Source: Zestomonas carbonaria (lineage in GTDB: Bacteria; Pseudomonadota; Gammaproteobacteria; Pseudomonadales; Pseudomonadaceae). From it: 64,000 nucleotides of DNA. The notes under the pieces are model-generated. The model saw only the letters and a program-made list of their open reading frames with translations, had not been told where the DNA came from and ran no database searches. The DNA lies in assembly GCF_904061905.1 (NCBI RefSeq), contig NZ_CAJFCI010000054.1, positions 62,001-126,000 of the forward strand, in the 5' to 3' direction. Positions 1 to 64,000 of the stretch are shown piece by piece; position 1 is the first letter of the stretch, and every line of letters starts with the position of its first letter. The position numbers and the translations under genes are program-made.

Positions 1-48
1 CGCGGGGAACCAGAAGACGCGGCGATATCGCTGTGCTCCCTCCAAACG

Positions 49-81
49 AAAAAACTCCGCGGGTGGAGCACCCCCGCGGAG
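49..81 (-). terminator. Rho-independent terminator of the minus-strand catabolic cluster
   Basis: Read on the minus strand, a GC-rich hairpin (arms 81-73 and 63-55, CTCCGCGGG against its complement, 9-nt loop) is followed directly by a run of six T (54-49). It lies about 94 bp past the stop of the last minus-strand gene, as expected for the end of that operon. Confidence 0.85.
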
Positions 82-174
82 CAGCCGTCTCGACTATGTG
101 ATGCAGAAGCCCGGCCGCGATAGCGAGACGTAAACCGGACCGTGGCCGAGGCCACGGTTGCTGATGCGGCCCTG

Positions 175-1599
175 CTACATCTTCTTCACCTGCGGCAACG
201 GATAGGTGCCATCGAGAATCGCCTCGTTCGGCTGGTACAGCCGGAGGAGCAGGTAGAAGTTCCCCTTCGGCGCCGGCAGCCAGTTGGCCTTGTCCGCTCC
301 CTGGGGTTCGTCGCGCTGGATCGGGATGCTGAAGGAGCCGTCCTCGCGGATGCGCAGGCCGGCGGTATCCGAACCCACCTTGTAGCGGCCGATGGGATTG
401 GCCACGAGCATCTTGTCGTCGGCGTTGTAGATCGTCAGCGACCAGAACGCCCCCACGGGCGGGGCCTTGGTGAAGGCCACCTCGTAGCGGTTGGTGCCGT
501 CCAGGGGCTTTCCTTCGGCGTCGGTGTAGCGGATGGGATAGGTCGCCTCCTCGGCCAGGTTGCCGCCCAGGTAAGGACCGGACATCAGCGCGCGGCCCGG
601 GTAGTTGAAGCCGAACTCGGTCACCAGGGTCATGTACCAGCCATTGCGCAGTACGCTCGCCGCCGCGGTTTCCTTGCCGGCTACCAGTGGCGCATCCTCC
701 AGGGCGCGCTTGAGCCCCTTGACCTGCTCGGGCGCCAGTTTCGCCTGGTCGAAGCCATGCTCCCAGGTCAGGCCGATGCGTTCGAACTGGCCGACCAGCG
801 CCTCATCGCCCGGCTTGAGCTGGTTGTGCCGCATGGCATAGCCGAGGTGGGTGAAGAAGCCCAGGTCGTTGCCCTCGATCGCAGGCAGCGATGCGAGCGT
901 AGCCGGCGGCGCGACGTAGCTGGCATTGTCGAGTTGGCTCAAAGGGCGCAGATCGAACCCGGCCTGCAGGGCCCGTACCGGTTCCATCGCTTCGCCCGGG
1001 GTGACGTGCAGCCGTCCCCACAGCCAGACCTTGTCGGTGGTCGCCGCGAGGGCTTTCACGCCTGCGGGCAGCGTGCCTTGCCAGCCCGGCGGCACTATCG
1101 CGAAACGGCCCGCCTGGGTGCCGGTGGCGCGCCGGCCGATGTAGTGCTCCAGGTCGTGGTACATGCTGAAGACGTTGACCACGTAGTAGCGGTCGGCCGT
1201 GTCCGGCACGCTCAGCACATAGGGCTCGGTCAGGTTGACGACGGCGCTCATGTAGAGCGTGTCGTGGTTGGCGGTAGGCATGTCCTTGTCGGCCGGGGTC
1301 GACAGTTCGGTGGCCCAGCCGATCTGGTTCAGCGGCGCACGGTAGCTGGTGGCCGGTTTGTCGGCCGGCACGTCGATGTATTCGCGGATGATCCGCTCCA
1401 GGCGCACCAGCGGGTAACCCCAGCTATAGGCCATCACGCCCAGGGCGTAGGCTTCGGCCTCCCGCGCCTTGACGGAGTTCTCGGCGTTCATCACGGTGGT
1501 GATCAACGGATCGGGATAGGGCGCGGCGGCCAGCGCATGGGCCGAACAGACGGCCGAGGCCGCGACAAGGGTGGCGATCAGGGTTTTCAGTGGTTTCAT
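175..1599 (-). CDS. Exported DUF1254/DUF1214 domain protein (copy 2)
   Basis: A 474-aa protein with an N-terminal signal peptide ending near ASAVCSAHALAA, so probably periplasmic. The N-terminal half matches the DUF1254 type and the C-terminal third the DUF1214 type: a conserved NWLPAP...FYLLLRLYQP segment and a final P-L-P. These families have no established biochemical role. The start is supported by GAGGAAG upstream of the ATG. It begins 25 nt after the MetA-like gene and is the last gene before the terminator. It is a distant paralogue of the protein at 2593-4101, and the two flank a putative channel, which suggests a shared role in handling one substrate. Family assignment is fairly sure; function is unknown. 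Confidence 0.8.
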   Translation of the reverse strand: MKPLKTLIATLVAASAVCSAHALAAAPYPDPLITTVMNAENSVKAREAEAYALGVMAYSWGYPLVRLERIIREYIDVPADKPATSYRAPLNQIGWATELSTPADKDMPTANHDTLYMSAVVNLTEPYVLSVPDTADRYYVVNVFSMYHDLEHYIGRRATGTQAGRFAIVPPGWQGTLPAGVKALAATTDKVWLWGRLHVTPGEAMEPVRALQAGFDLRPLSQLDNASYVAPPATLASLPAIEGNDLGFFTHLGYAMRHNQLKPGDEALVGQFERIGLTWEHGFDQAKLAPEQVKGLKRALEDAPLVAGKETAAASVLRNGWYMTLVTEFGFNYPGRALMSGPYLGGNLAEEATYPIRYTDAEGKPLDGTNRYEVAFTKAPPVGAFWSLTIYNADDKMLVANPIGRYKVGSDTAGLRIREDGSFSIPIQRDEPQGADKANWLPAPKGNFYLLLRLYQPNEAILDGTYPLPQVKKM

Positions 1600-1624
1600 G
1601 CGGCTTCCTCGCTTTCGTTACGGC

Positions 1625-2584
1625 TCAGATCGGGCTCAATGGCACCGAAAGGGTGATGAACGTCGCCGTGCCTTCCAGGCGGTTTTCGGTCGACTGTTCC
1701 TTGTAGTTTTTCAGGCGCAGCGACCAGGGCTGGCGATCCACCTCGAAATGCCAGGCGGCGGTGACGCCGAACGCCCGCGCGCGGCCCTTGAACGGCCCGA
1801 GGTTCGCGCCCCGGCCGCTGTCGTCCGTCAGTTGGCGGTAGTGGTAACCGAGCAGGCCGGCGGAGAAGTGCCGGCCGAAATGCTGTTCGGCGGCCCATTC
1901 CAGGTGGAATTCGTTGCCGCTGCGGTAGTCGGTGTGGGGGTTGCTGGCGTTGAAGGTGACGCCGGTGGCGGCCGACAGGTCCAGGCCGATCGCCGGGTCG
2001 AACCAGGTCAGCGCGGCGAAGGTATCGGCGCCCCAGTGGTTGAAGGCGACGTTGGCCAGGGCGTCCTCGTCGTAGTCGCCAATCGGAACGTTCAGCGCCA
2101 CCCCGCCCTGCCAGTGGAAGTTGCCACGGTGCCAGCCGAGCATCGCCGCCAGCACCGGGTCGCCATAGGTGTAGTTGGAAGCATGCACGTCACTGGCGAA
2201 GCGGTTGCCGAGCGGCCCGGTCAGCTCGGCCGCGAAGTCGATGCTCGGCCCGCCCAGCGGCTGGCTGACGGAAAGCCCCAGGTTGCCGCCCAGCAGCGTC
2301 AGCGGCGTGGACCACAGCAGCGTCGGCATCGCCAGCCAGATGTCGGCATCGACGCCCGCGACCACCTGGCCATTGAAGGGAAACGCGTGCGAGACGCCGG
2401 CGCTGCCCGAGTAACGGTAGAGATCGTTCTGCAGGTACAGGCCGGGCGGCGGCAGCACGCCAGCCATCGGGCCACGGGAACCCAGCAGATAGAAGCCGGC
2501 GCCGTTCTCGGCCGCCAGCACCTGGCCGCTGCCGAACAGCAGGCAGCCGGCCAGGCAAGCGCCTCCACGCGATATCGCCCTCAT
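1625..2584 (-). CDS. MetA-pathway/SphA-type outer-membrane beta-barrel protein
   Basis: A 319-aa protein that begins MRAISRGGACLAGCLL and has a signal peptide ending in VLAA. The rest is a series of alternating polar/hydrophobic strands rich in W, Y and G, ending in FITLSVPLSPI, as in the 'phenol MetA degradation' outer-membrane family often found beside catabolic operons. Likely role: outer-membrane passage of a hydrophobic substrate (inferred from the family). A longer in-frame reading upstream overlaps the preceding gene and lacks a signal peptide at its start, so ATG at 2584 was chosen. It lies 8 nt downstream of the DUF1254 gene, so the two are co-transcribed. Confidence 0.75.
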   Translation of the reverse strand: MRAISRGGACLAGCLLFGSGQVLAAENGAGFYLLGSRGPMAGVLPPPGLYLQNDLYRYSGSAGVSHAFPFNGQVVAGVDADIWLAMPTLLWSTPLTLLGGNLGLSVSQPLGGPSIDFAAELTGPLGNRFASDVHASNYTYGDPVLAAMLGWHRGNFHWQGGVALNVPIGDYDEDALANVAFNHWGADTFAALTWFDPAIGLDLSAATGVTFNASNPHTDYRSGNEFHLEWAAEQHFGRHFSAGLLGYHYRQLTDDSGRGANLGPFKGRARAFGVTAAWHFEVDRQPWSLRLKNYKEQSTENRLEGTATFITLSVPLSPI

Positions 2585-2592
2585 CCTTCGCG

Positions 2593-4101
2593 TCAAGGCA
2601 GCAGCGGGCTGTTCATCGTCAGGCCGGGAAGCCCGTCGGCCGACGGCACGCGGGCGGTCTTCGCCTCGACGCGCTCGAAGTCCGGCATCTTGAAGCGCTT
2701 GTCGAACAGCTCGTCGCTCGCGCCATAGAAGCGCAGCGCCGGCAACGGCCGCTTGCCGCTGGTGGGAATCCAGTTGGACTCCAGCCCTTGCGGGGCTTGC
2801 GGCCCGACGTACAGGGTGACGCTGCCGTCGGCGTTCTTCTTCATCTTGTCGACGCCGTAGGAATCCAGCGTGGTGCGGCCTTCCCGGGAGTAGATGAACG
2901 CCATGGTCGCGCGGTCGTAGACCGTCAGCGACCAGAATTGCTTGACCGGCATGTCGGCCGGCACCACCAGCTTGTAGGTGGCGCCCGCCTCCAGCGGCCG
3001 GCCCTGATTGTCCGCCATGGCCATCAGGTAGTAGGCGGCCGGTCGCTCGGGGATCCGCCGGGGCACCAGGGTGCACCAGAAGAACGCCAGCGCGCGGCCG
3101 TCGATGTCGATGCGCTCCGGGTACTCGAAGCTGAAGCCGCGTTCGCTGTCCGGCAGCAGCAGCGGCACATACTGGCGGTCGGGCCAGTAGTACGTGTCCC
3201 TGGGCAGGTTGTCGAAACGCTCCTGCATGTAGTGCCAGACGTCCACCACCGCCTGGCGCATCGCCTTGCGGGTCTTCTCGTCCGGCTGGTAGGGCTTGCC
3301 GCGCTCGATGCCGAGGGACGCCAGCAGGCCGATCATGTGCCGGTCCTGGGGCCGCACCGGCTCGTAGGTGATGGTGTCGTGGAGCAACTGGAAGTAACGC
3401 TCGTCCTGCGGCAGCAGCGACGAGAAGCGCTGATCGACGGGGTCGACGAAGCGTTGCGCCGGTGGATTGCCCGCCTGCGACAGGTAGTACATCTTCAGGC
3501 GCTTCGAATAGGCGTAGGCATCCTCGGCGCTCTTGCCCGGCGCGCGCACCGAGCGGAAGGCGAAGATGATCCGATGGGTCGGCGACTCCACGTGCAGGTA
3601 GCCGGCCGGCACCTCGCCTTCGAAGTCCGGGCCGGTGAGCAGCAGCTTGCCGCCCTTGCCGGCGTCGATGCCGGACGGGCCGATGTCGGCGATGGTCATC
3701 TGCCAGGCGTCGACCACCTGCCCGTAGAGGCTGCCATCGGCGCCGGCCGGCGGCACTTCCAGCACCACCGGGCCCGCTTTCAGGTCGGAATAGGCGAAGA
3801 CATAGGGGGTCGAGCTGTTCGCCGTCCAGGTCTCGAACTTCGGCGTGGCCATCCCGGACATGGCGACGATGTCGTTGTCCTTCATGTCCAGTCCGCCCAG
3901 GGTGGCCACCCGGCCACCCTGGGTCTGCACCGACGGCAGCGACCAGAGCACGGCCTCGAAGGCGCGCTGGTACTTCACCTGGTAGTCGAAATCGCTCACC
4001 GAACGGCGGTCGCCGGGCGCGGGCTGCCCGCCCACCGGTTCATCCGCCTGGGCCAGGGGCATGGTCAGCAACAGCGAAGTCAGAATGCATCTACGAAGCA
4101 T
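2593..4101 (-). CDS. Exported DUF1254/DUF1214 domain protein (copy 1)
   Basis: A 502-aa protein with a short signal peptide (MLRRCILTSLLLTMPLAQA). It has a DUF1254-type N-terminal domain and a C-terminal DUF1214-type domain, with FWSLTVYDRATMAFIYSREG and the SNWIPTSGKRPLPALRFYG type of ending. A strong GGAGAGGA ribosome site precedes the ATG. It lies between the SDR gene (36-nt gap) and the outer-membrane protein gene (8-nt gap). Function is not established for the family; periplasmic location is inferred from the signal peptide. It resembles the 175-1599 product in architecture but is clearly diverged. Confidence 0.8.
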   Translation of the reverse strand: MLRRCILTSLLLTMPLAQADEPVGGQPAPGDRRSVSDFDYQVKYQRAFEAVLWSLPSVQTQGGRVATLGGLDMKDNDIVAMSGMATPKFETWTANSSTPYVFAYSDLKAGPVVLEVPPAGADGSLYGQVVDAWQMTIADIGPSGIDAGKGGKLLLTGPDFEGEVPAGYLHVESPTHRIIFAFRSVRAPGKSAEDAYAYSKRLKMYYLSQAGNPPAQRFVDPVDQRFSSLLPQDERYFQLLHDTITYEPVRPQDRHMIGLLASLGIERGKPYQPDEKTRKAMRQAVVDVWHYMQERFDNLPRDTYYWPDRQYVPLLLPDSERGFSFEYPERIDIDGRALAFFWCTLVPRRIPERPAAYYLMAMADNQGRPLEAGATYKLVVPADMPVKQFWSLTVYDRATMAFIYSREGRTTLDSYGVDKMKKNADGSVTLYVGPQAPQGLESNWIPTSGKRPLPALRFYGASDELFDKRFKMPDFERVEAKTARVPSADGLPGLTMNSPLLP

Positions 4102-4137
4102 GAGAACGTCCTCTCCTGGTAATGATCAACGTCCGTG

Positions 4138-4962
4138 TCAGCGGCGCTCGGCCTGCAAGGCCTTGGACAGGGTCTGGTCGGTGATCCAGCGCAGCAGTCC
4201 GCTGGTCTTGCGCGCCATGGCGCGCAGCAGTCGCGCCCGGAACCCCGGGGTGACCATGAACTGGCGCTTCTTCAAGCCGGCCAGGATGCCGGCCACCGCC
4301 TCCTCGACGCTGAGCACGCCGGCGGTGGCGTTGAGTGCCTCGGTGACCTTGCTGCCATGCTGGCGCTCGTAGGTCAGCAGCGGCGTGGCGATCTCACCGG
4401 GGCACACCACCGACACGTCGATGCCGCGCGGCTTCTGCTCCAGGCGCAGGACTTCGGCCAGGCCGACCACGCCGAACTTGGAGGCGCAGTAGGCGGCCTG
4501 GGTGTAGCCGCCGATGATCCCGGACAGCGACGCCACCAGCACCAGGTGGCTGCCTCGCGACATGTAGCGGAGCACGCCGGCGGCGAAATTGCGGCTGCCG
4601 ATCAGGTTGATGCGTACCACCTGCTCGAAGGTTTCCGCCGGCAGCTCGGTGAACAGCGCAGTGCGCAGGATGCCGGCGGAGTTGAAGGCGAAATCGGGCA
4701 CGCCCAGCATTTCCACCGCGTTGCCGATCGCCGTTTCCACCTCTGTGGACTGGGAGATGTCGACGGTGAACGCCTCGACCGCCTGCCCCGCCCTGATCCG
4801 CAGCCCTTGCAGCTCGTCGAGCACCGCACCGTCCACCTTCAGGTCGAACAGCGCCACGCTGGCGCCGTCGGCAACCAGCGCCTTGGCGATCTGCAGGCCG
4901 ATCCCGCTGCCGCCGCCGGAAATGAAAGCGACGCGCGGAGTACCTTGTATCCACTTGCTCAT
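4138..4962 (-). CDS. Short-chain dehydrogenase/reductase (classical SDR)
   Basis: A 274-aa cytoplasmic NAD(P)-dependent oxidoreductase. The nucleotide-binding motif is SGGGSGIG near residue 15, followed by an acidic residue (FDLKVD) that suggests a preference for NAD. The catalytic pair is in YCASK, with the SDR Ser in the preceding LVLVASLSG segment. The C-terminal tail (RARLLRAMARKTSGLLRWITDQTL) resembles SDRs acting on large hydrophobic alcohols. The start ATG at 4962 overlaps the stop of the upstream SDR gene by 4 nt, a sign of translational coupling; a longer in-frame reading lies inside that gene. Substrate unknown; a hydroxysteroid- or alcohol-like substrate is only a guess. Confidence 0.82.
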   Translation of the reverse strand: MSKWIQGTPRVAFISGGGSGIGLQIAKALVADGASVALFDLKVDGAVLDELQGLRIRAGQAVEAFTVDISQSTEVETAIGNAVEMLGVPDFAFNSAGILRTALFTELPAETFEQVVRINLIGSRNFAAGVLRYMSRGSHLVLVASLSGIIGGYTQAAYCASKFGVVGLAEVLRLEQKPRGIDVSVVCPGEIATPLLTYERQHGSKVTEALNATAGVLSVEEAVAGILAGLKKRQFMVTPGFRARLLRAMARKTSGLLRWITDQTLSKALQAERR

Positions 4963-5999
4963 ACTCGATTCCCCATTTGCATGATCTGCCCGGCCTCGCC
5001 CGGCAGGCGCTGGCCGGCGAAGTGTTCCGCCAACTCCTTCATCGCCGCCTCGAAGCTCACCGGCGGCCGGTAGCCCAGCAGACGCCGGGCCTTGTCCGTG
5101 GAGAACTCGTTGGGGCCGCCCATCAGGCGGAAGGTCTGGCGGGTGAGGTGCGGCCGCTGCTGCTGGTTGCGCAGATGTCCCCACCACTCCAGCAGCGAGG
5201 CCATGACCCGCGCCAGCCAGTTCGGCATGCTCTTCGGCGCTGGCGTCCGGGCGGCCTTGGCCAGCGCTTCCAGGTAGGTCTTCCAGGTCACCCCGAAGCC
5301 GTCGGCGGCGATGAACACCTCGCCCTTGTCGTAGCCGGAACGGGCCGCGGCGATCAGCAGCGCGACCAGGTTGTTCACGTGCACCAGCCCGGCGTCCCAG
5401 TTGCCGGAACCGAGCAGGCAGGGCGCGCCCTCGCGCATCACCTGCACCAGGGACGTCACCCAGGGCAGGCTGCCGACGCCGAAGACGTTGGCCGGCCGCA
5501 CGATGCTGGCCTTCAGGCCGCGCGCCACGCCGTCGAGGGTGACCCGCTCCTGTTCCTGCTTGCAGAACTCATAGGCCGACGAGGGCTCGCCGAGCGGGCT
5601 GTCTTCGTCCAGCCGGCCCTTGGCCAGGGCGCTGGCGAAGGCGCAGACGCTGGTGGTCACCACGAAGTGCGCCCCCCAGCCCAGCGCCAGCTCGATGGCC
5701 TGCTCGGTGCCCTTGACGGTGACGTCGACGTGGGACTGCGTGCTGCCCCAGTCGCTGACCACCGCCGCGAGGTGGAAGATGGCGTCCACCTGGCCGATCT
5801 CGCCGCGCAGCTCGACCAGCCGGCGCACGTCGCCGATCACCACCTCGACCCGCTCGCCCCACTCCGCCGGCACCGGCTCGCCGGGCAGCATCAGGGCGAC
5901 CACGCGGACCTGCTCGGCCAGCAACTGGCGCACCAGGTGGCGGCCGATGAAGCCGCCGGCGCCGGTGACGAATGCACTGTGCATCTGGCTCATCGTCAC
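4959..5999 (-). CDS. Extended SDR: NAD-dependent epimerase / 3-beta-hydroxysteroid dehydrogenase-type
   Basis: A 346-aa extended SDR. The N-terminal Rossmann motif is VTGAGGFIG, with a D in the acidic cluster VVIGDVRR and the FHLAA motif typical of extended SDRs. The active-site YEFCK supplies Tyr and Lys (YxxxK). C-terminal segments (LLGYRPPVSFEAAMKELAEHF) match the 3-beta-HSD/NAD-epimerase superfamily. The gene overlaps its neighbours by 4 nt on both sides (cupin upstream, SDR downstream), so it is tightly coupled. An alternative in-frame ATG lies 6 nt downstream. Substrate cannot be read from the sequence. Confidence 0.8.
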   Translation of the reverse strand: MTMSQMHSAFVTGAGGFIGRHLVRQLLAEQVRVVALMLPGEPVPAEWGERVEVVIGDVRRLVELRGEIGQVDAIFHLAAVVSDWGSTQSHVDVTVKGTEQAIELALGWGAHFVVTTSVCAFASALAKGRLDEDSPLGEPSSAYEFCKQEQERVTLDGVARGLKASIVRPANVFGVGSLPWVTSLVQVMREGAPCLLGSGNWDAGLVHVNNLVALLIAAARSGYDKGEVFIAADGFGVTWKTYLEALAKAARTPAPKSMPNWLARVMASLLEWWGHLRNQQQRPHLTRQTFRLMGGPNEFSTDKARRLLGYRPPVSFEAAMKELAEHFAGQRLPGEAGQIMQMGNRV

Positions 6000-6529
6000 T
6001 CACCAACCACGATGAGGTTGTCGCAGGCCTTGCCCTCGATGGCGCAGAGCGCGCGATAGACCGCCAGCGCCTTCTTGGCGTCGAGGATGTTGATGACCTC
6101 GCCCTTTTCGTTGATGTCGACGTTGCTGCCGAAGATGGCGAACCAGACGTCGGCGATCTCCTCGGCGTCCTCGGCCACGCACAGGGTGTGGATGGAATGC
6201 GCCGGCTCGTACAGGTAGGAACCGGCCTTGTTCACCTTGTCCGGGTATTCCTTGTAGAACCACTCGCCCTGCAGGGTGACGGCGAACACCGGGCCGGTGT
6301 GGTAGTGGGTGTCGACGCCGAAGCCCGGCTTCATGCGGGTGCGGTTGATCCACAGGTTCTGGTTCAGGTCCACGTGCAGGAGCTGGATGGTCGAGCCGTC
6401 CGGCAGGCTGACCCAGGGCAGGTCGTCTTCCAGCAGCAGGATGGCTTCGCGGGCGTGTTCGCGGGGTACGACCGGGCCTGCCTGCATGGCGGCGAGGAAT
6501 TCCAGGGCGGCGTTTTTGGTCTCACTCAT
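5996..6529 (-). CDS. Cupin protein of the 2,4'-dihydroxyacetophenone dioxygenase type
   Basis: A 177-aa single-domain cupin. The segment GVDTHYHTGPVFAVTLQGEW provides the first cupin motif with two His and a later Gln/Glu-type position; YLYEPAHSIHTL provides the second motif. The layout matches the small acetylacetone/2,4'-dihydroxyacetophenone dioxygenase-like group, non-haem iron enzymes that cleave C-C bonds. Dioxygenase activity is inferred. A GGAGA site lies 7-11 nt before the start. It sits 171 nt after the arylsulfatase stop and overlaps the next gene by 4 nt, so it probably heads a tightly coupled cupin-SDR-SDR set. Confidence 0.68.
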   Translation of the reverse strand: MSETKNAALEFLAAMQAGPVVPREHAREAILLLEDDLPWVSLPDGSTIQLLHVDLNQNLWINRTRMKPGFGVDTHYHTGPVFAVTLQGEWFYKEYPDKVNKAGSYLYEPAHSIHTLCVAEDAEEIADVWFAIFGSNVDINEKGEVINILDAKKALAVYRALCAIEGKACDNLIVVGE

Positions 6530-6700
6530 CGGGTTTCTCCAATCTTGTTGTGGTGTCGCGGGCTTGTCGTTCGTGTTGCGGGGTCAATCTCGAAGCGAGC
6601 GCTGCCCGGGCGCCCGCCATGACGGAACGGGCACCGGGAGAACATCCTTCGGGAATCGGGTCGTGGCGCGGCCGGGCTCAGTGGCCGAGCCGGGACGTCA

Positions 6701-8356
6701 TCACTGCTCGGCCTGCTTGAGGATCTGCTCCTTGAGCTTGTCGAAGCTCAGCGACATGCCTTCCTGCGCCGGCGGGAACTCCTTGAAGGTCTTCAGGTGC
6801 TCGACGATCAGGCCGGTCATCGCGTGGAACACATGGGCCTTCTTCTGCACCATGTGGGTACGCGGGCCGGGCGCCTGGTCGTAGCTCTCGAAGGGGTCCT
6901 GGCGGATATTGAACAGCCACGGGATTTCCAGCGTCGTGGTGCTGCCGTAGTAGCCGTCGCGGGTATAGAAGTGGGCCTTCCACTGGTTCAGGCGCACCGC
7001 CTGCAAGCGGCTCTCGGAGTAGTAGAACAGGGCGTTGCGCGCCGACTGCTCCTGCTTGCCCTGCCAGTAGTCCAGGTTGTTCAGGCCGTCGATGTAGTTC
7101 TTCTTCACCACGCCGGTGCCGAAGTCGTCGCCCTTGGCCAGGCGCTCGCGCACGTCGGGCACGCCGGCGGCGACGGCCAGGGTGGTGAACACGTCCTCGT
7201 GCGACTGGATGCCGTTGAGCTCCGCGCCCGCCGGGATACGGCCCGGCCAGCGGGCCATCATCGGCACGCGCACACCGCCTTCCCAGGTGGTCATCTTGCT
7301 GCTGCGGTAGGGGGTGGTGGCGCCCTCGGGCCAGGTCTCGTGTTCCGGGCCGTTGTCGGTCGAATAGACCACGATGGTGTTGTCGGCCACGCCCAGGTCT
7401 TCGAGCTTCTTCAGTACCGCGCCGACATCGTTGTCGTGTTGCAGCATGCCGGCGCAGTGCACATCCTCGCCGCTGGTGTACTGCTTGCAGCGCTCCAGGT
7501 ACTCGGCGGGGGCATGGGTGTAGACGTGCATGCGCGTGGTGTTGATCCAGGCGAAGAACGGCTTCTTCTCCTGCACCGCCTTGTCCATGAAGGTGAAGGA
7601 CGCCGCGGTGAACTCCTCGTCCACCCGCGTCATCCGCGCGCGGGTCAGCGGCCCGGTGTCCTCGCAGCGCTGCTTGCCCCACTTGCCGAAGCGCGGGTCA
7701 TCTCCCGACGGATCGCCGCCCGACTGCTCCTTGTCGGTGGCGTAGCAGTGCAGCACGCCGCGTGGGCCGAATCGCTCCTTGAATTTCGTATCGGTCGGGT
7801 AGTCGACATCCTCCGGCTCCTCCTCGGTATTGAGGTGGTAGAGGTTGCCGAAGAACTCGTCGAAGCCGTGCACCGTCGGCAGGTGCTCGTTGCGGTCGCC
7901 CAGGTGGTTCTTGCCGAACTGGGCGGTCGCGTAGCCCTGGCTCTTCAGCACCTGGGCCAGGGTCACGGTCTGCGGCTTGAGCCCCACCGGGCCGCCCGGC
8001 AGGCCCACCGCGGTCATCCCGGAACGGATCGGCAACTGCCCGGTGATGAAGGCGGCCCGCCCCGGGGTGCAGCTCGGCTGGGCGTAGTGGTCGCTGAAGA
8101 TGGCGCCTTCCTTGGCTATCCGATCGATATTGGGCGTGCGATAGCCCATGGCGCCACGGCTGTAGGCGCTGAGGTTCCAGAAACCGACGTCGTCGCCCCA
8201 GATGACCACGATGTTCGGCTTGTCCGCCGGCTTCGCGAAGGACACCGTCGGCAGCAGCGATACCCCCATGGCCAGGGCGATGGCGCGCAGGCCGGGCAGC
8301 CTGCGGAGGCGCTTCAGGGCCGGCGGGACGAGTGGAGTTATCGAGCCATGGCTCAT
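6701..8356 (-). CDS. Exported arylsulfatase (type I, formylglycine-dependent)
   Basis: A 551-aa sulfatase. After a signal peptide (hydrophobic core LRAIALAMGVSLLPTVSFA) comes the metal-binding start NIVVIWGDDVG. The sulfatase signature SCTPGRAAFITGQ holds the CxPxR core whose Cys is converted to formylglycine. Later metal and substrate residues are in YSTDNGPEHETWP. It hydrolyses a sulfate ester, probably in the periplasm. The gene for the activating enzyme lies 55 nt upstream on the same strand. Start chosen at 8356: the longer in-frame reading has no signal peptide and runs into the upstream gene's territory. Natural substrate unknown; the neighbouring SDRs suggest that the released alcohol is then oxidised. 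Confidence 0.92.
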   Translation of the reverse strand: MSHGSITPLVPPALKRLRRLPGLRAIALAMGVSLLPTVSFAKPADKPNIVVIWGDDVGFWNLSAYSRGAMGYRTPNIDRIAKEGAIFSDHYAQPSCTPGRAAFITGQLPIRSGMTAVGLPGGPVGLKPQTVTLAQVLKSQGYATAQFGKNHLGDRNEHLPTVHGFDEFFGNLYHLNTEEEPEDVDYPTDTKFKERFGPRGVLHCYATDKEQSGGDPSGDDPRFGKWGKQRCEDTGPLTRARMTRVDEEFTAASFTFMDKAVQEKKPFFAWINTTRMHVYTHAPAEYLERCKQYTSGEDVHCAGMLQHDNDVGAVLKKLEDLGVADNTIVVYSTDNGPEHETWPEGATTPYRSSKMTTWEGGVRVPMMARWPGRIPAGAELNGIQSHEDVFTTLAVAAGVPDVRERLAKGDDFGTGVVKKNYIDGLNNLDYWQGKQEQSARNALFYYSESRLQAVRLNQWKAHFYTRDGYYGSTTTLEIPWLFNIRQDPFESYDQAPGPRTHMVQKKAHVFHAMTGLIVEHLKTFKEFPPAQEGMSLSFDKLKEQILKQAEQ

Positions 8357-8411
8357 CTTGTTGTTCTCCTGGTGCAGGTACGGGGTGTCGAAGGCGTTGC
8401 CCGGCACCCTT

Positions 8412-9416
8412 TCAAATGGGCGGCTTGCCGCGTACCACGCAGCGAAAGCCGACGTGGCTGGTGGAGGTGTCGACCGGCTCGGCATGGCGCGCGGCCGGGC
8501 GATAGCGGAGGCAGTAGTTGGGCGCGCACAGGTGCGAACCGCCCTTGAGCACCTTGCGCGGAATGCGGATATGCGGCTGACGGGGATCATGGCTGTCGTG
8601 CTCGCGGCCGCCCCGTGGGTTCTTCGGGATGCAGCACGGCTTGGCCGCGTCCGCCTGGTGCTGCGCCGAATACCAGTCCGCGGTCCATTCCCAGACATTG
8701 CCGATCATGTCGTAGAGGCCATGGCCGTTCGGTGCGAAGGCGCCCACTGGCGAGGTGCCGGCGAAACCGTCGCTCTCCAGGTTCTCGTGGGGGAAAGTGC
8801 CCTGCCAGGTATTGGCCAGGTGCAGGCCACCGGGCGAGAGCTCGTCGCCCCAGGCGTACTCGGCGCCATCGAGCCCGCCGCGCGCGGCGAACTCCCATTG
8901 CGCCTCGGTCGGCAGCTCCTTCCCCGCCCAGCGGGCATAGGCGAGCGCGTCGGCATGGGCGACATGCACCACGGGATGGTCGTCGAGCCCGTCGAGGCTG
9001 CTGTGCGGGCCATGCGGATGGCGCCAGTCGGCGCCCTTCATGAAGTGCCACCACTGGCCCCAGTCGCGCAGGTCGACGGGCTGCGCAGGCGCCACGAACA
9101 CCAGCGATCCCGCGTACAGCATGTGCGACAGCGCGCCGGGATAGTCCTGCGCCCTGGGCGGGATTTCCGCTACGGTGACGTGACCGGTCTCGCGCACGAA
9201 GCGGGCAAACTCACGGTTGGTGACGGGCGTGCGGTCGATCCAGAAGCCGTCGACGGTCACCCGATGGGCAGGGGCTTCCTCCGGGTAGTGGTTGTCCGAC
9301 CCCATCAGGAAGGTCCCGCCGGCGATCCAGGCCATCTCCGGATGCACAGGTCGATCGCCTCTGGCCATGGCCACGTACTGCTTGGCGGCCTGGTCGGCCT
9401 GGGGCGTCTCGATCAT
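8412..9416 (-). CDS. Formylglycine-generating enzyme (sulfatase-modifying factor)
   Basis: A 334-aa SUMF1/FGE-family protein. It starts near the typical MAWIAGGTFLMGSDNHYPEE, contains LPTEAQWEFAARGG and GNVWEWTADW, and ends with GGSHLCAPNYCLRYRPAAR. That last segment keeps the two active-site Cys (CxxxxC) that oxidise the sulfatase Cys to formylglycine. No signal peptide, so it acts in the cytoplasm before the sulfatase is exported. ATG at 9416 is preferred over an upstream ATG because GGAG lies 9 nt before it. It is the first gene of the minus-strand cluster, divergent from the AraC regulator. The retained Cys pair separates it from the two PvdO-type paralogues at 45-47 kb. Confidence 0.92.
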   Translation of the reverse strand: MIETPQADQAAKQYVAMARGDRPVHPEMAWIAGGTFLMGSDNHYPEEAPAHRVTVDGFWIDRTPVTNREFARFVRETGHVTVAEIPPRAQDYPGALSHMLYAGSLVFVAPAQPVDLRDWGQWWHFMKGADWRHPHGPHSSLDGLDDHPVVHVAHADALAYARWAGKELPTEAQWEFAARGGLDGAEYAWGDELSPGGLHLANTWQGTFPHENLESDGFAGTSPVGAFAPNGHGLYDMIGNVWEWTADWYSAQHQADAAKPCCIPKNPRGGREHDSHDPRQPHIRIPRKVLKGGSHLCAPNYCLRYRPAARHAEPVDTSTSHVGFRCVVRGKPPI

Positions 9417-9576
9417 TGCTGTTCTCCGAAGCTTGCTTATCATCGGACGCGCAGGCATCGTCGCCCGTATCGATCACGACAATGCCCAGGCCCACCCGCC
9501 GCAGATCCACGCCCGTTGGGAGCTGGAGCGGATGCGTCCGACGGCCACATGAGACTCCAGGCGGCCAACGGAGAAC

Positions 9577-10542
9577 ATGCTCGAAACTGACAATAATCGA
9601 CCAGAAGTCGCCAAAAACCTGCCCCGCCGCCTCCACCACGGCGCCATGGGCCAGGTGCTGCAGCGCTTCCTCGGCCAGCACGGCGAAGACCGGGCGTTCG
9701 ACCTGATGCAACTGGAACAGCTCTGGCAGCAGGCCGCGTCGATCGACCCGGCCATCGGCCTGCACCTGTTCTCCCACTTCACGCCCAGGGACCGCTACAT
9801 CCTGGTCTACCTCGCCCTCGCCAGCGCCACCTGCGGCCAGGCCCTGCGCTTCTGGGAGCGCTACGCCGTGCTCGGCACCGAGCTGGAACAGCGCCCGATC
9901 CTGTTCGAGACCGCGGAGCAGATCGGCATGGAAGTGCGGATAGAAGGCTCGGACAACCTGCGCCGGCATGTCGGGGAACATTGCCTGGTCATGACCATGA
10001 CCCAGATCCGCGAAGGCTGTATCCAGCCGGTGCTGCCGCGACGCGCCGAGTTCGCCTGGCCGCGCCCGGCCTATCACGCCGAATACGAGCAATGGTTCGG
10101 TCCCTCGCTGCACTTCTCCAGCCAGCGCACCTGCCTGCTGTTCGACAAGGACGTGCTCGACCAGCCGATGCGCGGCCATCACCCGGGGCTCGCCGAACTG
10201 ATCGCCAGCGGCCTGGAACAGCGCCTGGCGCGCCAGCAACAGTTCGGCGGCCACGCCGCCAAGGTGGCGGAGCATGTCCGCAGGGCCCTGAGAGTGGGCA
10301 GACAGGCCAGCCTGGAAAGCGCCGCCGAGGCCCTGCACCTGAGCCCGCGCACCCTGCACCGCCGCCTGCGCGAGCAGGGCCTGAGCTTCCGCCACGTACT
10401 CGCCTCGGTGCGCTCCGAACTGGAACAGAACCTGGAACTGCAGGGGCTGAGCCGCAGCCAGATCGCCGAGCAACTGGGCTACGCCGACAGCATCGCCTAC
10501 CTGCGCGCCCGCAAGCGCTGGCAGGAGCACAAGGAAGACTGA
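9577..10542 (+). CDS. AraC-family transcriptional regulator (OruR/ArgR-like ligand-binding domain)
   Basis: A 321-aa regulator. The N-terminal ~190 residues match the Arabinose_bd type found in Pseudomonas AraC regulators of catabolism. The C-terminal ~80 residues carry the AraC double helix-turn-helix (SLESAAEALHLSPRTLHRRLREQGLSF, then IAEQLGYADSIAYLRARKRW). It is divergent from the sulfatase cluster with a 160-nt shared promoter region, so it is the natural candidate for its activator. In the second HTH the usual FxRAFKRW is degenerate (YLRARKRW), which is unusual but keeps RKRW. Confidence 0.85.
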   Translation: MLETDNNRPEVAKNLPRRLHHGAMGQVLQRFLGQHGEDRAFDLMQLEQLWQQAASIDPAIGLHLFSHFTPRDRYILVYLALASATCGQALRFWERYAVLGTELEQRPILFETAEQIGMEVRIEGSDNLRRHVGEHCLVMTMTQIREGCIQPVLPRRAEFAWPRPAYHAEYEQWFGPSLHFSSQRTCLLFDKDVLDQPMRGHHPGLAELIASGLEQRLARQQQFGGHAAKVAEHVRRALRVGRQASLESAAEALHLSPRTLHRRLREQGLSFRHVLASVRSELEQNLELQGLSRSQIAEQLGYADSIAYLRARKRWQEHKED

Positions 10543-10572
10543 TCACAACGTTTCCGTGCGGGAGCCCTGGCG

Positions 10573-10592
10573 GTGCGCACGGCACACCCTAC
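10573..10592. repeat. CACCCTAC-type mini palindrome
   Basis: A short imperfect inverted repeat (GGTGCGCACGGCACACC) ending in CTAC, in the 72-nt gap between the convergent AraC and Crp/Fnr genes. It belongs to a dispersed family also seen at about 14331, 34098, 40222, 40266 and 40343. It may form a hairpin in either transcript. Confidence 0.5.
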
Positions 10593-10614
10593 AAAAGCGT
10601 CATGAGCGGCCCTC

Positions 10615-11325
10615 TCACTCCTGGGCCAACTCCTCCAACCGGTCCTGGTCGAGCACCACGATGCGTCCGTACCTCTGCTCGATCAGGCCTTCCTGCTCCC
10701 ACTTCTTGAGCAACTGGTTGATCCGCTGGCGGGTGGTACCAAGGAGCTGTGCCAGGGTCTCCTGGGACAGGCGCAGCTCGATATTGAGCCCGCCCTGGGG
10801 CATCGGCGAGCCGAAGGCCGAGGCCAGCGCCATCAGGCGGCTGGCGAAGCGCTGCTCCAGCGACTGGGTGGAAAAGGCCTCGAAGCCGACCAGCAGCGCG
10901 CGCATCTGCGAGCTCTGCAGGTGCAGCAGAAACCGACAGAAAGGCGGATGGCGGGCGATCAGGGTTTCGAGGTCCGCCGGGGTGATCTGCAACACCAGGG
11001 AGGCTGTGACCGCCTGGGCGTCGTGGGCGCGCGGCAGGCCATCGAGGGCCGATACCGCACCGATCCAGCAGCCCGGCTCGTAGAAGTTCAGCACCGCCTC
11101 CAGCCCATCGCGGGAGGTGCCGCTCACGCGCAGCGACCCCTCCAGCACGATGTACAGCCCGTCGGGCTTGTCGCCCCGGCGGAACAGGGTCTGCCCCGCC
11201 GCCAGGCGGCGCTGTCGTCCATGGATCAGCACGTCGTTGCGGACGACGTCCGACAGAGCGGCGAACTCGGGGTTGGCCAGCAACGCACGATGGTGGTTTT
11301 CCGACAGCACCGAAGGGGAAGTCAT
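10615..11325 (-). CDS. Crp/Fnr-family transcriptional regulator
   Basis: A 236-aa protein with an N-terminal cyclic-nucleotide-type beta-roll (RRLAAGQTLFRRGDKPDGLYIVLEGSLRV), a long dimerisation helix, and a C-terminal winged HTH (LSQETLAQLLGTTRQRINQLLKKWEQEGLIEQRYGRIVV). There is no N-terminal Cys cluster, so it is not an oxygen-sensing Fnr. It could bind cAMP or another ligand. It is divergent from the HD-protein operon, and the shared 154-nt region contains the 16-bp motif at 11351. The start at 11325 was chosen because the protein N-terminus aligns there with the family; a much longer reading upstream covers the intergenic region. Confidence 0.82.
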   Translation of the reverse strand: MTSPSVLSENHHRALLANPEFAALSDVVRNDVLIHGRQRRLAAGQTLFRRGDKPDGLYIVLEGSLRVSGTSRDGLEAVLNFYEPGCWIGAVSALDGLPRAHDAQAVTASLVLQITPADLETLIARHPPFCRFLLHLQSSQMRALLVGFEAFSTQSLEQRFASRLMALASAFGSPMPQGGLNIELRLSQETLAQLLGTTRQRINQLLKKWEQEGLIEQRYGRIVVLDQDRLEELAQE

Positions 11326-11350
11326 ACCTGATTCACCCGCATCTCCGTAG

Positions 11351-11366
11351 TGCAAATTCCCGACAG
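11351..11366 (+). promoter_or_regulatory. Shared 16-bp motif TGCAAATTCCCGACAG, copy 1
   Basis: One of three near-identical copies of TGCAAATTYCYGACAG (others at 14405 and 17202), all on the plus strand upstream of catabolic units. This copy is in the divergent region between the Crp/Fnr gene (25 nt from its start) and the HD-protein gene (113 nt before its start). Candidate regulator binding site; the binding protein is unknown. Confidence 0.55.
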
Positions 11367-11479
11367 TCTTCTGCGACCTCTCGCCGCACCATTCTCCGGC
11401 GATCGTGGAGACCGCACAAGCCGATCGATACCGTGCGCACCTCCCCTCCACTACAACAACAAATCGCCCGGAGACCACC

Positions 11480-12067
11480 ATGCACGCCCGCGCCACCTTC
11501 ACCCGCATGGAAGACAGCACCAAGGAAGACTTCGACATCATCGTTCCCGAAGCCATGGCCTACGCCCAATCCCTGCCGGACCGGGTACTGGCCCACCTGA
11601 AGCTGCTGCAAGGCGACTTCGGCGGCTGGCCCATCGACCGCTACGACCATTGCCTGCAGACCGCCACCCTGGCGCTGCGCGACGGCCGCGACGAGGAATA
11701 CGTGGTCTGCGCCCTGCTGCACGACATCGGCGACAGCCTCGGCTGCTACAACCACGCCGACATCGCCGTCGCCATCCTCAAGCCATTCGTGTCCGAAGCC
11801 AACCTGTGGATGATCGAGAACCACACGGTGTTCCAGGGTCACAACTTCTTCCACCACGTGGGCCTGGATCGCAACAAGCGCGACAAGTTCAAGGGGCACC
11901 CCTACTACGAGCGCGCCGCCGAATTCGTCGAGAAATACGACAACCCGGCCTTCGACCCGAACGGCGAGATCCTGCCGATCGAAACCTTCGAACCCATGCT
12001 GCGCCGCCTGATGGCACAACCCAGGCGCTCGGTCTACCTCGAAGACGAACAGGTCGGCGCGCGCTGA
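11480..12067 (+). CDS. HD-domain metal-dependent phosphohydrolase/oxygenase-like protein
   Basis: A 195-aa HD-superfamily protein. Metal ligands are visible in RYDHCLQTATLALRDG (His), CALLHDIGD (the HD pair) and NHADIA / ENHTVFQGH (further His). The compact fold and the pattern of His and Asp resemble the PhnZ/myo-inositol-oxygenase-like HD proteins, which can be mixed-valence di-iron oxygenases rather than hydrolases. Which activity applies cannot be told from the sequence. The start at 11480 has GGAG 8 nt upstream. First gene of a unit with class II aldolase, 2-hydroxyacid dehydrogenase and Dabb genes, so it likely prepares or cleaves their substrate. Confidence 0.72.
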   Translation: MHARATFTRMEDSTKEDFDIIVPEAMAYAQSLPDRVLAHLKLLQGDFGGWPIDRYDHCLQTATLALRDGRDEEYVVCALLHDIGDSLGCYNHADIAVAILKPFVSEANLWMIENHTVFQGHNFFHHVGLDRNKRDKFKGHPYYERAAEFVEKYDNPAFDPNGEILPIETFEPMLRRLMAQPRRSVYLEDEQVGAR

Positions 12068-12112
12068 CGGCGTACCCGTCCCCTCCATTCACATGACAAG
12101 AAGAGCCCAACG

Positions 12113-12880
12113 ATGACTACCCTGCACAGCATCCCCAGCGTCAAGGACCAGGTTTGCGCCGAAGAATGGCAACTGCGCGTCGACCTCGCCGCCTGCTACC
12201 GCCTGGTCGCCCTGTACGGCTGGACCGACATGGTCTTCACCCACATCAGCGCCCGCGTGCCCGGCCCCGAGCACCACTTCCTGATCAACCCCTACGGACT
12301 GATGTTCGACGAGATCACCGCCTCCAACCTGATCAAGATCGACCAGGACGGCAACAAGATCCTCGACACGCCCTACCACGTGAACCGCGCCGGCTACACC
12401 ATCCACAGCGCCATCCACGACGCGCGCCATGACATCCAGTGCGTGCTGCACACCCACACCCGCGCCGGCGTGGCGGTGAGCGCGCAGAAGTGCGGCATCC
12501 TGCCGATCAGCCAGCAGTCCACCTTCGTGCTTTCCTCCCTGGGCTACCACGACTACGAGGGCGTGGCCCTGCGCGAGGACGAGAAGCCGCGCCTGCAGGC
12601 CGACCTCGGCGACAAGCTGTTCTTCATGCTGCGCAACCACGGCCTGCTCACCGTGGGCCGGACCGTGGCCGACGCCTTCCTCAACATGTACACCTTCGAG
12701 AGCACCTGCCAGATCCAGCTCTCGGCCCAGGCCGGCGGCGAGTTGATCGAAGTCGACCCGCAGATCATCGAAGGCGTGGCCGAGGTCGCCAGCAAGCAGA
12801 CCAGCGGGCTCGGCGGCGAATTCGTCTGGCCGGCGCTGCTGCGCAAGCTGGACCGACTCGACACCAGCTACCGCAACTGA
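12113..12880 (+). CDS. Class II aldolase/adducin family protein
   Basis: A 255-aa protein. The class II aldolase core is clear: WTDMVFTHISARVPG near residue 38, the zinc-binding HTHTRAG (His-x-His), and LFFMLRNHGLLTVG with the third His. The family includes fuculose- and rhamnulose-phosphate aldolases and decarboxylases; this member belongs to the widespread 'class II aldolase/adducin' group of undefined substrate. It follows the HD gene by 45 nt and precedes the dehydrogenase gene by 11 nt. Confidence 0.85.
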   Translation: MTTLHSIPSVKDQVCAEEWQLRVDLAACYRLVALYGWTDMVFTHISARVPGPEHHFLINPYGLMFDEITASNLIKIDQDGNKILDTPYHVNRAGYTIHSAIHDARHDIQCVLHTHTRAGVAVSAQKCGILPISQQSTFVLSSLGYHDYEGVALREDEKPRLQADLGDKLFFMLRNHGLLTVGRTVADAFLNMYTFESTCQIQLSAQAGGELIEVDPQIIEGVAEVASKQTSGLGGEFVWPALLRKLDRLDTSYRN

Positions 12881-12891
12881 GGAATCCACCG

Positions 12892-13869
12892 ATGCCCTAC
12901 AAGGCCTGCATCGCCCTCTCGCGCCGGGTGCCCGAGATCCTGCTGGAGCGCCTGCGCGAGCACGCGGACATCCGCATGCCCGAGTCCGACGCGCCGCCCG
13001 ACCTCGTCAGCCTGATGCGCGAGGCCGACTATGCCCTGGTCATTCCCGGCGACCGGGTCGACCGCGCCCTGCTGGACGCCTGCCCGCGGCTGAAGATGGT
13101 CAGCACCGTCAGCGCCGGCTTCGACCACATCGACGTCGACGCCTGCACCGCCTGGAACGTGCGGGTCTGCAACACGCCCGGCGCGGTGGTGGCCTCCACC
13201 GCCGACATGGCCTTCGCGCTGCTGTTGTCGGCGGCGCGGCGTGTCGTCGAGGCCGACGCCTTCGTGCGCGCCGGTCGCTGGAACAAGGAGGCGGCGCCGC
13301 TCTTCGGCATGGATGTACACCACAAGCGCATGGGCATCATCGGCCTGGGCCGCATCGGCATGGAGCTGGCCAAACGCGCACGGGGCTTCGACATGGACGT
13401 CGCCTACCACAACCGGCGCCGGCTGAGCCCTGAAGAAGAAGAGCGCCTCGGCGTGCGCTACCTCAACCTCGACACCCTGCTGGAGCAGAGCGACGCGGTG
13501 ATGGTGCAGGTGCCCTACGGGTCGGCCACCCACCACCTGATCGGCGCACCACAACTGGCGCGCATGAAACCCTCCGCCGTGCTGGTGAACACCTCGCGCG
13601 GCGGCGTGGTGGACGACGCGGCCCTGGCCGAGGCCCTGCGCCAGGGCCGGATCGCCGCAGCCGGGCTGGACGTCACCGAGGGCGAGCCCGAGGTGCACCC
13701 CGAACTGCTGAAACTGCCCAACGTGGTGCTCACGCCCCACAGCGGCGCCTCCACCCGCGAGACCCACCTGCGCATGACCCTGGAGGCGTTCGACAACCTG
13801 CTCGACGCCATCCACGGCGAACCGCTGCGCAACTGCGTCAACCCAGCGAAGAAGGAAGAATCCGCATGA
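12892..13869 (+). CDS. D-2-hydroxyacid dehydrogenase (glyoxylate/hydroxypyruvate reductase type)
   Basis: A 325-aa NAD(P)-dependent 2-hydroxyacid dehydrogenase. Visible motifs are the Rossmann GLGRIGMELA (GxGxxG) and the catalytic set: Arg in VNTSRGGVVDD, Glu in LDVTEGEPEVHP, and His in LTPHSGAST. It reduces a 2-keto acid, perhaps the product of the preceding aldolase (inferred). The in-frame extension upstream overlaps the aldolase gene in another frame, so ATG at 12892 was taken. It overlaps the following Dabb gene by 4 nt, indicating coupled translation. Confidence 0.87.
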   Translation: MPYKACIALSRRVPEILLERLREHADIRMPESDAPPDLVSLMREADYALVIPGDRVDRALLDACPRLKMVSTVSAGFDHIDVDACTAWNVRVCNTPGAVVASTADMAFALLLSAARRVVEADAFVRAGRWNKEAAPLFGMDVHHKRMGIIGLGRIGMELAKRARGFDMDVAYHNRRRLSPEEEERLGVRYLNLDTLLEQSDAVMVQVPYGSATHHLIGAPQLARMKPSAVLVNTSRGGVVDDAALAEALRQGRIAAAGLDVTEGEPEVHPELLKLPNVVLTPHSGASTRETHLRMTLEAFDNLLDAIHGEPLRNCVNPAKKEESA

Positions 13870-14171
13870 GCGTTCACAGCGTCATCATCGTCTGGCTAAA
13901 GGAGCCGACCAACGAAGAACACATCGCCAGGCTGACCCGGGCCTGCGAAAGCCTGCGCGACATCCCCGGCGTGCGCGAGGTGCGTTTCGGGCCGCGCGCG
14001 GAACTCGACCGGGTCAGCCCGGCCGACGACACCTTCGACTTCGGCACCATCGTCACCTTCGACTCCCTGCAGGCGGCCCGCGACTACGGCCCGCACCCCA
14101 TCCACCAGCAGGCGGCGCAGGTCAACCTGCAACTGGTGGAACGCTTCCACAGCTTCTACTTCGAGACCTGA
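13866..14171 (+). CDS. Dabb (stress-responsive alpha/beta-barrel) family protein
   Basis: A 101-aa ferredoxin-like alpha/beta protein. MSVHSVIIVWLKEPTNEEHI at the start and the VTFDSLQAARDYGPHPIHQQ segment match the Dabb family, small dimers that can act on small ketones or aromatics. Specific role unknown. The ATG overlaps the dehydrogenase stop, so it belongs to the same operon and is its last gene before a repeat-rich spacer. Confidence 0.8.
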   Translation: MSVHSVIIVWLKEPTNEEHIARLTRACESLRDIPGVREVRFGPRAELDRVSPADDTFDFGTIVTFDSLQAARDYGPHPIHQQAAQVNLQLVERFHSFYFET

Positions 14172-14404
14172 TCCACCCTCTCCCCCCACCCCTCTCCCGT
14201 AAACGGGAGAGGGGTGACTCGCGCCACAGCGCGTAGCCCGGATGCAATCCGGGGAAACCGGCAACTCCCACCTCCCGGATTGCATCCGGGCTACAGGCCT
14301 GCCGGATATTTCCGCGTGGGAAACCCTTGAGGTGCACGCGGCGCACCCTGCAAAAGCGCCCGCAACGCGCCTCCCGACTCACACGGACCAGCGGCCTCCG
14401 AGAC
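14172..14404. repeat. Intergenic palindromic repeats after the Dabb gene
   Basis: This spacer holds three palindromes and no convincing gene: CCCCTCTCCCG-TAAA-CGGGAGAGGGG (about 14190-14214); paired GTAGCCCGGAT / ATCCGGGCTAC arms around 14230-14296; and a GGTGCACGCGGCGCACC element near 14331. All three types recur elsewhere in the window. They may end transcription of the upstream operon. Beyond 14404 the stretch to 14614 carries the 16-bp motif and the leader of the MFS gene. Confidence 0.7.
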
Positions 14405-14420
14405 TGCAAATTCCTGACAG
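14405..14420 (+). promoter_or_regulatory. Shared 16-bp motif TGCAAATTCCTGACAG, copy 2
   Basis: Second copy of the motif, 194 nt before the MFS transporter start, downstream of the palindromic repeats. It differs from copy 1 at a single base, and the surrounding bases are not conserved, so the match is unlikely to be a simple duplication of the region. Confidence 0.55.
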
Positions 14421-14614
14421 TCCCGGTCGGGAAAGACCTCCACCATGTCCGCATAAAGACAACAAAAGGAGGCCTTCAAGGTGCTCATTCCGTGGTTCCG
14501 CTCCATCCCCGGCACATGCCCGTCCACACGTCGCACGTTCGCTCCCCGGTGATCCACCCGGCAACCACGCCCTGACTGCCACGGCTTCCTATCGCCTTGC
14601 CCAGGAGTCTCTCC

Positions 14615-15958
14615 ATGCCCTCCATTGCCATTCCCGTTGCCGAGCAGGCCGCGCCTTCCGACATGGGCGCCGTCTACCGCAAGATCACCCTGCGGCTGAT
14701 CCCCTTCCTGTTCATCTGCTACCTGATGAACTTCATCGACCGCGCCAACATCGGCTTCGCCCAGTTGCAGATGAAGACCTCGCTGGACTTCAGCGATGCC
14801 GTCTATGGCCTCGGCGCCACCGTATTCTTCGTCGGCTACGTGCTGTTCGAAGTGCCGAGCAACATGCTGCTGCAACGCCTCGGCGCCCGGATCACCCTCA
14901 TGCGCATCATGGTGCTGTGGGGCCTGGCCTCCACCGCCACCATGTTCGTCGAGACCCCGACGCAGTTCTACATCGTGCGCTTCCTGCTCGGCGTGTTCGA
15001 AGCGGGCTTCTTCCCCGGCGTGGTGCTCTACCTCACCTTCTGGTATCCGCCGGAGCGTCGCGGCCAGGTGCTCGGGCTGTTCTGCACCGCCCAGGTGGCG
15101 GCGGCCTTCGTCACCAGCCCGGTGTCCGGCTGGATCCTGCAGAACATGCACGGCCTGTACGGCTGGGAAGGCTGGCAGTGGATGTTCCTGATCGAGGGCT
15201 CGCCCACCATATTGCTGGGCCTGCTGGTGTTCTTCCTGCTGCCCAACGGCCCGAAGGATGCCAAGTGGCTGACACCGGAAGAACGCGAACGGGTACAGCA
15301 GGCCCTGCGCCCGGACCCCATCACCGGCGAACACAGCGAGACGAAGGGCGCCCTGAGCTGTGTGTTCCGCAACCCGCTGGTCTACCTGCTGGCGTTCGGC
15401 GCCTTCGTCGCCGGCTGCGCGGGTTACTTCCTGGCCTTCTGGACCCCGACCATCATCAAGGAACTGGGTATCTCCAACCTGCAGATGGTCGGCATCTACG
15501 CGGTCATCCCCAACTTCTTCGGGCTGTTCGCCATGATCTGGTACGGCCGCCGCTCGGACCGCCATAACGAGCAGCGCCTGCACTGGAGCTTCGCCTTCAT
15601 GCTCGCCGCCGCCGGCTTCCTGGGCCTGAGCTGGGCCATCAGCGCCGGCAGCCTGCCGTGGACCATCGTCGGCATCACCGTGGGCGGCTGCGGCCTGGTG
15701 GCGGCGACCCCGGTGTTCTGGTCCATGGTCACCCGCTACCTGGCCAAGGAACACGCCGCGGTGGGCATCGCCTTCATCAATACCCTGGCCAGCATCGCCG
15801 GCATCAGCCCGGCGGTGGTCGGCCTGATCAAGACGCAGACCGGCAGCCTGAGCGGCGCCATCTACATCCTCTGCGCGATGTTCGTGCTCGCCGCCGTCGC
15901 CATGGCGCTGGGCATGCGCAAGGCCCTTTCGACTCCCCCCGACGCCAGCCAGCGATAA
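14615..15958 (+). CDS. MFS transporter, anion:cation symporter (tartrate/phthalate permease) type
   Basis: A 447-aa inner-membrane carrier with about 12 hydrophobic segments. The family hallmark after TM1 is NFIDRANIGFAQLQM, and the loop between TM2 and TM3 region reads GYVLFEVPSNMLLQRLGAR. Such carriers take up small organic acids such as tartrate, 4-hydroxyphenylacetate or phthalate. AGGAG at 14603-14607 fixes the ATG at 14615; an upstream TTG in frame was rejected. It is followed by a DUF2817 gene and probably imports the substrate of that gene or of the upstream operon. Confidence 0.88.
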   Translation: MPSIAIPVAEQAAPSDMGAVYRKITLRLIPFLFICYLMNFIDRANIGFAQLQMKTSLDFSDAVYGLGATVFFVGYVLFEVPSNMLLQRLGARITLMRIMVLWGLASTATMFVETPTQFYIVRFLLGVFEAGFFPGVVLYLTFWYPPERRGQVLGLFCTAQVAAAFVTSPVSGWILQNMHGLYGWEGWQWMFLIEGSPTILLGLLVFFLLPNGPKDAKWLTPEERERVQQALRPDPITGEHSETKGALSCVFRNPLVYLLAFGAFVAGCAGYFLAFWTPTIIKELGISNLQMVGIYAVIPNFFGLFAMIWYGRRSDRHNEQRLHWSFAFMLAAAGFLGLSWAISAGSLPWTIVGITVGGCGLVAATPVFWSMVTRYLAKEHAAVGIAFINTLASIAGISPAVVGLIKTQTGSLSGAIYILCAMFVLAAVAMALGMRKALSTPPDASQR

Positions 15959-16096
15959 CCCGCTATCGCCTGCCATGCCCGAAACGCCCTGGCAGGCGAT
16001 GCCCCGCCACACCACCGGCACGCTGCCGGTGGCGGATGGCGGCCACCCGAGCCAGAGCGCACGCCCCATCGTCCGCTCCCCTGACCGAGAATCGCC

Positions 16097-17185
16097 ATGA
16101 GTGACAGTCATTTCTTCTCCCAGTCCTATGCCGAGGCCCGCGACAAGTTCCTCAGCGCCGCCGATGCCCGGGGCCTGGCAGTGCAGAGCCATGTGCACCC
16201 GCTACGCGGCCGCGATGGCGAAACCCTGGCCATCGACGTGGCGCGCTTCGGCGCGGCCGACGCCAAGGCGCTGCTGCTGCTCAGCAGTGCCTGCCACGGG
16301 GTGGAAGGCTTCTGTGGCTCGGGGGTGCAGAACGCGCTGCTGGCCGATCCGGATTTCCACCAGCAGGCCCAGGCGGCGGGTGTCGCCGTGCTCTACGTGC
16401 ATGGCGTGAACCCCTGGGGCTTTTCCTGGTGGCGGCGCTGGACCGAGGACAACGTAGACCTCAACCGCAACTTCCTCGACTTCCACGCCCCGCGCGAACT
16501 GCCCGCCAACCCGGGTTACGACGCGCTCGCCGACGCCATCGTGCCCGACCGCTGGCCCGCGCCGGAGGCCGATGCCGCGCTCTGGGCCTATGCCGCCGAG
16601 CACGGCATGCCGGCGATCCAGGCGGCCATCTCCGGCGGCCAGTACAACCACCCGCACGGCCTGTTCTATGGCGGCGACCGGCCGACCTGGAGCAACCACG
16701 GCATGCGCCGGATCCTGGCCGAGCATGGCCGGCAGTGCGCCCGCCTGGGCTGGATCGACCTGCACACCGCCCTGGGCCCCTGCGGCCATGGCGAGCGGAT
16801 TTTCGCCGGCCCGGACGACCAGGCCGCCCTGGCGCGCGCCAGGTCCTGGTGGGGCGATTGCGTGACCTCGATGCACGACGGCAGCTCGTCGTCCGCCTAC
16901 CTGACCGGCGTGATGCTCGGCGCGGCGCGGGATGAATGCCCGCAGGCCGAGTTCACCGGCATCTGGCTCGAGTACGGCACCGTCCCCTCGGAAGAAAGCT
17001 GCATGGCACTGCGCGCGGACCAATGGCTGCAAGCCCATCCCGACACCGACGAGGCGACCCGCACGGCTATCCGGAAGCGTGTGCGCGACGCCTTCTACGT
17101 CGACAACGACGCGTGGAAGACCCGCATCGTCGAGCAGGGGCTGGAAGCGGCCAGGCAGGCCGTGGCCGGACTCTCCATGGCATGA
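16097..17185 (+). CDS. DUF2817 / M14-like zinc carboxypeptidase family protein
   Basis: A 362-aa protein of the DUF2817 type. It keeps features of M14 metallopeptidases: a HxxE zinc motif in SACHGVEGFCGS, NVDLNRNF, a later His in WIDLHTALGP, and a possible catalytic Glu in IWLEYGTVPSEE. It may remove an amide-linked group from a small molecule; the exact substrate is unknown. No signal peptide, so cytoplasmic. It lies 138 nt after the MFS gene on the same strand, which fits uptake followed by hydrolysis. Confidence 0.78.
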   Translation: MSDSHFFSQSYAEARDKFLSAADARGLAVQSHVHPLRGRDGETLAIDVARFGAADAKALLLLSSACHGVEGFCGSGVQNALLADPDFHQQAQAAGVAVLYVHGVNPWGFSWWRRWTEDNVDLNRNFLDFHAPRELPANPGYDALADAIVPDRWPAPEADAALWAYAAEHGMPAIQAAISGGQYNHPHGLFYGGDRPTWSNHGMRRILAEHGRQCARLGWIDLHTALGPCGHGERIFAGPDDQAALARARSWWGDCVTSMHDGSSSSAYLTGVMLGAARDECPQAEFTGIWLEYGTVPSEESCMALRADQWLQAHPDTDEATRTAIRKRVRDAFYVDNDAWKTRIVEQGLEAARQAVAGLSMA

Positions 17186-17201
17186 CCCGGCGCCGCCGGG
17201 C

Positions 17202-17217
17202 TGCAAATTTCTGACAG
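17202..17217 (+). promoter_or_regulatory. Shared 16-bp motif TGCAAATTTCTGACAG, copy 3
   Basis: Third copy of the motif, 58 nt before the acyl-CoA ligase start. One base differs from copy 2. A position this close to a gene suggests a promoter-proximal activator or sigma-factor site. Confidence 0.55.
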
Positions 17218-17275
17218 ATTCGCCGCGCGTTGGAGAAGAAGATGCGCGACCAAAAATAAGAAGGAGCCTATAGAC

Positions 17276-18976
17276 ATGAATACTCCGTGGACTCGCTCGT
17301 ACCCTGCAGGCGTGCGCTGGGACGCCGAACTGCCCCTCTCCGGCGTGCTGCACATGCTGGACAGCGCCGTGCAGCGCTGGCCCGAACGGCCGGCCATCGA
17401 CTTCATGGGCAACAAGCTCAACTACCGCGAACTCTCCGCGCTGATCGACCGCGCCGCCGCCGGCCTGCAACGCCTCGGCGTCAAGCCGGGCGTGCACGTC
17501 GGCCTGTTCCTGCCCAACGTTCCGCAGTACGTCATCAGCTTCTTCGCCATCCTCCGTGCAGGTGGCACGGTGGTGAACTATTCGCCGCTGGATGCCGGCA
17601 AGGTCCTCGCCCACAAGATCGAGGACAGCCAGACCGACATCCTCATCACCCTCGACCTGGCCACGCTCTACCCGACCATGGCCTCGATGCTCTCCAACAC
17701 CCGCCTGCGCACCCTGGTGGTCGGCTCGCTTGGCGAGTTCGGCGGCCTGCCCGAGCAGATCCAGGCGCAGTTGCTGCAGGAAGGCCAGGTCAGCAACGTG
17801 GCGTACGGCGACCGCTGCCAGTCCTTCGCCCAACTGCTGGACAACGACGGCCAGTACCAGCCCTACCCGCTGGAAGACCCGACGACGACCCTGGCCGTGC
17901 TGCAATACACCGGCGGCACCACCGGCCTGCCCAAGGGCGCCATGCTGACCCATGCCAACCTGAGCTCGGCCGCGGCGCAGGTGGTGATGACCAACATCGA
18001 CAACGACAAGCTCATGCACGAGGGCCGCGAAAGCATCCTGGTGGTACTGCCGTTGTTCCACGTCTACGCCATGGTCTGCTGCCTGCTGTTCCCGATCGCC
18101 GCCGGCGCCGAGATGCGCCTGCACACCCGCTTCGACGCCGGCACCGTGATGCGCGAGATCCATGAGCACCGGGTGAGCTGCTTCCCCGGCGTGCCGACCA
18201 TGTTCACCGCCCTGATCAGCCATCCCCAGGTGCGGGACTACGACCTGCACTCGCTGAAGGTCTGCGCCTCCGGCGGCGCGCCGCTGCCGGTGGAACTGAT
18301 GCAGCAATTCCGGGCGCTGACCGGTTGCCAGCTCACCGAAGGCTGGGGCATGACCGAGACCTGCACCGGCGGCACCTTCACCCCGGCGGGCAACTACAAG
18401 GCCGGCTCCTGCGGCATCCCGCAGATCGGCGTGACCATCAAGCTCCTCGACACCGAGGACCCGGCGCGCAGCGTGCCCCTGGGGGAGAACGGCGAGATCG
18501 TCATCAGCGGGCCGAACATCATGTGCGGCTACTGGAACAACCCCGCCGCCACCCGCGAGAGCTTCACCGAGGACGGCTTCTTCCGTACCGGCGACGTCGG
18601 CTACATGGACGAGGACGGCTTCATCTACATCGTCGACCGCACCAAGGACATGCTCCTGTGCGGCGGCTTCAACGTCTATCCGCGGGTGATCGAGGAAGCG
18701 ATCTACGCCCATCCGGCGGTGGAAGAAGTGATGGTGCTCGGCATTCCCGACGAATACCGCGGCCAGTCGCCCAAGGCCTACATCAAGCTGCGCTCTGGCC
18801 ACGCGCCCTTCACCCTCGACGAGCTCAAGGCGTTCCTCAAGGACCGCCTGGGCAAGCACGAGATGGTTCAAGCCCTGGAGTTCCGCTCCGAGTTGCCCAA
18901 GACACCGGTGGGCAAGCTGTCCAAGCAGATGCTCAAGGAAGAAGTGGAAGGTCGGCGCAGCAATACGCCGGCCTGA
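17276..18976 (+). CDS. Long-chain fatty-acid/aryl--CoA ligase (AMP-binding)
   Basis: A 566-aa ANL-superfamily ligase. The P-loop-like motif YTGGTTGLPKGAM is near residue 213, GWGMTETCTGG is motif A5-like, RTGDVGYMDEDGF holds the conserved Asp, and the catalytic Lys is in TPVGKLSKQML near the C-terminus. It activates a carboxylic acid to its CoA thioester. The N-terminal LDSAVQRWPERPAIDFMGN and overall length fit the FadD group rather than the short acetate group. Preceded by a good AAGGAG site. First gene of the set with a hydrolase, wax-ester synthase and amidase, which suggests activation of a long-chain acid. Confidence 0.9.
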   Translation: MNTPWTRSYPAGVRWDAELPLSGVLHMLDSAVQRWPERPAIDFMGNKLNYRELSALIDRAAAGLQRLGVKPGVHVGLFLPNVPQYVISFFAILRAGGTVVNYSPLDAGKVLAHKIEDSQTDILITLDLATLYPTMASMLSNTRLRTLVVGSLGEFGGLPEQIQAQLLQEGQVSNVAYGDRCQSFAQLLDNDGQYQPYPLEDPTTTLAVLQYTGGTTGLPKGAMLTHANLSSAAAQVVMTNIDNDKLMHEGRESILVVLPLFHVYAMVCCLLFPIAAGAEMRLHTRFDAGTVMREIHEHRVSCFPGVPTMFTALISHPQVRDYDLHSLKVCASGGAPLPVELMQQFRALTGCQLTEGWGMTETCTGGTFTPAGNYKAGSCGIPQIGVTIKLLDTEDPARSVPLGENGEIVISGPNIMCGYWNNPAATRESFTEDGFFRTGDVGYMDEDGFIYIVDRTKDMLLCGGFNVYPRVIEEAIYAHPAVEEVMVLGIPDEYRGQSPKAYIKLRSGHAPFTLDELKAFLKDRLGKHEMVQALEFRSELPKTPVGKLSKQMLKEEVEGRRSNTPA

Positions 18977-19003
18977 TCGCCCCTCAAGGACAAGGAGCCA
19001 AAC

Positions 19004-19810
19004 ATGGCTACCGCAATGCTCGCATCACTGGTCGCTCCGTTCCGCTGCAGGCCGGACGAACGCCGCCCCTCGCCACTGCTGCTCGCCCTGGAGAGCCGCG
19101 CCACGCTGGAATGGGCGGCCACGCCCCTGGCCCTGCCCTGGCTGCTGCGCAACGTCCCGCGTGGCGACGGGCATGCGGTCCTGGTACTGCCCGGACTGCT
19201 GGCCGGCGACAGCTCCACCGTGCCGCTGCGACGCTTCCTGCGTAACCGCGGCTACCAGACCCACGGCTGGAAGCTGGGAATCAACCGTGGCCCGCTGCCG
19301 GGCGTGGCGGAGAAACTGCTCGCCAGCCTGCGCGAACTGCACGAAAGCTCCGGGCGCAAGGTCAGCATCATCGGCTGGAGCCTGGGCGGCCTCTACGCAC
19401 GGGAACTCGCCCGCGCCGAGCCCGACCGGGTACGCCAGGTGATCACCCTCGGCAGCCCGCTGTACGGCGCCCCGGAAACCAGCACCAACGCCTGGGAAAT
19501 CTACCGCCTGGCCAGCCGCCGGCACGTGGAAGAGAAATTCGTGCGCCACGAGGAGCCGCCACCGGTGCCGACCACCTCGGTCTACAGCCGCGCCGACGGC
19601 GTGGTCGGCTGGGGCGGCAGCGTCGAACACAGCGGTCCGCAGACCGACAACATCGAGATCAACTGCGCCAGCCACATGGGCCTCGGCGTCAACCCGCTGG
19701 TCTGGTACGCCCTCGGCGACCGCCTGGCACAACCCGAAGACGCCTGGACGCAGTTCCGTCCGCGCGGCCTGAATCGGCTCCTGTACCCGTTCCGCGCCCC
19801 CACGCGCTGA
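19004..19810 (+). CDS. Alpha/beta-hydrolase (lipase/esterase-like)
   Basis: A 268-aa alpha/beta-hydrolase. The nucleophile elbow is GWSLGG with Ser126; the oxyanion region is LVLPGLLAGDS near residue 62; the Asp is probably in YSRADGVVGW and the His in NCASHMGLGVNP. No clear signal peptide. The pattern is close to PGAP1/lipase class 2 enzymes. Located 27 nt after the ligase and 27 nt before the wax-ester synthase gene, so one transcript. Likely role: hydrolysis of a neutral lipid or ester (inferred from context). Confidence 0.82.
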   Translation: MATAMLASLVAPFRCRPDERRPSPLLLALESRATLEWAATPLALPWLLRNVPRGDGHAVLVLPGLLAGDSSTVPLRRFLRNRGYQTHGWKLGINRGPLPGVAEKLLASLRELHESSGRKVSIIGWSLGGLYARELARAEPDRVRQVITLGSPLYGAPETSTNAWEIYRLASRRHVEEKFVRHEEPPPVPTTSVYSRADGVVGWGGSVEHSGPQTDNIEINCASHMGLGVNPLVWYALGDRLAQPEDAWTQFRPRGLNRLLYPFRAPTR

Positions 19811-19837
19811 ACCGGCCCGTCTGCATCCGGAGGCACC

Positions 19838-21460
19838 ATGAACCACCTGAACGGAATGGACGCGATGTTCCTGCACTGCGAGTCGGCCGAAATGCCCTTG
19901 CACGTAGGCTCTTTCCACGTACTGGAACTGCCCGAGGGCTACGCCGGCGACTTCTACGAAGACGTCAAGGCCTTCATCGGCGAACGCATGCACCTGGCCA
20001 GCGTGTTCACACGCAAGCTGGCCAACATGCCCTTCGACCTGTCCGACCCTGTCTGGGTGGAAGACGAAGACATCGACCTCGAACACCACATCCGCCACGT
20101 CACCCTGCCCAAGCCCGGCAGCAACCGGCAACTGGAACAGACCGTGGCGCGCCTGCACTCCAGCCTGCTCGATCGCAGCCGGCCGCTGTGGGAGCTGTAC
20201 GTCATCGACGGGCTGCGCAACGAGCGCGAGGTGGCCTTCTTCGTCAAGCTGCACCACGCCGGCATGGACGGCCAGGCGGGCATCGAGATGGGTCGCGCGA
20301 TCTTCGACGGCGTGCCCAGCGGACGCAAGGTCAAGCCGCCACGACCCAAGCTGCGGCGCAACCAGTACCAGTTGGGCGTGGCCGAACTGGCCGGCGCGGC
20401 GGTGCTCAACACCGGGCGCCAGTACATCAAGCTGGCCAAGATGGTGCCCGACATGCTGCGCGCGGCCAGGCACCTGCTGCCGGCCAAGGGCGAGGACGGC
20501 AAGCGCAACTGGTTCCTGCTCAAGCCGAGCGGGCTGGTGGCGCCGCGCACCCCGCTCAACGTCAGCATCACCAACCAGCGCAGCTTCGCCGGACGCACCG
20601 TGCCGATGGCGGATATCAAGCGGATCGCCAAGGCCCTCGAGGTATCCTTCAACGACGTGGTGATGGCCACGGTCTCCGGCGCCCTGCGCCGCTACCTGAA
20701 GGACAGCGAGGAACTGCCGGGCCGCTCGATGAGCGCGGCGGTGCCGGTGAGCCTGCGCGAACTGGGCGACGACACCGCCAACAACCAGGTGAGCATGCTG
20801 GTCATGGACCTGGTCACCAGCGAGGCCGACCCACTGAAACGCCTGCGCCGGATCAGCAGCGCGGCGACCCAGCGCAAGGCGTCGCTGAACAACTTCAAGT
20901 CGATCATCCCCAACGACTTCCCGATCTTCGCCGCGCCCTGGCTGATCTCCGGCCTGGCCTCCATGTACGGCCGCTCGCGCATGGCCGACTGGCTGCCGCC
21001 GCCGTCCAACCTGGTGATCTCCAACGTGGCCGGCATCCCCGCGCAGATCTACTTCGCCGGCGCCAAGGTGGTCAGCTACTACCCGGTGTCCATTCCCTGC
21101 CACGGCATGGCGCTCAACGTCACGGTGGCCAGCTACAACGGGCGCCTGGACTACGGCCTGATCGCCTGCCGGCGGGCGCTGCCGGACCTCAACGAACTGG
21201 GCGACCACCTGCTGGCCGAACACCGCCTGCTGCTCGAACTGGCCAACGCCCAGGCAGAGGCCCCCAGCGAGCCGGCCAAGGCCAAAGCCAAGGCCGCTCC
21301 CCGCCCCAAGGCCAGCCCCCTGGTCAAGGCCACGCCCCTGCCCAAGGCCAGCCGCCCGGCCAAGGCCGCGCCCAAGGCGAAGGCCAAGCCGGCACCGGCG
21401 ACAACCGGCAAGGCGAGCCTCGAGCAAGAGCCAGCCAGCGGCACCAAGCAAGCCCTGTGA
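19838..21460 (+). CDS. Wax-ester synthase / diacylglycerol acyltransferase (WS/DGAT) with a Lys/Ala/Pro-rich tail
   Basis: A 540-aa bifunctional acyltransferase that joins acyl-CoA to a long-chain alcohol or diacylglycerol. The catalytic HHxxxDG motif is HHAGMDG (His139, His140, Asp144). N-terminal MNHLNGMDAMFLHCES and later PPSNLVISNVAG are typical family motifs. The core ends near residue 465; the last ~70 residues are an unusual low-complexity tail of repeated KA/PKA units (AKAKAAPRPKASP and similar), not part of the enzyme fold. Paired with an acyl-CoA ligase and a hydrolase, which fits a storage-lipid cycle. Confidence 0.9.
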   Translation: MNHLNGMDAMFLHCESAEMPLHVGSFHVLELPEGYAGDFYEDVKAFIGERMHLASVFTRKLANMPFDLSDPVWVEDEDIDLEHHIRHVTLPKPGSNRQLEQTVARLHSSLLDRSRPLWELYVIDGLRNEREVAFFVKLHHAGMDGQAGIEMGRAIFDGVPSGRKVKPPRPKLRRNQYQLGVAELAGAAVLNTGRQYIKLAKMVPDMLRAARHLLPAKGEDGKRNWFLLKPSGLVAPRTPLNVSITNQRSFAGRTVPMADIKRIAKALEVSFNDVVMATVSGALRRYLKDSEELPGRSMSAAVPVSLRELGDDTANNQVSMLVMDLVTSEADPLKRLRRISSAATQRKASLNNFKSIIPNDFPIFAAPWLISGLASMYGRSRMADWLPPPSNLVISNVAGIPAQIYFAGAKVVSYYPVSIPCHGMALNVTVASYNGRLDYGLIACRRALPDLNELGDHLLAEHRLLLELANAQAEAPSEPAKAKAKAAPRPKASPLVKATPLPKASRPAKAAPKAKAKPAPATTGKASLEQEPASGTKQAL

Positions 21461-21619
21461 CCGCTCCGGGGCCATGTGCCCCGGGCGTTCCGCCGACATC
21501 GCGTGTGGAGCCTTTTCGCGCCGAGCCAGCAAGGAAAAATCTGAAAGCCCACCCGGCGCAATGATGCTGAACTAAATAAGAAGTGGTCGGAGCCATCGAC
21601 CCTCCAGTGGAGACGCAGC

Positions 21620-23056
21620 ATGCATGACGAACTAGCCCATCTCGACGCCACCGCCCAGGCCCGCCTGGTCGAGCGTCGGGAAATCACTCCGCTGGAGCTG
21701 GTCGACGCGGCGATCGCCCGCATCGAACGCTTCGACCCACGGATCAACGCCGTGGTCTCGCGCCAGTTCGAGCAGGCCCGCGAACGGGCGCGGGGAGCGC
21801 TGCCCGAGGGGCCGTTCCGCGGTGTGCCGTTCCTGCTCAAGGACCTCTCCAGCGGCGCCGAACGGGGCGCGCCGCTGACCTACGCCTGCCGCCTGGGAGC
21901 CGACAACCTCGCCGACCACGACACCGAACTGGTGCGCCGCTACAAGGCCGCCGGCCTGGTGATCGTCGGCCGCAGCAACACCCCCGAGTTCGGCATCACG
22001 CCGACCACCGAACCCGCGCTGTTCGGCCCCTGCCGCAACCCCTGGAGCCTGGACCACTCGTCCGGCGGCTCCAGCGGTGGAGCGGCCGCCGCCGTGGCCG
22101 CGCGGCTGGTGCCCCTGGCCCACGCCACCGACATCGGCGGCTCGATCCGCATCCCCGCCTCGGCCTGCGGCGTGTTCGGCCTCAAGCCGAGCCGTGGCCG
22201 CAACCCTTCCGGCCCCAAGGTCGGCGAAGGCACCGGCGGGCTGCCCGGCGAACACTGCTGCTCGATCTCGGTACGCGACAGCGCGGCGCTGCTCGACGCC
22301 ACCTCGGCGCCCGACTTCGGCGCGCCCTACGTCGCCCCGTTCAAGTCGCGCCCCTACCTCGATGAACTCGACGCACAGCACAGCCGGCTGCGCATCGGCG
22401 TGATGCGCGCGCCGTTCGGCGGCCAGCCCGTGCATGCCGACTGCCTGGCCGCCGTCGAATCCGCCGCCGTGCTGTGCCGCGAACTGGGCCACGAGGTCCG
22501 CGACATCGCCCCGCGCGTCAGCGACATGCCGGCCGTCGCCGAAGCCTTCTTCAGGCTGTTCGTGGTCTCCGCCGCACTGCACCTGAAAAGCCTGGAAGGC
22601 ATGGTCGGCCGCCCGGCCGGCGAAGGCGACATCGAACCCCTGACCCGCGCGGTGGTATCCCTCGCCGGCCAGGTATCGGGAACCGACTTCGTCCTCGCCC
22701 AGCGCACGCTGCAGCGCATGTCCCGGGAGATCGCCGCGCTCCACGACGACCACGACCTGCTGCTCAGCCCGACCATGGCCCAACCGCCGATGGCCATCGG
22801 CGAGATCGCCTACCAGGCCGGGGAACCCCTCGAAGACTATTTCGCCCGCTCCGGCCCCTATGCGGCCTTCACCGCCGTGTTCAACGCCACCGGCCAGCCG
22901 GCGATGAACGTGCCGCTGCACTGGAACGCAACCGGACTGCCGATCGGCGTGCAGTTCGCCGCACGCCTCGGCGACGAGGCCAGCCTGTTCCGGCTGGCCG
23001 CCGAACTGGAACGCGCCCGCCCCTGGGCATCGCGCCTGCCGCCACTCATCCTCTGA
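21620..23056 (+). CDS. Amidase (amidase-signature family)
   Basis: A 478-aa amidase-signature hydrolase. The Ser-cisSer-Lys triad is visible: Lys74 in FLLKDLSSG, the cis-Ser in [15 protein letters not shown] near residue 151, and the nucleophile Ser175 in [11 protein letters not shown]. It hydrolyses a carboxylic amide; the substrate is unknown. Start at 21620, preceded by GGAGACGCAGC. It is 159 nt downstream of the acyltransferase and 49 nt upstream of the LuxR regulator on the same strand, so it may use a separate promoter. Confidence 0.88.
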
Positions 23057-23105
23057 GCGCCAACGCATGGCAGGTCCGAGACAGCATCCACGCGGAGTCA
23101 AGATC

Positions 23106-25700
23106 ATGAGCAACAAGGTTCGCGTTCTGCATTCGAACGCCATCCCCCGCCAGCCGGCCCCCGGGCTGCCACGCCTGCCGGCCGCGCATATCGCCCGCCC
23201 ACGCCTGGCCCAGCGACTGCTGGCCAGCGATTGCCGGCTGACGCTGCTCAGCGCGCCGGCCGGTTGCGGCAAGAGCGTGCTGCTCAACGAATGCGCGCGC
23301 CAGGCCGCCCCAGGCACCCGGGTGGCATGGCTCGACCTGCGCGGCCAGCCGCTGGCGCCGGCCGAACTGCTCACCCGGCTGGCCACCGCCCTGCAACTGG
23401 CGCCCGGCGAAGGCACGACGCAGGCGGAGATGGGCCAGTTGCTCTCCCGCGTCGAACACCCCCTGTGGATCTTCATCGACGACTACCCGCCCCAGGCCAG
23501 CAGCGAGCTGGACGCCTGCCTCGAACACCTGCTGGACCACTCGCCCCACCACCTGCGCTGGTGGGTCGGCGCGCGGCAGCGCCCGGACTGGAACCTGCCG
23601 CGCCTGCTGCTGCAAGGCGACCTGCTGGAGCTGGACGCCTCGGCACTGGCCCTGGACGACGCGGAGCTGCTGCAACTGTTGCAGCAGCGCGGGCTGGAGC
23701 TGCCCGAAACGCTGCGGGAACAACTGCAGCGGCAGAACGAAGGCTGGCTGGCCGGCATCTGCCTGCTGCTCGACAGCGACACGCAATACCTGTCGCAACG
23801 CCTGGCCTCCGGCTCGCCACTGCTGCGCGACTACATCCAGCGCGAAGTGCTGTCCGGCCTGCCCGAGCCGCTGCTGAACGCGCTCGGCATCCTCGCCCAC
23901 ATGCCGCGCTTCAATGCGGAGCTATGCGAGCAGGTGCTGGACGAAAACGGCGCCGAGACCCTGCTGGCCTTGCAGCAACGCCAGCTCCTGCGCGGCCTGG
24001 GCAGTGGCGACGAATGGTTCCGCCTGGCCTACCCATTGGCCACCGCGCTCAAGCGCCGCCCTGGCTACAAGCCGCCCCTGCAGGCCCATGCGCGCGCCTG
24101 CCAGTGGTTCGCGGAGCACGGCGGCGGGCGCGAGGCGGCGGAACACGCCCTGTGGGCCGGACAGCCGGAAGTGGCGGCCCGCCACCTGCAACGCTGCGGC
24201 GAGGATCAGATGATGATCGGCCACAGCGCCACGCAATTCCTGCAATGGCGCGACGAACTGCCGGCCAGCCTGTTCACCAGCACGCCACGGCTGATCATCC
24301 TGCAAGCCTGGGCGCTGATCATCTGCGCGCGGCTCGACGAAGTGCCGGCCTGCATCGACGGGATGTCGCGCTTCCTGCCGCAGCCCTGCGCCTCCCGCCA
24401 GAAGCGGCTGCTCGGCCAGTACCAGGCCGTGATCGGCGTCCTGGAGCGCCAGCAGGGCCTGGCCAGCGCGCGCCAGCACTGCCTGGAGGCCATGTCCGAA
24501 CTGTGCGAAGCGGCCTGGTCGCAACGCATCCTGTGCAACCAGGCCCTGGCCCAGCAGGCCATGGTCGAGCACGACCTGGAAGCCGCCGAACGCTGCATCC
24601 TGGATGGCCTGAGGCTGGCCCGGCAGCACGGCAACCTGCGCTTCGAAGCCTTGATCACCACCGAGGCCGTCCACCTGCTGGCCCTGCGCGGCGAACACAA
24701 CCGCGCCCGCGAGCAGGCCGAACAGATGCTGCAGGACCTGCGCAACGCCGGCATGGAAGGCCCGATGACCGCCCGCCTGACCCTGCTGCGCGGCAGCCTG
24801 CTGGCGGCCCAGGGCATCGACGGGCAGGCCGACGTGGCCCTGCACGGCGGGCTGGAAAAAGCCGAGCGCTACGAAGACGCCTACCTGCTGTTCGGCTACC
24901 AGGAACTGATCGACCTGGCCAGCGAACACGCCGACTTCGAGCATGCCCGGCGCCTGCTGCAACAGGCCGAACGGCAGATGCACCGGCTGCAGGTGCCCGA
25001 AGTGCGCTACCGCGAAGTGCTGCAACTGGCCCAGGGCCGGCTCTGGCTGCACCAGGGCGAACCACGCAGGGCCCTCGAAGTGAGCCAGGCGGTGCTCCAG
25101 CGCCTGCAGGCCAACCCGTTGCTGGCCCCCGCCGGCTTCTACGAACTGCTGCCGCGCGCGCGCCTGCTGCACGCCCAGGCCAGCCTGCGACTCGGCCAGC
25201 CCCTCGCCGCCATCGACGAATTGCAGGCGCTGCTGGAAGACTGCGGCCGGGCCGGCCAGCGCAGCCTGGCCTGCGAATGCCGCCTGGCCCTGGCCGAAGC
25301 CCTGTACCTCGGCCGCCAGCCGGATGCCGCCGCCACCCACCTGCAGCAGGCCGTGGCCGAATGCCGCGACCTCAACCTGCTGCAACCCTTGCAGGCCCTG
25401 AACCGCCGCCAGTCCGACTGGCTGCAGGCCTGCTCGCCGCAACTGGCCAAGCCGCACTGGCGCCAGCTCCTGCAACCCGAGGAGCCGGCCGCCCCGGTGC
25501 AGGAGTCACCGCTCAGCCAGCGCGAGCAGGCCGTGCTGGAACTGATCGCCCAGGGCTGCTCCAACCTGCAGATCGCCGAGGAACTGCACATCTCCCTGCA
25601 CACGGTGAAAACCCACGCGCGGCGGATCAACATCAAGCTCGGCGTGGAGCGCCGCACCCAGGCCCTGGCGCGGGCCAAGGCCGAGGGCTGGCTCAAGTGA
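23106..25700 (+). CDS. LuxR-family regulator of the large MalT/AlkS-like ATP-binding type
   Basis: An 864-aa STAND-type regulator. The P-loop is SAPAGCGKSVLL at about residues 49-60, followed by a Walker-B-like LWIFIDDYPP. The middle ~400 residues are helical repeats resembling MalT/TPR sensor repeats. The last ~60 residues form a LuxR HTH (LSQREQAVLELIAQGCSNLQIAEELHISLHTVKTHARRI). Such proteins need ATP and an inducer to activate catabolic operons. It ends the ligase-WS/DGAT-amidase run and is the best local candidate for the protein that binds TGCAAATTYCYGACAG (inferred). The stop overlaps the convergent AraC gene's stop region by 8 nt. Confidence 0.85.
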   Translation: MSNKVRVLHSNAIPRQPAPGLPRLPAAHIARPRLAQRLLASDCRLTLLSAPAGCGKSVLLNECARQAAPGTRVAWLDLRGQPLAPAELLTRLATALQLAPGEGTTQAEMGQLLSRVEHPLWIFIDDYPPQASSELDACLEHLLDHSPHHLRWWVGARQRPDWNLPRLLLQGDLLELDASALALDDAELLQLLQQRGLELPETLREQLQRQNEGWLAGICLLLDSDTQYLSQRLASGSPLLRDYIQREVLSGLPEPLLNALGILAHMPRFNAELCEQVLDENGAETLLALQQRQLLRGLGSGDEWFRLAYPLATALKRRPGYKPPLQAHARACQWFAEHGGGREAAEHALWAGQPEVAARHLQRCGEDQMMIGHSATQFLQWRDELPASLFTSTPRLIILQAWALIICARLDEVPACIDGMSRFLPQPCASRQKRLLGQYQAVIGVLERQQGLASARQHCLEAMSELCEAAWSQRILCNQALAQQAMVEHDLEAAERCILDGLRLARQHGNLRFEALITTEAVHLLALRGEHNRAREQAEQMLQDLRNAGMEGPMTARLTLLRGSLLAAQGIDGQADVALHGGLEKAERYEDAYLLFGYQELIDLASEHADFEHARRLLQQAERQMHRLQVPEVRYREVLQLAQGRLWLHQGEPRRALEVSQAVLQRLQANPLLAPAGFYELLPRARLLHAQASLRLGQPLAAIDELQALLEDCGRAGQRSLACECRLALAEALYLGRQPDAAATHLQQAVAECRDLNLLQPLQALNRRQSDWLQACSPQLAKPHWRQLLQPEEPAAPVQESPLSQREQAVLELIAQGCSNLQIAEELHISLHTVKTHARRINIKLGVERRTQALARAKAEGWLK

Positions 25701-26664
25701 CGGCCGCCCTCAGGGCCTGGGTGCGCCGCCAGGCCGCCGGCGGCAGCCCGTATTCGCGACGGAAGGCCCTGCTGAACGCCGTGTCGGTCTGGTAGCCCAC
25801 ATCCTCGGCGATGCGCGCCAGCGGGGCGTTGCTGTGGCAGAGGAGATTGGCGGCCAGCATCATGCGCCACTGTGTCAGGTACTGCATGGGTGAGCTTCCC
25901 ACCAGGTTCTGGAAGCGCTCGGCCAGCACCGAGCGCGAAGTACCCGAGGTGCGCGCCAGCTCGTCCAGCGTCCAGGCGTGGGAAGGGTCCTTGTGCAGCG
26001 CGTTCAGCGCTGCGCCGACGATCCGGTCGCCCACCCCCGCCAGCCAGCCGGTGCGCCCCTCGCCCTGCTCGTTCATGTACAGGCGCAGCACCTCGATGAA
26101 CAACACCTCGGCGAGCTTCGCCAGCACCCCGGCGCCGCCCGGACGGGGCGAGCGCGCCTCGGCCAGCGCATAGCGCACCGACGCCTCCAGCCAGATGCCG
26201 GCACTCGATCCGCGCACATTGACCCTCACCAGCGGCGGCAACCCGGCCAGCAGCATCTTCGCGAGCCGGGCATCGCAGGCCAGGTAGCCGCACACCAGGC
26301 GCGTGGTCGGCCCACCACCGCCATAGGCGAGCTGGCGCGGCCGGCGCAACAGCACGGCGTCCAGGCGCGCGCCGGAAGCAGGCGGGAGCCCCGGCTGGGA
26401 GGCCATGCGATGCGCGTCGCCCAGCGGGAAAATGATGGCGTCGCCGGCGACCAGATGCACCGACGGCTCCTTGCCGAGCTCGACGTAGCACTCGCCTTCG
26501 GTGATCAGGTGGAAGATCACCACGCGCTCAGCGCCAGGCTCCAGCAGCGACGCCACCGAGTCGGCGCGGGGCGATTGATAGCACCAGGGCGCGGTGAACC
26601 GGGCATTGATGAAGATGGCCCCGACCAGGCGCACGACCCGCAGGGTTTCCGACAAGGCATCCAT
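25693..26664 (-). CDS. AraC-family regulator with N-terminal cupin domain
   Basis: A 323-aa regulator. The N-terminal ~190 residues form the cupin-type sensor (HLITEGECYVELGKEPSVHLVAGDAIIFPLGDAHRM). The C-terminal ~100 residues form the AraC double HTH (WTLDELARTSGTSRSVLAERFQNLVGSSPMQYLTQWRM, then IAEDVGYQTDTAFSRAFRREYGLPPAAWR). It starts at the last base of the OsmC gene stop (TGATG), so the two are translationally coupled. It probably regulates the OsmC gene and the divergent methyltransferase gene. Confidence 0.88.
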   Translation of the reverse strand: MDALSETLRVVRLVGAIFINARFTAPWCYQSPRADSVASLLEPGAERVVIFHLITEGECYVELGKEPSVHLVAGDAIIFPLGDAHRMASQPGLPPASGARLDAVLLRRPRQLAYGGGGPTTRLVCGYLACDARLAKMLLAGLPPLVRVNVRGSSAGIWLEASVRYALAEARSPRPGGAGVLAKLAEVLFIEVLRLYMNEQGEGRTGWLAGVGDRIVGAALNALHKDPSHAWTLDELARTSGTSRSVLAERFQNLVGSSPMQYLTQWRMMLAANLLCHSNAPLARIAEDVGYQTDTAFSRAFRREYGLPPAAWRRTQALRAAVT

Positions 26665-27197
26665 CAGCTACCGACGACCTCGACGCGCAGAACGATCGGC
26701 ACCGCCTCCTGCAACGCACAGGAAACCGGCGACAGGCGCTGGCTCTCCTCGACCAGCGCGCGCAAGCACTCGGCCGGAACCCCGGGCGCGGCGATCCTCA
26801 CCAGCAGGTGCACCTCCTGCGGCCCGGCGGTCACCGTCGCGCCATCGGCGGCCGCAAGTCCCAGCAGGCCGCACATGTCCGAGCGGCTGCTGGCCACCAC
26901 CTCGAGCGATTGCAGCTCGATCCCCGCACAGGCCGCGGCCATGGCGGTCCGCGTGGTGGCACACGCGGCAAGTCCGGCCCGCAGCAGCCAGCCCGGCGTA
27001 ACCTGATCGCCGCTGCCACCCAGTTCGGTCGGCAGGTCGGTCAGGACCCGCGAACCGTTCGCATGACTGGCGACCACCCGCGTGCCGCCGCTCCAGCTCG
27101 CCGTGGCCGGGGCATCGTCGTGCAGGCCCGCCTCGGGGCGCCGCCGCAAGACCGACTCCGCTCGCTGCAATGCTGCCGCAATGTCCTCGCTCGCCAT
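26664..27197 (-). CDS. OsmC/Ohr-family protein
   Basis: A 177-aa OsmC-type protein. The family's two reactive Cys are plausible in LLRAGLAACATTRTAMAAAC, ahead of a beta-strand-rich C-terminal half ending in a Cys in RLSPVSCALQEAVPI. Members reduce organic hydroperoxides; some are thiol-dependent hydrolases in catabolic settings. Stop and next start share one base with the AraC gene. It opens a two-gene operon and is divergent from the methyltransferase gene across a 320-nt region. Confidence 0.8.
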   Translation of the reverse strand: MASEDIAAALQRAESVLRRRPEAGLHDDAPATASWSGGTRVVASHANGSRVLTDLPTELGGSGDQVTPGWLLRAGLAACATTRTAMAAACAGIELQSLEVVASSRSDMCGLLGLAAADGATVTAGPQEVHLLVRIAAPGVPAECLRALVEESQRLSPVSCALQEAVPIVLRVEVVGS

Positions 27198-27517
27198 GGC
27201 TGGTCTCCGCGTCGGCCGGGTATCTGCAAAGTGTGGCACGTCGACACGACACGCCCAGTGCCACAGCCATGCGCAACCGCCCGGCCTGATGAATGGACGT
27301 TCGTCAGGCGGCAAACCCGGACGATCGGGCAAGGATGGCCGACGCTCAGGCAGGACGCCCGCCGCGGCCGAACGCAACAATCTCGCGGCCCGCGACGCCT
27401 TCGTCACGGGCCCATAAACCCAAGGCGCCGGGCGCGGGGCCTGACGGCCGGCATTCCGCGCAACAGGTCGCCATCATCATTCCGGCATGCTTGCCGGTAC
27501 ACATGGAGCCTGAAACC
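27198..27517. other. Divergent 320-nt intergenic region, OsmC / methyltransferase
   Basis: No convincing gene. It holds a candidate operator at 27232-27265 and GGAG just before the methyltransferase start. In-frame extensions of both flanking genes into this region lack plausible starts or family similarity. Confidence 0.5.
27232..27265. promoter_or_regulatory. Candidate operator: inverted repeat TGTGGCAC-N18-GTGCCACA
   Basis: A perfect 8-bp inverted repeat with an 18-nt spacer, 35-68 nt upstream of the OsmC start. Its position suits a regulator site for the OsmC-AraC operon; binding by the adjacent AraC protein is a guess. It could also form a hairpin in the leader. Confidence 0.4.
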
Positions 27518-28330
27518 ATGAACACTGCCGTCGATTTCAACGCACTGAAAAGCCGCCAGATGGCCGCCTGGGCGAGCGGGGACTATGCCGTGATCGGCAC
27601 CACCCTGCAGCTCGTCGGGGAACTGCTGGCCGAGGCGTGCGACCTGCGTTGCGATGAACGAGTGCTCGACGTGGCCGCCGGCAACGGCAATGCCACACTC
27701 GCCGCCGCGCGTCGGGGATGCCGGGTGACCTCGACCGACTACGTGGCCGCCCTGCTCGAACGCGCCGAGGAACGGACGCGGGCGGAACACCTCCCGGTGA
27801 TCTTCCAGGTCGCCGATGCCGAGGAACTACCCTTCGCGGACGAGAGCTTCGACGCGGTGCTGTCGACCTTCGGCGTGATGTTCGCGCCCGACCAGGCGCA
27901 GGCGGCGGCCGAACTGGCGCGGGTATGCCGTCCGGGGGGACGGATCGGCCTGGCCAACTGGACGCCCGAAGGCTTCATCGGCCAGATGTTCAAGACACTG
28001 GGACGCCACCTGCCGCCACCGGCCGGCGTGCAACCGCCTTCGCTCTGGGGCACCGAGGCGCACCTGCAATCGCTGTTCGGGGAACATGCCGCCGACATCG
28101 CGATCACCCGGCGGCTGTTCAACTTCCGCTATCGCTCGGCCGCGCACTTCATCGAGGTCTTCCGCACCTGGTACGGCCCCGTCCACAAGGCCTTCGCAGC
28201 CCTGCCGAGCGAAAGTGCCGTGGCACTGGAGCACGATCTGGTCGACCTGACGAACAGTCTCAACCGGGCCGGACCGGAGTCGCTGGTGGTGCCCAGCGAG
28301 TACCTCGAAGTGGTCGTCACTCGGCGCTGA
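27518..28330 (+). CDS. Class I SAM-dependent methyltransferase (UbiE/type 11)
   Basis: A 270-aa methyltransferase. Motif I is VLDVAAGNGNATLAAA, motif II-like acidic STDYVAALLE, then VADAEELPFADESFDAVLSTFGVMFAPD, the usual type-11 series. GGAG lies 10 nt before the chosen ATG; an in-frame ATG 15 nt earlier is possible. Substrate unknown. It is divergent from the OsmC-AraC pair and convergent with the IclR gene, with a strong hairpin between. Confidence 0.82.
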   Translation: MNTAVDFNALKSRQMAAWASGDYAVIGTTLQLVGELLAEACDLRCDERVLDVAAGNGNATLAAARRGCRVTSTDYVAALLERAEERTRAEHLPVIFQVADAEELPFADESFDAVLSTFGVMFAPDQAQAAAELARVCRPGGRIGLANWTPEGFIGQMFKTLGRHLPPPAGVQPPSLWGTEAHLQSLFGEHAADIAITRRLFNFRYRSAAHFIEVFRTWYGPVHKAFAALPSESAVALEHDLVDLTNSLNRAGPESLVVPSEYLEVVVTRR

Positions 28331-28334
28331 AGCG

Positions 28335-28363
28335 CACCCCCTGGAGCGTCTGGCGCTCCAGGG
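28335..28363. terminator. Bidirectional terminator-like hairpin
   Basis: CACCCCCTGGAGCG ... CGCTCCAGGGGTG forms a 13-bp stem with one bulged C and a 2-nt core loop region, just after the methyltransferase stop and before the convergent IclR stop. The T-run is weak on both sides, so efficiency is uncertain. Confidence 0.6.
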
Positions 28364-28397
28364 GTGTTCCGAGAGTAGTTCACGGGGCCCCTGAAAA

Positions 28398-29186
28398 TCA
28401 GGCAGGCCGCCTCCCCGCCATCCGCGCAGTGATCGCCTGGGCGGTCTCCAGCACCCGACCGGCCGCTTCGCTGTGGACATCCGCCGAAAAGGCGCTGGCC
28501 GCGCCGACCACGGTGATCACCCCGGCGAGTTGATCGCCGACCGCGAACACCGGCGCCGACAAGGCGTTCACTCCGGGCATCAGCAGGCCATGCACGTGAT
28601 GCAGGCCGCTGGCGCGGATTTCCGTCATCTGCCGGTGCAGTTCGTCCGCATCGGGCACGCCGGGCAGGCCCGCCTCCCCGGCGCGCAGCGGTGCGGTCTC
28701 GCCCTCGGCCAGGTAGGCGTTGAACACCAGGCCGGTGGACGAACCCAGCAGCGGCAGCACGGAACCGACCCGGGTCACCAGGGTCACTGCCCGTAGGGGC
28801 TGTTCGACGTGCACCACGGTCGGCCCCTTGTTGCCCCACACGGCGAGGAAGCAGGTCTCGTTGAGCGAGTCGCGCAGCGCCGCCAGATGCGGCGTGGCGG
28901 CGCGCACCACGTCGAGCCGGCCGATCGCGGCGAGGCCGACGAACAGCGCCTCGGGGCCCAGGGCGTAGTGATTGGTGACGGCGTCCTGCTCGGCGAATCC
29001 GCTGGCGATCAGCGCCTGCAGGTAGCGGTGGACCTTGGCCGCCGGCATGCCGACGTGCTCGGCGAGGCGCGACAGCGAGGTGGCCGGCGCCAGGTCGGCC
29101 AGCCCCTTGAGGATGTCCGTGCCCACTTCGGCGGCCTGCACCTTCTGCCGCTTCGGCGCGTCTGCGTTGTCCCTTGGGTTGGCCAT
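28398..29186 (-). CDS. hmgR: IclR-family regulator, probable homogentisate repressor HmgR
   Basis: A 262-aa IclR protein: N-terminal winged HTH (ATSLSRLAEHVGMPAAKVHRYLQALIASGFAEQ) and the C-terminal IclR effector domain (GLHHVHGLLMPGVNALSAPVFAVGDQLAGVITVVG). It is divergent from the homogentisate dioxygenase gene with 101 nt between starts, the arrangement of HmgR in Pseudomonas putida, where it represses hmgABC until homogentisate binds. A perfect palindrome lies in the spacer. The name rests on context and family. Confidence 0.82.
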   Translation of the reverse strand: MANPRDNADAPKRQKVQAAEVGTDILKGLADLAPATSLSRLAEHVGMPAAKVHRYLQALIASGFAEQDAVTNHYALGPEALFVGLAAIGRLDVVRAATPHLAALRDSLNETCFLAVWGNKGPTVVHVEQPLRAVTLVTRVGSVLPLLGSSTGLVFNAYLAEGETAPLRAGEAGLPGVPDADELHRQMTEIRASGLHHVHGLLMPGVNALSAPVFAVGDQLAGVITVVGAASAFSADVHSEAAGRVLETAQAITARMAGRRPA

Positions 29187-29243
29187 GGAGTGTCCCGGAA
29201 TGCAATGGAGGCGCTGTTATAGCTTGACCCCTTCCGGCATTCA

Positions 29244-29262
29244 AATTACGTTATTCGTAATT
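29244..29262. promoter_or_regulatory. Perfect palindrome AATTACG-N5-CGTAATT, probable HmgR operator
   Basis: Two 7-bp perfect arms with a 5-nt AT-rich centre (TTATT), 26-44 nt before the hmgA start and 58 nt from the IclR start. IclR regulators bind short AT-rich palindromes overlapping the promoters they repress, so the position fits an operator for both genes. Confidence 0.75.
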
Positions 29263-29287
29263 CAATTACAAAAAATAAGAGGTCGCC

Positions 29288-30583
29288 ATGAATTCCCCCA
29301 CCGCGCTCTCCTACCAATCCGGCTTCGGCAACCAGTTCAGCAGCGAAGCCCTGCCAGGCGCCCTGCCCGTCGGCCAGAACTCGCCGCAGAAGGTGCCCTA
29401 CGGCCTGTACACCGAGCTGCTCTCCGGCACCGCCTTCACCGTGCCGCGCGCCGAAGCCCGGCGCACCTGGATGTACCGCATCAAGCCGTCGGCCAACCAT
29501 CCGCGCTACCAGCGCCTGGAGCGGCAGATCACCGGCGGCGGCCTGGGCCCGGTCACCCCCAACCGGCTGCGCTGGAACCCGCACGGGATTCCCGCCGAAC
29601 ACACCGACTTCATCGACGGCCTGCTGACCCTCGCCGCCACCGCCGATGCCGAGCAGGCTGCCGGCGTCAGCGTGCACCTGTACCGCGCCAACGCCTCGAT
29701 GCGGCGGGTGTTCTTCAACGCCGACGGCGAATGGCTGATCGTTCCCCAGCAGGGCCGCCTGCGCCTGGCCACCGAGCTGGGCCTGCTGGACGTGGAACCG
29801 CTGGAGATCGCGGTGATCCCGCGTGGCATGAAGTTCCGCGTCGAGCTGCTGGACGACAGCGCGCGCGGCTATATCTGCGAGAACCACGGCGCCGCCCTGC
29901 GCCTGCCCGACCTCGGGCCGATCGGCAGCAACGGCCTGGCCAACCCGCGCGACTTCCTGGCGCCGGTCGCCCACTACGAGGACATCGACGCGCCGGTGCA
30001 ACTGGTGCAGAAGTTCCTCGGCGAACTGTGGGCCGCCGAGCTGGACCACTCGCCGCTGGACGTGGTCGCCTGGCACGGCAACAACGTGCCCTGCAAGTAC
30101 GACCTGCGCCGCTTCAACACCATCGGCACGGTCAGCTACGACCACCCGGACCCGTCGATCTTCACCGTGCTAACCTCGCCGAGCGCCACCCACGGCCAGG
30201 CCAACGTCGACTTCGTGATCTTCCCGCCGCGCTGGATGGTGGCGGAGAACACCTTCCGGCCGCCGTGGTTCCACCGCAACCTGATGAACGAATTCATGGG
30301 CCTGATCCAGGGCGCCTACGACGCCAAGGCGGAAGGCTTCGCCCCCGGCGGCGCCTCGCTGCACAACTGCATGAGCGCCCACGGCCCGGACAACGCCACC
30401 ACCACCCAGGCCATCGCCGCCGACCTCGAGCCGCACAAGATCGACAACACCATGGCCTTCATGTTCGAGACCTGCAGCGTGCTGCGGCCGACCCGCTACG
30501 CGCTGGAGTGCCCGCAGTTGCAGAGCGACTACGATGCCTGTTGGGCCGGCATGGCCAAGACTTTCGAAAAGGGCAGGAACTGA
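29288..30583 (+). CDS. hmgA: Homogentisate 1,2-dioxygenase
   Basis: A 431-aa non-haem iron dioxygenase that opens the ring of homogentisate to maleylacetoacetate in phenylalanine/tyrosine breakdown. The start ([19 protein letters not shown]) is diagnostic. The iron-ligand region [27 protein letters not shown] and the later [15 protein letters not shown] carry the conserved His/Glu. Length is typical. Preceded by AAGAGG and the AT-rich operator region; fumarylacetoacetase follows after 1 nt. Confidence 0.97.
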
Positions 30584-30584
30584 C

Positions 30585-31889
30585 ATGACCCAAGCAGACA
30601 ACCGCCGTAGCTGGATCGCTTCCGCCAACGGCCACCCCGACTTCCCCTTGCAGAACCTGCCGCTGGGCGTGTTCAGCCCGCCCGGCGCCTCGCCGCGCGG
30701 CGGCGTGGCCATCGGCGACGCCATCTTCGACCTCAAGGCCGCCAGCGATGCCGGCCTGTTCAGCGGCGACGCCGCCGAAGCGGCACTGGCGGCCAGCGGC
30801 GACGACCTGAACGCCCTGTTCGCCCTCGGCGCCGGCCCGCGCCGCGCGCTGCGCGAGCAGTTGCAGGAACTGCTCGGCGAAGGCAGCCCGGCACAGGCGC
30901 GCCTCGAAGCCATGGGCCAGGCGCTGCTGCCGTCCATGGCCAGTTGCACCCTGCACCTGCCGGCGCGGATCGGCGACTACACCGACTTCTACGTCGGCAT
31001 CCACCACGCCAACAACGTCGGCCGGCTGTTCCGTCCGGACAACCCGCTGCTGCCCAACTACAAGCACGTGCCCATCGGCTACCATGGCCGCGCCTCCACC
31101 GTGGTGGTCTCCGGCACCGAAGTGCGCCGTCCCAACGGCCAGACCCTGGCGCCGGGCGCGGAAACGCCGAGTTTCGGACCGAGCAAGCGCCTGGACTACG
31201 AACTGGAACTGGGCATCTGGATCGGCCAGGGCAACGCCATGGGCGAATCCATCGCCATCGGCGAGGCCGAGCGCCATGTGGCCGGCTACTGCCTGCTCAA
31301 CGACTGGTCGGCGCGCGACGTGCAGGCCTGGGAATACCAGCCGCTCGGCCCGTTCCTGGCGAAGAACTTCGCCACCACGGTCTCGCCCTGGGTGATCACC
31401 GCCGAAGCCCTGGAACCGTTCCGCAAGGCCCAGCCGCCGCGCCCCGAAGGCGATCCACAGCCGCTGCCCTACCTGCTGGACGACCGCGACCAGGCCGGCG
31501 GCGCCTTCGACATCCAGTTGGAAGTGCTGCTGCAAAGCGCCGCCATGCGCGAGCAGGGCCTGCCGCCGATGCGCCTGGCACTGAGCAACACCCTGAACAT
31601 GTACTGGACCGTGGCGCAGATGGTCGCCCACCACAGCGTCGGCGGCTGCAAGCTGCAACCCGGCGACCTGTTCGGCTCCGGCACCCTCTCCGGGCAGCAG
31701 CCGGAAGCCTTCGGCAGCCTGCTGGAGAGCACCTTCGGCGGCAAGCAGCCGCTCTCGCTGCCCAGCGGCGAGGAACGCACCTTCCTCGCCGACGGCGACG
31801 AGGTCATCCTGCGCGCCCGCTGCCTCCGCGAGGGCCATCCCTCCATCGGCTTCGGCGAGTGCCGGGGCACCATCCTGCCGGCCCGCTGA
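30585..31889 (+). CDS. fahA: Fumarylacetoacetase
   Basis: A 434-aa FAH-family hydrolase that cleaves fumarylacetoacetate to fumarate and acetoacetate, the last step of the pathway. Clear motifs: YTDFYVGIHHANNVGRLFRP, YHGRASTVVVSGT, and DWSARDVQAWEYQPLGPFL with metal-binding acidic residues. The ATG at 30585 follows the hmgA stop by 1 nt, so the pair is one operon. No maleylacetoacetate isomerase gene (hmgC) follows; the next 520 nt are repeats. Confidence 0.96.
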   Translation: MTQADNRRSWIASANGHPDFPLQNLPLGVFSPPGASPRGGVAIGDAIFDLKAASDAGLFSGDAAEAALAASGDDLNALFALGAGPRRALREQLQELLGEGSPAQARLEAMGQALLPSMASCTLHLPARIGDYTDFYVGIHHANNVGRLFRPDNPLLPNYKHVPIGYHGRASTVVVSGTEVRRPNGQTLAPGAETPSFGPSKRLDYELELGIWIGQGNAMGESIAIGEAERHVAGYCLLNDWSARDVQAWEYQPLGPFLAKNFATTVSPWVITAEALEPFRKAQPPRPEGDPQPLPYLLDDRDQAGGAFDIQLEVLLQSAAMREQGLPPMRLALSNTLNMYWTVAQMVAHHSVGGCKLQPGDLFGSGTLSGQQPEAFGSLLESTFGGKQPLSLPSGEERTFLADGDEVILRARCLREGHPSIGFGECRGTILPAR

Positions 31890-31950
31890 AAACACCACGT
31901 CCCTGGGGCTGCTCCCCGATTCGTAGTGGCGACGAACGAAACGGCCAGCG

Positions 31951-32403
31951 GACGGGCGTCATAACCTTCGTGGACATCGCTTTTCATGTCCACCATCGGG
32001 GCTGGCCACAGCTCCGATGGTGGATCGGTGAAGCGTGATCCACCCTACGCCGAGGCGCTTCAGGACCGTAGGATGGGTTGAGCAACGCGATACCCATCAG
32101 AGGCGACGACGCCCGCGCGAGGACGGGCGTCATAACCTTCGGGTGGACATCGCTTTTCATGTCCACCATCGGGGCTGGCCACACCTCCGATGGTGGATCG
32201 ATGAAACGTGATCCACCCTACGCCGAGGCGCTTCAGGACCGCAGGATGGGTTGAGCAACGCGATACCCATCAGAGGCGACGACGCCCGCGCGAGGACGGG
32301 CGTCGTGACCTTCGTAGGGTGGACATCGCTTTTCATGTCCACCATCGGGGCTGGCCACACCTCCGCTGGTGGATCGATGAAGCGTGATCCACCCTACGCT
32401 AGG
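31951..32403. repeat. Tandem repeat, about 172-bp unit, 2.6 copies
   Basis: Units begin GACGGGCGTC at 31951, 32122 and 32295 (periods 171 and 173); the third is truncated near 32403. Each unit holds two palindromes: GTGGACATCGC...ATGTCCAC and a CCACCATCGG / CCGATGGTGG pair, then GTGATCCACCCTACG. Copies differ at a few positions only. The block fills most of the fahA to 72-aa gene gap (31890-32413); no gene was seen in it. Small open frames here are by-products of the repeat. Confidence 0.9.
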
Positions 32404-32413
32404 CCGACTCGCT

Positions 32414-32632
32414 TCAGAGAAAGAAGTCCGAGCGATCCAGTCCCATGCTCACCCCGCCCTGGTTCCACGCATACTTGGCCGGGTTGTTGGCGATTTGGGC
32501 GCGGCCGGTGTGGATGTCGCTGATCATCAGCGCGCGGCAGCCTTCCTCGGCGGCGCGCTGGGCGGCGTCGGTGATCAGCACCAACTTGCCGCGCAGCAGA
32601 CCGTGGCCGGGAATGTATTCGGGGTTGAACAT
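32414..32632 (-). CDS. Small conserved-looking hypothetical protein (72 aa)
   Basis: Begins MFNPEYIPGHGLLRGKLVLITDAAQ and ends SMGLDRSDFFL. AGGAG lies 8 nt before the ATG, and base composition at codon third positions looks coding. No signal peptide or transmembrane segment; family not recognised. Its tail abuts the tandem repeat block. Function unknown. Confidence 0.6.
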   Translation of the reverse strand: MFNPEYIPGHGLLRGKLVLITDAAQRAAEEGCRALMISDIHTGRAQIANNPAKYAWNQGGVSMGLDRSDFFL

Positions 32633-32764
32633 GACGGGCTCCTGTCTAATTGTTTGACTTCGTCATTCCCGCGCACGCGGGACGGTGCTTGCACCGAACG
32701 CACGCCAGGGCGGCCCGAAGGGCGAGCGAAGCGAGTAACCCGATGACCATGCAGCTTCCGAGTA

Positions 32765-33850
32765 TCACGGCGGTGGAGTGGGCACGACATCGGCGCGTAT
32801 GCCGTCCCGCCGCGAAGGCTCGCCCAGCGGATCGGGCACGCGCGGTGGCGGTTCGAAGCGGAGTGGCGCCGCGCTGCCACCGGCGAGGCTGCCCTGGATC
32901 TGCTCCGACAGGTAGTGGGCCCCCGCCAGCACCCCGGAGTCGGGATTGCGCATCAGGTCGAGCCATGCGTCGTCGAAGTCGGCGTTCAGGTGTTGGCGAA
33001 GTTGCGCCGCCAGCTCCTGCCGGTCGTTCGCGCGGGCCATGGCGGTGAAGCCGGACACGCCCAGGGAAATCATCATGCCGGCGACCCGTCCGACCATCAT
33101 CGAGGCCGCGCTTGCGGCGCCGCTGGTGGCGAGTTCGGTCACCAGCCGCTCGCTGGTCCGTTTCGCCACCGCCGATATATCCGGATCCAACGACCTGGCC
33201 CCCGTGCCGCCGGCGGCGGTGCGCACCCGGTCGATCAGCGCCACATACGCCGGCAGCCTGTCGAGCGGCTTGGCGTGCAGCAATTGGTAGAGCGAGGCGT
33301 TGTGTTCCTCCGGCGGTGCCAGCGCGATCGCCGGAATGCCCTGGAGGCGCTGGTCGAACTGCGGCAGCGGGACACCATGGCGCGGCGGAATGCGCCGCAG
33401 GCGCTCGCCGAGCACCTCGACGTAGATTTGCGTCGTCCGGCGCATGATCAGGTCCGGATCGATCTCCCTGGAGACCGGGCGCAGCACGCGTCCCTGGTAC
33501 TGCTCCTGTAGATAGAGGGTCAGCCGGTCGACCGTCGGGTCGAGCTCGCCCTCGGCGCTCATCTTGTACCAGGCCACTTTCAGGGTCAGCCATTGCTGGG
33601 TCCAGTAGCTGGTGAACCAAGGGATGAAAGCGGAATCGGTGCGCTGGTAGACGAGGTCCATCCAGTCGTTCATGTAGGAGAGTGCCGAGCGCTGGGCCTG
33701 CTCTTTCGCAGCCTGCGAGGCGGCGACTATGTCGTTGTCGACCTGCCGCCAGGTGCTTTCCGGTATCTGCCGTGGCGGGGTCCGGTCCGCAGTGGCGCAC
33801 CCCAGCATCGTCGTCATCAGGACGACGCCCAGGAAACGCAGGATCAACAT
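32765..33850 (-). CDS. Putative lipoprotein of unknown function
   Basis: A 361-aa protein beginning MLILRFLGVVLMTTMLGCATAD, a lipoprotein signal with lipobox TMLGC, so it should be lipid-anchored in the envelope. The rest is mostly helical, with a small glycine/alanine-rich hydrophobic stretch near residue 250 (GAASAASMMVGRVAGMMISLGVSGF) that may insert into a membrane, and a proline-rich tail. Family not recognised. Alternative start at 33883 would add 11 residues; the later one gives a better signal peptide. Same strand as pvdQ upstream but separated by 360 nt. Confidence 0.7.
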   Translation of the reverse strand: MLILRFLGVVLMTTMLGCATADRTPPRQIPESTWRQVDNDIVAASQAAKEQAQRSALSYMNDWMDLVYQRTDSAFIPWFTSYWTQQWLTLKVAWYKMSAEGELDPTVDRLTLYLQEQYQGRVLRPVSREIDPDLIMRRTTQIYVEVLGERLRRIPPRHGVPLPQFDQRLQGIPAIALAPPEEHNASLYQLLHAKPLDRLPAYVALIDRVRTAAGGTGARSLDPDISAVAKRTSERLVTELATSGAASAASMMVGRVAGMMISLGVSGFTAMARANDRQELAAQLRQHLNADFDDAWLDLMRNPDSGVLAGAHYLSEQIQGSLAGGSAAPLRFEPPPRVPDPLGEPSRRDGIRADVVPTPPP

Positions 33851-34210
33851 TCCAAGCCCCGGCAGCGACAACCCGACCGCCATGGGACGGGTTTCGGCCG
33901 AACCCCTCGCGCCGCTCATAGGTGGTGTCGCTCCACGGGCCTCGACGGCCCGCCCAGCTCCTCCCGGCAAGCTCTCGCAGCGTTGCCCGCCCCACTCCAA
34001 CGGAACGTCCAGCACGTCCGACCATGGTGTGCTGAGTATAGGCGGCGCGGAGGCCAGGAGAGCTTTCGCCGCTCAGCGGGGCTGGCCGAAGGCTGGCGGA
34101 AAACGCGTTGCGGTTTTCCACCCTACGCGGGCGGCGCGAGCCTCGACTGCCGTACACCTTCTGCGCCGGCACCGCTTCGGCGATCAAGCGCTTGGTGCCT
34201 CGGGCGCATC
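33851..34210. other. Intergenic region after pvdQ
   Basis: 360 nt with no convincing gene. It contains a GGAAAAC...GTTTTCC hairpin followed by ACCCTAC at about 34098-34126, a member of the dispersed CACCCTAC palindrome family, and the upstream region of the lipoprotein gene. Readings that extend the lipoprotein gene into it lack a signal peptide. Confidence 0.5.
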
Positions 34211-36520
34211 TCAGTGGCGATCCCTGAGCCTGAGGATCAGCAGGTTCGGATCGGCGTCTATCTGCTCGCGGGTGAACGGCAGCGTCTGCCATTCCTGGCG
34301 CGAGAACAGTTCCGTCTGGTCCTTGAAGTAGGGAGAGGCCGGCTCGCTGGACTGCGAGAACGCCAGCAGGCCCTTGGCCACAGGCCCCTTCTCGTCGAAG
34401 CTGACCAACTGGATGTAGCTGCTGCCGCCGACCACTTCCAGGCGGCCATCGGCATCCTGCCGGCTCTGGATGGCGTTGTAGATGCCCATGCGTCCATCGC
34501 CTCCGGGGATCGGAATCTGTACGTTGCCGCGCCTGGCGATCTGGATCTGTCCCCAGGTGGTCCGCTCCGGCCAGCGTGCCGCCTCGACCTCGCTCGCCGC
34601 CTTGCGCAACGCCCGTTCGAGCTGCCGGGCGACCTGCGGGTCCTGCCAGGCGATGCCGCGCGGGGTATGCAGCGGGTCCTGCGGGTCGAAGGGATGAAGC
34701 CAGACCGCGTCGAGTTTCGGGAGCGCCGCCACGAAACGCTGGAAGTACAGCAGCCCCAGGCCGCTATCCAGTTCCGCGCGCCGGTCCCAGGCCGCCAGCG
34801 CCGCGCAGCCGCCGGCCAGTTCTTGGTCCGTCGACCGGGAAGCGCAGAACGCCAGCAGGTCGTCCAGGACCAGATCGGCCAGGTACACCCGGTTGTCCGT
34901 CACCAGGCGGGTCAGGAAGTCCTCGCTGAACGGCTGCCCGTCGTGCGCGCCGAGCTGGGCCAGGGCGTAGCGGGCGCGCGCGCCCAGTGGCCGGCCTTCG
35001 CGGCTGACCAGCGGGGAGTAGCCGGTCAGCGGCGTGGCCGGGTTGCTCATCCAGGCGCTGTCGTTCGAGTTCTGCACGAAATCGCCGCGACGCAGCGCCG
35101 GCAGGCGTTTGCCGGCAACCACGCCAGGCTGCGCCGCCTCGGGATCGACTTGCCAGTCGCAATCGCCACGGCTGCCGTCCAGGCCGGGCAGCCCCTGGCC
35201 CAGCAATGCCTGGTCGGCGCACTCGCCCAGCCGCTCCAGCGGCACGTTGGGAACGAGCGAGGCGTTCATGTACAGGGCACTGCCCCGGTCGTCCACGGCC
35301 AGGGTGTTGACCCAGGGAATCCCCTGGATGTCCTGAATCGCCGCGCTGAAGGCGTCCAGGTCGCTGGCCTGGTTCATCGCCAGCCATTGCTGCAACACCC
35401 GCGTGTTGCCCAGGTTGACGTCTTGCAGGGCATAGGCGTGCTGCCGGTTCCAGTCGAGCATGCCGGGCCAGTTCAGCAGCGGGCCGAAGGTGGATTCGTA
35501 GATGTCGTGGCTCTGCTTCGACAGGCGCCCGTCCGGCTCGCGGACGTCGATGGACAGCGTGGTCTTGCGCAACGGCAGGCTGCGTCCGTCGACGAGGTAG
35601 CGCGTGGGGTCCTTGGGGTCCAGCGCCAGGCGGTGCAGGGTGAAGTGGCTCGACGTATCGACGGTGTGGGTCCAGGCCAGGTGCCGGTTGAAACCGATGT
35701 TCACCACCGGCAGGCCGGGCAGCGCGGCGCCCATCACGTCCAGCTTGCCGGGCAGGGTCAGGTGCATCTGGTAGAAACGCAGCCCGCCGGACCAGGGGAA
35801 GTGCGGGTTGGCCAGCAGGCGGCCCTTGCCGTTCTCGGTGCGCTCCCCGCCCACGGCGATGGCGTTGCTGCCGCGCTCCAGGGCGAAGCCGCGCAGGCGC
35901 TCCAGGCTCAGCGAGGTGACCGTGGTGGGCGTCGGCGCCGCAGCTTGCGGCGGGGCGGCGGCCAGCATGGCTTCGCTGAACTGCCCGATCCCGCCTTCGA
36001 CCAGCAGCCGGCGCACGAGCCGCGCCATGTCTTCCTCTTGCAGGGGACGCAGCCAGTCGGCATCGCGGCAGGCGACCGGGCGCTTCGTCGTGGCGACCTC
36101 GCCCAGGTAGTGGTTGAAGCCGGCCACGTAGCCGGACAGCAGTTGCCGGATGGCCGGCGGCTGGCTGTCCAGGAAACCGGCAACGGCCTCGTCAGCGTTC
36201 AGCCAGCGGAAGAAGAAGTCCGAGCGCACGTTGTCCAGGCCAGTCGAGGACTGCCCTTCCCGCCCCAGGAACCGGGCCCGCTCGCCCCGCACGGTCAGCA
36301 CTTCGTCGGCCAGCAGGCAGAGATTGTCCCGCGCATAGGCGTAACCGATGCCGTAGCCGAGGCCGTGCTCGTCGGCCGCCCGGATATGCGGTATGCCGAA
36401 GGAGGTCCAGCGGATCTCGGCCTTGTAGTCGGTCCGGACATCCCGTGCGCCGGCCGGCGACGCCATCATCATGGAACCTGTCGCCACCAGTGCGATGGCT
36501 GCGGAAAGAACCCTGTGCAC
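34211..36520 (-). CDS. pvdQ: Acyl-homoserine-lactone/siderophore acylase PvdQ
   Basis: A 769-aa Ntn-hydrolase of the penicillin-acylase family with signal peptide (HRVLSAAIALVATGSMMMASPAGA), so periplasmic. The self-processing site is ERGSNAIAVGG: Gly217-Ser218, with Ser218 as the N-terminal nucleophile of the beta chain. In Pseudomonas it removes the fatty-acid tail from the pyoverdine precursor, and it can also cleave long-chain acyl-homoserine lactones (known for the family). An exact IS box lies 63-86 nt before the ATG. It is 90 nt downstream of the FecI gene on the same strand but has its own promoter. Confidence 0.93.
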   Translation of the reverse strand: MHRVLSAAIALVATGSMMMASPAGARDVRTDYKAEIRWTSFGIPHIRAADEHGLGYGIGYAYARDNLCLLADEVLTVRGERARFLGREGQSSTGLDNVRSDFFFRWLNADEAVAGFLDSQPPAIRQLLSGYVAGFNHYLGEVATTKRPVACRDADWLRPLQEEDMARLVRRLLVEGGIGQFSEAMLAAAPPQAAAPTPTTVTSLSLERLRGFALERGSNAIAVGGERTENGKGRLLANPHFPWSGGLRFYQMHLTLPGKLDVMGAALPGLPVVNIGFNRHLAWTHTVDTSSHFTLHRLALDPKDPTRYLVDGRSLPLRKTTLSIDVREPDGRLSKQSHDIYESTFGPLLNWPGMLDWNRQHAYALQDVNLGNTRVLQQWLAMNQASDLDAFSAAIQDIQGIPWVNTLAVDDRGSALYMNASLVPNVPLERLGECADQALLGQGLPGLDGSRGDCDWQVDPEAAQPGVVAGKRLPALRRGDFVQNSNDSAWMSNPATPLTGYSPLVSREGRPLGARARYALAQLGAHDGQPFSEDFLTRLVTDNRVYLADLVLDDLLAFCASRSTDQELAGGCAALAAWDRRAELDSGLGLLYFQRFVAALPKLDAVWLHPFDPQDPLHTPRGIAWQDPQVARQLERALRKAASEVEAARWPERTTWGQIQIARRGNVQIPIPGGDGRMGIYNAIQSRQDADGRLEVVGGSSYIQLVSFDEKGPVAKGLLAFSQSSEPASPYFKDQTELFSRQEWQTLPFTREQIDADPNLLILRLRDRH

Positions 36521-36582
36521 GCTTACCCCCGTTCCGGCAATGGAAATGTCGCGCCGCGAGGCGGCGCGAAAACCATGGAGAG

Positions 36583-36606
36583 ACGCGGGGAGAAGCCGGA
36601 AATTTA
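36583..36606 (-). promoter_or_regulatory. IS box TAAAT-N16-CGT (PvdS promoter) for pvdQ
   Basis: On the minus strand TAAAT (36606-36602) and CGT (36585-36583) are spaced by exactly 16 nt. This is the known recognition pattern for the iron-starvation sigma factor PvdS. It lies between the FecI stop and the pvdQ start. Confidence 0.85.
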
Positions 36607-36610
36607 GGGG

Positions 36611-37138
36611 TCAGCGAGGGCGCAGGCCGGAATAGCGGCGCGCCGCGTCATCGGGGTCGGCCCTGGAGTACTCCATCTCCTTGACCCGGATGCGGCAGTG
36701 CTTCATGGCGTTGACGATGTGCTTTTCCACCATGTCCTTGGAAATGCCCATCTGCGTCGCGATCTCGTGGTGCGCCATGCCATCCAGCTTGCGCAGCAGG
36801 AACGCCCTGCGGCAATTCTCCGGCAGCTCGCTCAGCGCCCTGTCCACCAGATCGGCGCGCTGGCGCAGGTACAGCGAATCCTGGGGGGTGGACTGGTCCT
36901 TGGCCTGCAACTCGACGTCTTCGAGCGACTCGCTGCGCCGCACCACGCCACGGCGGTGGGTATCGATGGCGATGTTGATCGCCGTGCGGTACAGGTAGGC
37001 CTGCGGGTATTCCACCGCGCCGCCGCGACCACCTTCGAGAACCCGCACGTAGGCATCATGGGCCACGTCCGCCGCCAGATGACGATCCCTCAACCGGGAG
37101 GTCAAGTAGCGGACCAATTGCTGGTAGTACTGTTCCAT
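36611..37138 (-). CDS. ECF sigma factor of the FecI family (FpvI-like)
   Basis: A 175-aa group-IV sigma factor. Region 2 is LRDRHLAADVAHDAYVRVLEG and YLYRTAINIAIDTHRR; region 4 is RALSELPENCRRAFLLRKLDGMAHHEIATQMGISKDMVEKHI. The sequence resembles FecI/FpvI rather than PvdS. The start with GGGGGA upstream is preferred over an ATG 12 nt earlier. It is divergent from a FecR-type anti-sigma gene with a Fur-like box between. Probable role: transcription of the receptor gene at 49818 after ferric-siderophore signalling (inferred). Confidence 0.85.
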   Translation of the reverse strand: MEQYYQQLVRYLTSRLRDRHLAADVAHDAYVRVLEGGRGGAVEYPQAYLYRTAINIAIDTHRRGVVRRSESLEDVELQAKDQSTPQDSLYLRQRADLVDRALSELPENCRRAFLLRKLDGMAHHEIATQMGISKDMVEKHIVNAMKHCRIRVKEMEYSRADPDDAARRYSGLRPR

Positions 37139-37248
37139 GATCCCCCGCACCTAAAGCTCATCGCCGCTCGCCAGGAGCACGCCCGTCGGGGCTCTCCGTC
37201 CCACTGCCTTGAGCCGGCTCGCGCCGCATTCTATACTGGCAAACGGCC

Positions 37249-37271
37249 AAATTATAATAATTCTCATCTTT
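37249..37271. promoter_or_regulatory. Fur-box-like sequence between the sigma and anti-sigma genes
   Basis: The AT-rich AATTATAATAATTCTCATC stretch matches most of the Fur consensus (repeats of GATAAT/ATTATC) in an otherwise GC-rich region. It lies 111 nt before the FecI start and 55 nt before the FecR start and would let Fur repress both when iron is plentiful. Confidence 0.65.
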
Positions 37272-37325
37272 AATAGAAGCCCTCTTCGGAGGCTCCGCCC
37301 CACTCTTTCCCCGACCGGTAGCCCG

Positions 37326-38321
37326 ATGACCCGCCAAGCCTCGTCCCCCGCTGCAAGTGACAGCCTCATCGATGAAGCGGCCTACTGGTGCATGCGCCTG
37401 CATGCGGAAGACTGCACGGACGAAGAGCGCGCGGCATTCGAGCGGTGGGTGCAGAGCGACCCGGCCCACGCCCGCGAATACCAGGCCATGCTCGACATCT
37501 GGCAGGTAAGCGAACACCTGCCCAGGCAGGCCATGCCGACCGACGGTCTTCCCCCGCCTCCGCAAGCGCCTTCCCGGCGCCGCCTGCGCAGGCCCGCCAT
37601 GGCCGTCGCGGCCGCGCTGCTCCTGTCGCTGAGCGGCCTGCTGGGCTGGCAACAGGGCTGGCTGCCCAACGATATCCAGCGCTACCACGCCGGGGAAAAC
37701 CTCCGCGAAGCCACCCTGCCCGATGGTTCGCGCGTCCAGTTGAACCTGGGCACCACGCTGTGGTTCAGCAATTTCCGCGACCGCCGCAGCGTGACGCTCA
37801 GCGAAGGCGAGGCTTTCTTCGAGGTCCAGCACGATGGCAGCCATCCCTTCGTGGTGTACGCGGGCAAGGGTAGCGTCACCGTCACCGGCACCCAGTTCAA
37901 CGTGTGGAAATACGAGGAACAGGTGGTGGTCACCCTGACCGAGGGCTCGGTCAAGGTGCGCAGCGACGCACAGGAGGTCGACCAGGTCGCCTACCTGTCG
38001 CCCGGCATGCAGGCCCGCTACGGCAGCAAGGACGAGATGCCGCACATATCGGCCGCGAAGGCCGGGTCCCTGGCCTGGCGCGAGGGCAAGCTGGTGCTCG
38101 ACGACCTGACGCTCGCCGAGGCCCTGCCCCTGATCAACCGCTACCTGGACAAGCCGGTCCTGCTGGCCGACCAGGCCACCGCCGGCATCCGCATCGGCGG
38201 CATCTACGACACCCGCAACGTCGGGCAACTCGTCCAGGCGCTGCCCAAGGTACTGCCGGTCTACCTGAGCCAGAACGCGGACGGCAATACCGTCATCAAC
38301 GGTAACGAGCAGCTTTTCTAG
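37326..38321 (+). CDS. FecR-family anti-sigma factor / signal transducer (FpvR-like)
   Basis: A 331-aa protein. The cytoplasmic N-terminus (IDEAAYWCMRLHAEDCTDEERAAFERWVQSDPAHAREY) is the sigma-binding FecR N-domain. One transmembrane helix (RPAMAVAAALLLSLSGLLGW, near residues 83-102) leads to a periplasmic FecR domain (REATLPDGSRVQLNLGTTLWF, then RSVTLSEGEAFFEV) and a C-terminal STN-like segment. It holds the FecI-type factor inactive until the receptor's plug/signalling domain contacts it. Divergent orientation relative to the sigma gene. Confidence 0.88.
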   Translation: MTRQASSPAASDSLIDEAAYWCMRLHAEDCTDEERAAFERWVQSDPAHAREYQAMLDIWQVSEHLPRQAMPTDGLPPPPQAPSRRRLRRPAMAVAAALLLSLSGLLGWQQGWLPNDIQRYHAGENLREATLPDGSRVQLNLGTTLWFSNFRDRRSVTLSEGEAFFEVQHDGSHPFVVYAGKGSVTVTGTQFNVWKYEEQVVVTLTEGSVKVRSDAQEVDQVAYLSPGMQARYGSKDEMPHISAAKAGSLAWREGKLVLDDLTLAEALPLINRYLDKPVLLADQATAGIRIGGIYDTRNVGQLVQALPKVLPVYLSQNADGNTVINGNEQLF

Positions 38322-38404
38322 GCCGAATCGGCATTCAGCTTCCCACGCTCCTACAGGCACGTGCCGTCACAACCCAGGGCTGCTGGAACCCCACCTCTCC
38401 CCCC

Positions 38405-38428
38405 TAAATCCCGCCTTGCCCTTCTCGT
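38405..38428 (+). promoter_or_regulatory. IS box TAAAT-N16-CGT (PvdS promoter) for pvdE
   Basis: TAAAT at 38405-38409 and CGT at 38426-38428, exactly 16 nt apart, 71 nt before the pvdE start. It gives the exporter its own iron-starvation promoter, independent of the anti-sigma gene upstream. Confidence 0.85.
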
Positions 38429-38499
38429 CTCATTAGCTCAAGGCGAGGGCCCTCTCGTCCCGCCTTCGACTCCTCCGCCACGGCTCCCGAGAAGGCCCC

Positions 38500-40155
38500 A
38501 TGACCCCCAACGCAGAAAGCCTCGCCCACGAAACCCTGACCATCCTCAAGCCATTCTGGCCACAGGTCGTCCTCTCGGCATTCCTGGGAATAGCCGGTGG
38601 CCTCAGCGTCACCGCGCTGCTGGCCACCATCAACACCGCGATGAACGCCGAAGGCGGCCCCAGCACGCGCCTCGCCCTGCTGTTCGCCGGCCTGTGCGTC
38701 CTGACCCTGGCCTGCTCGACCCTGTCGAACCTGCTGACCAACTACGTCGGCCAGCGCGTGGTCGCCACCCTGCGCCGGGAACTGGCGGCCAGGATCCTCG
38801 CCGCGCCCATCGAGCAACTGGAACGCTACCGCGCCCACCGGCTGATCCCGGTGCTGCTCAACGACGTCGGCACCATCAGCACCTTCGCCCTGACCGTGGC
38901 GCCCATGGTGATCTCGTTCACCGTGACCATCGGCTGCCTGAGCTACCTGGCGCTGCTGTCCTGGCAGATCCTGCTGCTCACGGTGATCACGGTGATCGTC
39001 GGCAGCGGCGCGCAATACCTGGCGCATCGCTACGGCACCCGCAGCATCCAGGCCGCCCGCGACGGCGAGGACGAGTTGCAGAAGCACTACCAGGCCATTT
39101 CCGCCGGCGCCAAGGAGCTGCGCATCCAGCGCGAGCGCCGCCTGCACATGCTGGACCAGCAGATCCACGGCACCACCGAGCGCATCTGCCGCGCCAACAT
39201 CCGCGCCGCCGCCATCTTCGTCAGCGCCGAGACCTTCGGCTCGATGCTGTTCTTCGCGGTGATCGGCATGGCCATCGCCTTCCAGGCCTTCTGGCCCGCC
39301 ACCGACAGGACCGTACTGGGCGGCTTCGTGCTGGTCATGCTGTACATGAAGGGGCCGCTGGAGCAGTTGATCAACACCCTGCCCGGCCTCAGCCGCGCCG
39401 AGGTCGCCTTCCGCCGCATCGCCGAGCTGTCGTGGCGCTTCTCCTCATCGGAGCCGCACCTGCTGGCCGGCGACCGCCCGCTGCTGGAGGAGCCCCTGGC
39501 GCACATCGAGCTCCACCAGGTGCGCTACGACTACCCGCAGGCGGAGGGCAGCCAGGCGTTCCACCTGGGCCCCATCGACCTGACCATCCGGCAGGGCGAG
39601 ATCGTCTTCATCGTCGGCGAGAACGGCTGCGGCAAGACCACCCTGATCAAGCTGCTGCTGGGCCTCTACGCGCCCCAGCACGGCGAGATCCGCCTCAATG
39701 GCCAGGCCGTCCGGGCCGAGCAGCGCGACGACTACCGGCAACTGTTCACCACCGTGTTCGCCGACTACTACCTGTTCGACGAACTGCTCCAGGGGCACTC
39801 CGAACTGCCCGGCGAAGCCCTCAAGTACCTGGAGCGCCTGGACATCGCCCACAAGGTCGGCATCCGCGATGGCGCCTTCACCACCACCGACCTGTCCACC
39901 GGCCAGCGCAAGCGCCTGGCCCTGGTCAACGCCTGGCTGGACGACCGCCCGGTGCTGGTGTTCGACGAATGGGCCGCCGACCAGGACCCGACCTTCCGCC
40001 GCGTGTTCTACACCGAGTTGCTGCCCGAGCTGAAACAGCGCGGCAAGACCCTGATAGTCATCTCCCACGACGACCGCTACTTCGACATCGCCGACCAGTT
40101 GGTGCGCATGCGCGCCGGCCAGGTGGCGACCGAACGCGTGCCGCAGCCGGCTTGA
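38500..40155 (+). CDS. pvdE: Pyoverdine precursor exporter PvdE (ABC transporter)
   Basis: A 551-aa half-transporter: six transmembrane segments in about the first 300 residues, then an ATPase domain with Walker A GENGCGKT (373-380), signature LSTGQ (465-469) and Walker B LVFDE ending at Glu490. It belongs to the cyclic-peptide/siderophore exporter group. In Pseudomonas PvdE moves the acylated ferribactin precursor from cytoplasm to periplasm. Driven by its own IS box. The next gene is on the opposite strand. Confidence 0.93.
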   Translation: MTPNAESLAHETLTILKPFWPQVVLSAFLGIAGGLSVTALLATINTAMNAEGGPSTRLALLFAGLCVLTLACSTLSNLLTNYVGQRVVATLRRELAARILAAPIEQLERYRAHRLIPVLLNDVGTISTFALTVAPMVISFTVTIGCLSYLALLSWQILLLTVITVIVGSGAQYLAHRYGTRSIQAARDGEDELQKHYQAISAGAKELRIQRERRLHMLDQQIHGTTERICRANIRAAAIFVSAETFGSMLFFAVIGMAIAFQAFWPATDRTVLGGFVLVMLYMKGPLEQLINTLPGLSRAEVAFRRIAELSWRFSSSEPHLLAGDRPLLEEPLAHIELHQVRYDYPQAEGSQAFHLGPIDLTIRQGEIVFIVGENGCGKTTLIKLLLGLYAPQHGEIRLNGQAVRAEQRDDYRQLFTTVFADYYLFDELLQGHSELPGEALKYLERLDIAHKVGIRDGAFTTTDLSTGQRKRLALVNAWLDDRPVLVFDEWAADQDPTFRRVFYTELLPELKQRGKTLIVISHDDRYFDIADQLVRMRAGQVATERVPQPA

Positions 40156-40374
40156 GGCGCTTGTGGGGTGCGCCGTTTATAGGGGAATGCGCACGGTGCC
40201 GACCAGCACGGCCCCCTGATCGGTGCGCGCGGCGCACCCTACGATCCAGCCATGCGGTGGCTCTTGTAGGGTGTGCTGTGCGCACCGTTCACATGGGATA
40301 TCCAAGGCGTTGCCGGGAACGCCCGGAGTTGCCTCCATATCGATGCACACGGCGCACCCTACCAAGGGCGGTAC
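40156..40374. repeat. Cluster of CACCCTAC-type palindromes
   Basis: The gap between convergent pvdE and the JmjC gene holds at least three imperfect inverted repeats that share a GTGCGC...GCGCACCCTAC layout (40222-40242, inverted at 40266-40286, and 40343-40362). Such clusters can fold at the ends of both transcripts. No gene seen. Confidence 0.75.
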
Positions 40375-41502
40375 TCACCAACCCCGCCCCGAATTGACCC
40401 AGAAGTTGACGGACAGCGAGGTCGAGACGGACTCGACCTGATGGAACCAGCCTTCCGGCAGGAACAGCAGGTCGCCCGCCTCCAGCACGATGCGCAGGAA
40501 GACCACCTCGCGCGCGCCGGGGAATCTGTCGTAGTCGGGTTTGTCGGGGTTCGCGTCGCAGCCTTCCAGGCCGCCCTGGGGCGAAGTGGACCAGGTCCCC
40601 AGCGCCTCGCGATGATGCGGCGCGGCCAGGATGAAGGACTTGCGCCCCCACACCTGGGCGAAGAGGTTGTCGGTATCGTCCCGGTGCAGGGGCGTCAGCG
40701 TGCCCTTGGGACCGATCCAGATACGCGGCTTGATGTACAGCGACGACTCGAAATAGTCGGGGAAGCGGATCAGCTCCAGCAGTTGGGCAGGCAGGACATT
40801 GTTGCCCATGTACGGCGGCGGGACGCCTTCCTCCACGTCCCGATCCAGGGCGGCGATGAACTCGGCCATCGAGGTGGAACGAAAATCCCGCTCGGTGGAG
40901 AAGGTCTTCTGGACGTAGTCGCCATGCCGGGTGATGCCCTGCAGCTCGGCGAAATGCACCAGCGACTCCTCGCGGCTCATGTTGAACAGCGGCCAGTCGC
41001 GCAGGGCGTCGCTGATGATCACCGGGAGCCCCTGCGGCAGGTAGTGCCGGCGGAACTCCTCCACCGACAGGCCGCCGCGCGGCCGGCGCTCCACTTCCAG
41101 CAGCGTTGCCTGGCGCGCCGAAAGCCGGTCGCTGGCCCGCTCCGGCGCGGGATAGCGCTGGTTCATGTCCCGCGCCTGCTTCGGCGGCGTGGCGCCCCGG
41201 CGAGCCGCATTGATGATCTGCGGCAACAGGGTGGCGAGCCCCATCTGCCCGCCGATCTTCAGCCGTCCGTTGGCGAACAGTTCCTCGACGTCCCGCGTCC
41301 CCTGGAGAATCCCGGCGAAGTCCTGTTCGTCGAGCTCGATGGTCACGTCGGCGGCCGGATGCCGTCCGGGCCGGATGGTCACCTGCTCGGCCACTTCCGA
41401 CCAGATCGTCTTTTCCGCGGAGAAGACGAACTGGAAGACCCCTCGGGCCCCCACCGTCTGCGCACCGGCGAACAAGTTGGACAACACAGCGGGTAAATCC
41501 AT
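40375..41502 (-). CDS. SCP2-like plus JmjC/cupin_8 protein, putative Fe(II)/2-oxoglutarate hydroxylase
   Basis: A 375-aa two-domain protein. The first ~100 residues resemble the SCP2 sterol-carrier fold (QFVFSAEKTIWSEVAEQVTIRPGRHPAADVTIELDEQDF). The rest is a JmjC/cupin_8 domain with the facial metal triad His273-x-Asp275 (PLHRDDTDN) and His354 (GWFHQVES). AGGAG lies 8 nt upstream of the ATG. Located between pvdE and pvdP on the pvdP strand, 235 nt downstream of the pvdP stop, with no IS box of its own. Context suggests hydroxylation of a siderophore residue, perhaps on the NRPS carrier; this is inference. Confidence 0.75.
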   Translation of the reverse strand: MDLPAVLSNLFAGAQTVGARGVFQFVFSAEKTIWSEVAEQVTIRPGRHPAADVTIELDEQDFAGILQGTRDVEELFANGRLKIGGQMGLATLLPQIINAARRGATPPKQARDMNQRYPAPERASDRLSARQATLLEVERRPRGGLSVEEFRRHYLPQGLPVIISDALRDWPLFNMSREESLVHFAELQGITRHGDYVQKTFSTERDFRSTSMAEFIAALDRDVEEGVPPPYMGNNVLPAQLLELIRFPDYFESSLYIKPRIWIGPKGTLTPLHRDDTDNLFAQVWGRKSFILAAPHHREALGTWSTSPQGGLEGCDANPDKPDYDRFPGAREVVFLRIVLEAGDLLFLPEGWFHQVESVSTSLSVNFWVNSGRGW

Positions 41503-41607
41503 GGTCGGGTTCTCCTGGGGTCTAGTGGGTGTGCCATCAATACGTGTGAACAGTTCTGGTTCCAGCCAAGCCATGCCTCGTAACGACACCCCGGCCCTCA
41601 CCCCCGG

Positions 41608-41630
41608 CCCCTCTCCCGAAGGGAGAGGGG
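41608..41630. repeat. Perfect hairpin CCCCTCTCCC-GAA-GGGAGAGGGG
   Basis: A 10-bp perfect stem with a 3-nt loop between pvdP and the JmjC gene. Same family as the CCCCTCTCCCG...CGGGAGAGGGG repeats at 14190, 43493 and 43648. No T-run follows, so attenuation rather than full termination is possible. Confidence 0.6.
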
Positions 41631-41737
41631 AGTATCCGTGAGTACCGTCGGGCTTCGTGCTCTCCCACCACGCCCGACGCGCAATCAGGGACAGGGGGAG
41701 AGATGACAGCCCTTGGTCGCACGAGTCATCGGCCTCC

Positions 41738-43339
41738 TCAGGCGCGCGAGGCGCCCCGGGCAAGGTGTCGCCCGTACCACGGGCGACGCGGCACGCGTCC
41801 TTGCAGGCGCTCGGACTCATCCTCGCCGGTGAAGACGATGCCCAGCGCGAGCTTCATGGTCTCGATATCCAGCTCGCCGTCGTCGTCGCGGTTGCCACGC
41901 CCCCAGGCGCCGCAACCGGCCTGCGTCGGGCCCAGCCAGGGTTCGGCGACGCGCACCCAGTGGCCGGGAGCGAACCAGGGCACGCCGTCGACCTCCTTGC
42001 GCACCACCTGGCCGGGATGCGCCTGTTCGTGGGCCAGGAACCAGTCTTCGATGCGGTCGTCGATCCAGCCATGGAAGGACCAGAACACCGGGCTGACGTG
42101 GGAGGAAAACGGGTCGCCCAGGTAATCGTTGCCGGGGCGGAACCAGCGCTCGGAAAAGTCGGCGGAGCCCCGGCCATACGCAATCGGCAGGCCGCTGCCA
42201 GGGTCGAGCGGCACCGAGGCCCAGCGCATGTGCAGCCAGTCGTGGATGCCCAGTTCGATGCGCGATCCCAACTCGCCCAGGCACAAGGTGGCGAGGTACT
42301 CGGGGTCGCGGTACCGGGCTTCCCACGCCTGGAAATCGCCGTAATAGCCTTCGCCGCTCTTGATGTAGTACAGCCACTGGTTGAATTCGTCGTCGCCCTG
42401 GGATTCCCACGCCGGCGGCACGGAAAACCCGTCGCGGTTGGCCAGGTAGTCCGCGAACGCCTGCACCCCGTGGCCGATGAATGGCCGGGGCGGCGGCAGG
42501 CTCGGCCAGGAGGGCAGGTCCTGCATGGAGCGCGCGCGCATCAGCATGTGCCGGTGCATGAACAGGAAGTCCTCCCCGGAGCCGTTGCGGTGCCGCTGCC
42601 TGCCCCGCGCATCGCGCTCCTTGCCGAGAGGACCGGCCTGCCAGCCGAGCGCCCGCAGCGCCTGGCGTCGGTCGTCATCGAGCCGGTGCCAGCGATCGCG
42701 GCTGGCATGCCACAACTGGTGGAACAGGCGGTGCCCCGGCGAAGTCAGCCAGGCCGCCAGCTCCGGCACATAGGGCAGTCGTTCGCAGGCCGGCACGAAT
42801 GGCCGGCGGATGGCGACGAAGGTGACCTCCGGCGCCGACAGGCCTGCCTGGGTTCCCGACCGGCGCAAGCGGCCGCTCAGCGTTGCGTTGCCACCCGCAT
42901 TCCATACATCCCAGACCTCGTCGAAGATCGCCGAGCACTCCAGGGAGCGGCCAGCCCCGTCCACCATCTTCAGGCACAGGTTCGGTGCCTTGTCGCCGGC
43001 CAGTTGGCCAAAGACCTGGAACCCCTCGCCGGCAAAAGGCGGCGCGCCCAGGTAACCGCGCAATGCCCGGCCGCCGGGGCCGACGTCCAGCAGCAGTTGC
43101 AGCTCTCCCGCCGGGATTTCGGGGAAGTCCTGGCGTCCGGCGAGGAAGCGGACGTCCCACGCCCCGACCAGCCGGTTGGCCAGCAACGCGTTCTGCAATA
43201 CCGGGACAGGGGTGTCCGGCTCGTCGGACGACAGTTCGGCGGCCTCCGCCGCTTCCCATCTGCGATGGGCATAGATTCCCGCAGGCAGGGCTGCCGCCAC
43301 CGCCAACCCCGTTACGAACCCTCGCCGAGAAAACTTCAT
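41738..43339 (-). CDS. pvdP: Pyoverdine maturation tyrosinase PvdP
   Basis: A 533-aa protein with a Tat signal (SRRGFVTGLAVAAALPAG, twin Arg) that sends the folded enzyme to the periplasm. The C-terminal half is tyrosinase-like: copper-ligand His are plausible in RLFHQLWHASRDRWHRL, FLFMHRHMLM, ELGIHDWLHMRW and FWSFHGWIDDR. In Pseudomonas PvdP oxidises the D-Tyr/Dab ring precursor of ferribactin to form the dihydroxyquinoline chromophore. An exact IS box lies 34-57 nt upstream. It is divergent from pvdM. Confidence 0.92.
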   Translation of the reverse strand: MKFSRRGFVTGLAVAAALPAGIYAHRRWEAAEAAELSSDEPDTPVPVLQNALLANRLVGAWDVRFLAGRQDFPEIPAGELQLLLDVGPGGRALRGYLGAPPFAGEGFQVFGQLAGDKAPNLCLKMVDGAGRSLECSAIFDEVWDVWNAGGNATLSGRLRRSGTQAGLSAPEVTFVAIRRPFVPACERLPYVPELAAWLTSPGHRLFHQLWHASRDRWHRLDDDRRQALRALGWQAGPLGKERDARGRQRHRNGSGEDFLFMHRHMLMRARSMQDLPSWPSLPPPRPFIGHGVQAFADYLANRDGFSVPPAWESQGDDEFNQWLYYIKSGEGYYGDFQAWEARYRDPEYLATLCLGELGSRIELGIHDWLHMRWASVPLDPGSGLPIAYGRGSADFSERWFRPGNDYLGDPFSSHVSPVFWSFHGWIDDRIEDWFLAHEQAHPGQVVRKEVDGVPWFAPGHWVRVAEPWLGPTQAGCGAWGRGNRDDDGELDIETMKLALGIVFTGEDESERLQGRVPRRPWYGRHLARGASRA

Positions 43340-43372
43340 GCCTTCGCTCGTTCTCCAGTCACTCCAGCGAGA

Positions 43373-43396
43373 ACGAACGCCGGGGCGCCGAATTTA
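43373..43396 (-). promoter_or_regulatory. IS box TAAAT-N16-CGT (PvdS promoter) for pvdP
   Basis: Minus-strand TAAAT (43396-43392) and CGT (43375-43373), 16 nt apart, 33 nt from the pvdP start codon. Short leader, consistent with a transcript start close to the gene. Confidence 0.85.
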
Positions 43397-43416
43397 TGCA
43401 CGAGACGCCTCCTCGG

Positions 43417-43725
43417 TAGCCCGGATTGCATCCGGGCTACGTTCGGTTCGTTCGGGCTTCGCGTTGCCGGCCCATGCCCTCTCCCCCGGCCCCTCTCCCG
43501 TAAACGGGAGAGGGGTGACTAGACCTGAAACCCCGTGGCTTGGATGAAATCCGGGGAGGCCCGTGACGTCCGCTCCCGGATTGCATCCGGGCTACGTTCG
43601 GTTCGTTCGGGCTTCGCGTTGCCGGCCCATACCCTCTCCCCCGGCCCCTCTCCCGTAAACGGGAGAGGGGTGACCAAACCTGAAACCCCGTGGTTTGGAT
43701 GAAATCCGGGGAGGCCGGCCGCGTA
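43417..43725. repeat. Tandem repeat, 155-bp unit, two copies
   Basis: Two nearly identical units (CCGGATTGCA at 43421 and 43576) separate the pvdP and pvdM promoters. Each contains a CCGGATTGCATCCGGGCTAC palindrome, a CCCCTCTCCCG...CGGGAGAGGGG hairpin and the sequence GATGAAATCCGGGGAGGCC. No gene seen in the 500-nt pvdP-pvdM spacer besides these and the two IS boxes. Confidence 0.88.
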
Positions 43726-43758
43726 CCGAGCATGTCGATACCGCTGGATGACCAGCGC

Positions 43759-43782
43759 TAAATTCTCCTCCCGCCCGCTCGT
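43759..43782 (+). promoter_or_regulatory. IS box TAAAT-N16-CGT (PvdS promoter) for the pvdM operon
   Basis: TAAAT at 43759-43763 and CGT at 43780-43782, 16 nt apart, 57 nt before the pvdM start. No further IS box appears before pvdF, so this promoter probably serves pvdM, both PvdO-like genes and pvdF. Confidence 0.85.
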
Positions 43783-43839
43783 TCTCCCAACGAATCGACC
43801 GGTACCCGGTCGGCGAACGCCACCAACCCTGGGAGCCCC

Positions 43840-45177
43840 ATGAGCACTCGTCGCGTCGCCTGGAAATGGCTACTCCTGAGCATCCTGTCATTGGCCGCCG
43901 TAGCGGCAATCGCCTTGCTGATCTGGTGGTTGTTCATTCGCCTGGCCTCTCCCTACCCGCCAGACGTCATGCGCCGGGCCAACGATCTGCAGGAGCGAAT
44001 TCTCTCCTTCGACGCCCATATCGATATCTCGCCCCGCTTCGGCAGCGAAGGCCGGGAGGCCGACCGGGACGGCCCCACGCAATTCGACCTGGTCAAGGCC
44101 GAGCGCGGCCGCCTGAGCGGCGCGGCGCTCACCATCTGGGCCTGGCCGGAGTTCTGGACCGGCGCCAACGGACCGCACCGGCCGACGCCGGGCTTCGTCG
44201 AAGCCGCGCGGCACGAGCAGGAAGCCCGCTACCGGATCATCACCGGCATCGCCAGGGACTACCCGGAGCGCGCCGGCATCGCCTACACCCCGGCCGACTT
44301 CCGCCGCCTGGCCCACGAAGGCAAGTTCGCCATCGTCATCAGCATGCTCAACGCCTACCCGCTGGGCGACGACGTATCGCGCCTGGACGACTGGGCCGCG
44401 CGCGGCATGCGCATCTTCGGCTTCAGCTACGTGGGCAACAACGCCTGGGCGGATTCATCCCGTCCCATGCCCTTCTTCGGCGATTCGCCCGACGAGCATG
44501 GCGGTCTCTCCGAGTTGGGCCGGCAGGCCGTGGAGCGCCTGAACGACCTGGGGGTGGTCATCGACGTTTCGCAGATGTCGAGCACCGCCCTCGAGCAGGT
44601 CGCCGAACTGACCCGCGCCCCGATCATCGCCTCGCACTCGGGCGTGCGCGGGCTGGTGGACCTGCAACGCAACCTCACCGACCGGGAACTGCGCCTGGTC
44701 CAGAAGACCGGCGGCGTGGTCCACATCGTCGGCTTCTCCTCCTACCTGCGCGCCTTCTCGAAGGACACCCTCGCCAAGGTCAACGCCATGCGCGCCGGCT
44801 TCGGCCTGCCGGACGTGACGAACCTGTCCCAGGCCAGCATGCCGGCCGACCCGGCGTTCTCGATCTGGCCGGAGAAGAAGTTCGGCGAGTACGCCCGCCA
44901 GCTCTACTCCATCCTCGAAACCGATCCCCGGGCGGGCCTGAAGGAGTTCGGCGATGCCATCGACTACGCGGTGAAGAAGATCGGCATCGACCATGTCGGC
45001 ATCAGTTCCGACTTCAACGACGGCGGCGGCCTGATCGACTGGGAGAACGTCGGCGACACCCGCAACGTCACCGCCGAACTCATCCAGCGTGGCTATTCGG
45101 ACGCGGACATCGCCAAGTTGTGGGGCGGCAATTTCCTGAGGGTATGGGAAGAATCACAACGCTTGGCAAAACCATGA
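43840..45177 (+). CDS. pvdM: Periplasmic dipeptidase-like protein PvdM
   Basis: A 445-aa M19 (renal dipeptidase) family protein anchored by an N-terminal membrane helix (LLLSILSLAAVAAIALLIWWLF). Metal residues include SFDAHIDI near the start, IVISMLNAY, PIIASHSGVRG and IGISSDFNDGG-like ISSDFND. In Pseudomonas PvdM is needed for the PvdP tyrosinase step, though its exact reaction is not settled. GGGAG lies 7 nt before the ATG. First gene of a four-gene set that ends with pvdF. Confidence 0.9.
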   Translation: MSTRRVAWKWLLLSILSLAAVAAIALLIWWLFIRLASPYPPDVMRRANDLQERILSFDAHIDISPRFGSEGREADRDGPTQFDLVKAERGRLSGAALTIWAWPEFWTGANGPHRPTPGFVEAARHEQEARYRIITGIARDYPERAGIAYTPADFRRLAHEGKFAIVISMLNAYPLGDDVSRLDDWAARGMRIFGFSYVGNNAWADSSRPMPFFGDSPDEHGGLSELGRQAVERLNDLGVVIDVSQMSSTALEQVAELTRAPIIASHSGVRGLVDLQRNLTDRELRLVQKTGGVVHIVGFSSYLRAFSKDTLAKVNAMRAGFGLPDVTNLSQASMPADPAFSIWPEKKFGEYARQLYSILETDPRAGLKEFGDAIDYAVKKIGIDHVGISSDFNDGGGLIDWENVGDTRNVTAELIQRGYSDADIAKLWGGNFLRVWEESQRLAKP

Positions 45178-45274
45178 TCCCGCAGTCCGTCTCCGGAGCA
45201 GGGGCAGGTTCTCCAGTACGAGCCGGACCGGAAATGCAGGCGCCTTGGCACCATTCAATCGAGGGTTGAGCAGG

Positions 45275-46135
45275 ATGCAATACGTGAACTATCTCTTCAG
45301 CGTTCTGGCCTGTCTTTGTCTTGCCTCCACGCTCCACGCGGCGGAGCCTCCATCGACGGCGGGAGAAGTTTTCAAAGACTGCGAAACATGCCCTGAAATG
45401 GTCGTATTGCCATCCGGAAGTTTCGTCATGGGCTCGCCGGCGATGGAGCCGGGAAGACACTCCGACGAAGGCCCTCTGCGCAAGGTTACCTTCGCTCGAC
45501 CATTCGCCATCAGTCGTTTCTACGTCACCGCCGGGGAATGGGATGTCTATGCGAAGGAAACAGGCATCACGCTCGAGAACGGCGACACCCGCCCCGGGCG
45601 CGAATGCATCAATGGCAAGCCACGCTACCCCCAGGGCCCACGCCAGCCAGCAGTATGCGTGGACTACGAGGATGTCCGCGCCTACATCTCATGGCTGGCT
45701 GAAAAGACGGGCAAACCCTATCGGATGATCAGTGAGGCCGAACGGGAATATGCCGCCAGGGCCGGCAGCGAAGGGCGTTTTCCTTTCGATGACAAGAACA
45801 GCTTCGACCTCACGAAACATGCAAACACACTGGGCGCGGCGGATGGTTATGAATACACCTCCCCCGTGGACAGTTTCCCGCCAAACGACTTTGGCGTTTA
45901 CGACATGCACGGCAACGTCTACGAGTGGGTCGCCGACTGCTGGCATCCCAACTATGTCGGCGCGCCAACGGATGGTAGCGCGTGGATGGAAGAAGACTGC
46001 AAGGCACACCACATCCGAGGCAACGACTGGCTATCCCAATCCATTTTCTCCAGATCGGCCAACCGTAACGTCCGCAAACCCGACGTCCGGGGAGATTGGA
46101 TCGGCTTCAGGGTCGCCAGGGATCTGGAGCAATGA
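45275..46135 (+). CDS. PvdO-like SUMF1/FGE-fold protein, paralogue 1
   Basis: A 286-aa exported protein: signal peptide MQYVNYLFSVLACLCLASTLHA, then the SUMF1 fold (EMVVLPSGSFVMGSP, MISEAEREYAARAGSEG, GNVYEWVADCWHPNY). It is clearly related to the next gene along its whole length. The FGE active-site CxxxxC is missing (RGNDWLSQSIFSRSANRN instead), so it cannot be a formylglycine-generating enzyme. Its base composition is less GC-rich than its neighbour's. It occupies the position that pvdN holds in the usual pvdM-pvdN-pvdO order. Function unknown; ferribactin maturation is likely from context. Confidence 0.8.
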   Translation: MQYVNYLFSVLACLCLASTLHAAEPPSTAGEVFKDCETCPEMVVLPSGSFVMGSPAMEPGRHSDEGPLRKVTFARPFAISRFYVTAGEWDVYAKETGITLENGDTRPGRECINGKPRYPQGPRQPAVCVDYEDVRAYISWLAEKTGKPYRMISEAEREYAARAGSEGRFPFDDKNSFDLTKHANTLGAADGYEYTSPVDSFPPNDFGVYDMHGNVYEWVADCWHPNYVGAPTDGSAWMEEDCKAHHIRGNDWLSQSIFSRSANRNVRKPDVRGDWIGFRVARDLEQ

Positions 46136-46260
46136 GTAGCCCGGAATACCAGCGCCACCCTGCTCGACGAGAGTGACAACAGGCCTCTTGCCGCCACAGA
46201 AACTCCCCCGACAAACCTCCTCGATGTGCTCCTACATCCCATCTTGAATTGGAATACCAG

Positions 46261-47124
46261 ATGCGCCACATCATTGCTTGTGCCCAAGGCTCCTTACTGA
46301 CACTCCTGGTCATGGCCAACGCCCATGCCGCCGAAACTCTCCAGCCCGGCACCGTCTTCAAGGATTGCCCGGAATGCCCGGAGATGGTGGTACTGCCCGC
46401 CGGCAGCTTCATCATGGGCACCCCGGACGACGAACTGGGCAAGCAGCCGGACGAAGGCCCGCAGCACGAGGTGACCTTCGCCAGGCCTTTCGCGATCAGC
46501 CGCTTCCAGGTCACGGCGGAAGAACTCGATGCCTATATCGAGCAGACCGGCGTGGTCATCAAGAGCGGCGACGAACGCCCCGGGCGCTGGTGCGAGGCGA
46601 GCAAACCCAGCTATCCGCAAGGCCCCCGCCAACCGGCGGTGTGCATCGACTACCACGAAGTCCAGGCCTACGCCGCGTGGCTGTCGAAGAAGACCGGCGA
46701 GCGCTACCGGATGATCAGCGAAGCGGAACGCGAATACGCCGCCCGCGCCGGCTCCACGGGGCCCTTCCCGTTTCCCTTCGACGAAGAAGGGGACTACCAG
46801 ATCAGCAAGCACGCCAACACCTACGGCCCCAAGGACGGCTACAGCTACAGCTCGCCGGTCGGCAGCTACCCGCCCAATGCCTTCGGCGTCTACGACATGC
46901 ACGGCAACGTCTACGAATGGGTCGCCGACTGCTGGCATCCCAACTACGTCGGCGCGCCCACCGACGGCAGCGCCTGGATAGACGACGAGAACTGCGAACG
47001 GGCCCACATGCGTGGCAACGACTGGGGCGAGGCGCCGGTCTTCTCCCGTTCGGGCAACCGCAACGACCGCCTGAAAACCACTCGCGGGGACTTCCTGGGC
47101 TTCAGGGTGGCGCGGGAGCTTTGA
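46261..47124 (+). CDS. pvdO: Pyoverdine maturation protein PvdO
   Basis: A 287-aa periplasmic SUMF1-fold protein with signal peptide (CAQGSLLTLLVMANAHAA). It shares VTFARPFAISRF, RMISEAEREYAARAGS and YDMHGNVYEWVADCWHPNYVGAPTDGSAW with paralogue 1. Like known PvdO it lacks the FGE active-site Cys pair. In Pseudomonas PvdO completes chromophore oxidation of dihydropyoverdine. The ATG at 46261 is preferred to a TTG 12 nt earlier. It lies 49 nt before pvdF, the usual PvdO-PvdF order, which is why this copy is called pvdO. Confidence 0.85.
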   Translation: MRHIIACAQGSLLTLLVMANAHAAETLQPGTVFKDCPECPEMVVLPAGSFIMGTPDDELGKQPDEGPQHEVTFARPFAISRFQVTAEELDAYIEQTGVVIKSGDERPGRWCEASKPSYPQGPRQPAVCIDYHEVQAYAAWLSKKTGERYRMISEAEREYAARAGSTGPFPFPFDEEGDYQISKHANTYGPKDGYSYSSPVGSYPPNAFGVYDMHGNVYEWVADCWHPNYVGAPTDGSAWIDDENCERAHMRGNDWGEAPVFSRSGNRNDRLKTTRGDFLGFRVAREL

Positions 47125-47173
47125 GCCGCCCCGCCTTCGCCCGCAACCCGAACTCATCCTGGAGTATCGAACC

Positions 47174-48031
47174 ATGAGCAAGAGCAAACTCGTCTACATC
47201 TGGTCCTTGAGAAACGCCGCGGCCGACCAGGCCGGTCAATACGTCGACTACAAGGGCGGGAGCCGCTACATGAAGTCCCCGCTGGAGTACCTCGCGGAAG
47301 CGCTGAATGAAACCCCGCTGGGGGATATCTATTCGCTGGAAGGGGTGATCTACGACGACGACATCGACTCGGCCAGAGACCGCGAGAAGATCGAGGACTA
47401 CGGCTTCTCCTACCAGCCCGGCCGCAAGTGGTTCTATCCCCCGGAGCTGAAGGTACAGGGCCGGCTGCTGAACGACCTCCTGATCGCCATTCCGTCGAAA
47501 TACCGCACGCTTCCCCTCGACGCCCCGGAACGCCCCCGGGGCAAGAGCCTTTTCGAAAGGCAGTTGCTGGACAAACTGCTGGAACTGGAAGCCGAAGTCG
47601 TGGTGCTGGACGGGCTGCTGGTCATCCTGGATGAACTGGTGCGCCCGGGAGCGCGCTTCCACCGCAAGATCGTCAACATCCACCCCGGCATCACCCGCCT
47701 CGAATCCCCCTACGAACGCCGTGGCGCCTACGCGACGCTCGACGCCCTGCATGGCGCGCGCGGGCAGAAGGTCATCGACTGGCAAACCATGGAGACCGAG
47801 CCGGTCAACCCGCTCATGTTCACGGGGGCCTCCTTCCACTACGTGGACAACGGGATCGACTCCGGCGAAGTGATCGTCGACGTGCTGGAAACCCCGATCG
47901 CCCCGGACGACACGATCCTGGAGCTGCGCTGGAACAACTTCAACAACAGCCTGTTCCCCGCCCTGTACCAGGGGCTGATGGTCCTCGCCAAGGAAAGGAC
48001 GCACACCAGGGAACTGGCGGGAGAAGTCTGA
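47174..48031 (+). CDS. pvdF: N5-hydroxyornithine formyltransferase PvdF
   Basis: A 285-aa formyltransferase that transfers a formyl group from N10-formyltetrahydrofolate to N5-hydroxyornithine, giving the iron-binding residue of pyoverdine. The catalytic residues described for PvdF are present at the same numbers: Asn168 and His170 (VNIHPG) and Asp229 (YVDNGIDSGE). Length is typical. GGAG precedes the start. Last gene of the pvdM unit; a strong hairpin follows. Confidence 0.93.
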   Translation: MSKSKLVYIWSLRNAAADQAGQYVDYKGGSRYMKSPLEYLAEALNETPLGDIYSLEGVIYDDDIDSARDREKIEDYGFSYQPGRKWFYPPELKVQGRLLNDLLIAIPSKYRTLPLDAPERPRGKSLFERQLLDKLLELEAEVVVLDGLLVILDELVRPGARFHRKIVNIHPGITRLESPYERRGAYATLDALHGARGQKVIDWQTMETEPVNPLMFTGASFHYVDNGIDSGEVIVDVLETPIAPDDTILELRWNNFNNSLFPALYQGLMVLAKERTHTRELAGEV

Positions 48032-48086
48032 GGGCTCCACCCGCGTCGACGACGCCCCGAAAGCCGCCTGAAACCTCCGCTCCAAC

Positions 48087-48124
48087 GCCGGAACTCCAGC
48101 CTCTTCCAGGAGTTCCGGCCTCTT
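48087..48124 (+). terminator. Hairpin terminator after pvdF
   Basis: GCCGGAACTCC (48087-48097) pairs with GGAGTTCCGGC (48109-48119), an 11-bp perfect stem, followed by CTCTT. It ends 1 nt before the pvdA IS box and would isolate the two units. Confidence 0.7.
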
Positions 48125-48125
48125 C

Positions 48126-48149
48126 TAAATCCGCCCCATCCCACTTCGT
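48126..48149 (+). promoter_or_regulatory. IS box TAAAT-N16-CGT (PvdS promoter) for pvdA
   Basis: TAAAT at 48126-48130 and CGT at 48147-48149, exactly 16 nt apart. It gives pvdA a leader of about 130 nt, longer than the leaders of the other IS-box genes here. Confidence 0.85.
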
Positions 48150-48288
48150 CTTGTCACCAAGGGCCCATGCAGGCGCGACATCGCAACGGCCCAGATCCGA
48201 TTCACTACCGTCCCATGGCAGAGAGCGAGGCAACCGGCGCGGCTGGCCTGCCCGCCCCTCTCCCTCCGATCCCAGAGGAAGTGTTGAC

Positions 48289-49626
48289 ATGACTCCGACT
48301 GCAACTCCCATCCATGATGTCATCGGCGTGGGCTTCGGTCCTTCGAACATGGCACTGGCCATCGCCCTCGAAGAACTCTCGCAGGCCAGCGGCAAGCCTC
48401 TCGATGCCCTGTTCCTGGACAAGCAACAGCATTACCGCTGGCATGGCGACACCCTCGCCGAAGGGAGCGAGATGCAGATTTCCTTCCTGAAGGACCTGGT
48501 TTCCCTGCGCAACCCGACCAGCCCCTACAGCTTCGTCAACTACCTGCACCAGCACGGCCGCCTGATCGACTTCATCAACCTGTCCACCTTCTATCCCTGC
48601 CGCATGGAGTTCAACGACTACCTGCGCTGGATCGCCGAGCAGTTCTCGGATCGCGCGATCTATGGACAGGAAGTCGTGCGCATAGAGCCCGGCTTCAACG
48701 AAGGAACCATCGATCACCTCCGGCTGGTATCCCGCGACGGCCAAGGCCGCGAACACCTCCACCAGGCACACTCGGTGGTGGTGAGCACCGGCGGTACTCC
48801 CCGGATTCCCAGCGTGTTCGCACACCTCAAGGGCGATTCGCGGGTCTTCCATCATTCGCGCTACCTGTCCGGCCTCGAACGGCTCCCCTGCTCCCAGGGC
48901 AAGTCCATGCGCATCGCCGTGATCGGCTCGGGCCAGAGTGCCGCGGAAGCCTTCATCGACCTGCACGACAGCTTCCCCTCGGTGAAGGTCGACATGGTCC
49001 TGCGCGCCTCCGCGCTGAAGCCGGCGGACGACAGCCCCTTCGTCAACGAAGTCTTCTCGCCCGCCACCACCGACCTGATGTTCAACCTGTCCGCCCAGGA
49101 ACAGGAGCGGCTGCTCGACGAGTACCGCAACACCAACTACTCGGTGGTCGATCCCGGTCTCATCGAACGCATCTACGGCGTGCTCTACCGGCAGAAGGTC
49201 TCGCGCCAGTTCCGCCACGCCCTCCTCTGCCGGCAAGAAGTGAAGACCGCCATCGCCACCCCGGAAGGCCTCGAACTCACCCTGCGGGACCTGACCACCG
49301 GCCAGGAACGCACCCACCGCTACGATGCGGTGATCCTCGCCACCGGCTACGAGCGCAATGCCCATCGCGAACTCCTGGCGCCGCTGCAAGGCTACCTGCA
49401 GGACTACTCGGTAGACCGCGACTACCGGGTCCTGGCGTCCCCCCACCTCAAGGCCGCCGTCTACCTGCAGGGCTTCTGCGAAAACACCCATGGCCTGAGC
49501 GACACCCTGCTGTCGGTACTCCCCGTACGCTCCGAGGAAATCGGCAAGGCGCTCTATCGGTCGCTGGGGAAAACCATCCACGCGCCCCTGGAAGCGCTGC
49601 ACGCCGAAGTCGCAACAGGCACCTGA
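48289..49626 (+). CDS. pvdA: L-ornithine N5-monooxygenase PvdA
   Basis: A 445-aa flavin- and NADPH-dependent hydroxylase that converts L-ornithine to N5-hydroxyornithine, the first committed step for the hydroxamate groups of pyoverdine. The FAD motif is GVGFGPSNMALA near the N-terminus, the NADPH motif VIGSGQSAAEAF is mid-protein, and the family's ATGY motif (ILATGYERNAH) is near the C-terminus. AGAGGAAG precedes the ATG. It has its own IS box and is followed by a hairpin before the receptor gene. Confidence 0.95.
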   Translation: MTPTATPIHDVIGVGFGPSNMALAIALEELSQASGKPLDALFLDKQQHYRWHGDTLAEGSEMQISFLKDLVSLRNPTSPYSFVNYLHQHGRLIDFINLSTFYPCRMEFNDYLRWIAEQFSDRAIYGQEVVRIEPGFNEGTIDHLRLVSRDGQGREHLHQAHSVVVSTGGTPRIPSVFAHLKGDSRVFHHSRYLSGLERLPCSQGKSMRIAVIGSGQSAAEAFIDLHDSFPSVKVDMVLRASALKPADDSPFVNEVFSPATTDLMFNLSAQEQERLLDEYRNTNYSVVDPGLIERIYGVLYRQKVSRQFRHALLCRQEVKTAIATPEGLELTLRDLTTGQERTHRYDAVILATGYERNAHRELLAPLQGYLQDYSVDRDYRVLASPHLKAAVYLQGFCENTHGLSDTLLSVLPVRSEEIGKALYRSLGKTIHAPLEALHAEVATGT

Positions 49627-49645
49627 GCCCGATGCGGCATCGACA

Positions 49646-49673
49646 GGAAGGCCGCTGATTCAGCGGACCTTCC
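49646..49673 (+). terminator. Hairpin after pvdA
   Basis: GGAAGGCCGCTGA pairs with TCAGCGGACCTTCC, a 13-bp stem with one bulge and a minimal loop, 20 nt after the stop. Only a short C/T-rich stretch follows, so termination strength is uncertain. Confidence 0.5.
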
Positions 49674-49763
49674 GTCCCCGTTCAGCCCCGTTTCCTACCG
49701 ATATTCCGCCCAGCGCCCAGTGCTTTTTCCGGTTTTTCCAGATTGAAGCGTTTCACATCTCGA

Positions 49764-49788
49764 CATGATAACCGTTCTCAATGAGATC
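49764..49788 (+). promoter_or_regulatory. Fur-box-like sequence before the receptor gene
   Basis: CATGATAACCGTTCTCAATGAGAT, 30-54 nt before the receptor start, matches much of the Fur consensus (GATAAT and inverted TTCTCA parts). No IS box precedes this gene, so it may depend on the FecI-type sigma plus Fur control. Confidence 0.6.
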
Positions 49789-49817
49789 ATAGTCGACACT
49801 CCCTAACGAGAAAAAAC

Positions 49818-52223
49818 ATGCCAGCACTCCATGAACTGACGCCCCTCGCCCGGGCTCTGATGATCCGCCACATCTTCCGCAAACCCCGCATGAGCGCGGC
49901 CATTGGCCTCGCCCTCGCCATTCCGTGCATGCAGGTACAGGCACAGGAAGTGGAATTCAACATTCCCGCGCAGTCGCTCACCAGTGCTCTCCAGGAGTTC
50001 GGGCGCCAGGCGAATCTCCAGGTGCTTTACAGCCCGAAAGACATAGAAGGGAAACGCAGCACGGCGGTCAGCGGAAAAGCATCTCCCGCACAAGCCATCG
50101 CCGAACTGCTGAGATCCACCGATATCACTCATTCCATCGAGGGAAATTCGGTAATCCTCACGAAGCAATCCTTCTCCAGCTCCGCACTGGAACTGGGCAC
50201 GATCGCGATCACCAGCAACGAATTCGGGACCATCACCGAAGAGAGCAAGTCCTACACGCCGGGCACGCTCGCCACGGCGACTCGCCTGGTACTGACGCCA
50301 CGCCAGACCCCGCAGTCGATCACCGTCATCACCCGCCAGCACATGGACGACTTCGGGCTGAACTCCATCAACGATGTCATGCGCCATGCACCCGGCGTCA
50401 GCATTACCACCTATGACAGCGAACGTACCGAATACAACGTCCGTGGTTTCGCGGTGAACAACTTCCAGTACGACGGCATCCCGGCGACACGCACGGCGAC
50501 CTATTCGGCGGGACAGACCCTCAGCGACATGGCGATCTACGATCGCATCGAGATCCTGAAAGGCTCCACCGGCCTGCTCACCGGTACCGGCACCCCCGGC
50601 GCGAGCTTCAACCTGATCCGCAAGAAGCCGACCAACGAATTCCGTGGCCACTTCACCGCGGGCGCCGGCTCCTGGGACAACTACCGGACCGAGCTGGACG
50701 TGGGCGGCCCCCTGACCGAAAGCGGCAACGTGCGTGGCCGGGCCGTGGCGGCATACCAGGACAAGCATTCGTTCCAGGATCACTACGAGAAAAAGACCTC
50801 CGTCTATTACGGCGTTCTCGAATTCGACCTGAGTCCGGATACCCTGCTGACCGTTGGCGCCGACTATCAGGACAACAAGCCGGAAGGCTCCAGTTGGGGC
50901 GGGAACATCATTTACGACAGCAATGGCAACTTCAACAAGATGTCCCGCTCGTTCAACAATGGCGCCCATTGGAGCAGTTGGGAGCAATACACCCGTACCG
51001 TGTTCGCCACGCTCGAACAGAACTTCGCCAATGGCTGGCTCGGGAAAGTGCACCTGAACCATCAGATCAATGGCTACGACGCACCGCTTGGCGCCGTCGC
51101 CGCAGGCAACCCCAACCCCGAGACGGGTTCGGGAACCAGGCTGTGGCTGAACAAATACGTCGGGGAAACCAAGGCCAACGCCGCCGACATGTACCTCACC
51201 GGTCCCTTCGAACTGTTCGGGAAAGAGCATGAATTCGTAGTCGGCGGTAGCGTTTCCAAGAAGCGCTGGCAGAGCAAGTCCTACAACCGCCCGGCGAGCT
51301 ACAGCAACCTCGTGGATGACTACTACGAATGGAACGGGGACATTCCCGAACCGGAGTGGCAGTTCAGCCGCGAGTATGACGAGATCACTCGTGAGCAGGG
51401 CTTCTACACCACCGGCCGCTTCTCGCTTACCGACGACCTGAAACTGATCCTCGGTGGCCGCGTCTCCGACTATCGCGGCGAGACCGTGACGAAGACCGGC
51501 GTAGTCACGCCCTACATGGGCCTGGTCTATGACCTGAACGACAACTTCTCGCTCTACGGCAGCTACACCAGCATCTTCAGCCCGCAGACCGTGCGGGATG
51601 AACAAGGCAAGGCCCTCGATCCGCTGGAAGGGGACAGCTACGAGACCGGCATCAAGGGCGAATTCTTCGAAGGCCGCCTGAACACCAACCTCGCCTATTT
51701 CGAGATCAAGCAGGACAACTACGCCGTACAGACCGGCAACAAGGCACCCGACGGCACCAACGCCTACCGCGCCGAACAGGGCGTGACCGTCAAGGGGTAC
51801 GAAGCCGAACTGTCCGGAGAGCTGGCGCCCGGCTGGCACCTGCAGGGCGGGTACACCCATCGGACCGCCAAGCGCGACGGCAACAAGGTCTCCACCATCG
51901 CGCCGGAAGACCAATTCAACATCTATACCAGCTACACCCTGCCCGGCCGCTTCAACGCCCTCACCCTGGGCGGTGGCGCACGCTGGCAGAGCAAGACCTG
52001 GGCAACGCTGAGGAAGCCTGTCGGCGGAACGGACGACTTCACCCAGGGCTCCTTCTGGCTGGTCGACCTGATGGCCCGCTATCAGGTCACCGAGAATGTC
52101 TCCACCACCCTCAACGTCAACAACCTCCTGGACAAGAAGTACTACTCCATCATGGACTTCTACAGCGTCTACTCCTGGGGAGAACCCCGGAGCGTAACGG
52201 CCAGTGTTCGCTGGGACTTCTAG
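49818..52223 (+). CDS. TonB-dependent ferric-pyoverdine receptor with N-terminal signalling domain (FpvA-like)
   Basis: An 801-aa outer-membrane transducer. After the signal peptide (SAAIGLALAIPCMQVQAQ) an STN signalling domain runs to about residue 115 (FNIPAQSLTSALQEFGRQANLQVLYS). A TonB-box-like GTIAIT follows, then the plug (TPRQTPQSITVITRQHMDDFG, GFAVNNFQYDGIP) and a 22-strand barrel ending in SVRWDF with the terminal Phe typical of such proteins. Role: import of the ferric siderophore and signalling to the FecR/FecI pair at 36.6-38.3 kb (inferred from domain content). It lies between pvdA and the NRPS. Confidence 0.9.
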   Translation: MPALHELTPLARALMIRHIFRKPRMSAAIGLALAIPCMQVQAQEVEFNIPAQSLTSALQEFGRQANLQVLYSPKDIEGKRSTAVSGKASPAQAIAELLRSTDITHSIEGNSVILTKQSFSSSALELGTIAITSNEFGTITEESKSYTPGTLATATRLVLTPRQTPQSITVITRQHMDDFGLNSINDVMRHAPGVSITTYDSERTEYNVRGFAVNNFQYDGIPATRTATYSAGQTLSDMAIYDRIEILKGSTGLLTGTGTPGASFNLIRKKPTNEFRGHFTAGAGSWDNYRTELDVGGPLTESGNVRGRAVAAYQDKHSFQDHYEKKTSVYYGVLEFDLSPDTLLTVGADYQDNKPEGSSWGGNIIYDSNGNFNKMSRSFNNGAHWSSWEQYTRTVFATLEQNFANGWLGKVHLNHQINGYDAPLGAVAAGNPNPETGSGTRLWLNKYVGETKANAADMYLTGPFELFGKEHEFVVGGSVSKKRWQSKSYNRPASYSNLVDDYYEWNGDIPEPEWQFSREYDEITREQGFYTTGRFSLTDDLKLILGGRVSDYRGETVTKTGVVTPYMGLVYDLNDNFSLYGSYTSIFSPQTVRDEQGKALDPLEGDSYETGIKGEFFEGRLNTNLAYFEIKQDNYAVQTGNKAPDGTNAYRAEQGVTVKGYEAELSGELAPGWHLQGGYTHRTAKRDGNKVSTIAPEDQFNIYTSYTLPGRFNALTLGGGARWQSKTWATLRKPVGGTDDFTQGSFWLVDLMARYQVTENVSTTLNVNNLLDKKYYSIMDFYSVYSWGEPRSVTASVRWDF

Positions 52224-52291
52224 GGGCTTGGACAAGCCAGCCCGGCAATAGCCTGGCACCATCAGTCCAGCTACATCGGACTGACTCCATC

Positions 52292-52320
52292 AGAAGCCAG
52301 GGGTTCTTCCCCTGGTTTCT
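52292..52320 (+). terminator. Rho-independent-like terminator of the receptor gene
   Basis: AGAAGCCAGGGG pairs with CCCCTGGTTTCT across a TTCTT loop (11 of 12 positions match), then GCGTTTT. Located 70 nt after the stop. Confidence 0.7.
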
Positions 52321-52328
52321 GCGTTTTG

Positions 52329-52712
52329 GTGGACAAGCAAAGCGTTGTCCACCCTACCCAAACCAACAGTCATCGTAGGGTGGGAAACCGCGAAGCGTTT
52401 CCCACCAGAATAGCCAGGTGACCTTGCCTGGGTGACCGACAGAGGTCGAACCCACGACTACCGCTCAAAGAGCAGGTGGACAAGCAAAGCGTTGTCCACC
52501 CTACCCAAACCAACAGTCATCGTAGGGTGGGAAACCGCGAAGCGTTTCCCACCAGAATAGCCAGGTGACCTTGCCTGGGTGACCGACAGAGAGCGAATCC
52601 GCGACTACCGCTCAAAGAGCGGGTGGACAAGCAAAGCGTTGTCCACCCGAATCAACAGCCATCGTAGGGTGGGAAACCGCGAAGCGTTTCCCACCAGAAT
52701 AGCCAGGCTACC
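52329..52712. repeat. Tandem repeat, 147-bp unit, 2.6 copies
   Basis: Units begin GTGGACAAGCAAAGCG at 52329, 52476 and 52623, with exact 147-nt spacing; the third is cut off by the NRPS stop codon. Each has two palindromes, GTGGACAAGC...GTTGTCCAC and GTGGGAAACC...GTTTCCCAC, joined by CCTACCC and CGTAGG. The block fills the convergent gap between receptor and NRPS genes (52224-52716); no gene is supported inside it. Confidence 0.9.
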
Positions 52713-52716
52713 TTGC

Positions 52717-55700
52717 TCAGCTCACCACACCCACGGCTTCACTCAAGAAGCGCTCCTCATGCAGGATCGAGTAGTGGTCAGCCACGCAGAACGACTCGAA
52801 GCCTCCCTCGAACGATAGCCCCCTGGAGAACTCGAGGGCGTCTGCCTCACGACCCTCGACCCACCAAGCATGCGGCCTGCAAACCAGGCCTGAAAGGTCC
52901 GAGCCTTCCCAGCGCAGCCTGCCGAGGGTTACGAACGCCCCGAACACCTGAACCAGTTCCTCCCCTGTCAGCCCGAAGCGCAGCTCTTTCCCCCTGGCGG
53001 CTTCGCGAATGCCATCTGCGGCACTTTCGAGCACGCTTCCCTCCATGGCGGAAAGCACCGCCGGGCCCACCTCCGAGTCGGCCAGGAAGATGCGCAGGAA
53101 CTCGCTCAGCACATGCCGTGGGTCCAGATCGTCGAACGCTCGCCCATCCTTCATGGGAGCATCGACCATTCCCAGGAAGGTGACTTCCTGCCCCTGCGAC
53201 TCCAGCTCCCTGGCCACGAACAGGCTGATCACCGCACCCAGTGACCATCCCATGAGGCTATAGGGCCCCTCGGGCTGCATGAGGCGTATCGACTGGGCAT
53301 AGTCCCTGGCCAGTTCTCGCATCGAGAGCGCTGGGCAACCGGGCTCGGTCAGCATGCGGGACTGTATGCCGATCACCGCACGCTTCCCGTCGAGTCGTCG
53401 TGCCAGAGACAGATAGTCGAAGACCGTGCCGAATACGCCATGGATGCAGAAAAGCGGCTGGGCATGGTCGATACGGGCGTTCAACGGCACCAGGGCATTG
53501 GAGCCCAGGTCCACGGTTCCAGTCAGTTCCGCGATGGTCGGTTTGTGCATGAGGTCACGCAGGGTGATCGACAGTCCCCGATCTCTTAGCCGCTTGGCCT
53601 TTTCAACCAACCCGACGGCCAGGATCGAGTCGCCGCCCAACTCGAAGAAGTTATCGGTCAAACCCACCCGCTCCAGCTTCAGCACGTCCGCCCAGATGGC
53701 CGCCAGTTCCCGCTCCAGCGCCGTGCGTGGCGCCACACAGGCATCGCGTATCTCGCTCGTGTTCGGCGGCGGCAGGGCCTTGCGATCGATCTTTCCATTC
53801 GGCGTCAGTGGCAGGCGCTCCAGCAACAGGAGATGCGCCGGCACCATGTACTCCGGCAGGCTCGTCTTCAGGGTCGCTCTCAATAGCTCGCGCAATGCCG
53901 CACGCCCTTCCGGCGCGACCAGCACATCCGCCTCCGCTGGCACCACGTAGCCCACCAGTTGCTTGCCGCCCGGCCCGTCCTGGGCCAGCACCACGCCTTC
54001 CCGCACGGCCTCATGCTCCAGCAGCCGCGCCTCGATCTCGCCCAGTTCGATGCGGAAACCGCGAATCTTCACCTGGTGATCCATGCGCCCGAGATACTCG
54101 ATCGCCCCCTCGGGCCGGTACCGCACCAGATCGCCCGTGCGGTACAGGCGTCCTCCGCCATGCTCGTCGAACGGGTCGGGAACGAAGCGTTCCGCAGTCA
54201 ACGCAGGGCGGTTGTAATACCCCCTGGCAAGGCCGTGCCCACCAATGAACAGTTCGCCGCCAATCCCCGTGGAGACGATATTGGCGCTTCCATCCAGGAC
54301 ATACAGGGCCGTGTTCGACAGGGGCTGTCCAAGCCAGATCGAGCCGGCATCCTCGACTTGCTGGCTCGATGACCAGATGGTGGTTTCAGTCGGTCCGTAG
54401 AGGTTCCAAAGAGCCCCGACATGCTCGAGCATCCTGCCTGCCAGGTCCTTGGCCAGCGCTTCGCCGCCGCAGAGCGCTTTGCGCCCGCGCAGCCTTCCGA
54501 CGGTTTCCGGAGCGCCATCCAGCAGCATGCGCCATGTCGCCGGCGTCGCCTGGATGACATCGATGTCGCTCTCCTCGATCAACGCCAGCAGCGCCTGGGG
54601 GTCCTTGCCGACCGGCCCCTTGGGCAGCACCACGCACGCGCCGCACAGCAGGCTCAGGTAGAGCTCCAGCCCGGCAATATCGAAGGACAGGGAAGTGAGT
54701 TGCAGCACCCTGTTCCCGTGCTCCAGCCCCAGTTGCTCTCTCATGCTGCACAGGAAGTTCACCAACGACCGGTGCTGGATGAGCACTCCCTTCGGCCTGC
54801 CGGTCGAACCCGAGGTGTAGATCACGTAGGCCAGATTCTCCGGGGCCGCGCGATGCTCCAGGTTCCTTGCCTCGTACTCCTGGCAGTCGCCCTCCCGATC
54901 CAGGCACAGGCTCCGTACCGCCTCTCCCGACGGGAGGGAATCCAGCAGGTGGGACTGGCTCAGAACCAGCCTCACGCCACTGTCCTCCAGCATGTACGCC
55001 AGGCGCTCGCGCGGATACTCCGGGTCCAGCGGCACGTACGCACCACCTGCCTTCAGCACCGCCAGCAGCCCCACGACCATCTCCAGGCCGCGCTCGACCG
55101 CAATGCCCACCAGCACATCCGGCCCCACGCCCAGCTCGCGCAGTTTGCGCGCCAGCCTGTTGGCCCGCTGGTTGAGCTCCCGGTAGGTCAGCGCCCGGTC
55201 AGCGAAGATCAATGCGCTGGCCTCCGGCGTCTTCTCCGCCTGGGCCTCGATCAGTTGATGGAGGCACGACTCGCCCGGATAGATATCCCCGGAGCTGTTC
55301 CAGGCATCGACAACCTGCTGGCGCTCCTCGCTGCCCAGCAACGGAAGATCGCCGATACGTGCCCCGCCATCGGCGGCCAAAGCCTGCAACAAGTTGCCGA
55401 AGTGGCCGGCCAGTTGGCTGACCGTACGAGCGTCGAAATGCCCGTGGTCGTAGCCGTAATGCACCGTCAGGGTCTCGCCCAATCCAACGGCCAGCGTCAA
55501 CGGGTAGTTGGTCTGCTCCTGGTTGCCCACCTCGCCGAAACTCAGGCCGGCCGGCGTTCCCTGGCGCAACGCCTCCGACACCGGGTAGTTCTCGAACACC
55601 ACCAGGCTGTCGAACAGCGCCTCGCCGCCCAGGCCGGCCCAGCGCTGCACCTCGTACAGCGGCGTGTGCTCGAACTCGCGTGAGGCCAGGTTCCGCTCCT

Positions 55701-58700
55701 GCACCTGACCGATCCACTCGGCCACCGTCTGCTCCGGACGCGGACTGCCGATCACCGGCAGGGTGTTGATGAACAGCCCCACCTGCTCCTCGATACCGGC
55801 CAGTTCCGCCGGGCGCCCTGCCACCGTGGCGCCGAAGCACACCGTCTCCTGGCCGGTGTAGCGCTGCAACAACAGCAGCCAGGCGGCCTGGACCAGGGTG
55901 TTCACCGTCACCCGATGCGCACGGGCGAACTCACCGAGACGACGCGTGTGCTCCCGGTCGAATCTCTGGCGGTGGTTCCCGTGGCCTGCCTGCAAACCCG
56001 GCTGGTTCAGCCTGACGGCCTGGGCCAACCGCGTCGGCTCGTCGAGCTCGGCCAACTGCCCTTTCCAGAAGATCTCGCCAGCGGCCTGGTCCTGCCGTTG
56101 CAACCAGGCGATGTAGTCGCGATAGCGTCCTGGCCGTTGATCCGGAACCTGCCCGGCATAGCGCTGCAACACGTCGCCCAGCAGCCGGGAGTTGCTCCAG
56201 CCATCCATCAGGATGTGGTGGTTGGTGTAGATCAGGTGATGTCGATTCCCGGCGACCCTCACCATGACCAAGCGCAGCAATGGCGCGCGGGTCAGGTCGA
56301 AGCCCTGCCGCCGTTCCCCCTCGGCCAGGGCGTCCAGCGCTCGTTGCAGCTCGGGCTGGCCACGCCAGTCATGCTCGATGAAGGGCAGCGCTACATGCTT
56401 GTGCACGATCTGGATCGGCTGCTCCAGTTCGCCTTGCCAGACGAACCCCGTGCGCAGGATGTCATGCGCCTCCAGGGCTGCCTGCCAGACCTGGCGGAAC
56501 CGCTCGACATCCAGCCCATCCACGTCCACCCGCATCTGGTTGATGTAGTCGCCCCCCTCCTGCTCGTAGAGGCTGTGGAACAGCATGCCCTGCTGCATCG
56601 GCGACAGCGGGTAGATATCGGCGATCTGCGCCGCCGGGGTCGGCAGGCCGTCCAGTTGCGCCTGGCTCAACCCGGCCAGCGGGAAGTCCGATGGCGTCAC
56701 GCCACGGCTCTCTTCCCGGCAGCAATGCTCGATCAGCGCCTTGAGCTCCTCGGCATAGTCGTCGGCCAAGCGCAGGATCGTCCGCTCGTCGAACAGCTCC
56801 CGGCTGAAGGTCCAGCCCAGGCTCAACTCACCGTCGTATACCTGCCCGTTGAGGCTGATCGATGCGCTCAGCGGCGCGTCTTCGCTCAGGGACGAACCAC
56901 TCTGTTCGGATGCCGGAATGAACAGTCCGTCCTCGCCATCGAAACTGCCATCGAACTGCCCCAGGTAGTTGAAGACGATTTCCCCCTGCGGCAGTTGTTG
57001 AAGCGCTTGCCGAGCTTCGGGAGTACCCAGGTAACGCAACAGGCCATAACCGATGCCCTTGTTCGGCACCGCCCGCAACTGCTCCTTGATCGTCTTGATC
57101 GAGGCCGCCGGTTCGTCCTGCGGGCTCAGCTTCACCGGGTACACCGTGGTGAACCAACCCACCGTGCGGGTCAGGTCGATGTCCTCGAACAGATCTTCGC
57201 GGCCATGCCCCTCCAGCCGGACCAGCACGTCCGGCTGCCCGGTCCAGCGACCGATCACCCGCGCCAGGGCCGCCAGCAGCAGGTCGTTGACCTGGGTGCG
57301 ATAGGCGGCCGGCGCCTCCTGCAACAGCCGGCGCGTCCAGTCGCGGTCCAGGCGGGTGTTCGCGTATGCCGCCTGTTTCTGCTGGTTGCCGCCCTCCGGG
57401 TGATCGCAGGGCAGCTCACCGGCGACGCCTTGCAACTGTGCTTGCCAGTAGGCCAACTCCCCTTCGAGCACAGGGCTGGTGGCATGGGCTTGCAGATGCT
57501 CGGCCCAGGCCTTGAACGAGCTGGTCTTGGCCGGCAGCCCGAGCGACTGATAGGCCCGTTGCAGGTCCTCCAGCAGCACGCGCCAGGACACGCCGTCCAC
57601 CACCAGGTGGTGGATCACCAGCAACAGGCGTTGACCGCCGTCGGGCAATTCCGCCAGCACCGCACGCAACAGCGGACCGTTTTCCAGACTCAGGCTGCGC
57701 TGCGCTTCGTTGGCGACCTGCTCCAGCTCCGCCAGGTCGGTGAGGCAACTGGTCCACAGCACATCCATCGGTGCCACGCTCTGGAACTCGGCCTGCCATT
57801 CGCCATCTCGACGCTCGAAGCACGACCGCAAGGCATCGTGATGCTCAAGCACCGACAGTAGCGCGGCCTTCAGGCAGTCAGCCTCCAGCGGTTTGCGAGG
57901 AGCGAGCAATACCGACTGGTTCCAATGATGACGCTCGGGAATCTCCGCTTCGAAGAACCATTGCTGGATCGGTGTCAGCGGCAACACTCCGGTAACCGGT
58001 CCCTGATCGATGACCGGGCCTGCCGAGCGGCGAGCCACCGCCGCCAGCCCCTGCACCGTCTGGTGCTGGAACAGGTCCTTGGGCGTGAACTGGATGCCCG
58101 CCTGGCGTGCCCGGCTCACCACCTGCAACGAGATGATCGAATCGCCGCCCAGTTCGAAGAAGTTGTCGGCCAGCCCCACTCGCTCGATCTTCAACACCTC
58201 CGCCCAGATCGCCGCGACCTGCTGTTCCAGTTCCGTCCTCGGTGCCACGTAGGTCTGTTGCATCTGGTTCGCATCCGGCTGCGGCAGCGCCTTGCGGTCC
58301 AGCTTGCCGTTCGGGGTCAGTGGCAGGCGGTCCAGGAACAGCAGGTGCGCCGGGACCATGTAGTCCGGCAGGTGTGCCTTGAGCGCAGCCCTCAGGGTTT
58401 CGCGCAAGCCATCCTGTCCGGGCTGCGCCGGCACCACATAGCCCACCAGTTGCTTGCCGCTCGGCCCGTCCTGGGCCAGCACCACCGCCTCGCGCACGGC
58501 CGCCTGCTCCAGCAGCCGCGCCTCGATCTCGCCCAGCTCGATGCGGAAGCCACGAACCTTCACCTGGTGGTCGACCCGGCCCAGGTAATCCACCAGGCCA
58601 TCGGCCCGCGCACGGGTCAGGTCGCCGCTGCGGTAGACCCGCTCGCCGTCGCTGCCGAACGGATCGGGCACGAAGCGTTCCGCCGTCAGGCCGGGACGGT

Positions 58701-61700
58701 CCAGATAACCCCGCGCCACGCCTTCCCCGCCCAGGTACAGTTCGCCGGCAAGGCCCACCGGCAGCAGGTTCAGGTCGGCATCCAGCACATAGCCGCGCCG
58801 CTTGCCCAGCAAGGTGCCGATCGGTGCATAGGCCGCACCGCAGGCGTCACCCGGCCGAGCCTTCCACAGCAACGGCGTCACCACCGTTTCGGTCGGGCCG
58901 TAGCCGTTGAACAGGTATTGCGGACGCAGCGCTCGCCAGGCCAGGTCATAGCTCGCCTGCGGCACCGCATCGCCGCCGAAGCAGTAGACCCGCACCGGCG
59001 GCGGGTTGCCGTCGCGCTCGGCATGCTCGGCCAGTTGTTGCAGGTATACCGGCGGGAACACCCCCAACGTCACGCCGTGCCGATGCATCTCGGCGTAGGT
59101 CTGCTCCGGCAGCCACAGGCTGTCGTCGCGGATCAGTACGCGGGCGCCGTTGATCAGCGGGTGCATCCAGCCTTCATGGGCACCATCGAAGGCGAACGAC
59201 ATGAAGTGCAGTTCGCAGTCCGCCGGGTTCGTCTCGTAGCGCTCGCCGGTCGCCCGGATGTGCGACACCAGCGGGCCGTGGGACACCGCCACGCCCTTGG
59301 GCTGCCCGGTGGAACCCGAGGTGTAGATCACGTAGGCCAGGTTCTCTTCCGCCAACTCCACGCAAGGCGCGGTTTCCGGGTAATCGCGCCAGTCGTCGGA
59401 CTGGTCCACCGCCAGGGTCGGCAGGTCTGCGGGGATCGGCAACTGCTCCAGCACGTCGCCCTGGGTCAGTACCAGCGCGGCGGCGCAGTCCTTCATCATG
59501 TACAGCAGGCGGTCCTGCGGATAGGCCACGTCCAGCGGCACGTAGGCGCCACCAGCCTTCAGCACGGCCAGGAAGGCCACCATGATCTCCGCCGAGCGAC
59601 GCATGGCGATCGCCACCCGCACTTCCGGGCCCACGCCCAGTTCGATCAGCCGGTGGGCCAGGCGGTTGGCCTGGGCATCGAGCTGGCCATAGGTGAGCTG
59701 CTGGTCGCCGAAGATCACTGCCACCGCAGCCGGTGTTTGCCGGGCACGGTCCTCGATCAACTGGTGGACGTAGCGGTCGCTCGGGTAGTCGGACCGGGTC
59801 TGGTCCCACTGGGCCAGGATGAAGCGGCGTTCCGATTCGCCCAGCATCGGCAGCTCGGCAACCCGCCGCTCCGGCTGCGCGCAGATCGCTTCCAGCAGAT
59901 TGCCGAAATGCCTGGCCAACTGGCCAATCACCCGGGCATCGAAGTACCGGCAGTCGTAGCTGTAGTGCACCGTCAGGGTCTCGCCCAGCACAACCGCCAG
60001 CGTCAGCGGGTAGTTGGTCTGCTCCTGGCTGCCTACCTCGCCGAAACTCAGGCCGGCCGGAGCGCCCTGTTGCAGGGCTTCCGACACCGGGTAGTTCTCG
60101 AACACCACTAGGCTGTCGAACAGCGCCTCGCCACCCAGGCCAGCCCAGCGCTGCACCTCGTACAGCGGCGTGTGCTCGAACTCGCGCAAGGCCAGGTTCC
60201 GTTCCTGTACCTGGCCGATCCACTCGGCCACCGTCTGCTCCGGACGCGGCGTGCCGATCACCGGCAGGGTGTTGATGAACAGCCCCACCTGCTCTTCGAT
60301 ACCGACCAGCTCAGCCGGGCGCCCCGCCACCGTGGCGCCGAAGGTGACCGTCTCCTGGCCGGTGTAGCGTTGCAGCAGCAACAGCCAGGCGGCCTGGACC
60401 AGGGTGTTCACCGTTACCCGATGCGCCCGGGCGAACTCACCAAGACGACGCGCGTGTTCCCGGTCGAATACCTGGCGATGATCGCCATGGCCAACCTGCT
60501 CTTCCGACAGGTTCGGCCTGACGGCCTGGACCAGTCGCGTCGGCTCGTCGAGCTCGGCCAACTGCCCTTTCCAGAAGGTCTCGCTGACAGCCGGGTCCTG
60601 CCGTTGCAACCAGGCGATGTAGTCGCGATAGCGCCCGGCCTGCCGCCCCGGAACCTGCCCGGCATAGCGCTGCAACACTTCGCCCAGCAACCGGGAGTTG
60701 CTCCAGCCATCCATCAGGATGTGGTGGTTGGTGTAGATCAGGTGATGGCGCCGCTCCGCCGTGCGGACCAGCGTCAGCCGCAGCAGCGGTTCGCCGGCCA
60801 GGTCGAAGCCTTTCTGCCGGTCCGCCTGCGCCCACGTGGCCAGGCTCTCCTCCAGATCGGCCTGGCCTCGCCAGTCCAGCACCTCGAAAGGGATTGGCAC
60901 ATGCCGGCGAACCACCTGCAACGGCTGCGCCAGGCCGCTGACGAAGTTGGCCCTGAGTACTTCATGGCCATCGACCGTCGCCTGCCAGGCCTGACGGAAT
61001 CGTTCAACGTCCAGCCCGTCCACATCCACCCGCATCTGGTTGATGTAGTCGCCACCCTCCTGCTCGTAGAGGCTGTGGAACAGCATGCCCTGCTGCATCG
61101 GCGACAGCGGATAGATATCGGCGATCTGTGTTGCAGGAATCGGCAGGTTGTCCAGTTGTGCCTGGCTCAACCCGGCCAGCGGGAAGTCCGAAGGCGTCAC
61201 GCCACCGACCTCCTCCCGGCAGCAGTGCTCGATCAGCGCCTTGAGTTCCTCGGCATAGTCGTCGGCCAAGCGCAGGATCGTCCGCTCGTCGAACAGCTCC
61301 CGGCTGAAGGTCCAGCCCAGGCTCAACTCACCGTCGTATACCTGCCCGTTGAGGCTGAGCAGGCTGCCCAGCGGCGCCTCAGCGCTCTGCCCCGCGCCAC
61401 TGCCCTCCTTCGCCGGCACGAACAAAGCGGTTTCGTCGTCGAAGCTGCCATCGAACTGTCCCAGGTAGTTGAAGACGATCTCACCCTGCGGCAGTTGTTG
61501 AAGCGCTTGCCGAGCCTCGGGAGTACCCAGGTAACGCAGCAGGCCATAGCCGATCCCTTTGTTCGGCACCGCCCGCAGTTGCTCCTTGATCGTCTTGATC
61601 GATGCCGACAAATCCGTCTGCGGGCTGAGCTTCACCGGATACATGCTGGTGAACCAGCCCACCGTGCGGGTCAGGTCGATGTCCTCGAACAGGTCCTCGC

Positions 61701-64000
61701 GGCCATGTCCCTCCAGCCGGACCAGCACGTCCGGCTGCCCGGTCCAGCGACCGATCACCCGCGCCAGGGCCGCCAGCAGCAGGTCGTTGACCTGGGTGCG
61801 GTAGGCGGCCGGCGCATCCTGCAGCAGTCGGCGTGTCCAGTCGCGATCCAGGCGGGTGTTCGCGTATGCCGCCTGTTTCTGCTGGTTGCCGCCCTCCGGG
61901 TGATCGCAGGGCAGTTCATCGACAGCGTCTTGCAACTGTGCCTGCCAGTAGGCCAGTTCCCCGTCGAAGGCATGGGCTTGCAGATGCTCGGCCCAGGCCT
62001 TGAACGAGCTGGTCTTGGCCGGCAACCCGAGCGACCGATAGGCCCGTTGCAGGTCCTCCAGCAGCACGCGCCAGGACACGCCGTCCACCACCAGGTGGTG
62101 GATCACCAGCAGCAGGCGTTGACTGCCGCCGGGCAATTCCGCCAGCACCGCACGCAACAGCGGACCGTTTTCCAGGCTCAGGCTGCGCTGCGCCTCGTTG
62201 GCGACCTGCTCCAGCTCCGCCAGGTCGGCGAGGTGGCTGGTCCACAGTACATCCACCGGCGCCACACCCTGGAACTCGGCCTGCCATGCGCCATTCCGCT
62301 GTTCGAAGCGCAGCCGCAAGGCATCGTGATGCTCGACCAGGGCCTGCAGGGCTGCCCTCAGGTGGTCAGGGTCGATCCGCTCACCTGGTTTCAGCAGCAC
62401 CGACTGGTTCCAGTGATGACGCTCGGGAATCTCCGCCTCGAAGAACCATTGCTGGATCGGCGTCAACGGCAGCACGCCAGTGACCGCTCCCTGATCGATG
62501 ACCGGACCTTCCGAACGGCGAGCCACCGCCGCCAGCCCCTGCACCGTCTGGTGCTGGAACAGGTCCTTCGGCGTGAACTGGATACCCGCCTGGCGTGCCC
62601 GGCTCACCACCTGCAACGAGATGATCGAATCGCCGCCCAGTTCGAAGAAGTTGTCGGCCAGCCCTACTCGCTCCAGCTTGAGCACGTCCTGCCAGATCGC
62701 TGCGATCCGCTGTTCCAGTTCCGTCCTCGGTGCCACGTAGGCCTGCTGCATCTGGCTCGCGTCCGGTTGCGGCAGCGCCTTGCGGTCCAGCTTGCCGTTC
62801 GGGGTCAGTGGCAGGCGGTCCAGGAACAGCAGGTGCGCCGGGACCATGTAGTCCGGCAGGCTTTCCTTGAGCGCGGCCCGCAATGTCTCGCGTAGCGCAG
62901 CCTGGGCTTCCGGTCGGTCCGCAACATCGGTCGGCACGACATAGCCCACCAGTTGCTTGCCGCTCGGCCCATCCAGGGCCAGCACCACCGCTTCACGCAC
63001 GGCCGCCTGCTCCAGCAGCCGCGCCTCGATCTCGCCCAGCTCGATGCGGAAGCCACGAACCTTCACCTGATGGTCGATTCGCCCCAGGTACTCGATCACC
63101 CCGTCGGGCCGGTAGCGCGCCAGGTCGCCCGTGCGGTACAGGCGTCCTCCGCCTTGCTCGTCGAAGGGATCGGGCAGGAACTTCTCGGCCGTAAGCGACG
63201 GACGGTTCAGATACCCCCGGGCCAGCCCCGCCCCGGCCATGCACAGCTCGCCGGCATGCCCCACGGCTACAGGCTCCCCCGCGCCATCCAGGAGATAGAC
63301 GGCACTGTTGGAAATCGGCCGCCCGATATTCGGAACGCCGCCCGTTTCCCTGCGGGTATAGGTCGAATACGTCGTGTCCTCTGAAGGGCCATAGAGGTCG
63401 TAGACATGCTCGATGTGGCCGAGGCCGTACAGGCTCTCGACCAGCGATTGCGCCAGCGGCTCGCCGGCCAGATTGACGATCCGGACCGAGTCCGGCAGTT
63501 GCCCCGAGTCGCACAGCATCTTGATCGCCGACGGCACGGTATTGATCAGTCGCACCCGCTCCTTCGCGGCGAGGCTGGGCAACTCCAGCGCATTGCCGGC
63601 CAGGACGACATAGCCTCCCGCCGACAAGGTCACGAAGAGCTCCCACACCGAGAGATCGAAGCAGATGGAGGTCGAGGCCAGCACCCCTTGCAGGTCCTCC
63701 CGGCTGTAGACCCCATGGGCCCAACCGATCAGCGCCGAGACATTGCGGTGCTCGATCAGCACGCCTTTCGGCCTGCCCGTGGAGCCCGAGGTATAGATGC
63801 TATAGGCCAGGTTGCCTGGGGCACTCAGGGACGGTGGGTTCTCGCCGGAATATGCCTCCAGCGCGAGCCGATCGACCAGCAGCACTTCTGCGTCGAACCC
63901 CATCGGCAGGCGCGGAAGCAAAGCACCCTGAGTCAGCAGGAGGGTCGCCCGGCTGTCTTCCATCATGTATGCCAGCCGCTCCTGCGGGTACTCGGGGTCC
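52717..64000 (-). CDS. Pyoverdine-type non-ribosomal peptide synthetase, 3' part (gene continues beyond the window)
   Basis: The open frame of more than 3,750 residues enters from the right edge inside an adenylation domain (DPEYPQERLAYMMEDS). Domain order: A1 (64000-62750, partial), T1 (Ser near 62625), E1 (62510-61200); C2 (61150-59830), A2 (59820-58260), T2 (near 58140), E2 (58010-56700); C3 (56640-55330), A3 (55320-53740), T3 (near 53640), TE (53500-52717). E domains show HHLVVDGVSW, EGHGRE and RTVGWFT; C domains HHILMDGWS; TE has GWSLGAV. Specificity residues read DLWNNALTYK (Ala-like) for A1, DGEVCGGVTK (basic, Lys/Orn-like) for A2 and DILQLGLIWK (Gly) for A3. The end of the peptide is therefore predicted as D-Ala, D-basic, Gly, released by the TE. 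Homologous to the PvdI/PvdJ/PvdD group. Confidence 0.93.
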   Translation of the reverse strand, partial: DPEYPQERLAYMMEDSRATLLLTQGALLPRLPMGFDAEVLLVDRLALEAYSGENPPSLSAPGNLAYSIYTSGSTGRPKGVLIEHRNVSALIGWAHGVYSREDLQGVLASTSICFDLSVWELFVTLSAGGYVVLAGNALELPSLAAKERVRLINTVPSAIKMLCDSGQLPDSVRIVNLAGEPLAQSLVESLYGLGHIEHVYDLYGPSEDTTYSTYTRRETGGVPNIGRPISNSAVYLLDGAGEPVAVGHAGELCMAGAGLARGYLNRPSLTAEKFLPDPFDEQGGGRLYRTGDLARYRPDGVIEYLGRIDHQVKVRGFRIELGEIEARLLEQAAVREAVVLALDGPSGKQLVGYVVPTDVADRPEAQAALRETLRAALKESLPDYMVPAHLLFLDRLPLTPNGKLDRKALPQPDASQMQQAYVAPRTELEQRIAAIWQDVLKLERVGLADNFFELGGDSIISLQVVSRARQAGIQFTPKDLFQHQTVQGLAAVARRSEGPVIDQGAVTGVLPLTPIQQWFFEAEIPERHHWNQSVLLKPGERIDPDHLRAALQALVEHHDALRLRFEQRNGAWQAEFQGVAPVDVLWTSHLADLAELEQVANEAQRSLSLENGPLLRAVLAELPGGSQRLLLVIHHLVVDGVSWRVLLEDLQRAYRSLGLPAKTSSFKAWAEHLQAHAFDGELAYWQAQLQDAVDELPCDHPEGGNQQKQAAYANTRLDRDWTRRLLQDAPAAYRTQVNDLLLAALARVIGRWTGQPDVLVRLEGHGREDLFEDIDLTRTVGWFTSMYPVKLSPQTDLSASIKTIKEQLRAVPNKGIGYGLLRYLGTPEARQALQQLPQGEIVFNYLGQFDGSFDDETALFVPAKEGSGAGQSAEAPLGSLLSLNGQVYDGELSLGWTFSRELFDERTILRLADDYAEELKALIEHCCREEVGGVTPSDFPLAGLSQAQLDNLPIPATQIADIYPLSPMQQGMLFHSLYEQEGGDYINQMRVDVDGLDVERFRQAWQATVDGHEVLRANFVSGLAQPLQVVRRHVPIPFEVLDWRGQADLEESLATWAQADRQKGFDLAGEPLLRLTLVRTAERRHHLIYTNHHILMDGWSNSRLLGEVLQRYAGQVPGRQAGRYRDYIAWLQRQDPAVSETFWKGQLAELDEPTRLVQAVRPNLSEEQVGHGDHRQVFDREHARRLGEFARAHRVTVNTLVQAAWLLLLQRYTGQETVTFGATVAGRPAELVGIEEQVGLFINTLPVIGTPRPEQTVAEWIGQVQERNLALREFEHTPLYEVQRWAGLGGEALFDSLVVFENYPVSEALQQGAPAGLSFGEVGSQEQTNYPLTLAVVLGETLTVHYSYDCRYFDARVIGQLARHFGNLLEAICAQPERRVAELPMLGESERRFILAQWDQTRSDYPSDRYVHQLIEDRARQTPAAVAVIFGDQQLTYGQLDAQANRLAHRLIELGVGPEVRVAIAMRRSAEIMVAFLAVLKAGGAYVPLDVAYPQDRLLYMMKDCAAALVLTQGDVLEQLPIPADLPTLAVDQSDDWRDYPETAPCVELAEENLAYVIYTSGSTGQPKGVAVSHGPLVSHIRATGERYETNPADCELHFMSFAFDGAHEGWMHPLINGARVLIRDDSLWLPEQTYAEMHRHGVTLGVFPPVYLQQLAEHAERDGNPPPVRVYCFGGDAVPQASYDLAWRALRPQYLFNGYGPTETVVTPLLWKARPGDACGAAYAPIGTLLGKRRGYVLDADLNLLPVGLAGELYLGGEGVARGYLDRPGLTAERFVPDPFGSDGERVYRSGDLTRARADGLVDYLGRVDHQVKVRGFRIELGEIEARLLEQAAVREAVVLAQDGPSGKQLVGYVVPAQPGQDGLRETLRAALKAHLPDYMVPAHLLFLDRLPLTPNGKLDRKALPQPDANQMQQTYVAPRTELEQQVAAIWAEVLKIERVGLADNFFELGGDSIISLQVVSRARQAGIQFTPKDLFQHQTVQGLAAVARRSAGPVIDQGPVTGVLPLTPIQQWFFEAEIPERHHWNQSVLLAPRKPLEADCLKAALLSVLEHHDALRSCFERRDGEWQAEFQSVAPMDVLWTSCLTDLAELEQVANEAQRSLSLENGPLLRAVLAELPDGGQRLLLVIHHLVVDGVSWRVLLEDLQRAYQSLGLPAKTSSFKAWAEHLQAHATSPVLEGELAYWQAQLQGVAGELPCDHPEGGNQQKQAAYANTRLDRDWTRRLLQEAPAAYRTQVNDLLLAALARVIGRWTGQPDVLVRLEGHGREDLFEDIDLTRTVGWFTTVYPVKLSPQDEPAASIKTIKEQLRAVPNKGIGYGLLRYLGTPEARQALQQLPQGEIVFNYLGQFDGSFDGEDGLFIPASEQSGSSLSEDAPLSASISLNGQVYDGELSLGWTFSRELFDERTILRLADDYAEELKALIEHCCREESRGVTPSDFPLAGLSQAQLDGLPTPAAQIADIYPLSPMQQGMLFHSLYEQEGGDYINQMRVDVDGLDVERFRQVWQAALEAHDILRTGFVWQGELEQPIQIVHKHVALPFIEHDWRGQPELQRALDALAEGERRQGFDLTRAPLLRLVMVRVAGNRHHLIYTNHHILMDGWSNSRLLGDVLQRYAGQVPDQRPGRYRDYIAWLQRQDQAAGEIFWKGQLAELDEPTRLAQAVRLNQPGLQAGHGNHRQRFDREHTRRLGEFARAHRVTVNTLVQAAWLLLLQRYTGQETVCFGATVAGRPAELAGIEEQVGLFINTLPVIGSPRPEQTVAEWIGQVQERNLASREFEHTPLYEVQRWAGLGGEALFDSLVVFENYPVSEALRQGTPAGLSFGEVGNQEQTNYPLTLAVGLGETLTVHYGYDHGHFDARTVSQLAGHFGNLLQALAADGGARIGDLPLLGSEERQQVVDAWNSSGDIYPGESCLHQLIEAQAEKTPEASALIFADRALTYRELNQRANRLARKLRELGVGPDVLVGIAVERGLEMVVGLLAVLKAGGAYVPLDPEYPRERLAYMLEDSGVRLVLSQSHLLDSLPSGEAVRSLCLDREGDCQEYEARNLEHRAAPENLAYVIYTSGSTGRPKGVLIQHRSLVNFLCSMREQLGLEHGNRVLQLTSLSFDIAGLELYLSLLCGACVVLPKGPVGKDPQALLALIEESDIDVIQATPATWRMLLDGAPETVGRLRGRKALCGGEALAKDLAGRMLEHVGALWNLYGPTETTIWSSSQQVEDAGSIWLGQPLSNTALYVLDGSANIVSTGIGGELFIGGHGLARGYYNRPALTAERFVPDPFDEHGGGRLYRTGDLVRYRPEGAIEYLGRMDHQVKIRGFRIELGEIEARLLEHEAVREGVVLAQDGPGGKQLVGYVVPAEADVLVAPEGRAALRELLRATLKTSLPEYMVPAHLLLLERLPLTPNGKIDRKALPPPNTSEIRDACVAPRTALERELAAIWADVLKLERVGLTDNFFELGGDSILAVGLVEKAKRLRDRGLSITLRDLMHKPTIAELTGTVDLGSNALVPLNARIDHAQPLFCIHGVFGTVFDYLSLARRLDGKRAVIGIQSRMLTEPGCPALSMRELARDYAQSIRLMQPEGPYSLMGWSLGAVISLFVARELESQGQEVTFLGMVDAPMKDGRAFDDLDPRHVLSEFLRIFLADSEVGPAVLSAMEGSVLESAADGIREAARGKELRFGLTGEELVQVFGAFVTLGRLRWEGSDLSGLVCRPHAWWVEGREADALEFSRGLSFEGGFESFCVADHYSILHEERFLSEAVGVVS

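What the first reader, a model, noticed from the sequence alone, without database searches (positions are those of the whole stretch)
40375..41502. SCP2-JmjC fusion protein inside the pyoverdine locus
A JmjC-type putative hydroxylase with an intact HxD...H triad (273, 275, 354) is fused to an SCP2-like lipid/ligand-binding domain and sits between pvdE and pvdP. Known siderophore hydroxylases in such loci are usually of the TauD/SyrP type. The SCP2-like domain might hold the acylated precursor or the carrier-bound substrate, a route not described to my knowledge.
Basis: partly seen in the sequence, partly recalled or inferred. Interest (0 to 1): 0.7.

Follow-up and report, generated by a model that had tools for sequence, protein, structure and literature searches.

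The report
Likely pyoverdine malamide side-chain hydroxylase
A bacterial enzyme that joins a fat-binding domain to an oxygen-using hydroxylase domain belongs to the machinery for the iron-scavenging pigment pyoverdine, and it is a good candidate for the missing enzyme that adds one oxygen to the pigment's short side chain.

Summary
In detail: window 40375-41502 (minus strand) encodes 375 aa, SCP2 (20-96) plus Cupin_8/JmjC (149-368), with H273/D275/H354 invariant in 39 homologues. It is a pyoverdine gene. Full-length homologues occur in 38 of 398 sampled Pseudomonadaceae genomes, all 38 among the 141 with the pyoverdine tyrosinase PvdP. 71 of 81 copies have a perfect PvdS box upstream (54 of 840 other genes in those loci). 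In the window it follows pvdP, which has the box.

It is not simply another Asp/His/Orn hydroxylase: it occurs in loci with and without Asp modules, with and without SyrP, and one peptide type exists with and without it. The best candidate product is the malamide/malate side chain, whose enzyme a review calls unknown. P. fulva NBRC 16637 carries the gene, shows no SyrP, and has the mass that was assigned as malic-type in sister strain 16639; a genome with the GB-1 peptide (malic amide) carries it; four genomes with the ATCC 13525 peptide type (no malic form reported) lack it.

Proposed: cytosolic C3-hydroxylation of Glu1 in acyl-ferribactin, SCP2 holding the neighbouring acyl chain. The pyoverdine link is shown; the product is inferred from few strains; the SCP2 role is untested.

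The parts
40375..41502 (-). SCP2-JmjC fusion gene, 375 aa
   Evidence: ATG at 41502 preceded by GGAG
41215..41445 (-). SCP2 (sterol/lipid carrier) domain, residues 20-96
   Evidence: Pfam PF02036 33 bits; 39 of 39 homologues; SCP2 fold
40399..41058 (-). Cupin_8 / JmjC domain, residues 149-368
   Evidence: Pfam; JMJD5 Z 24.1
40678..40686 (-). metal-binding HxD motif (H273, D275)
   Evidence: invariant in 39 of 39
40441..40443 (-). third metal ligand H354
   Evidence: invariant in 39 of 39
41738..43339 (-). pvdP (pyoverdine maturation tyrosinase), upstream of and co-directional with the fusion gene, 235 bp gap
   Evidence: NF051454 698 bits, cut-off 625
43373..43396 (-). PvdS (iron-starvation) box TAAAT-N16-CGT upstream of pvdP; probable promoter element of pvdP and the fusion gene
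   Evidence: box consensus as quoted in PMC4019867; shared transcript inferred
38500..40155 (+). pvdE-type cyclic peptide exporter
   Evidence: TIGR01194 699 bits
34211..36520 (-). pvdQ acylase that removes the fatty acyl chain
   Evidence: NF051460 1139 bits
43840..45177 (+). pvdM-type membrane dipeptidase
   Evidence: PF01244; name pvdM by position and recall
46249..47124 (+). pvdO
   Evidence: NF051459 536 bits, cut-off 500
52717..63966 (-). peptide NRPS (3 A domains and a thioesterase inside the window; codes read as Ala, hydroxyOrn, Gly; the ORF continues past the window, and an Asp-hydroxyOrn NRPS lies upstream of it)

Best explanation
The gene encodes a cytoplasmic Fe(II)/2-oxoglutarate hydroxylase of the PvdS regulon that tailors the common part of pyoverdine, not the strain-specific peptide. 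Most likely it hydroxylates C3 (the beta carbon) of the N-terminal gamma-linked glutamate of acyl-ferribactin, or of the PvdL-bound acyl-Glu chain, before export by PvdE. The SCP2 domain is proposed to hold the fatty acyl chain, which sits on the alpha-nitrogen of the same glutamate, so that the next carbon reaches the JmjC iron. After PvdQ removes the acyl chain, PvdN would convert the 3-hydroxyglutamate to malamide (hydrolysing to malate). Shown: domains, invariant active site, restriction to PvdP-positive genomes in the sample, PvdS boxes. Inferred from few strains: malamide/malate as product. Inferred only: substrate, timing, SCP2 role. In the window's own lineage, where PvdN was not found, the product would be a 3-hydroxyglutamyl side chain.
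For: (1) 38 of 38 full-length carriers among 398 genomes are PvdP-positive, 0 of 257 PvdP-negative carry it, p 1.9e-19 without correction for kinship; 16 of 16 named carriers tested are PvdP-positive, six of them (L020, L047, L072, L076, L078, L079) without a pvd gene by my criterion near the fusion gene. (2) Perfect PvdS box upstream of 71 of 81 copies vs 54 of 840 other genes in those loci, also in L072, L076, L078, L079. (3) It does not track peptide type, so the target is probably common to all pyoverdines. (4) A 2018 review says nothing is known about malamide/malate biosynthesis, posits an unknown hydroxylating enzyme, and says the forms are absent from PAO1 and A506 (PMC6206403 section 9). 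(5) P. fulva NBRC 16637 carries the gene and PvdN; no SyrP was found at E 1e-10. Its masses include 1204.56 and 1220.55; the latter was assigned by MS/MS in sister strain NBRC 16639 as the malic-type form of Asp-Ser-Ser-AcOHOrn-Lys-Lys-cOHOrn (PMC12195549). In that structure the side-chain OH is the one C-hydroxyl I cannot assign to a known enzyme. (6) P. putida NBRC 14671, carrier, shows mass pairs 16.00 and 16.01 apart. [quoted passage not shown] GB-1 pyoverdine has malic acid amide. (8) G312 has the codes of the NBRC 12996 peptide type, which shows a 16.00 pair, and carries the gene. (9) G132, G240, G310, G311 read Ser-Lys-Gly-hydroxyOrn-Lys-hydroxyOrn-Ser and lack it; that type (ATCC 13525, WCS374; matched by fragment masses) was reported with succinic, succinamide or ketoglutaric side chains (PMC3496975). 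(10) No signal peptide seen and a 2OG enzyme, so cytosolic; the window lineage keeps the gene while no PvdN was found, so the substrate is unlikely to be PvdN's succinamide. (11) SCP2 fold matches include a fatty-acid-bound SCP2 (1pz4), alkylsulfatases and UbiJ.
Against: No biochemistry or mutant. Only two strains (NBRC 16637, NBRC 14671) have gene and mass data for the same strain, and neither was itself the strain of the MS/MS assignment; the rest are peptide-type matches. +16 pairs occur in 11 of the 13 strains of that table, so they discriminate little. P. brassicacearum (CCUG 51508, taken from memory to be the same type strain as DSM 13227) carries the gene, but its reported pyoverdine m/z 1134.41 (PMC12971057) fits a malamide form if residues 1/6 are Ala/Ala or a succinamide form if one of them is Ser; the genome gives Ala at residue 1 and does not show residue 6. 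G185 carries the gene and encodes the Asp-FoOHOrn-Lys-Thr-Ala-Ala-FoOHOrn-Lys type, reported with succinic/succinamide forms in another strain, 3G07. The review favours succinamide as substrate because a hydroxyglutamate intermediate was never seen. The window lineage seems to lack PvdN, so its product cannot be malamide by that route. Status of KT2440, NBRC 14164 and GB-1 itself was not testable.
Confidence: 0.5

Rival explanations
1. One reading: a second, non-TauD hydroxylase acting on a carrier-bound peptide residue (Asp, His or Orn) as an iron ligand.
For: JmjC hydroxylases act on amino acid side chains (recalled); the window genome has an Asp module (DLTKIGHVG) and no SyrP homologue was found at E 1e-5.
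Against: Carrier loci without any Asp module: G137, G253, G344, G365; carriers with SyrP: G056, G305, G327, G345; same peptide type with and without the gene. The window peptide and several others already have two codes read as hydroxyornithine. A separate NRPS-fused SyrP-like domain could serve the Asp of P. brassicacearum. P. fulva NBRC 16637 carries the gene and the published P. fulva peptide has no hydroxylated Asp.
Confidence: 0.1
2. It hydroxylates the fatty acyl chain of acyl-ferribactin held in the SCP2 pocket, as a label for export or deacylation.
For: SCP2 fold with fatty-acid and alkyl binding relatives; pvdQ, pvdE and pvdP lie close by in the window.
Against: Closest JmjC relatives (JMJD5, TYW5, JMJD7, FIH) do not act on fatty acids (recalled); the chain is removed by PvdQ, and 103 of 141 PvdP-positive genomes lack the gene.
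Confidence: 0.1
3. It hydroxylates a protein (an NRPS, a regulator or a ribosomal protein) under iron starvation.
For: JMJD5/JMJD7/FIH are protein hydroxylases (recalled); PvdS boxes.
Against: The SCP2 fusion is not explained; restriction to PvdP-positive genomes argues for a pathway substrate.
Confidence: 0.1
4. It hydroxylates the succinamide side chain after PvdN, as the 2018 review supposed for the unknown enzyme.
For: Review text.
Against: PvdN acts in the periplasm; this protein shows no signal sequence and should need 2OG; five genomes keep the gene with no PvdN found (G000, G056, G770, G771, G772).
Confidence: 0.08

Closest known systems
JMJD5 (KDM8) and the FIH/JMJD7/TYW5 group of JmjC 2OG hydroxylases
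   Same: Fold (Z 24.1 over 221 residues), HxD...H triad, conserved lysine for 2OG
   Different: About 28% identity; bacterial; fused to SCP2; placed in a siderophore pathway; substrate unknown
SCP2 family, including UbiJ/UbiT accessory factors of ubiquinone synthesis
   Same: SCP2 fold; works-like idea: a lipid-binding SCP2 domain serving hydroxylation steps (role of UbiJ recalled)
   Different: Here fused to the hydroxylase; UbiT model far below its cut-off (17 vs 46.9 bits)
SyrP / TauD-type Asp and His beta-hydroxylases of pyoverdine loci
   Same: Putative 2OG hydroxylase in the same loci
   Different: Cupin_8/JmjC, no TauD match; not linked to Asp or His modules
PvdN and PtaA, side-chain tailoring enzymes
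   Same: Proposed to act on the same residue, Glu1
   Different: PLP enzymes of the periplasm; this one is a cytosolic oxygenase candidate

Membership tests
JmjC / Cupin_8 Fe(II)-2OG oxygenase | Match to the family model | tested here: met
   Cupin_8 126 bits vs 27.4; JmjC_2 29.2 vs 22; classic JmjC 21.6 vs 24, just below
JmjC / Cupin_8 Fe(II)-2OG oxygenase | HxD...H triad and 2OG lysine | tested here: met
   H273, D275, H354, K288 invariant in 39 of 39
JmjC / Cupin_8 Fe(II)-2OG oxygenase | 2OG-dependent hydroxylation | not testable with these tools
   needs an enzyme assay
SCP2 | Family model and fold | tested here: met
   33.0 vs 21.3 bits; 39 of 39 homologues; fold search prob 1.00
SCP2 | Lipid binding | not testable with these tools
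   no assay
UbiT | NCBIfam equivalog cut-off | tested here: not met
   17 vs 46.9 bits
SyrP/TauD-type siderophore hydroxylase | TauD family match | tested here: not met
   no TauD among Pfam matches of P0001 at E 0.1
SyrP/TauD-type siderophore hydroxylase | Occurs with an Asp or His module | tested here: not met
   no such code in the loci read of G137, G253, G344, G365
PvdS regulon member | TAAAT-N16-CGT upstream | tested here: met
   71 of 81 copies; in the window the box precedes pvdP, shared transcript inferred; expression not tested
Malamide-forming tailoring enzyme (function, no family yet) | Gene presence tracks malamide/malate forms | tested here: inconclusive
   4 carrier cases with and 2 non-carrier types without malic forms agree; 2 carrier types ambiguous or contrary

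The most novel reading that the evidence does not exclude
The fatty acyl chain of ferribactin is also a recognition handle: a tethered SCP2 pocket grips it so that a JmjC oxygenase hydroxylates the neighbouring glutamate, giving malamide, malate or, without PvdN, an undescribed 3-hydroxyglutamyl pyoverdine.
Probability: 0.32. Interest if true: 0.82.

Novelty: new variant of a known kind. Interest (0 to 1): 0.7.

Why it matters
Two reviews say that the biosynthesis of the malamide and malate forms of pyoverdine is unknown, and a review and a method paper note that the position of the OH is unresolved. This gene gives a candidate that can be tested by one deletion and one mass spectrum, predicts the OH position (carbon next to the amide), and moves the step from periplasm to cytosol. 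If the SCP2 idea holds, it would be an unusual way to present a substrate in nonribosomal peptide tailoring. It could also serve as a genome marker for side-chain type.

Tried and rejected
Asp/OHAsp hydroxylase as the general function: rejected on module content. Dependence on a particular hydroxyornithine code: carriers and non-carriers share them. Relics in the 18 non-carrier panel loci: two weak hits only, E 0.21 and 0.22; a real relic was found later in G889. Homologues on plasmids: 44 records match, none covering 80% of the protein. Homologues in 369 class genomes: matches at E 1e-12 in nine genomes counting the window's own; the other eight match within the JmjC part only. The Fisher value (p 0.029) counted a P. 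aeruginosa row that I had not tested by name; with 4 against 2 types it would be 1/15 (by hand), so no statistical claim is made. G356 and G361 (carriers) read one residue away from the peptide of NBRC 15366, which has +16 pairs; not counted. WCS358 (L061, carrier): I found no statement of its side chain in the passages read (PMC4509608); not used. First A-domain code extraction by fixed patterns missed Thr and other modules; replaced by an HMM-based reading. Literature searches for this gene in pyoverdine (listings only) showed only papers that look unrelated by title; most subscription journals are not in the library.

For the first of these the odds of the best reading went from 0.52 to 0.50.

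Full report
What is there. The gene lies on the minus strand at 40375-41502 and encodes 375 aa. Pfam finds SCP2 at residues 20-96 and Cupin_8 at 149-368. By sequence the nearest solved structures are JMJD5 for the catalytic part (E 2.6e-22) and, weakly, SCP2 proteins for the first part (E 0.00025 at best). AlphaFold2 on 39 homologues gave pLDDT 79 and pTM 0.67, with segments under 50 at 104-114 and 188-210, so the arrangement of the two domains is not known. Structure comparison puts the catalytic part with JMJD5, Z 24.1, rmsd 2.3, 221 residues; the SCP2 part predicted alone (pLDDT 85.6) matches human SCP2-like domains, a fatty-acid-bound mosquito SCP2, alkylsulfatases and UbiJ. H273, D275, H354 and K288 are invariant in 39 of 39 sequences. 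The mean share of the commonest residue per column is 0.87 in the JmjC part, 0.78 in SCP2, 0.68 in the linker and 0.96 in the poorly modelled stretch 188-212, which suggests an enzyme under strong selection with a loop that orders on substrate binding (inference).

Where it occurs. A scan of the species-genome collection gave 100 close relatives; the best 80 were kept, 79 labelled Pseudomonas and one Pantoea. In 398 Pseudomonadaceae genomes the full-length protein is in 38; one more, G291, has only a distant JmjC-part match and was left out. PvdP is in 141 of the same 398. All 38 carriers are PvdP-positive; 103 PvdP-positive genomes lack the gene; none of the 257 others has it (Fisher 1.9e-19; kinship not corrected; 38 includes the window's own genome). 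Among 369 genomes spread over the class no full-length relative was found outside the family.

Genomic setting. Of the 80 named loci, 74 have a pvd gene by my criterion (40% identity to a query, or an NRPS with a readable A domain) within the fetched flank. The other six are L020 (which does have a weak NRPS match and a siderophore-reductase-like gene eight or more genes away), L047 (only 6.6 kb), L072, L076, L078 and L079; all six genomes have PvdP. The setting differs by lineage: between pvdE and pvdP in the window and L002; between pvdM and pvdP in L003 and L075; beside pvdG at the edge of the peptide NRPS in many fluorescens-type genomes; next to the first NRPS gene, or between a lipase-like gene and pvdH, in putida types (pvd names beyond those are by similarity and recall). 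Keeping the link through such rearrangement argues for a role in the pathway.

Regulation. The PvdS box TAAAT-N16-CGT (consensus quoted in PMC4019867, passages read) lies within 300 bp upstream, mostly near 60 bp, in 71 of 81 copies, against 54 of 840 other called genes of the same loci, some of which are themselves pvd genes (Fisher 4e-60, copies not independent). Of the ten without a perfect box, L003, L020, L066, L068 and L075 have one with a single mismatch; in the window, L002 and L081 a perfect box lies before pvdP, which runs towards the fusion gene in the same direction; L005 has none and L074 only one with a mismatch and a 15-base spacer. L072, L076, L078 and L079 keep perfect boxes. 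In the window the box is at 43373-43396, minus strand.

What it is not. I read A-domain specificity codes in pvd loci of 25 carrier and 18 non-carrier genomes. In seven of these (G285, G293, G304, G312, G325, G353, G356) the stretch taken held no peptide NRPS; five (all but G304 and G353) were completed with further stretches. Code-to-residue assignments are recalled; they reproduce the published ATCC 13525-type and GB-1-type peptides. Carriers include loci without Asp (G137, G253, G344, G365) and with a separate SyrP (G056, G305, G327, G345). The set Lys / Asp-Ala / Thr-Ala-hydroxyOrn with SyrP occurs with the gene (G305, G327, G345) and without it (G299, G315). Several carriers, the window genome among them (predicted Asp-hydroxyOrn-Ala-hydroxyOrn-Gly), already have two hydroxyornithine codes. 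So the target is probably not a particular peptide residue but something shared by all pyoverdines.

The candidate product. Ringel and Brueser 2018 (PMC6206403; [quoted passage not shown] A 2022 review also calls their biosynthesis unknown (PMC9569983, passages). P. fulva NBRC 16637 is a carrier (L010), has PvdN (65% identity) and no SyrP at E 1e-10; its masses include 1204.56 and 1220.55, 15.99 apart (PMC12195549, passages, section 16 and tables). The MS/MS assignment of 1220.56 as malic-type was made in the sister strain NBRC 16639, which I could not check for the gene. P. putida NBRC 14671 is a carrier (L060) and shows pairs 16.00 and 16.01 apart. [quoted passage not shown] GB-1 pyoverdine carries malic acid amide and CFML 90-51 a mix of amide and acid (PMC4019867, passages). 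G312 reads Asp-Lys-Asp-Ser-Ala-Ser-hydroxyOrn with SyrP, the type given for NBRC 12996, which shows a 16.00 pair. On the other side, four genomes that read Ser-Lys-Gly-hydroxyOrn-Lys-hydroxyOrn-Ser lack the gene; ATCC 13525 and WCS374, which fit that peptide by fragment masses, were reported with succinic, succinamide (ATCC 13525) and ketoglutaric side chains (PMC3496975, passages; formula of the same peptide in PMC8888394). Two genomes of the P. syringae type (G362, G370) lack it, and the two reported masses of strain MB03, 1123.41 and 1142.42, do not differ by 16 (PMC7139650, passages).

Results that weaken this. The 13-strain mass table has +16 pairs in 11 strains, so a pair alone says little. 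The Pf-5-like peptide of carrier G185 was reported with succinic and succinamide forms in another strain, 3G07, by a group that looked for those two (PMC8888394 and PMC9925543, passages). P. brassicacearum is a carrier; m/z 1134.41 reported for it (PMC12971057, passages) is ambiguous between malamide and succinamide because residue 6 is not covered by the assembly. The gene status of the two table strains without +16 pairs (NBRC 100650, NBRC 16636), and of most strains with them, could not be looked up.

Mechanism proposed. The protein has no visible signal sequence (highest 19-residue hydropathy near the start 0.99) and should need 2-oxoglutarate, so it should act in the cytosol, before PvdE export. 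There the residue common to all pyoverdines is the gamma-linked Glu1, which bears the fatty acyl chain (attachment to its alpha-nitrogen recalled). Hydroxylation at its beta carbon, followed by PvdN's decarboxylation with retention of nitrogen, would put the OH next to the amide of malamide. The SCP2 domain is then an acyl-chain holder. Support for acting before PvdN: the window lineage (G000, G056, G770, G771, G772; G043 seems to be the same genome as G770) keeps the gene while no PvdN was found at E 1e-10; the only hit in G000 is a 29% identical PLP enzyme without a visible signal sequence. Against: hydroxyglutamyl forms have not been reported.

Gene loss. G889, which also has the primer site, keeps only fragments (about residues 1-16, 80-149 and 346-375) of the gene in 250 bp between pvdG and pvdP, with a perfect PvdS box before them. 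Loss in place is thus one reason for the patchy spread.

Verdict.

Noticed in passing
window 45245-46135 and 46249-47124: Two PvdO-like (FGE-sulfatase) genes in tandem; the first scores just under the PvdO cut-off (474 vs 500), the second over it (536).
   Followed up: no
G000, G056, G770, G771, G772: No PvdN found in this lineage although PvdP is present; the side chain there is probably not succinamide.
   Followed up: partly
G889:C72 about 45.28-45.53 kb (L240 5280-5532): Decayed remnant of the SCP2-JmjC gene between pvdG and pvdP with a perfect PvdS box before it.
   Followed up: partly
L081 10001-11127 and 15559-17836 (Pseudomonas sp. KNUC1026): The fusion gene match has a length not divisible by three and 12 stops in frame, and pvdQ is split over frames: decay or assembly errors.
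   Followed up: no
G767:C9 about 273.8-276.7 kb (L231 17770 into L232; P. brassicacearum): A SyrP-like domain (residues 638-947 of a 973-aa frame) fused to an NRPS fragment beside the Asp module.
   Followed up: no
for example L093 10688-11650: A gene of about 320 aa, labelled lipase-like by eye only, sits beside the peptide NRPS or fpvA in many pyoverdine loci; its role is not explained here.
   Followed up: no
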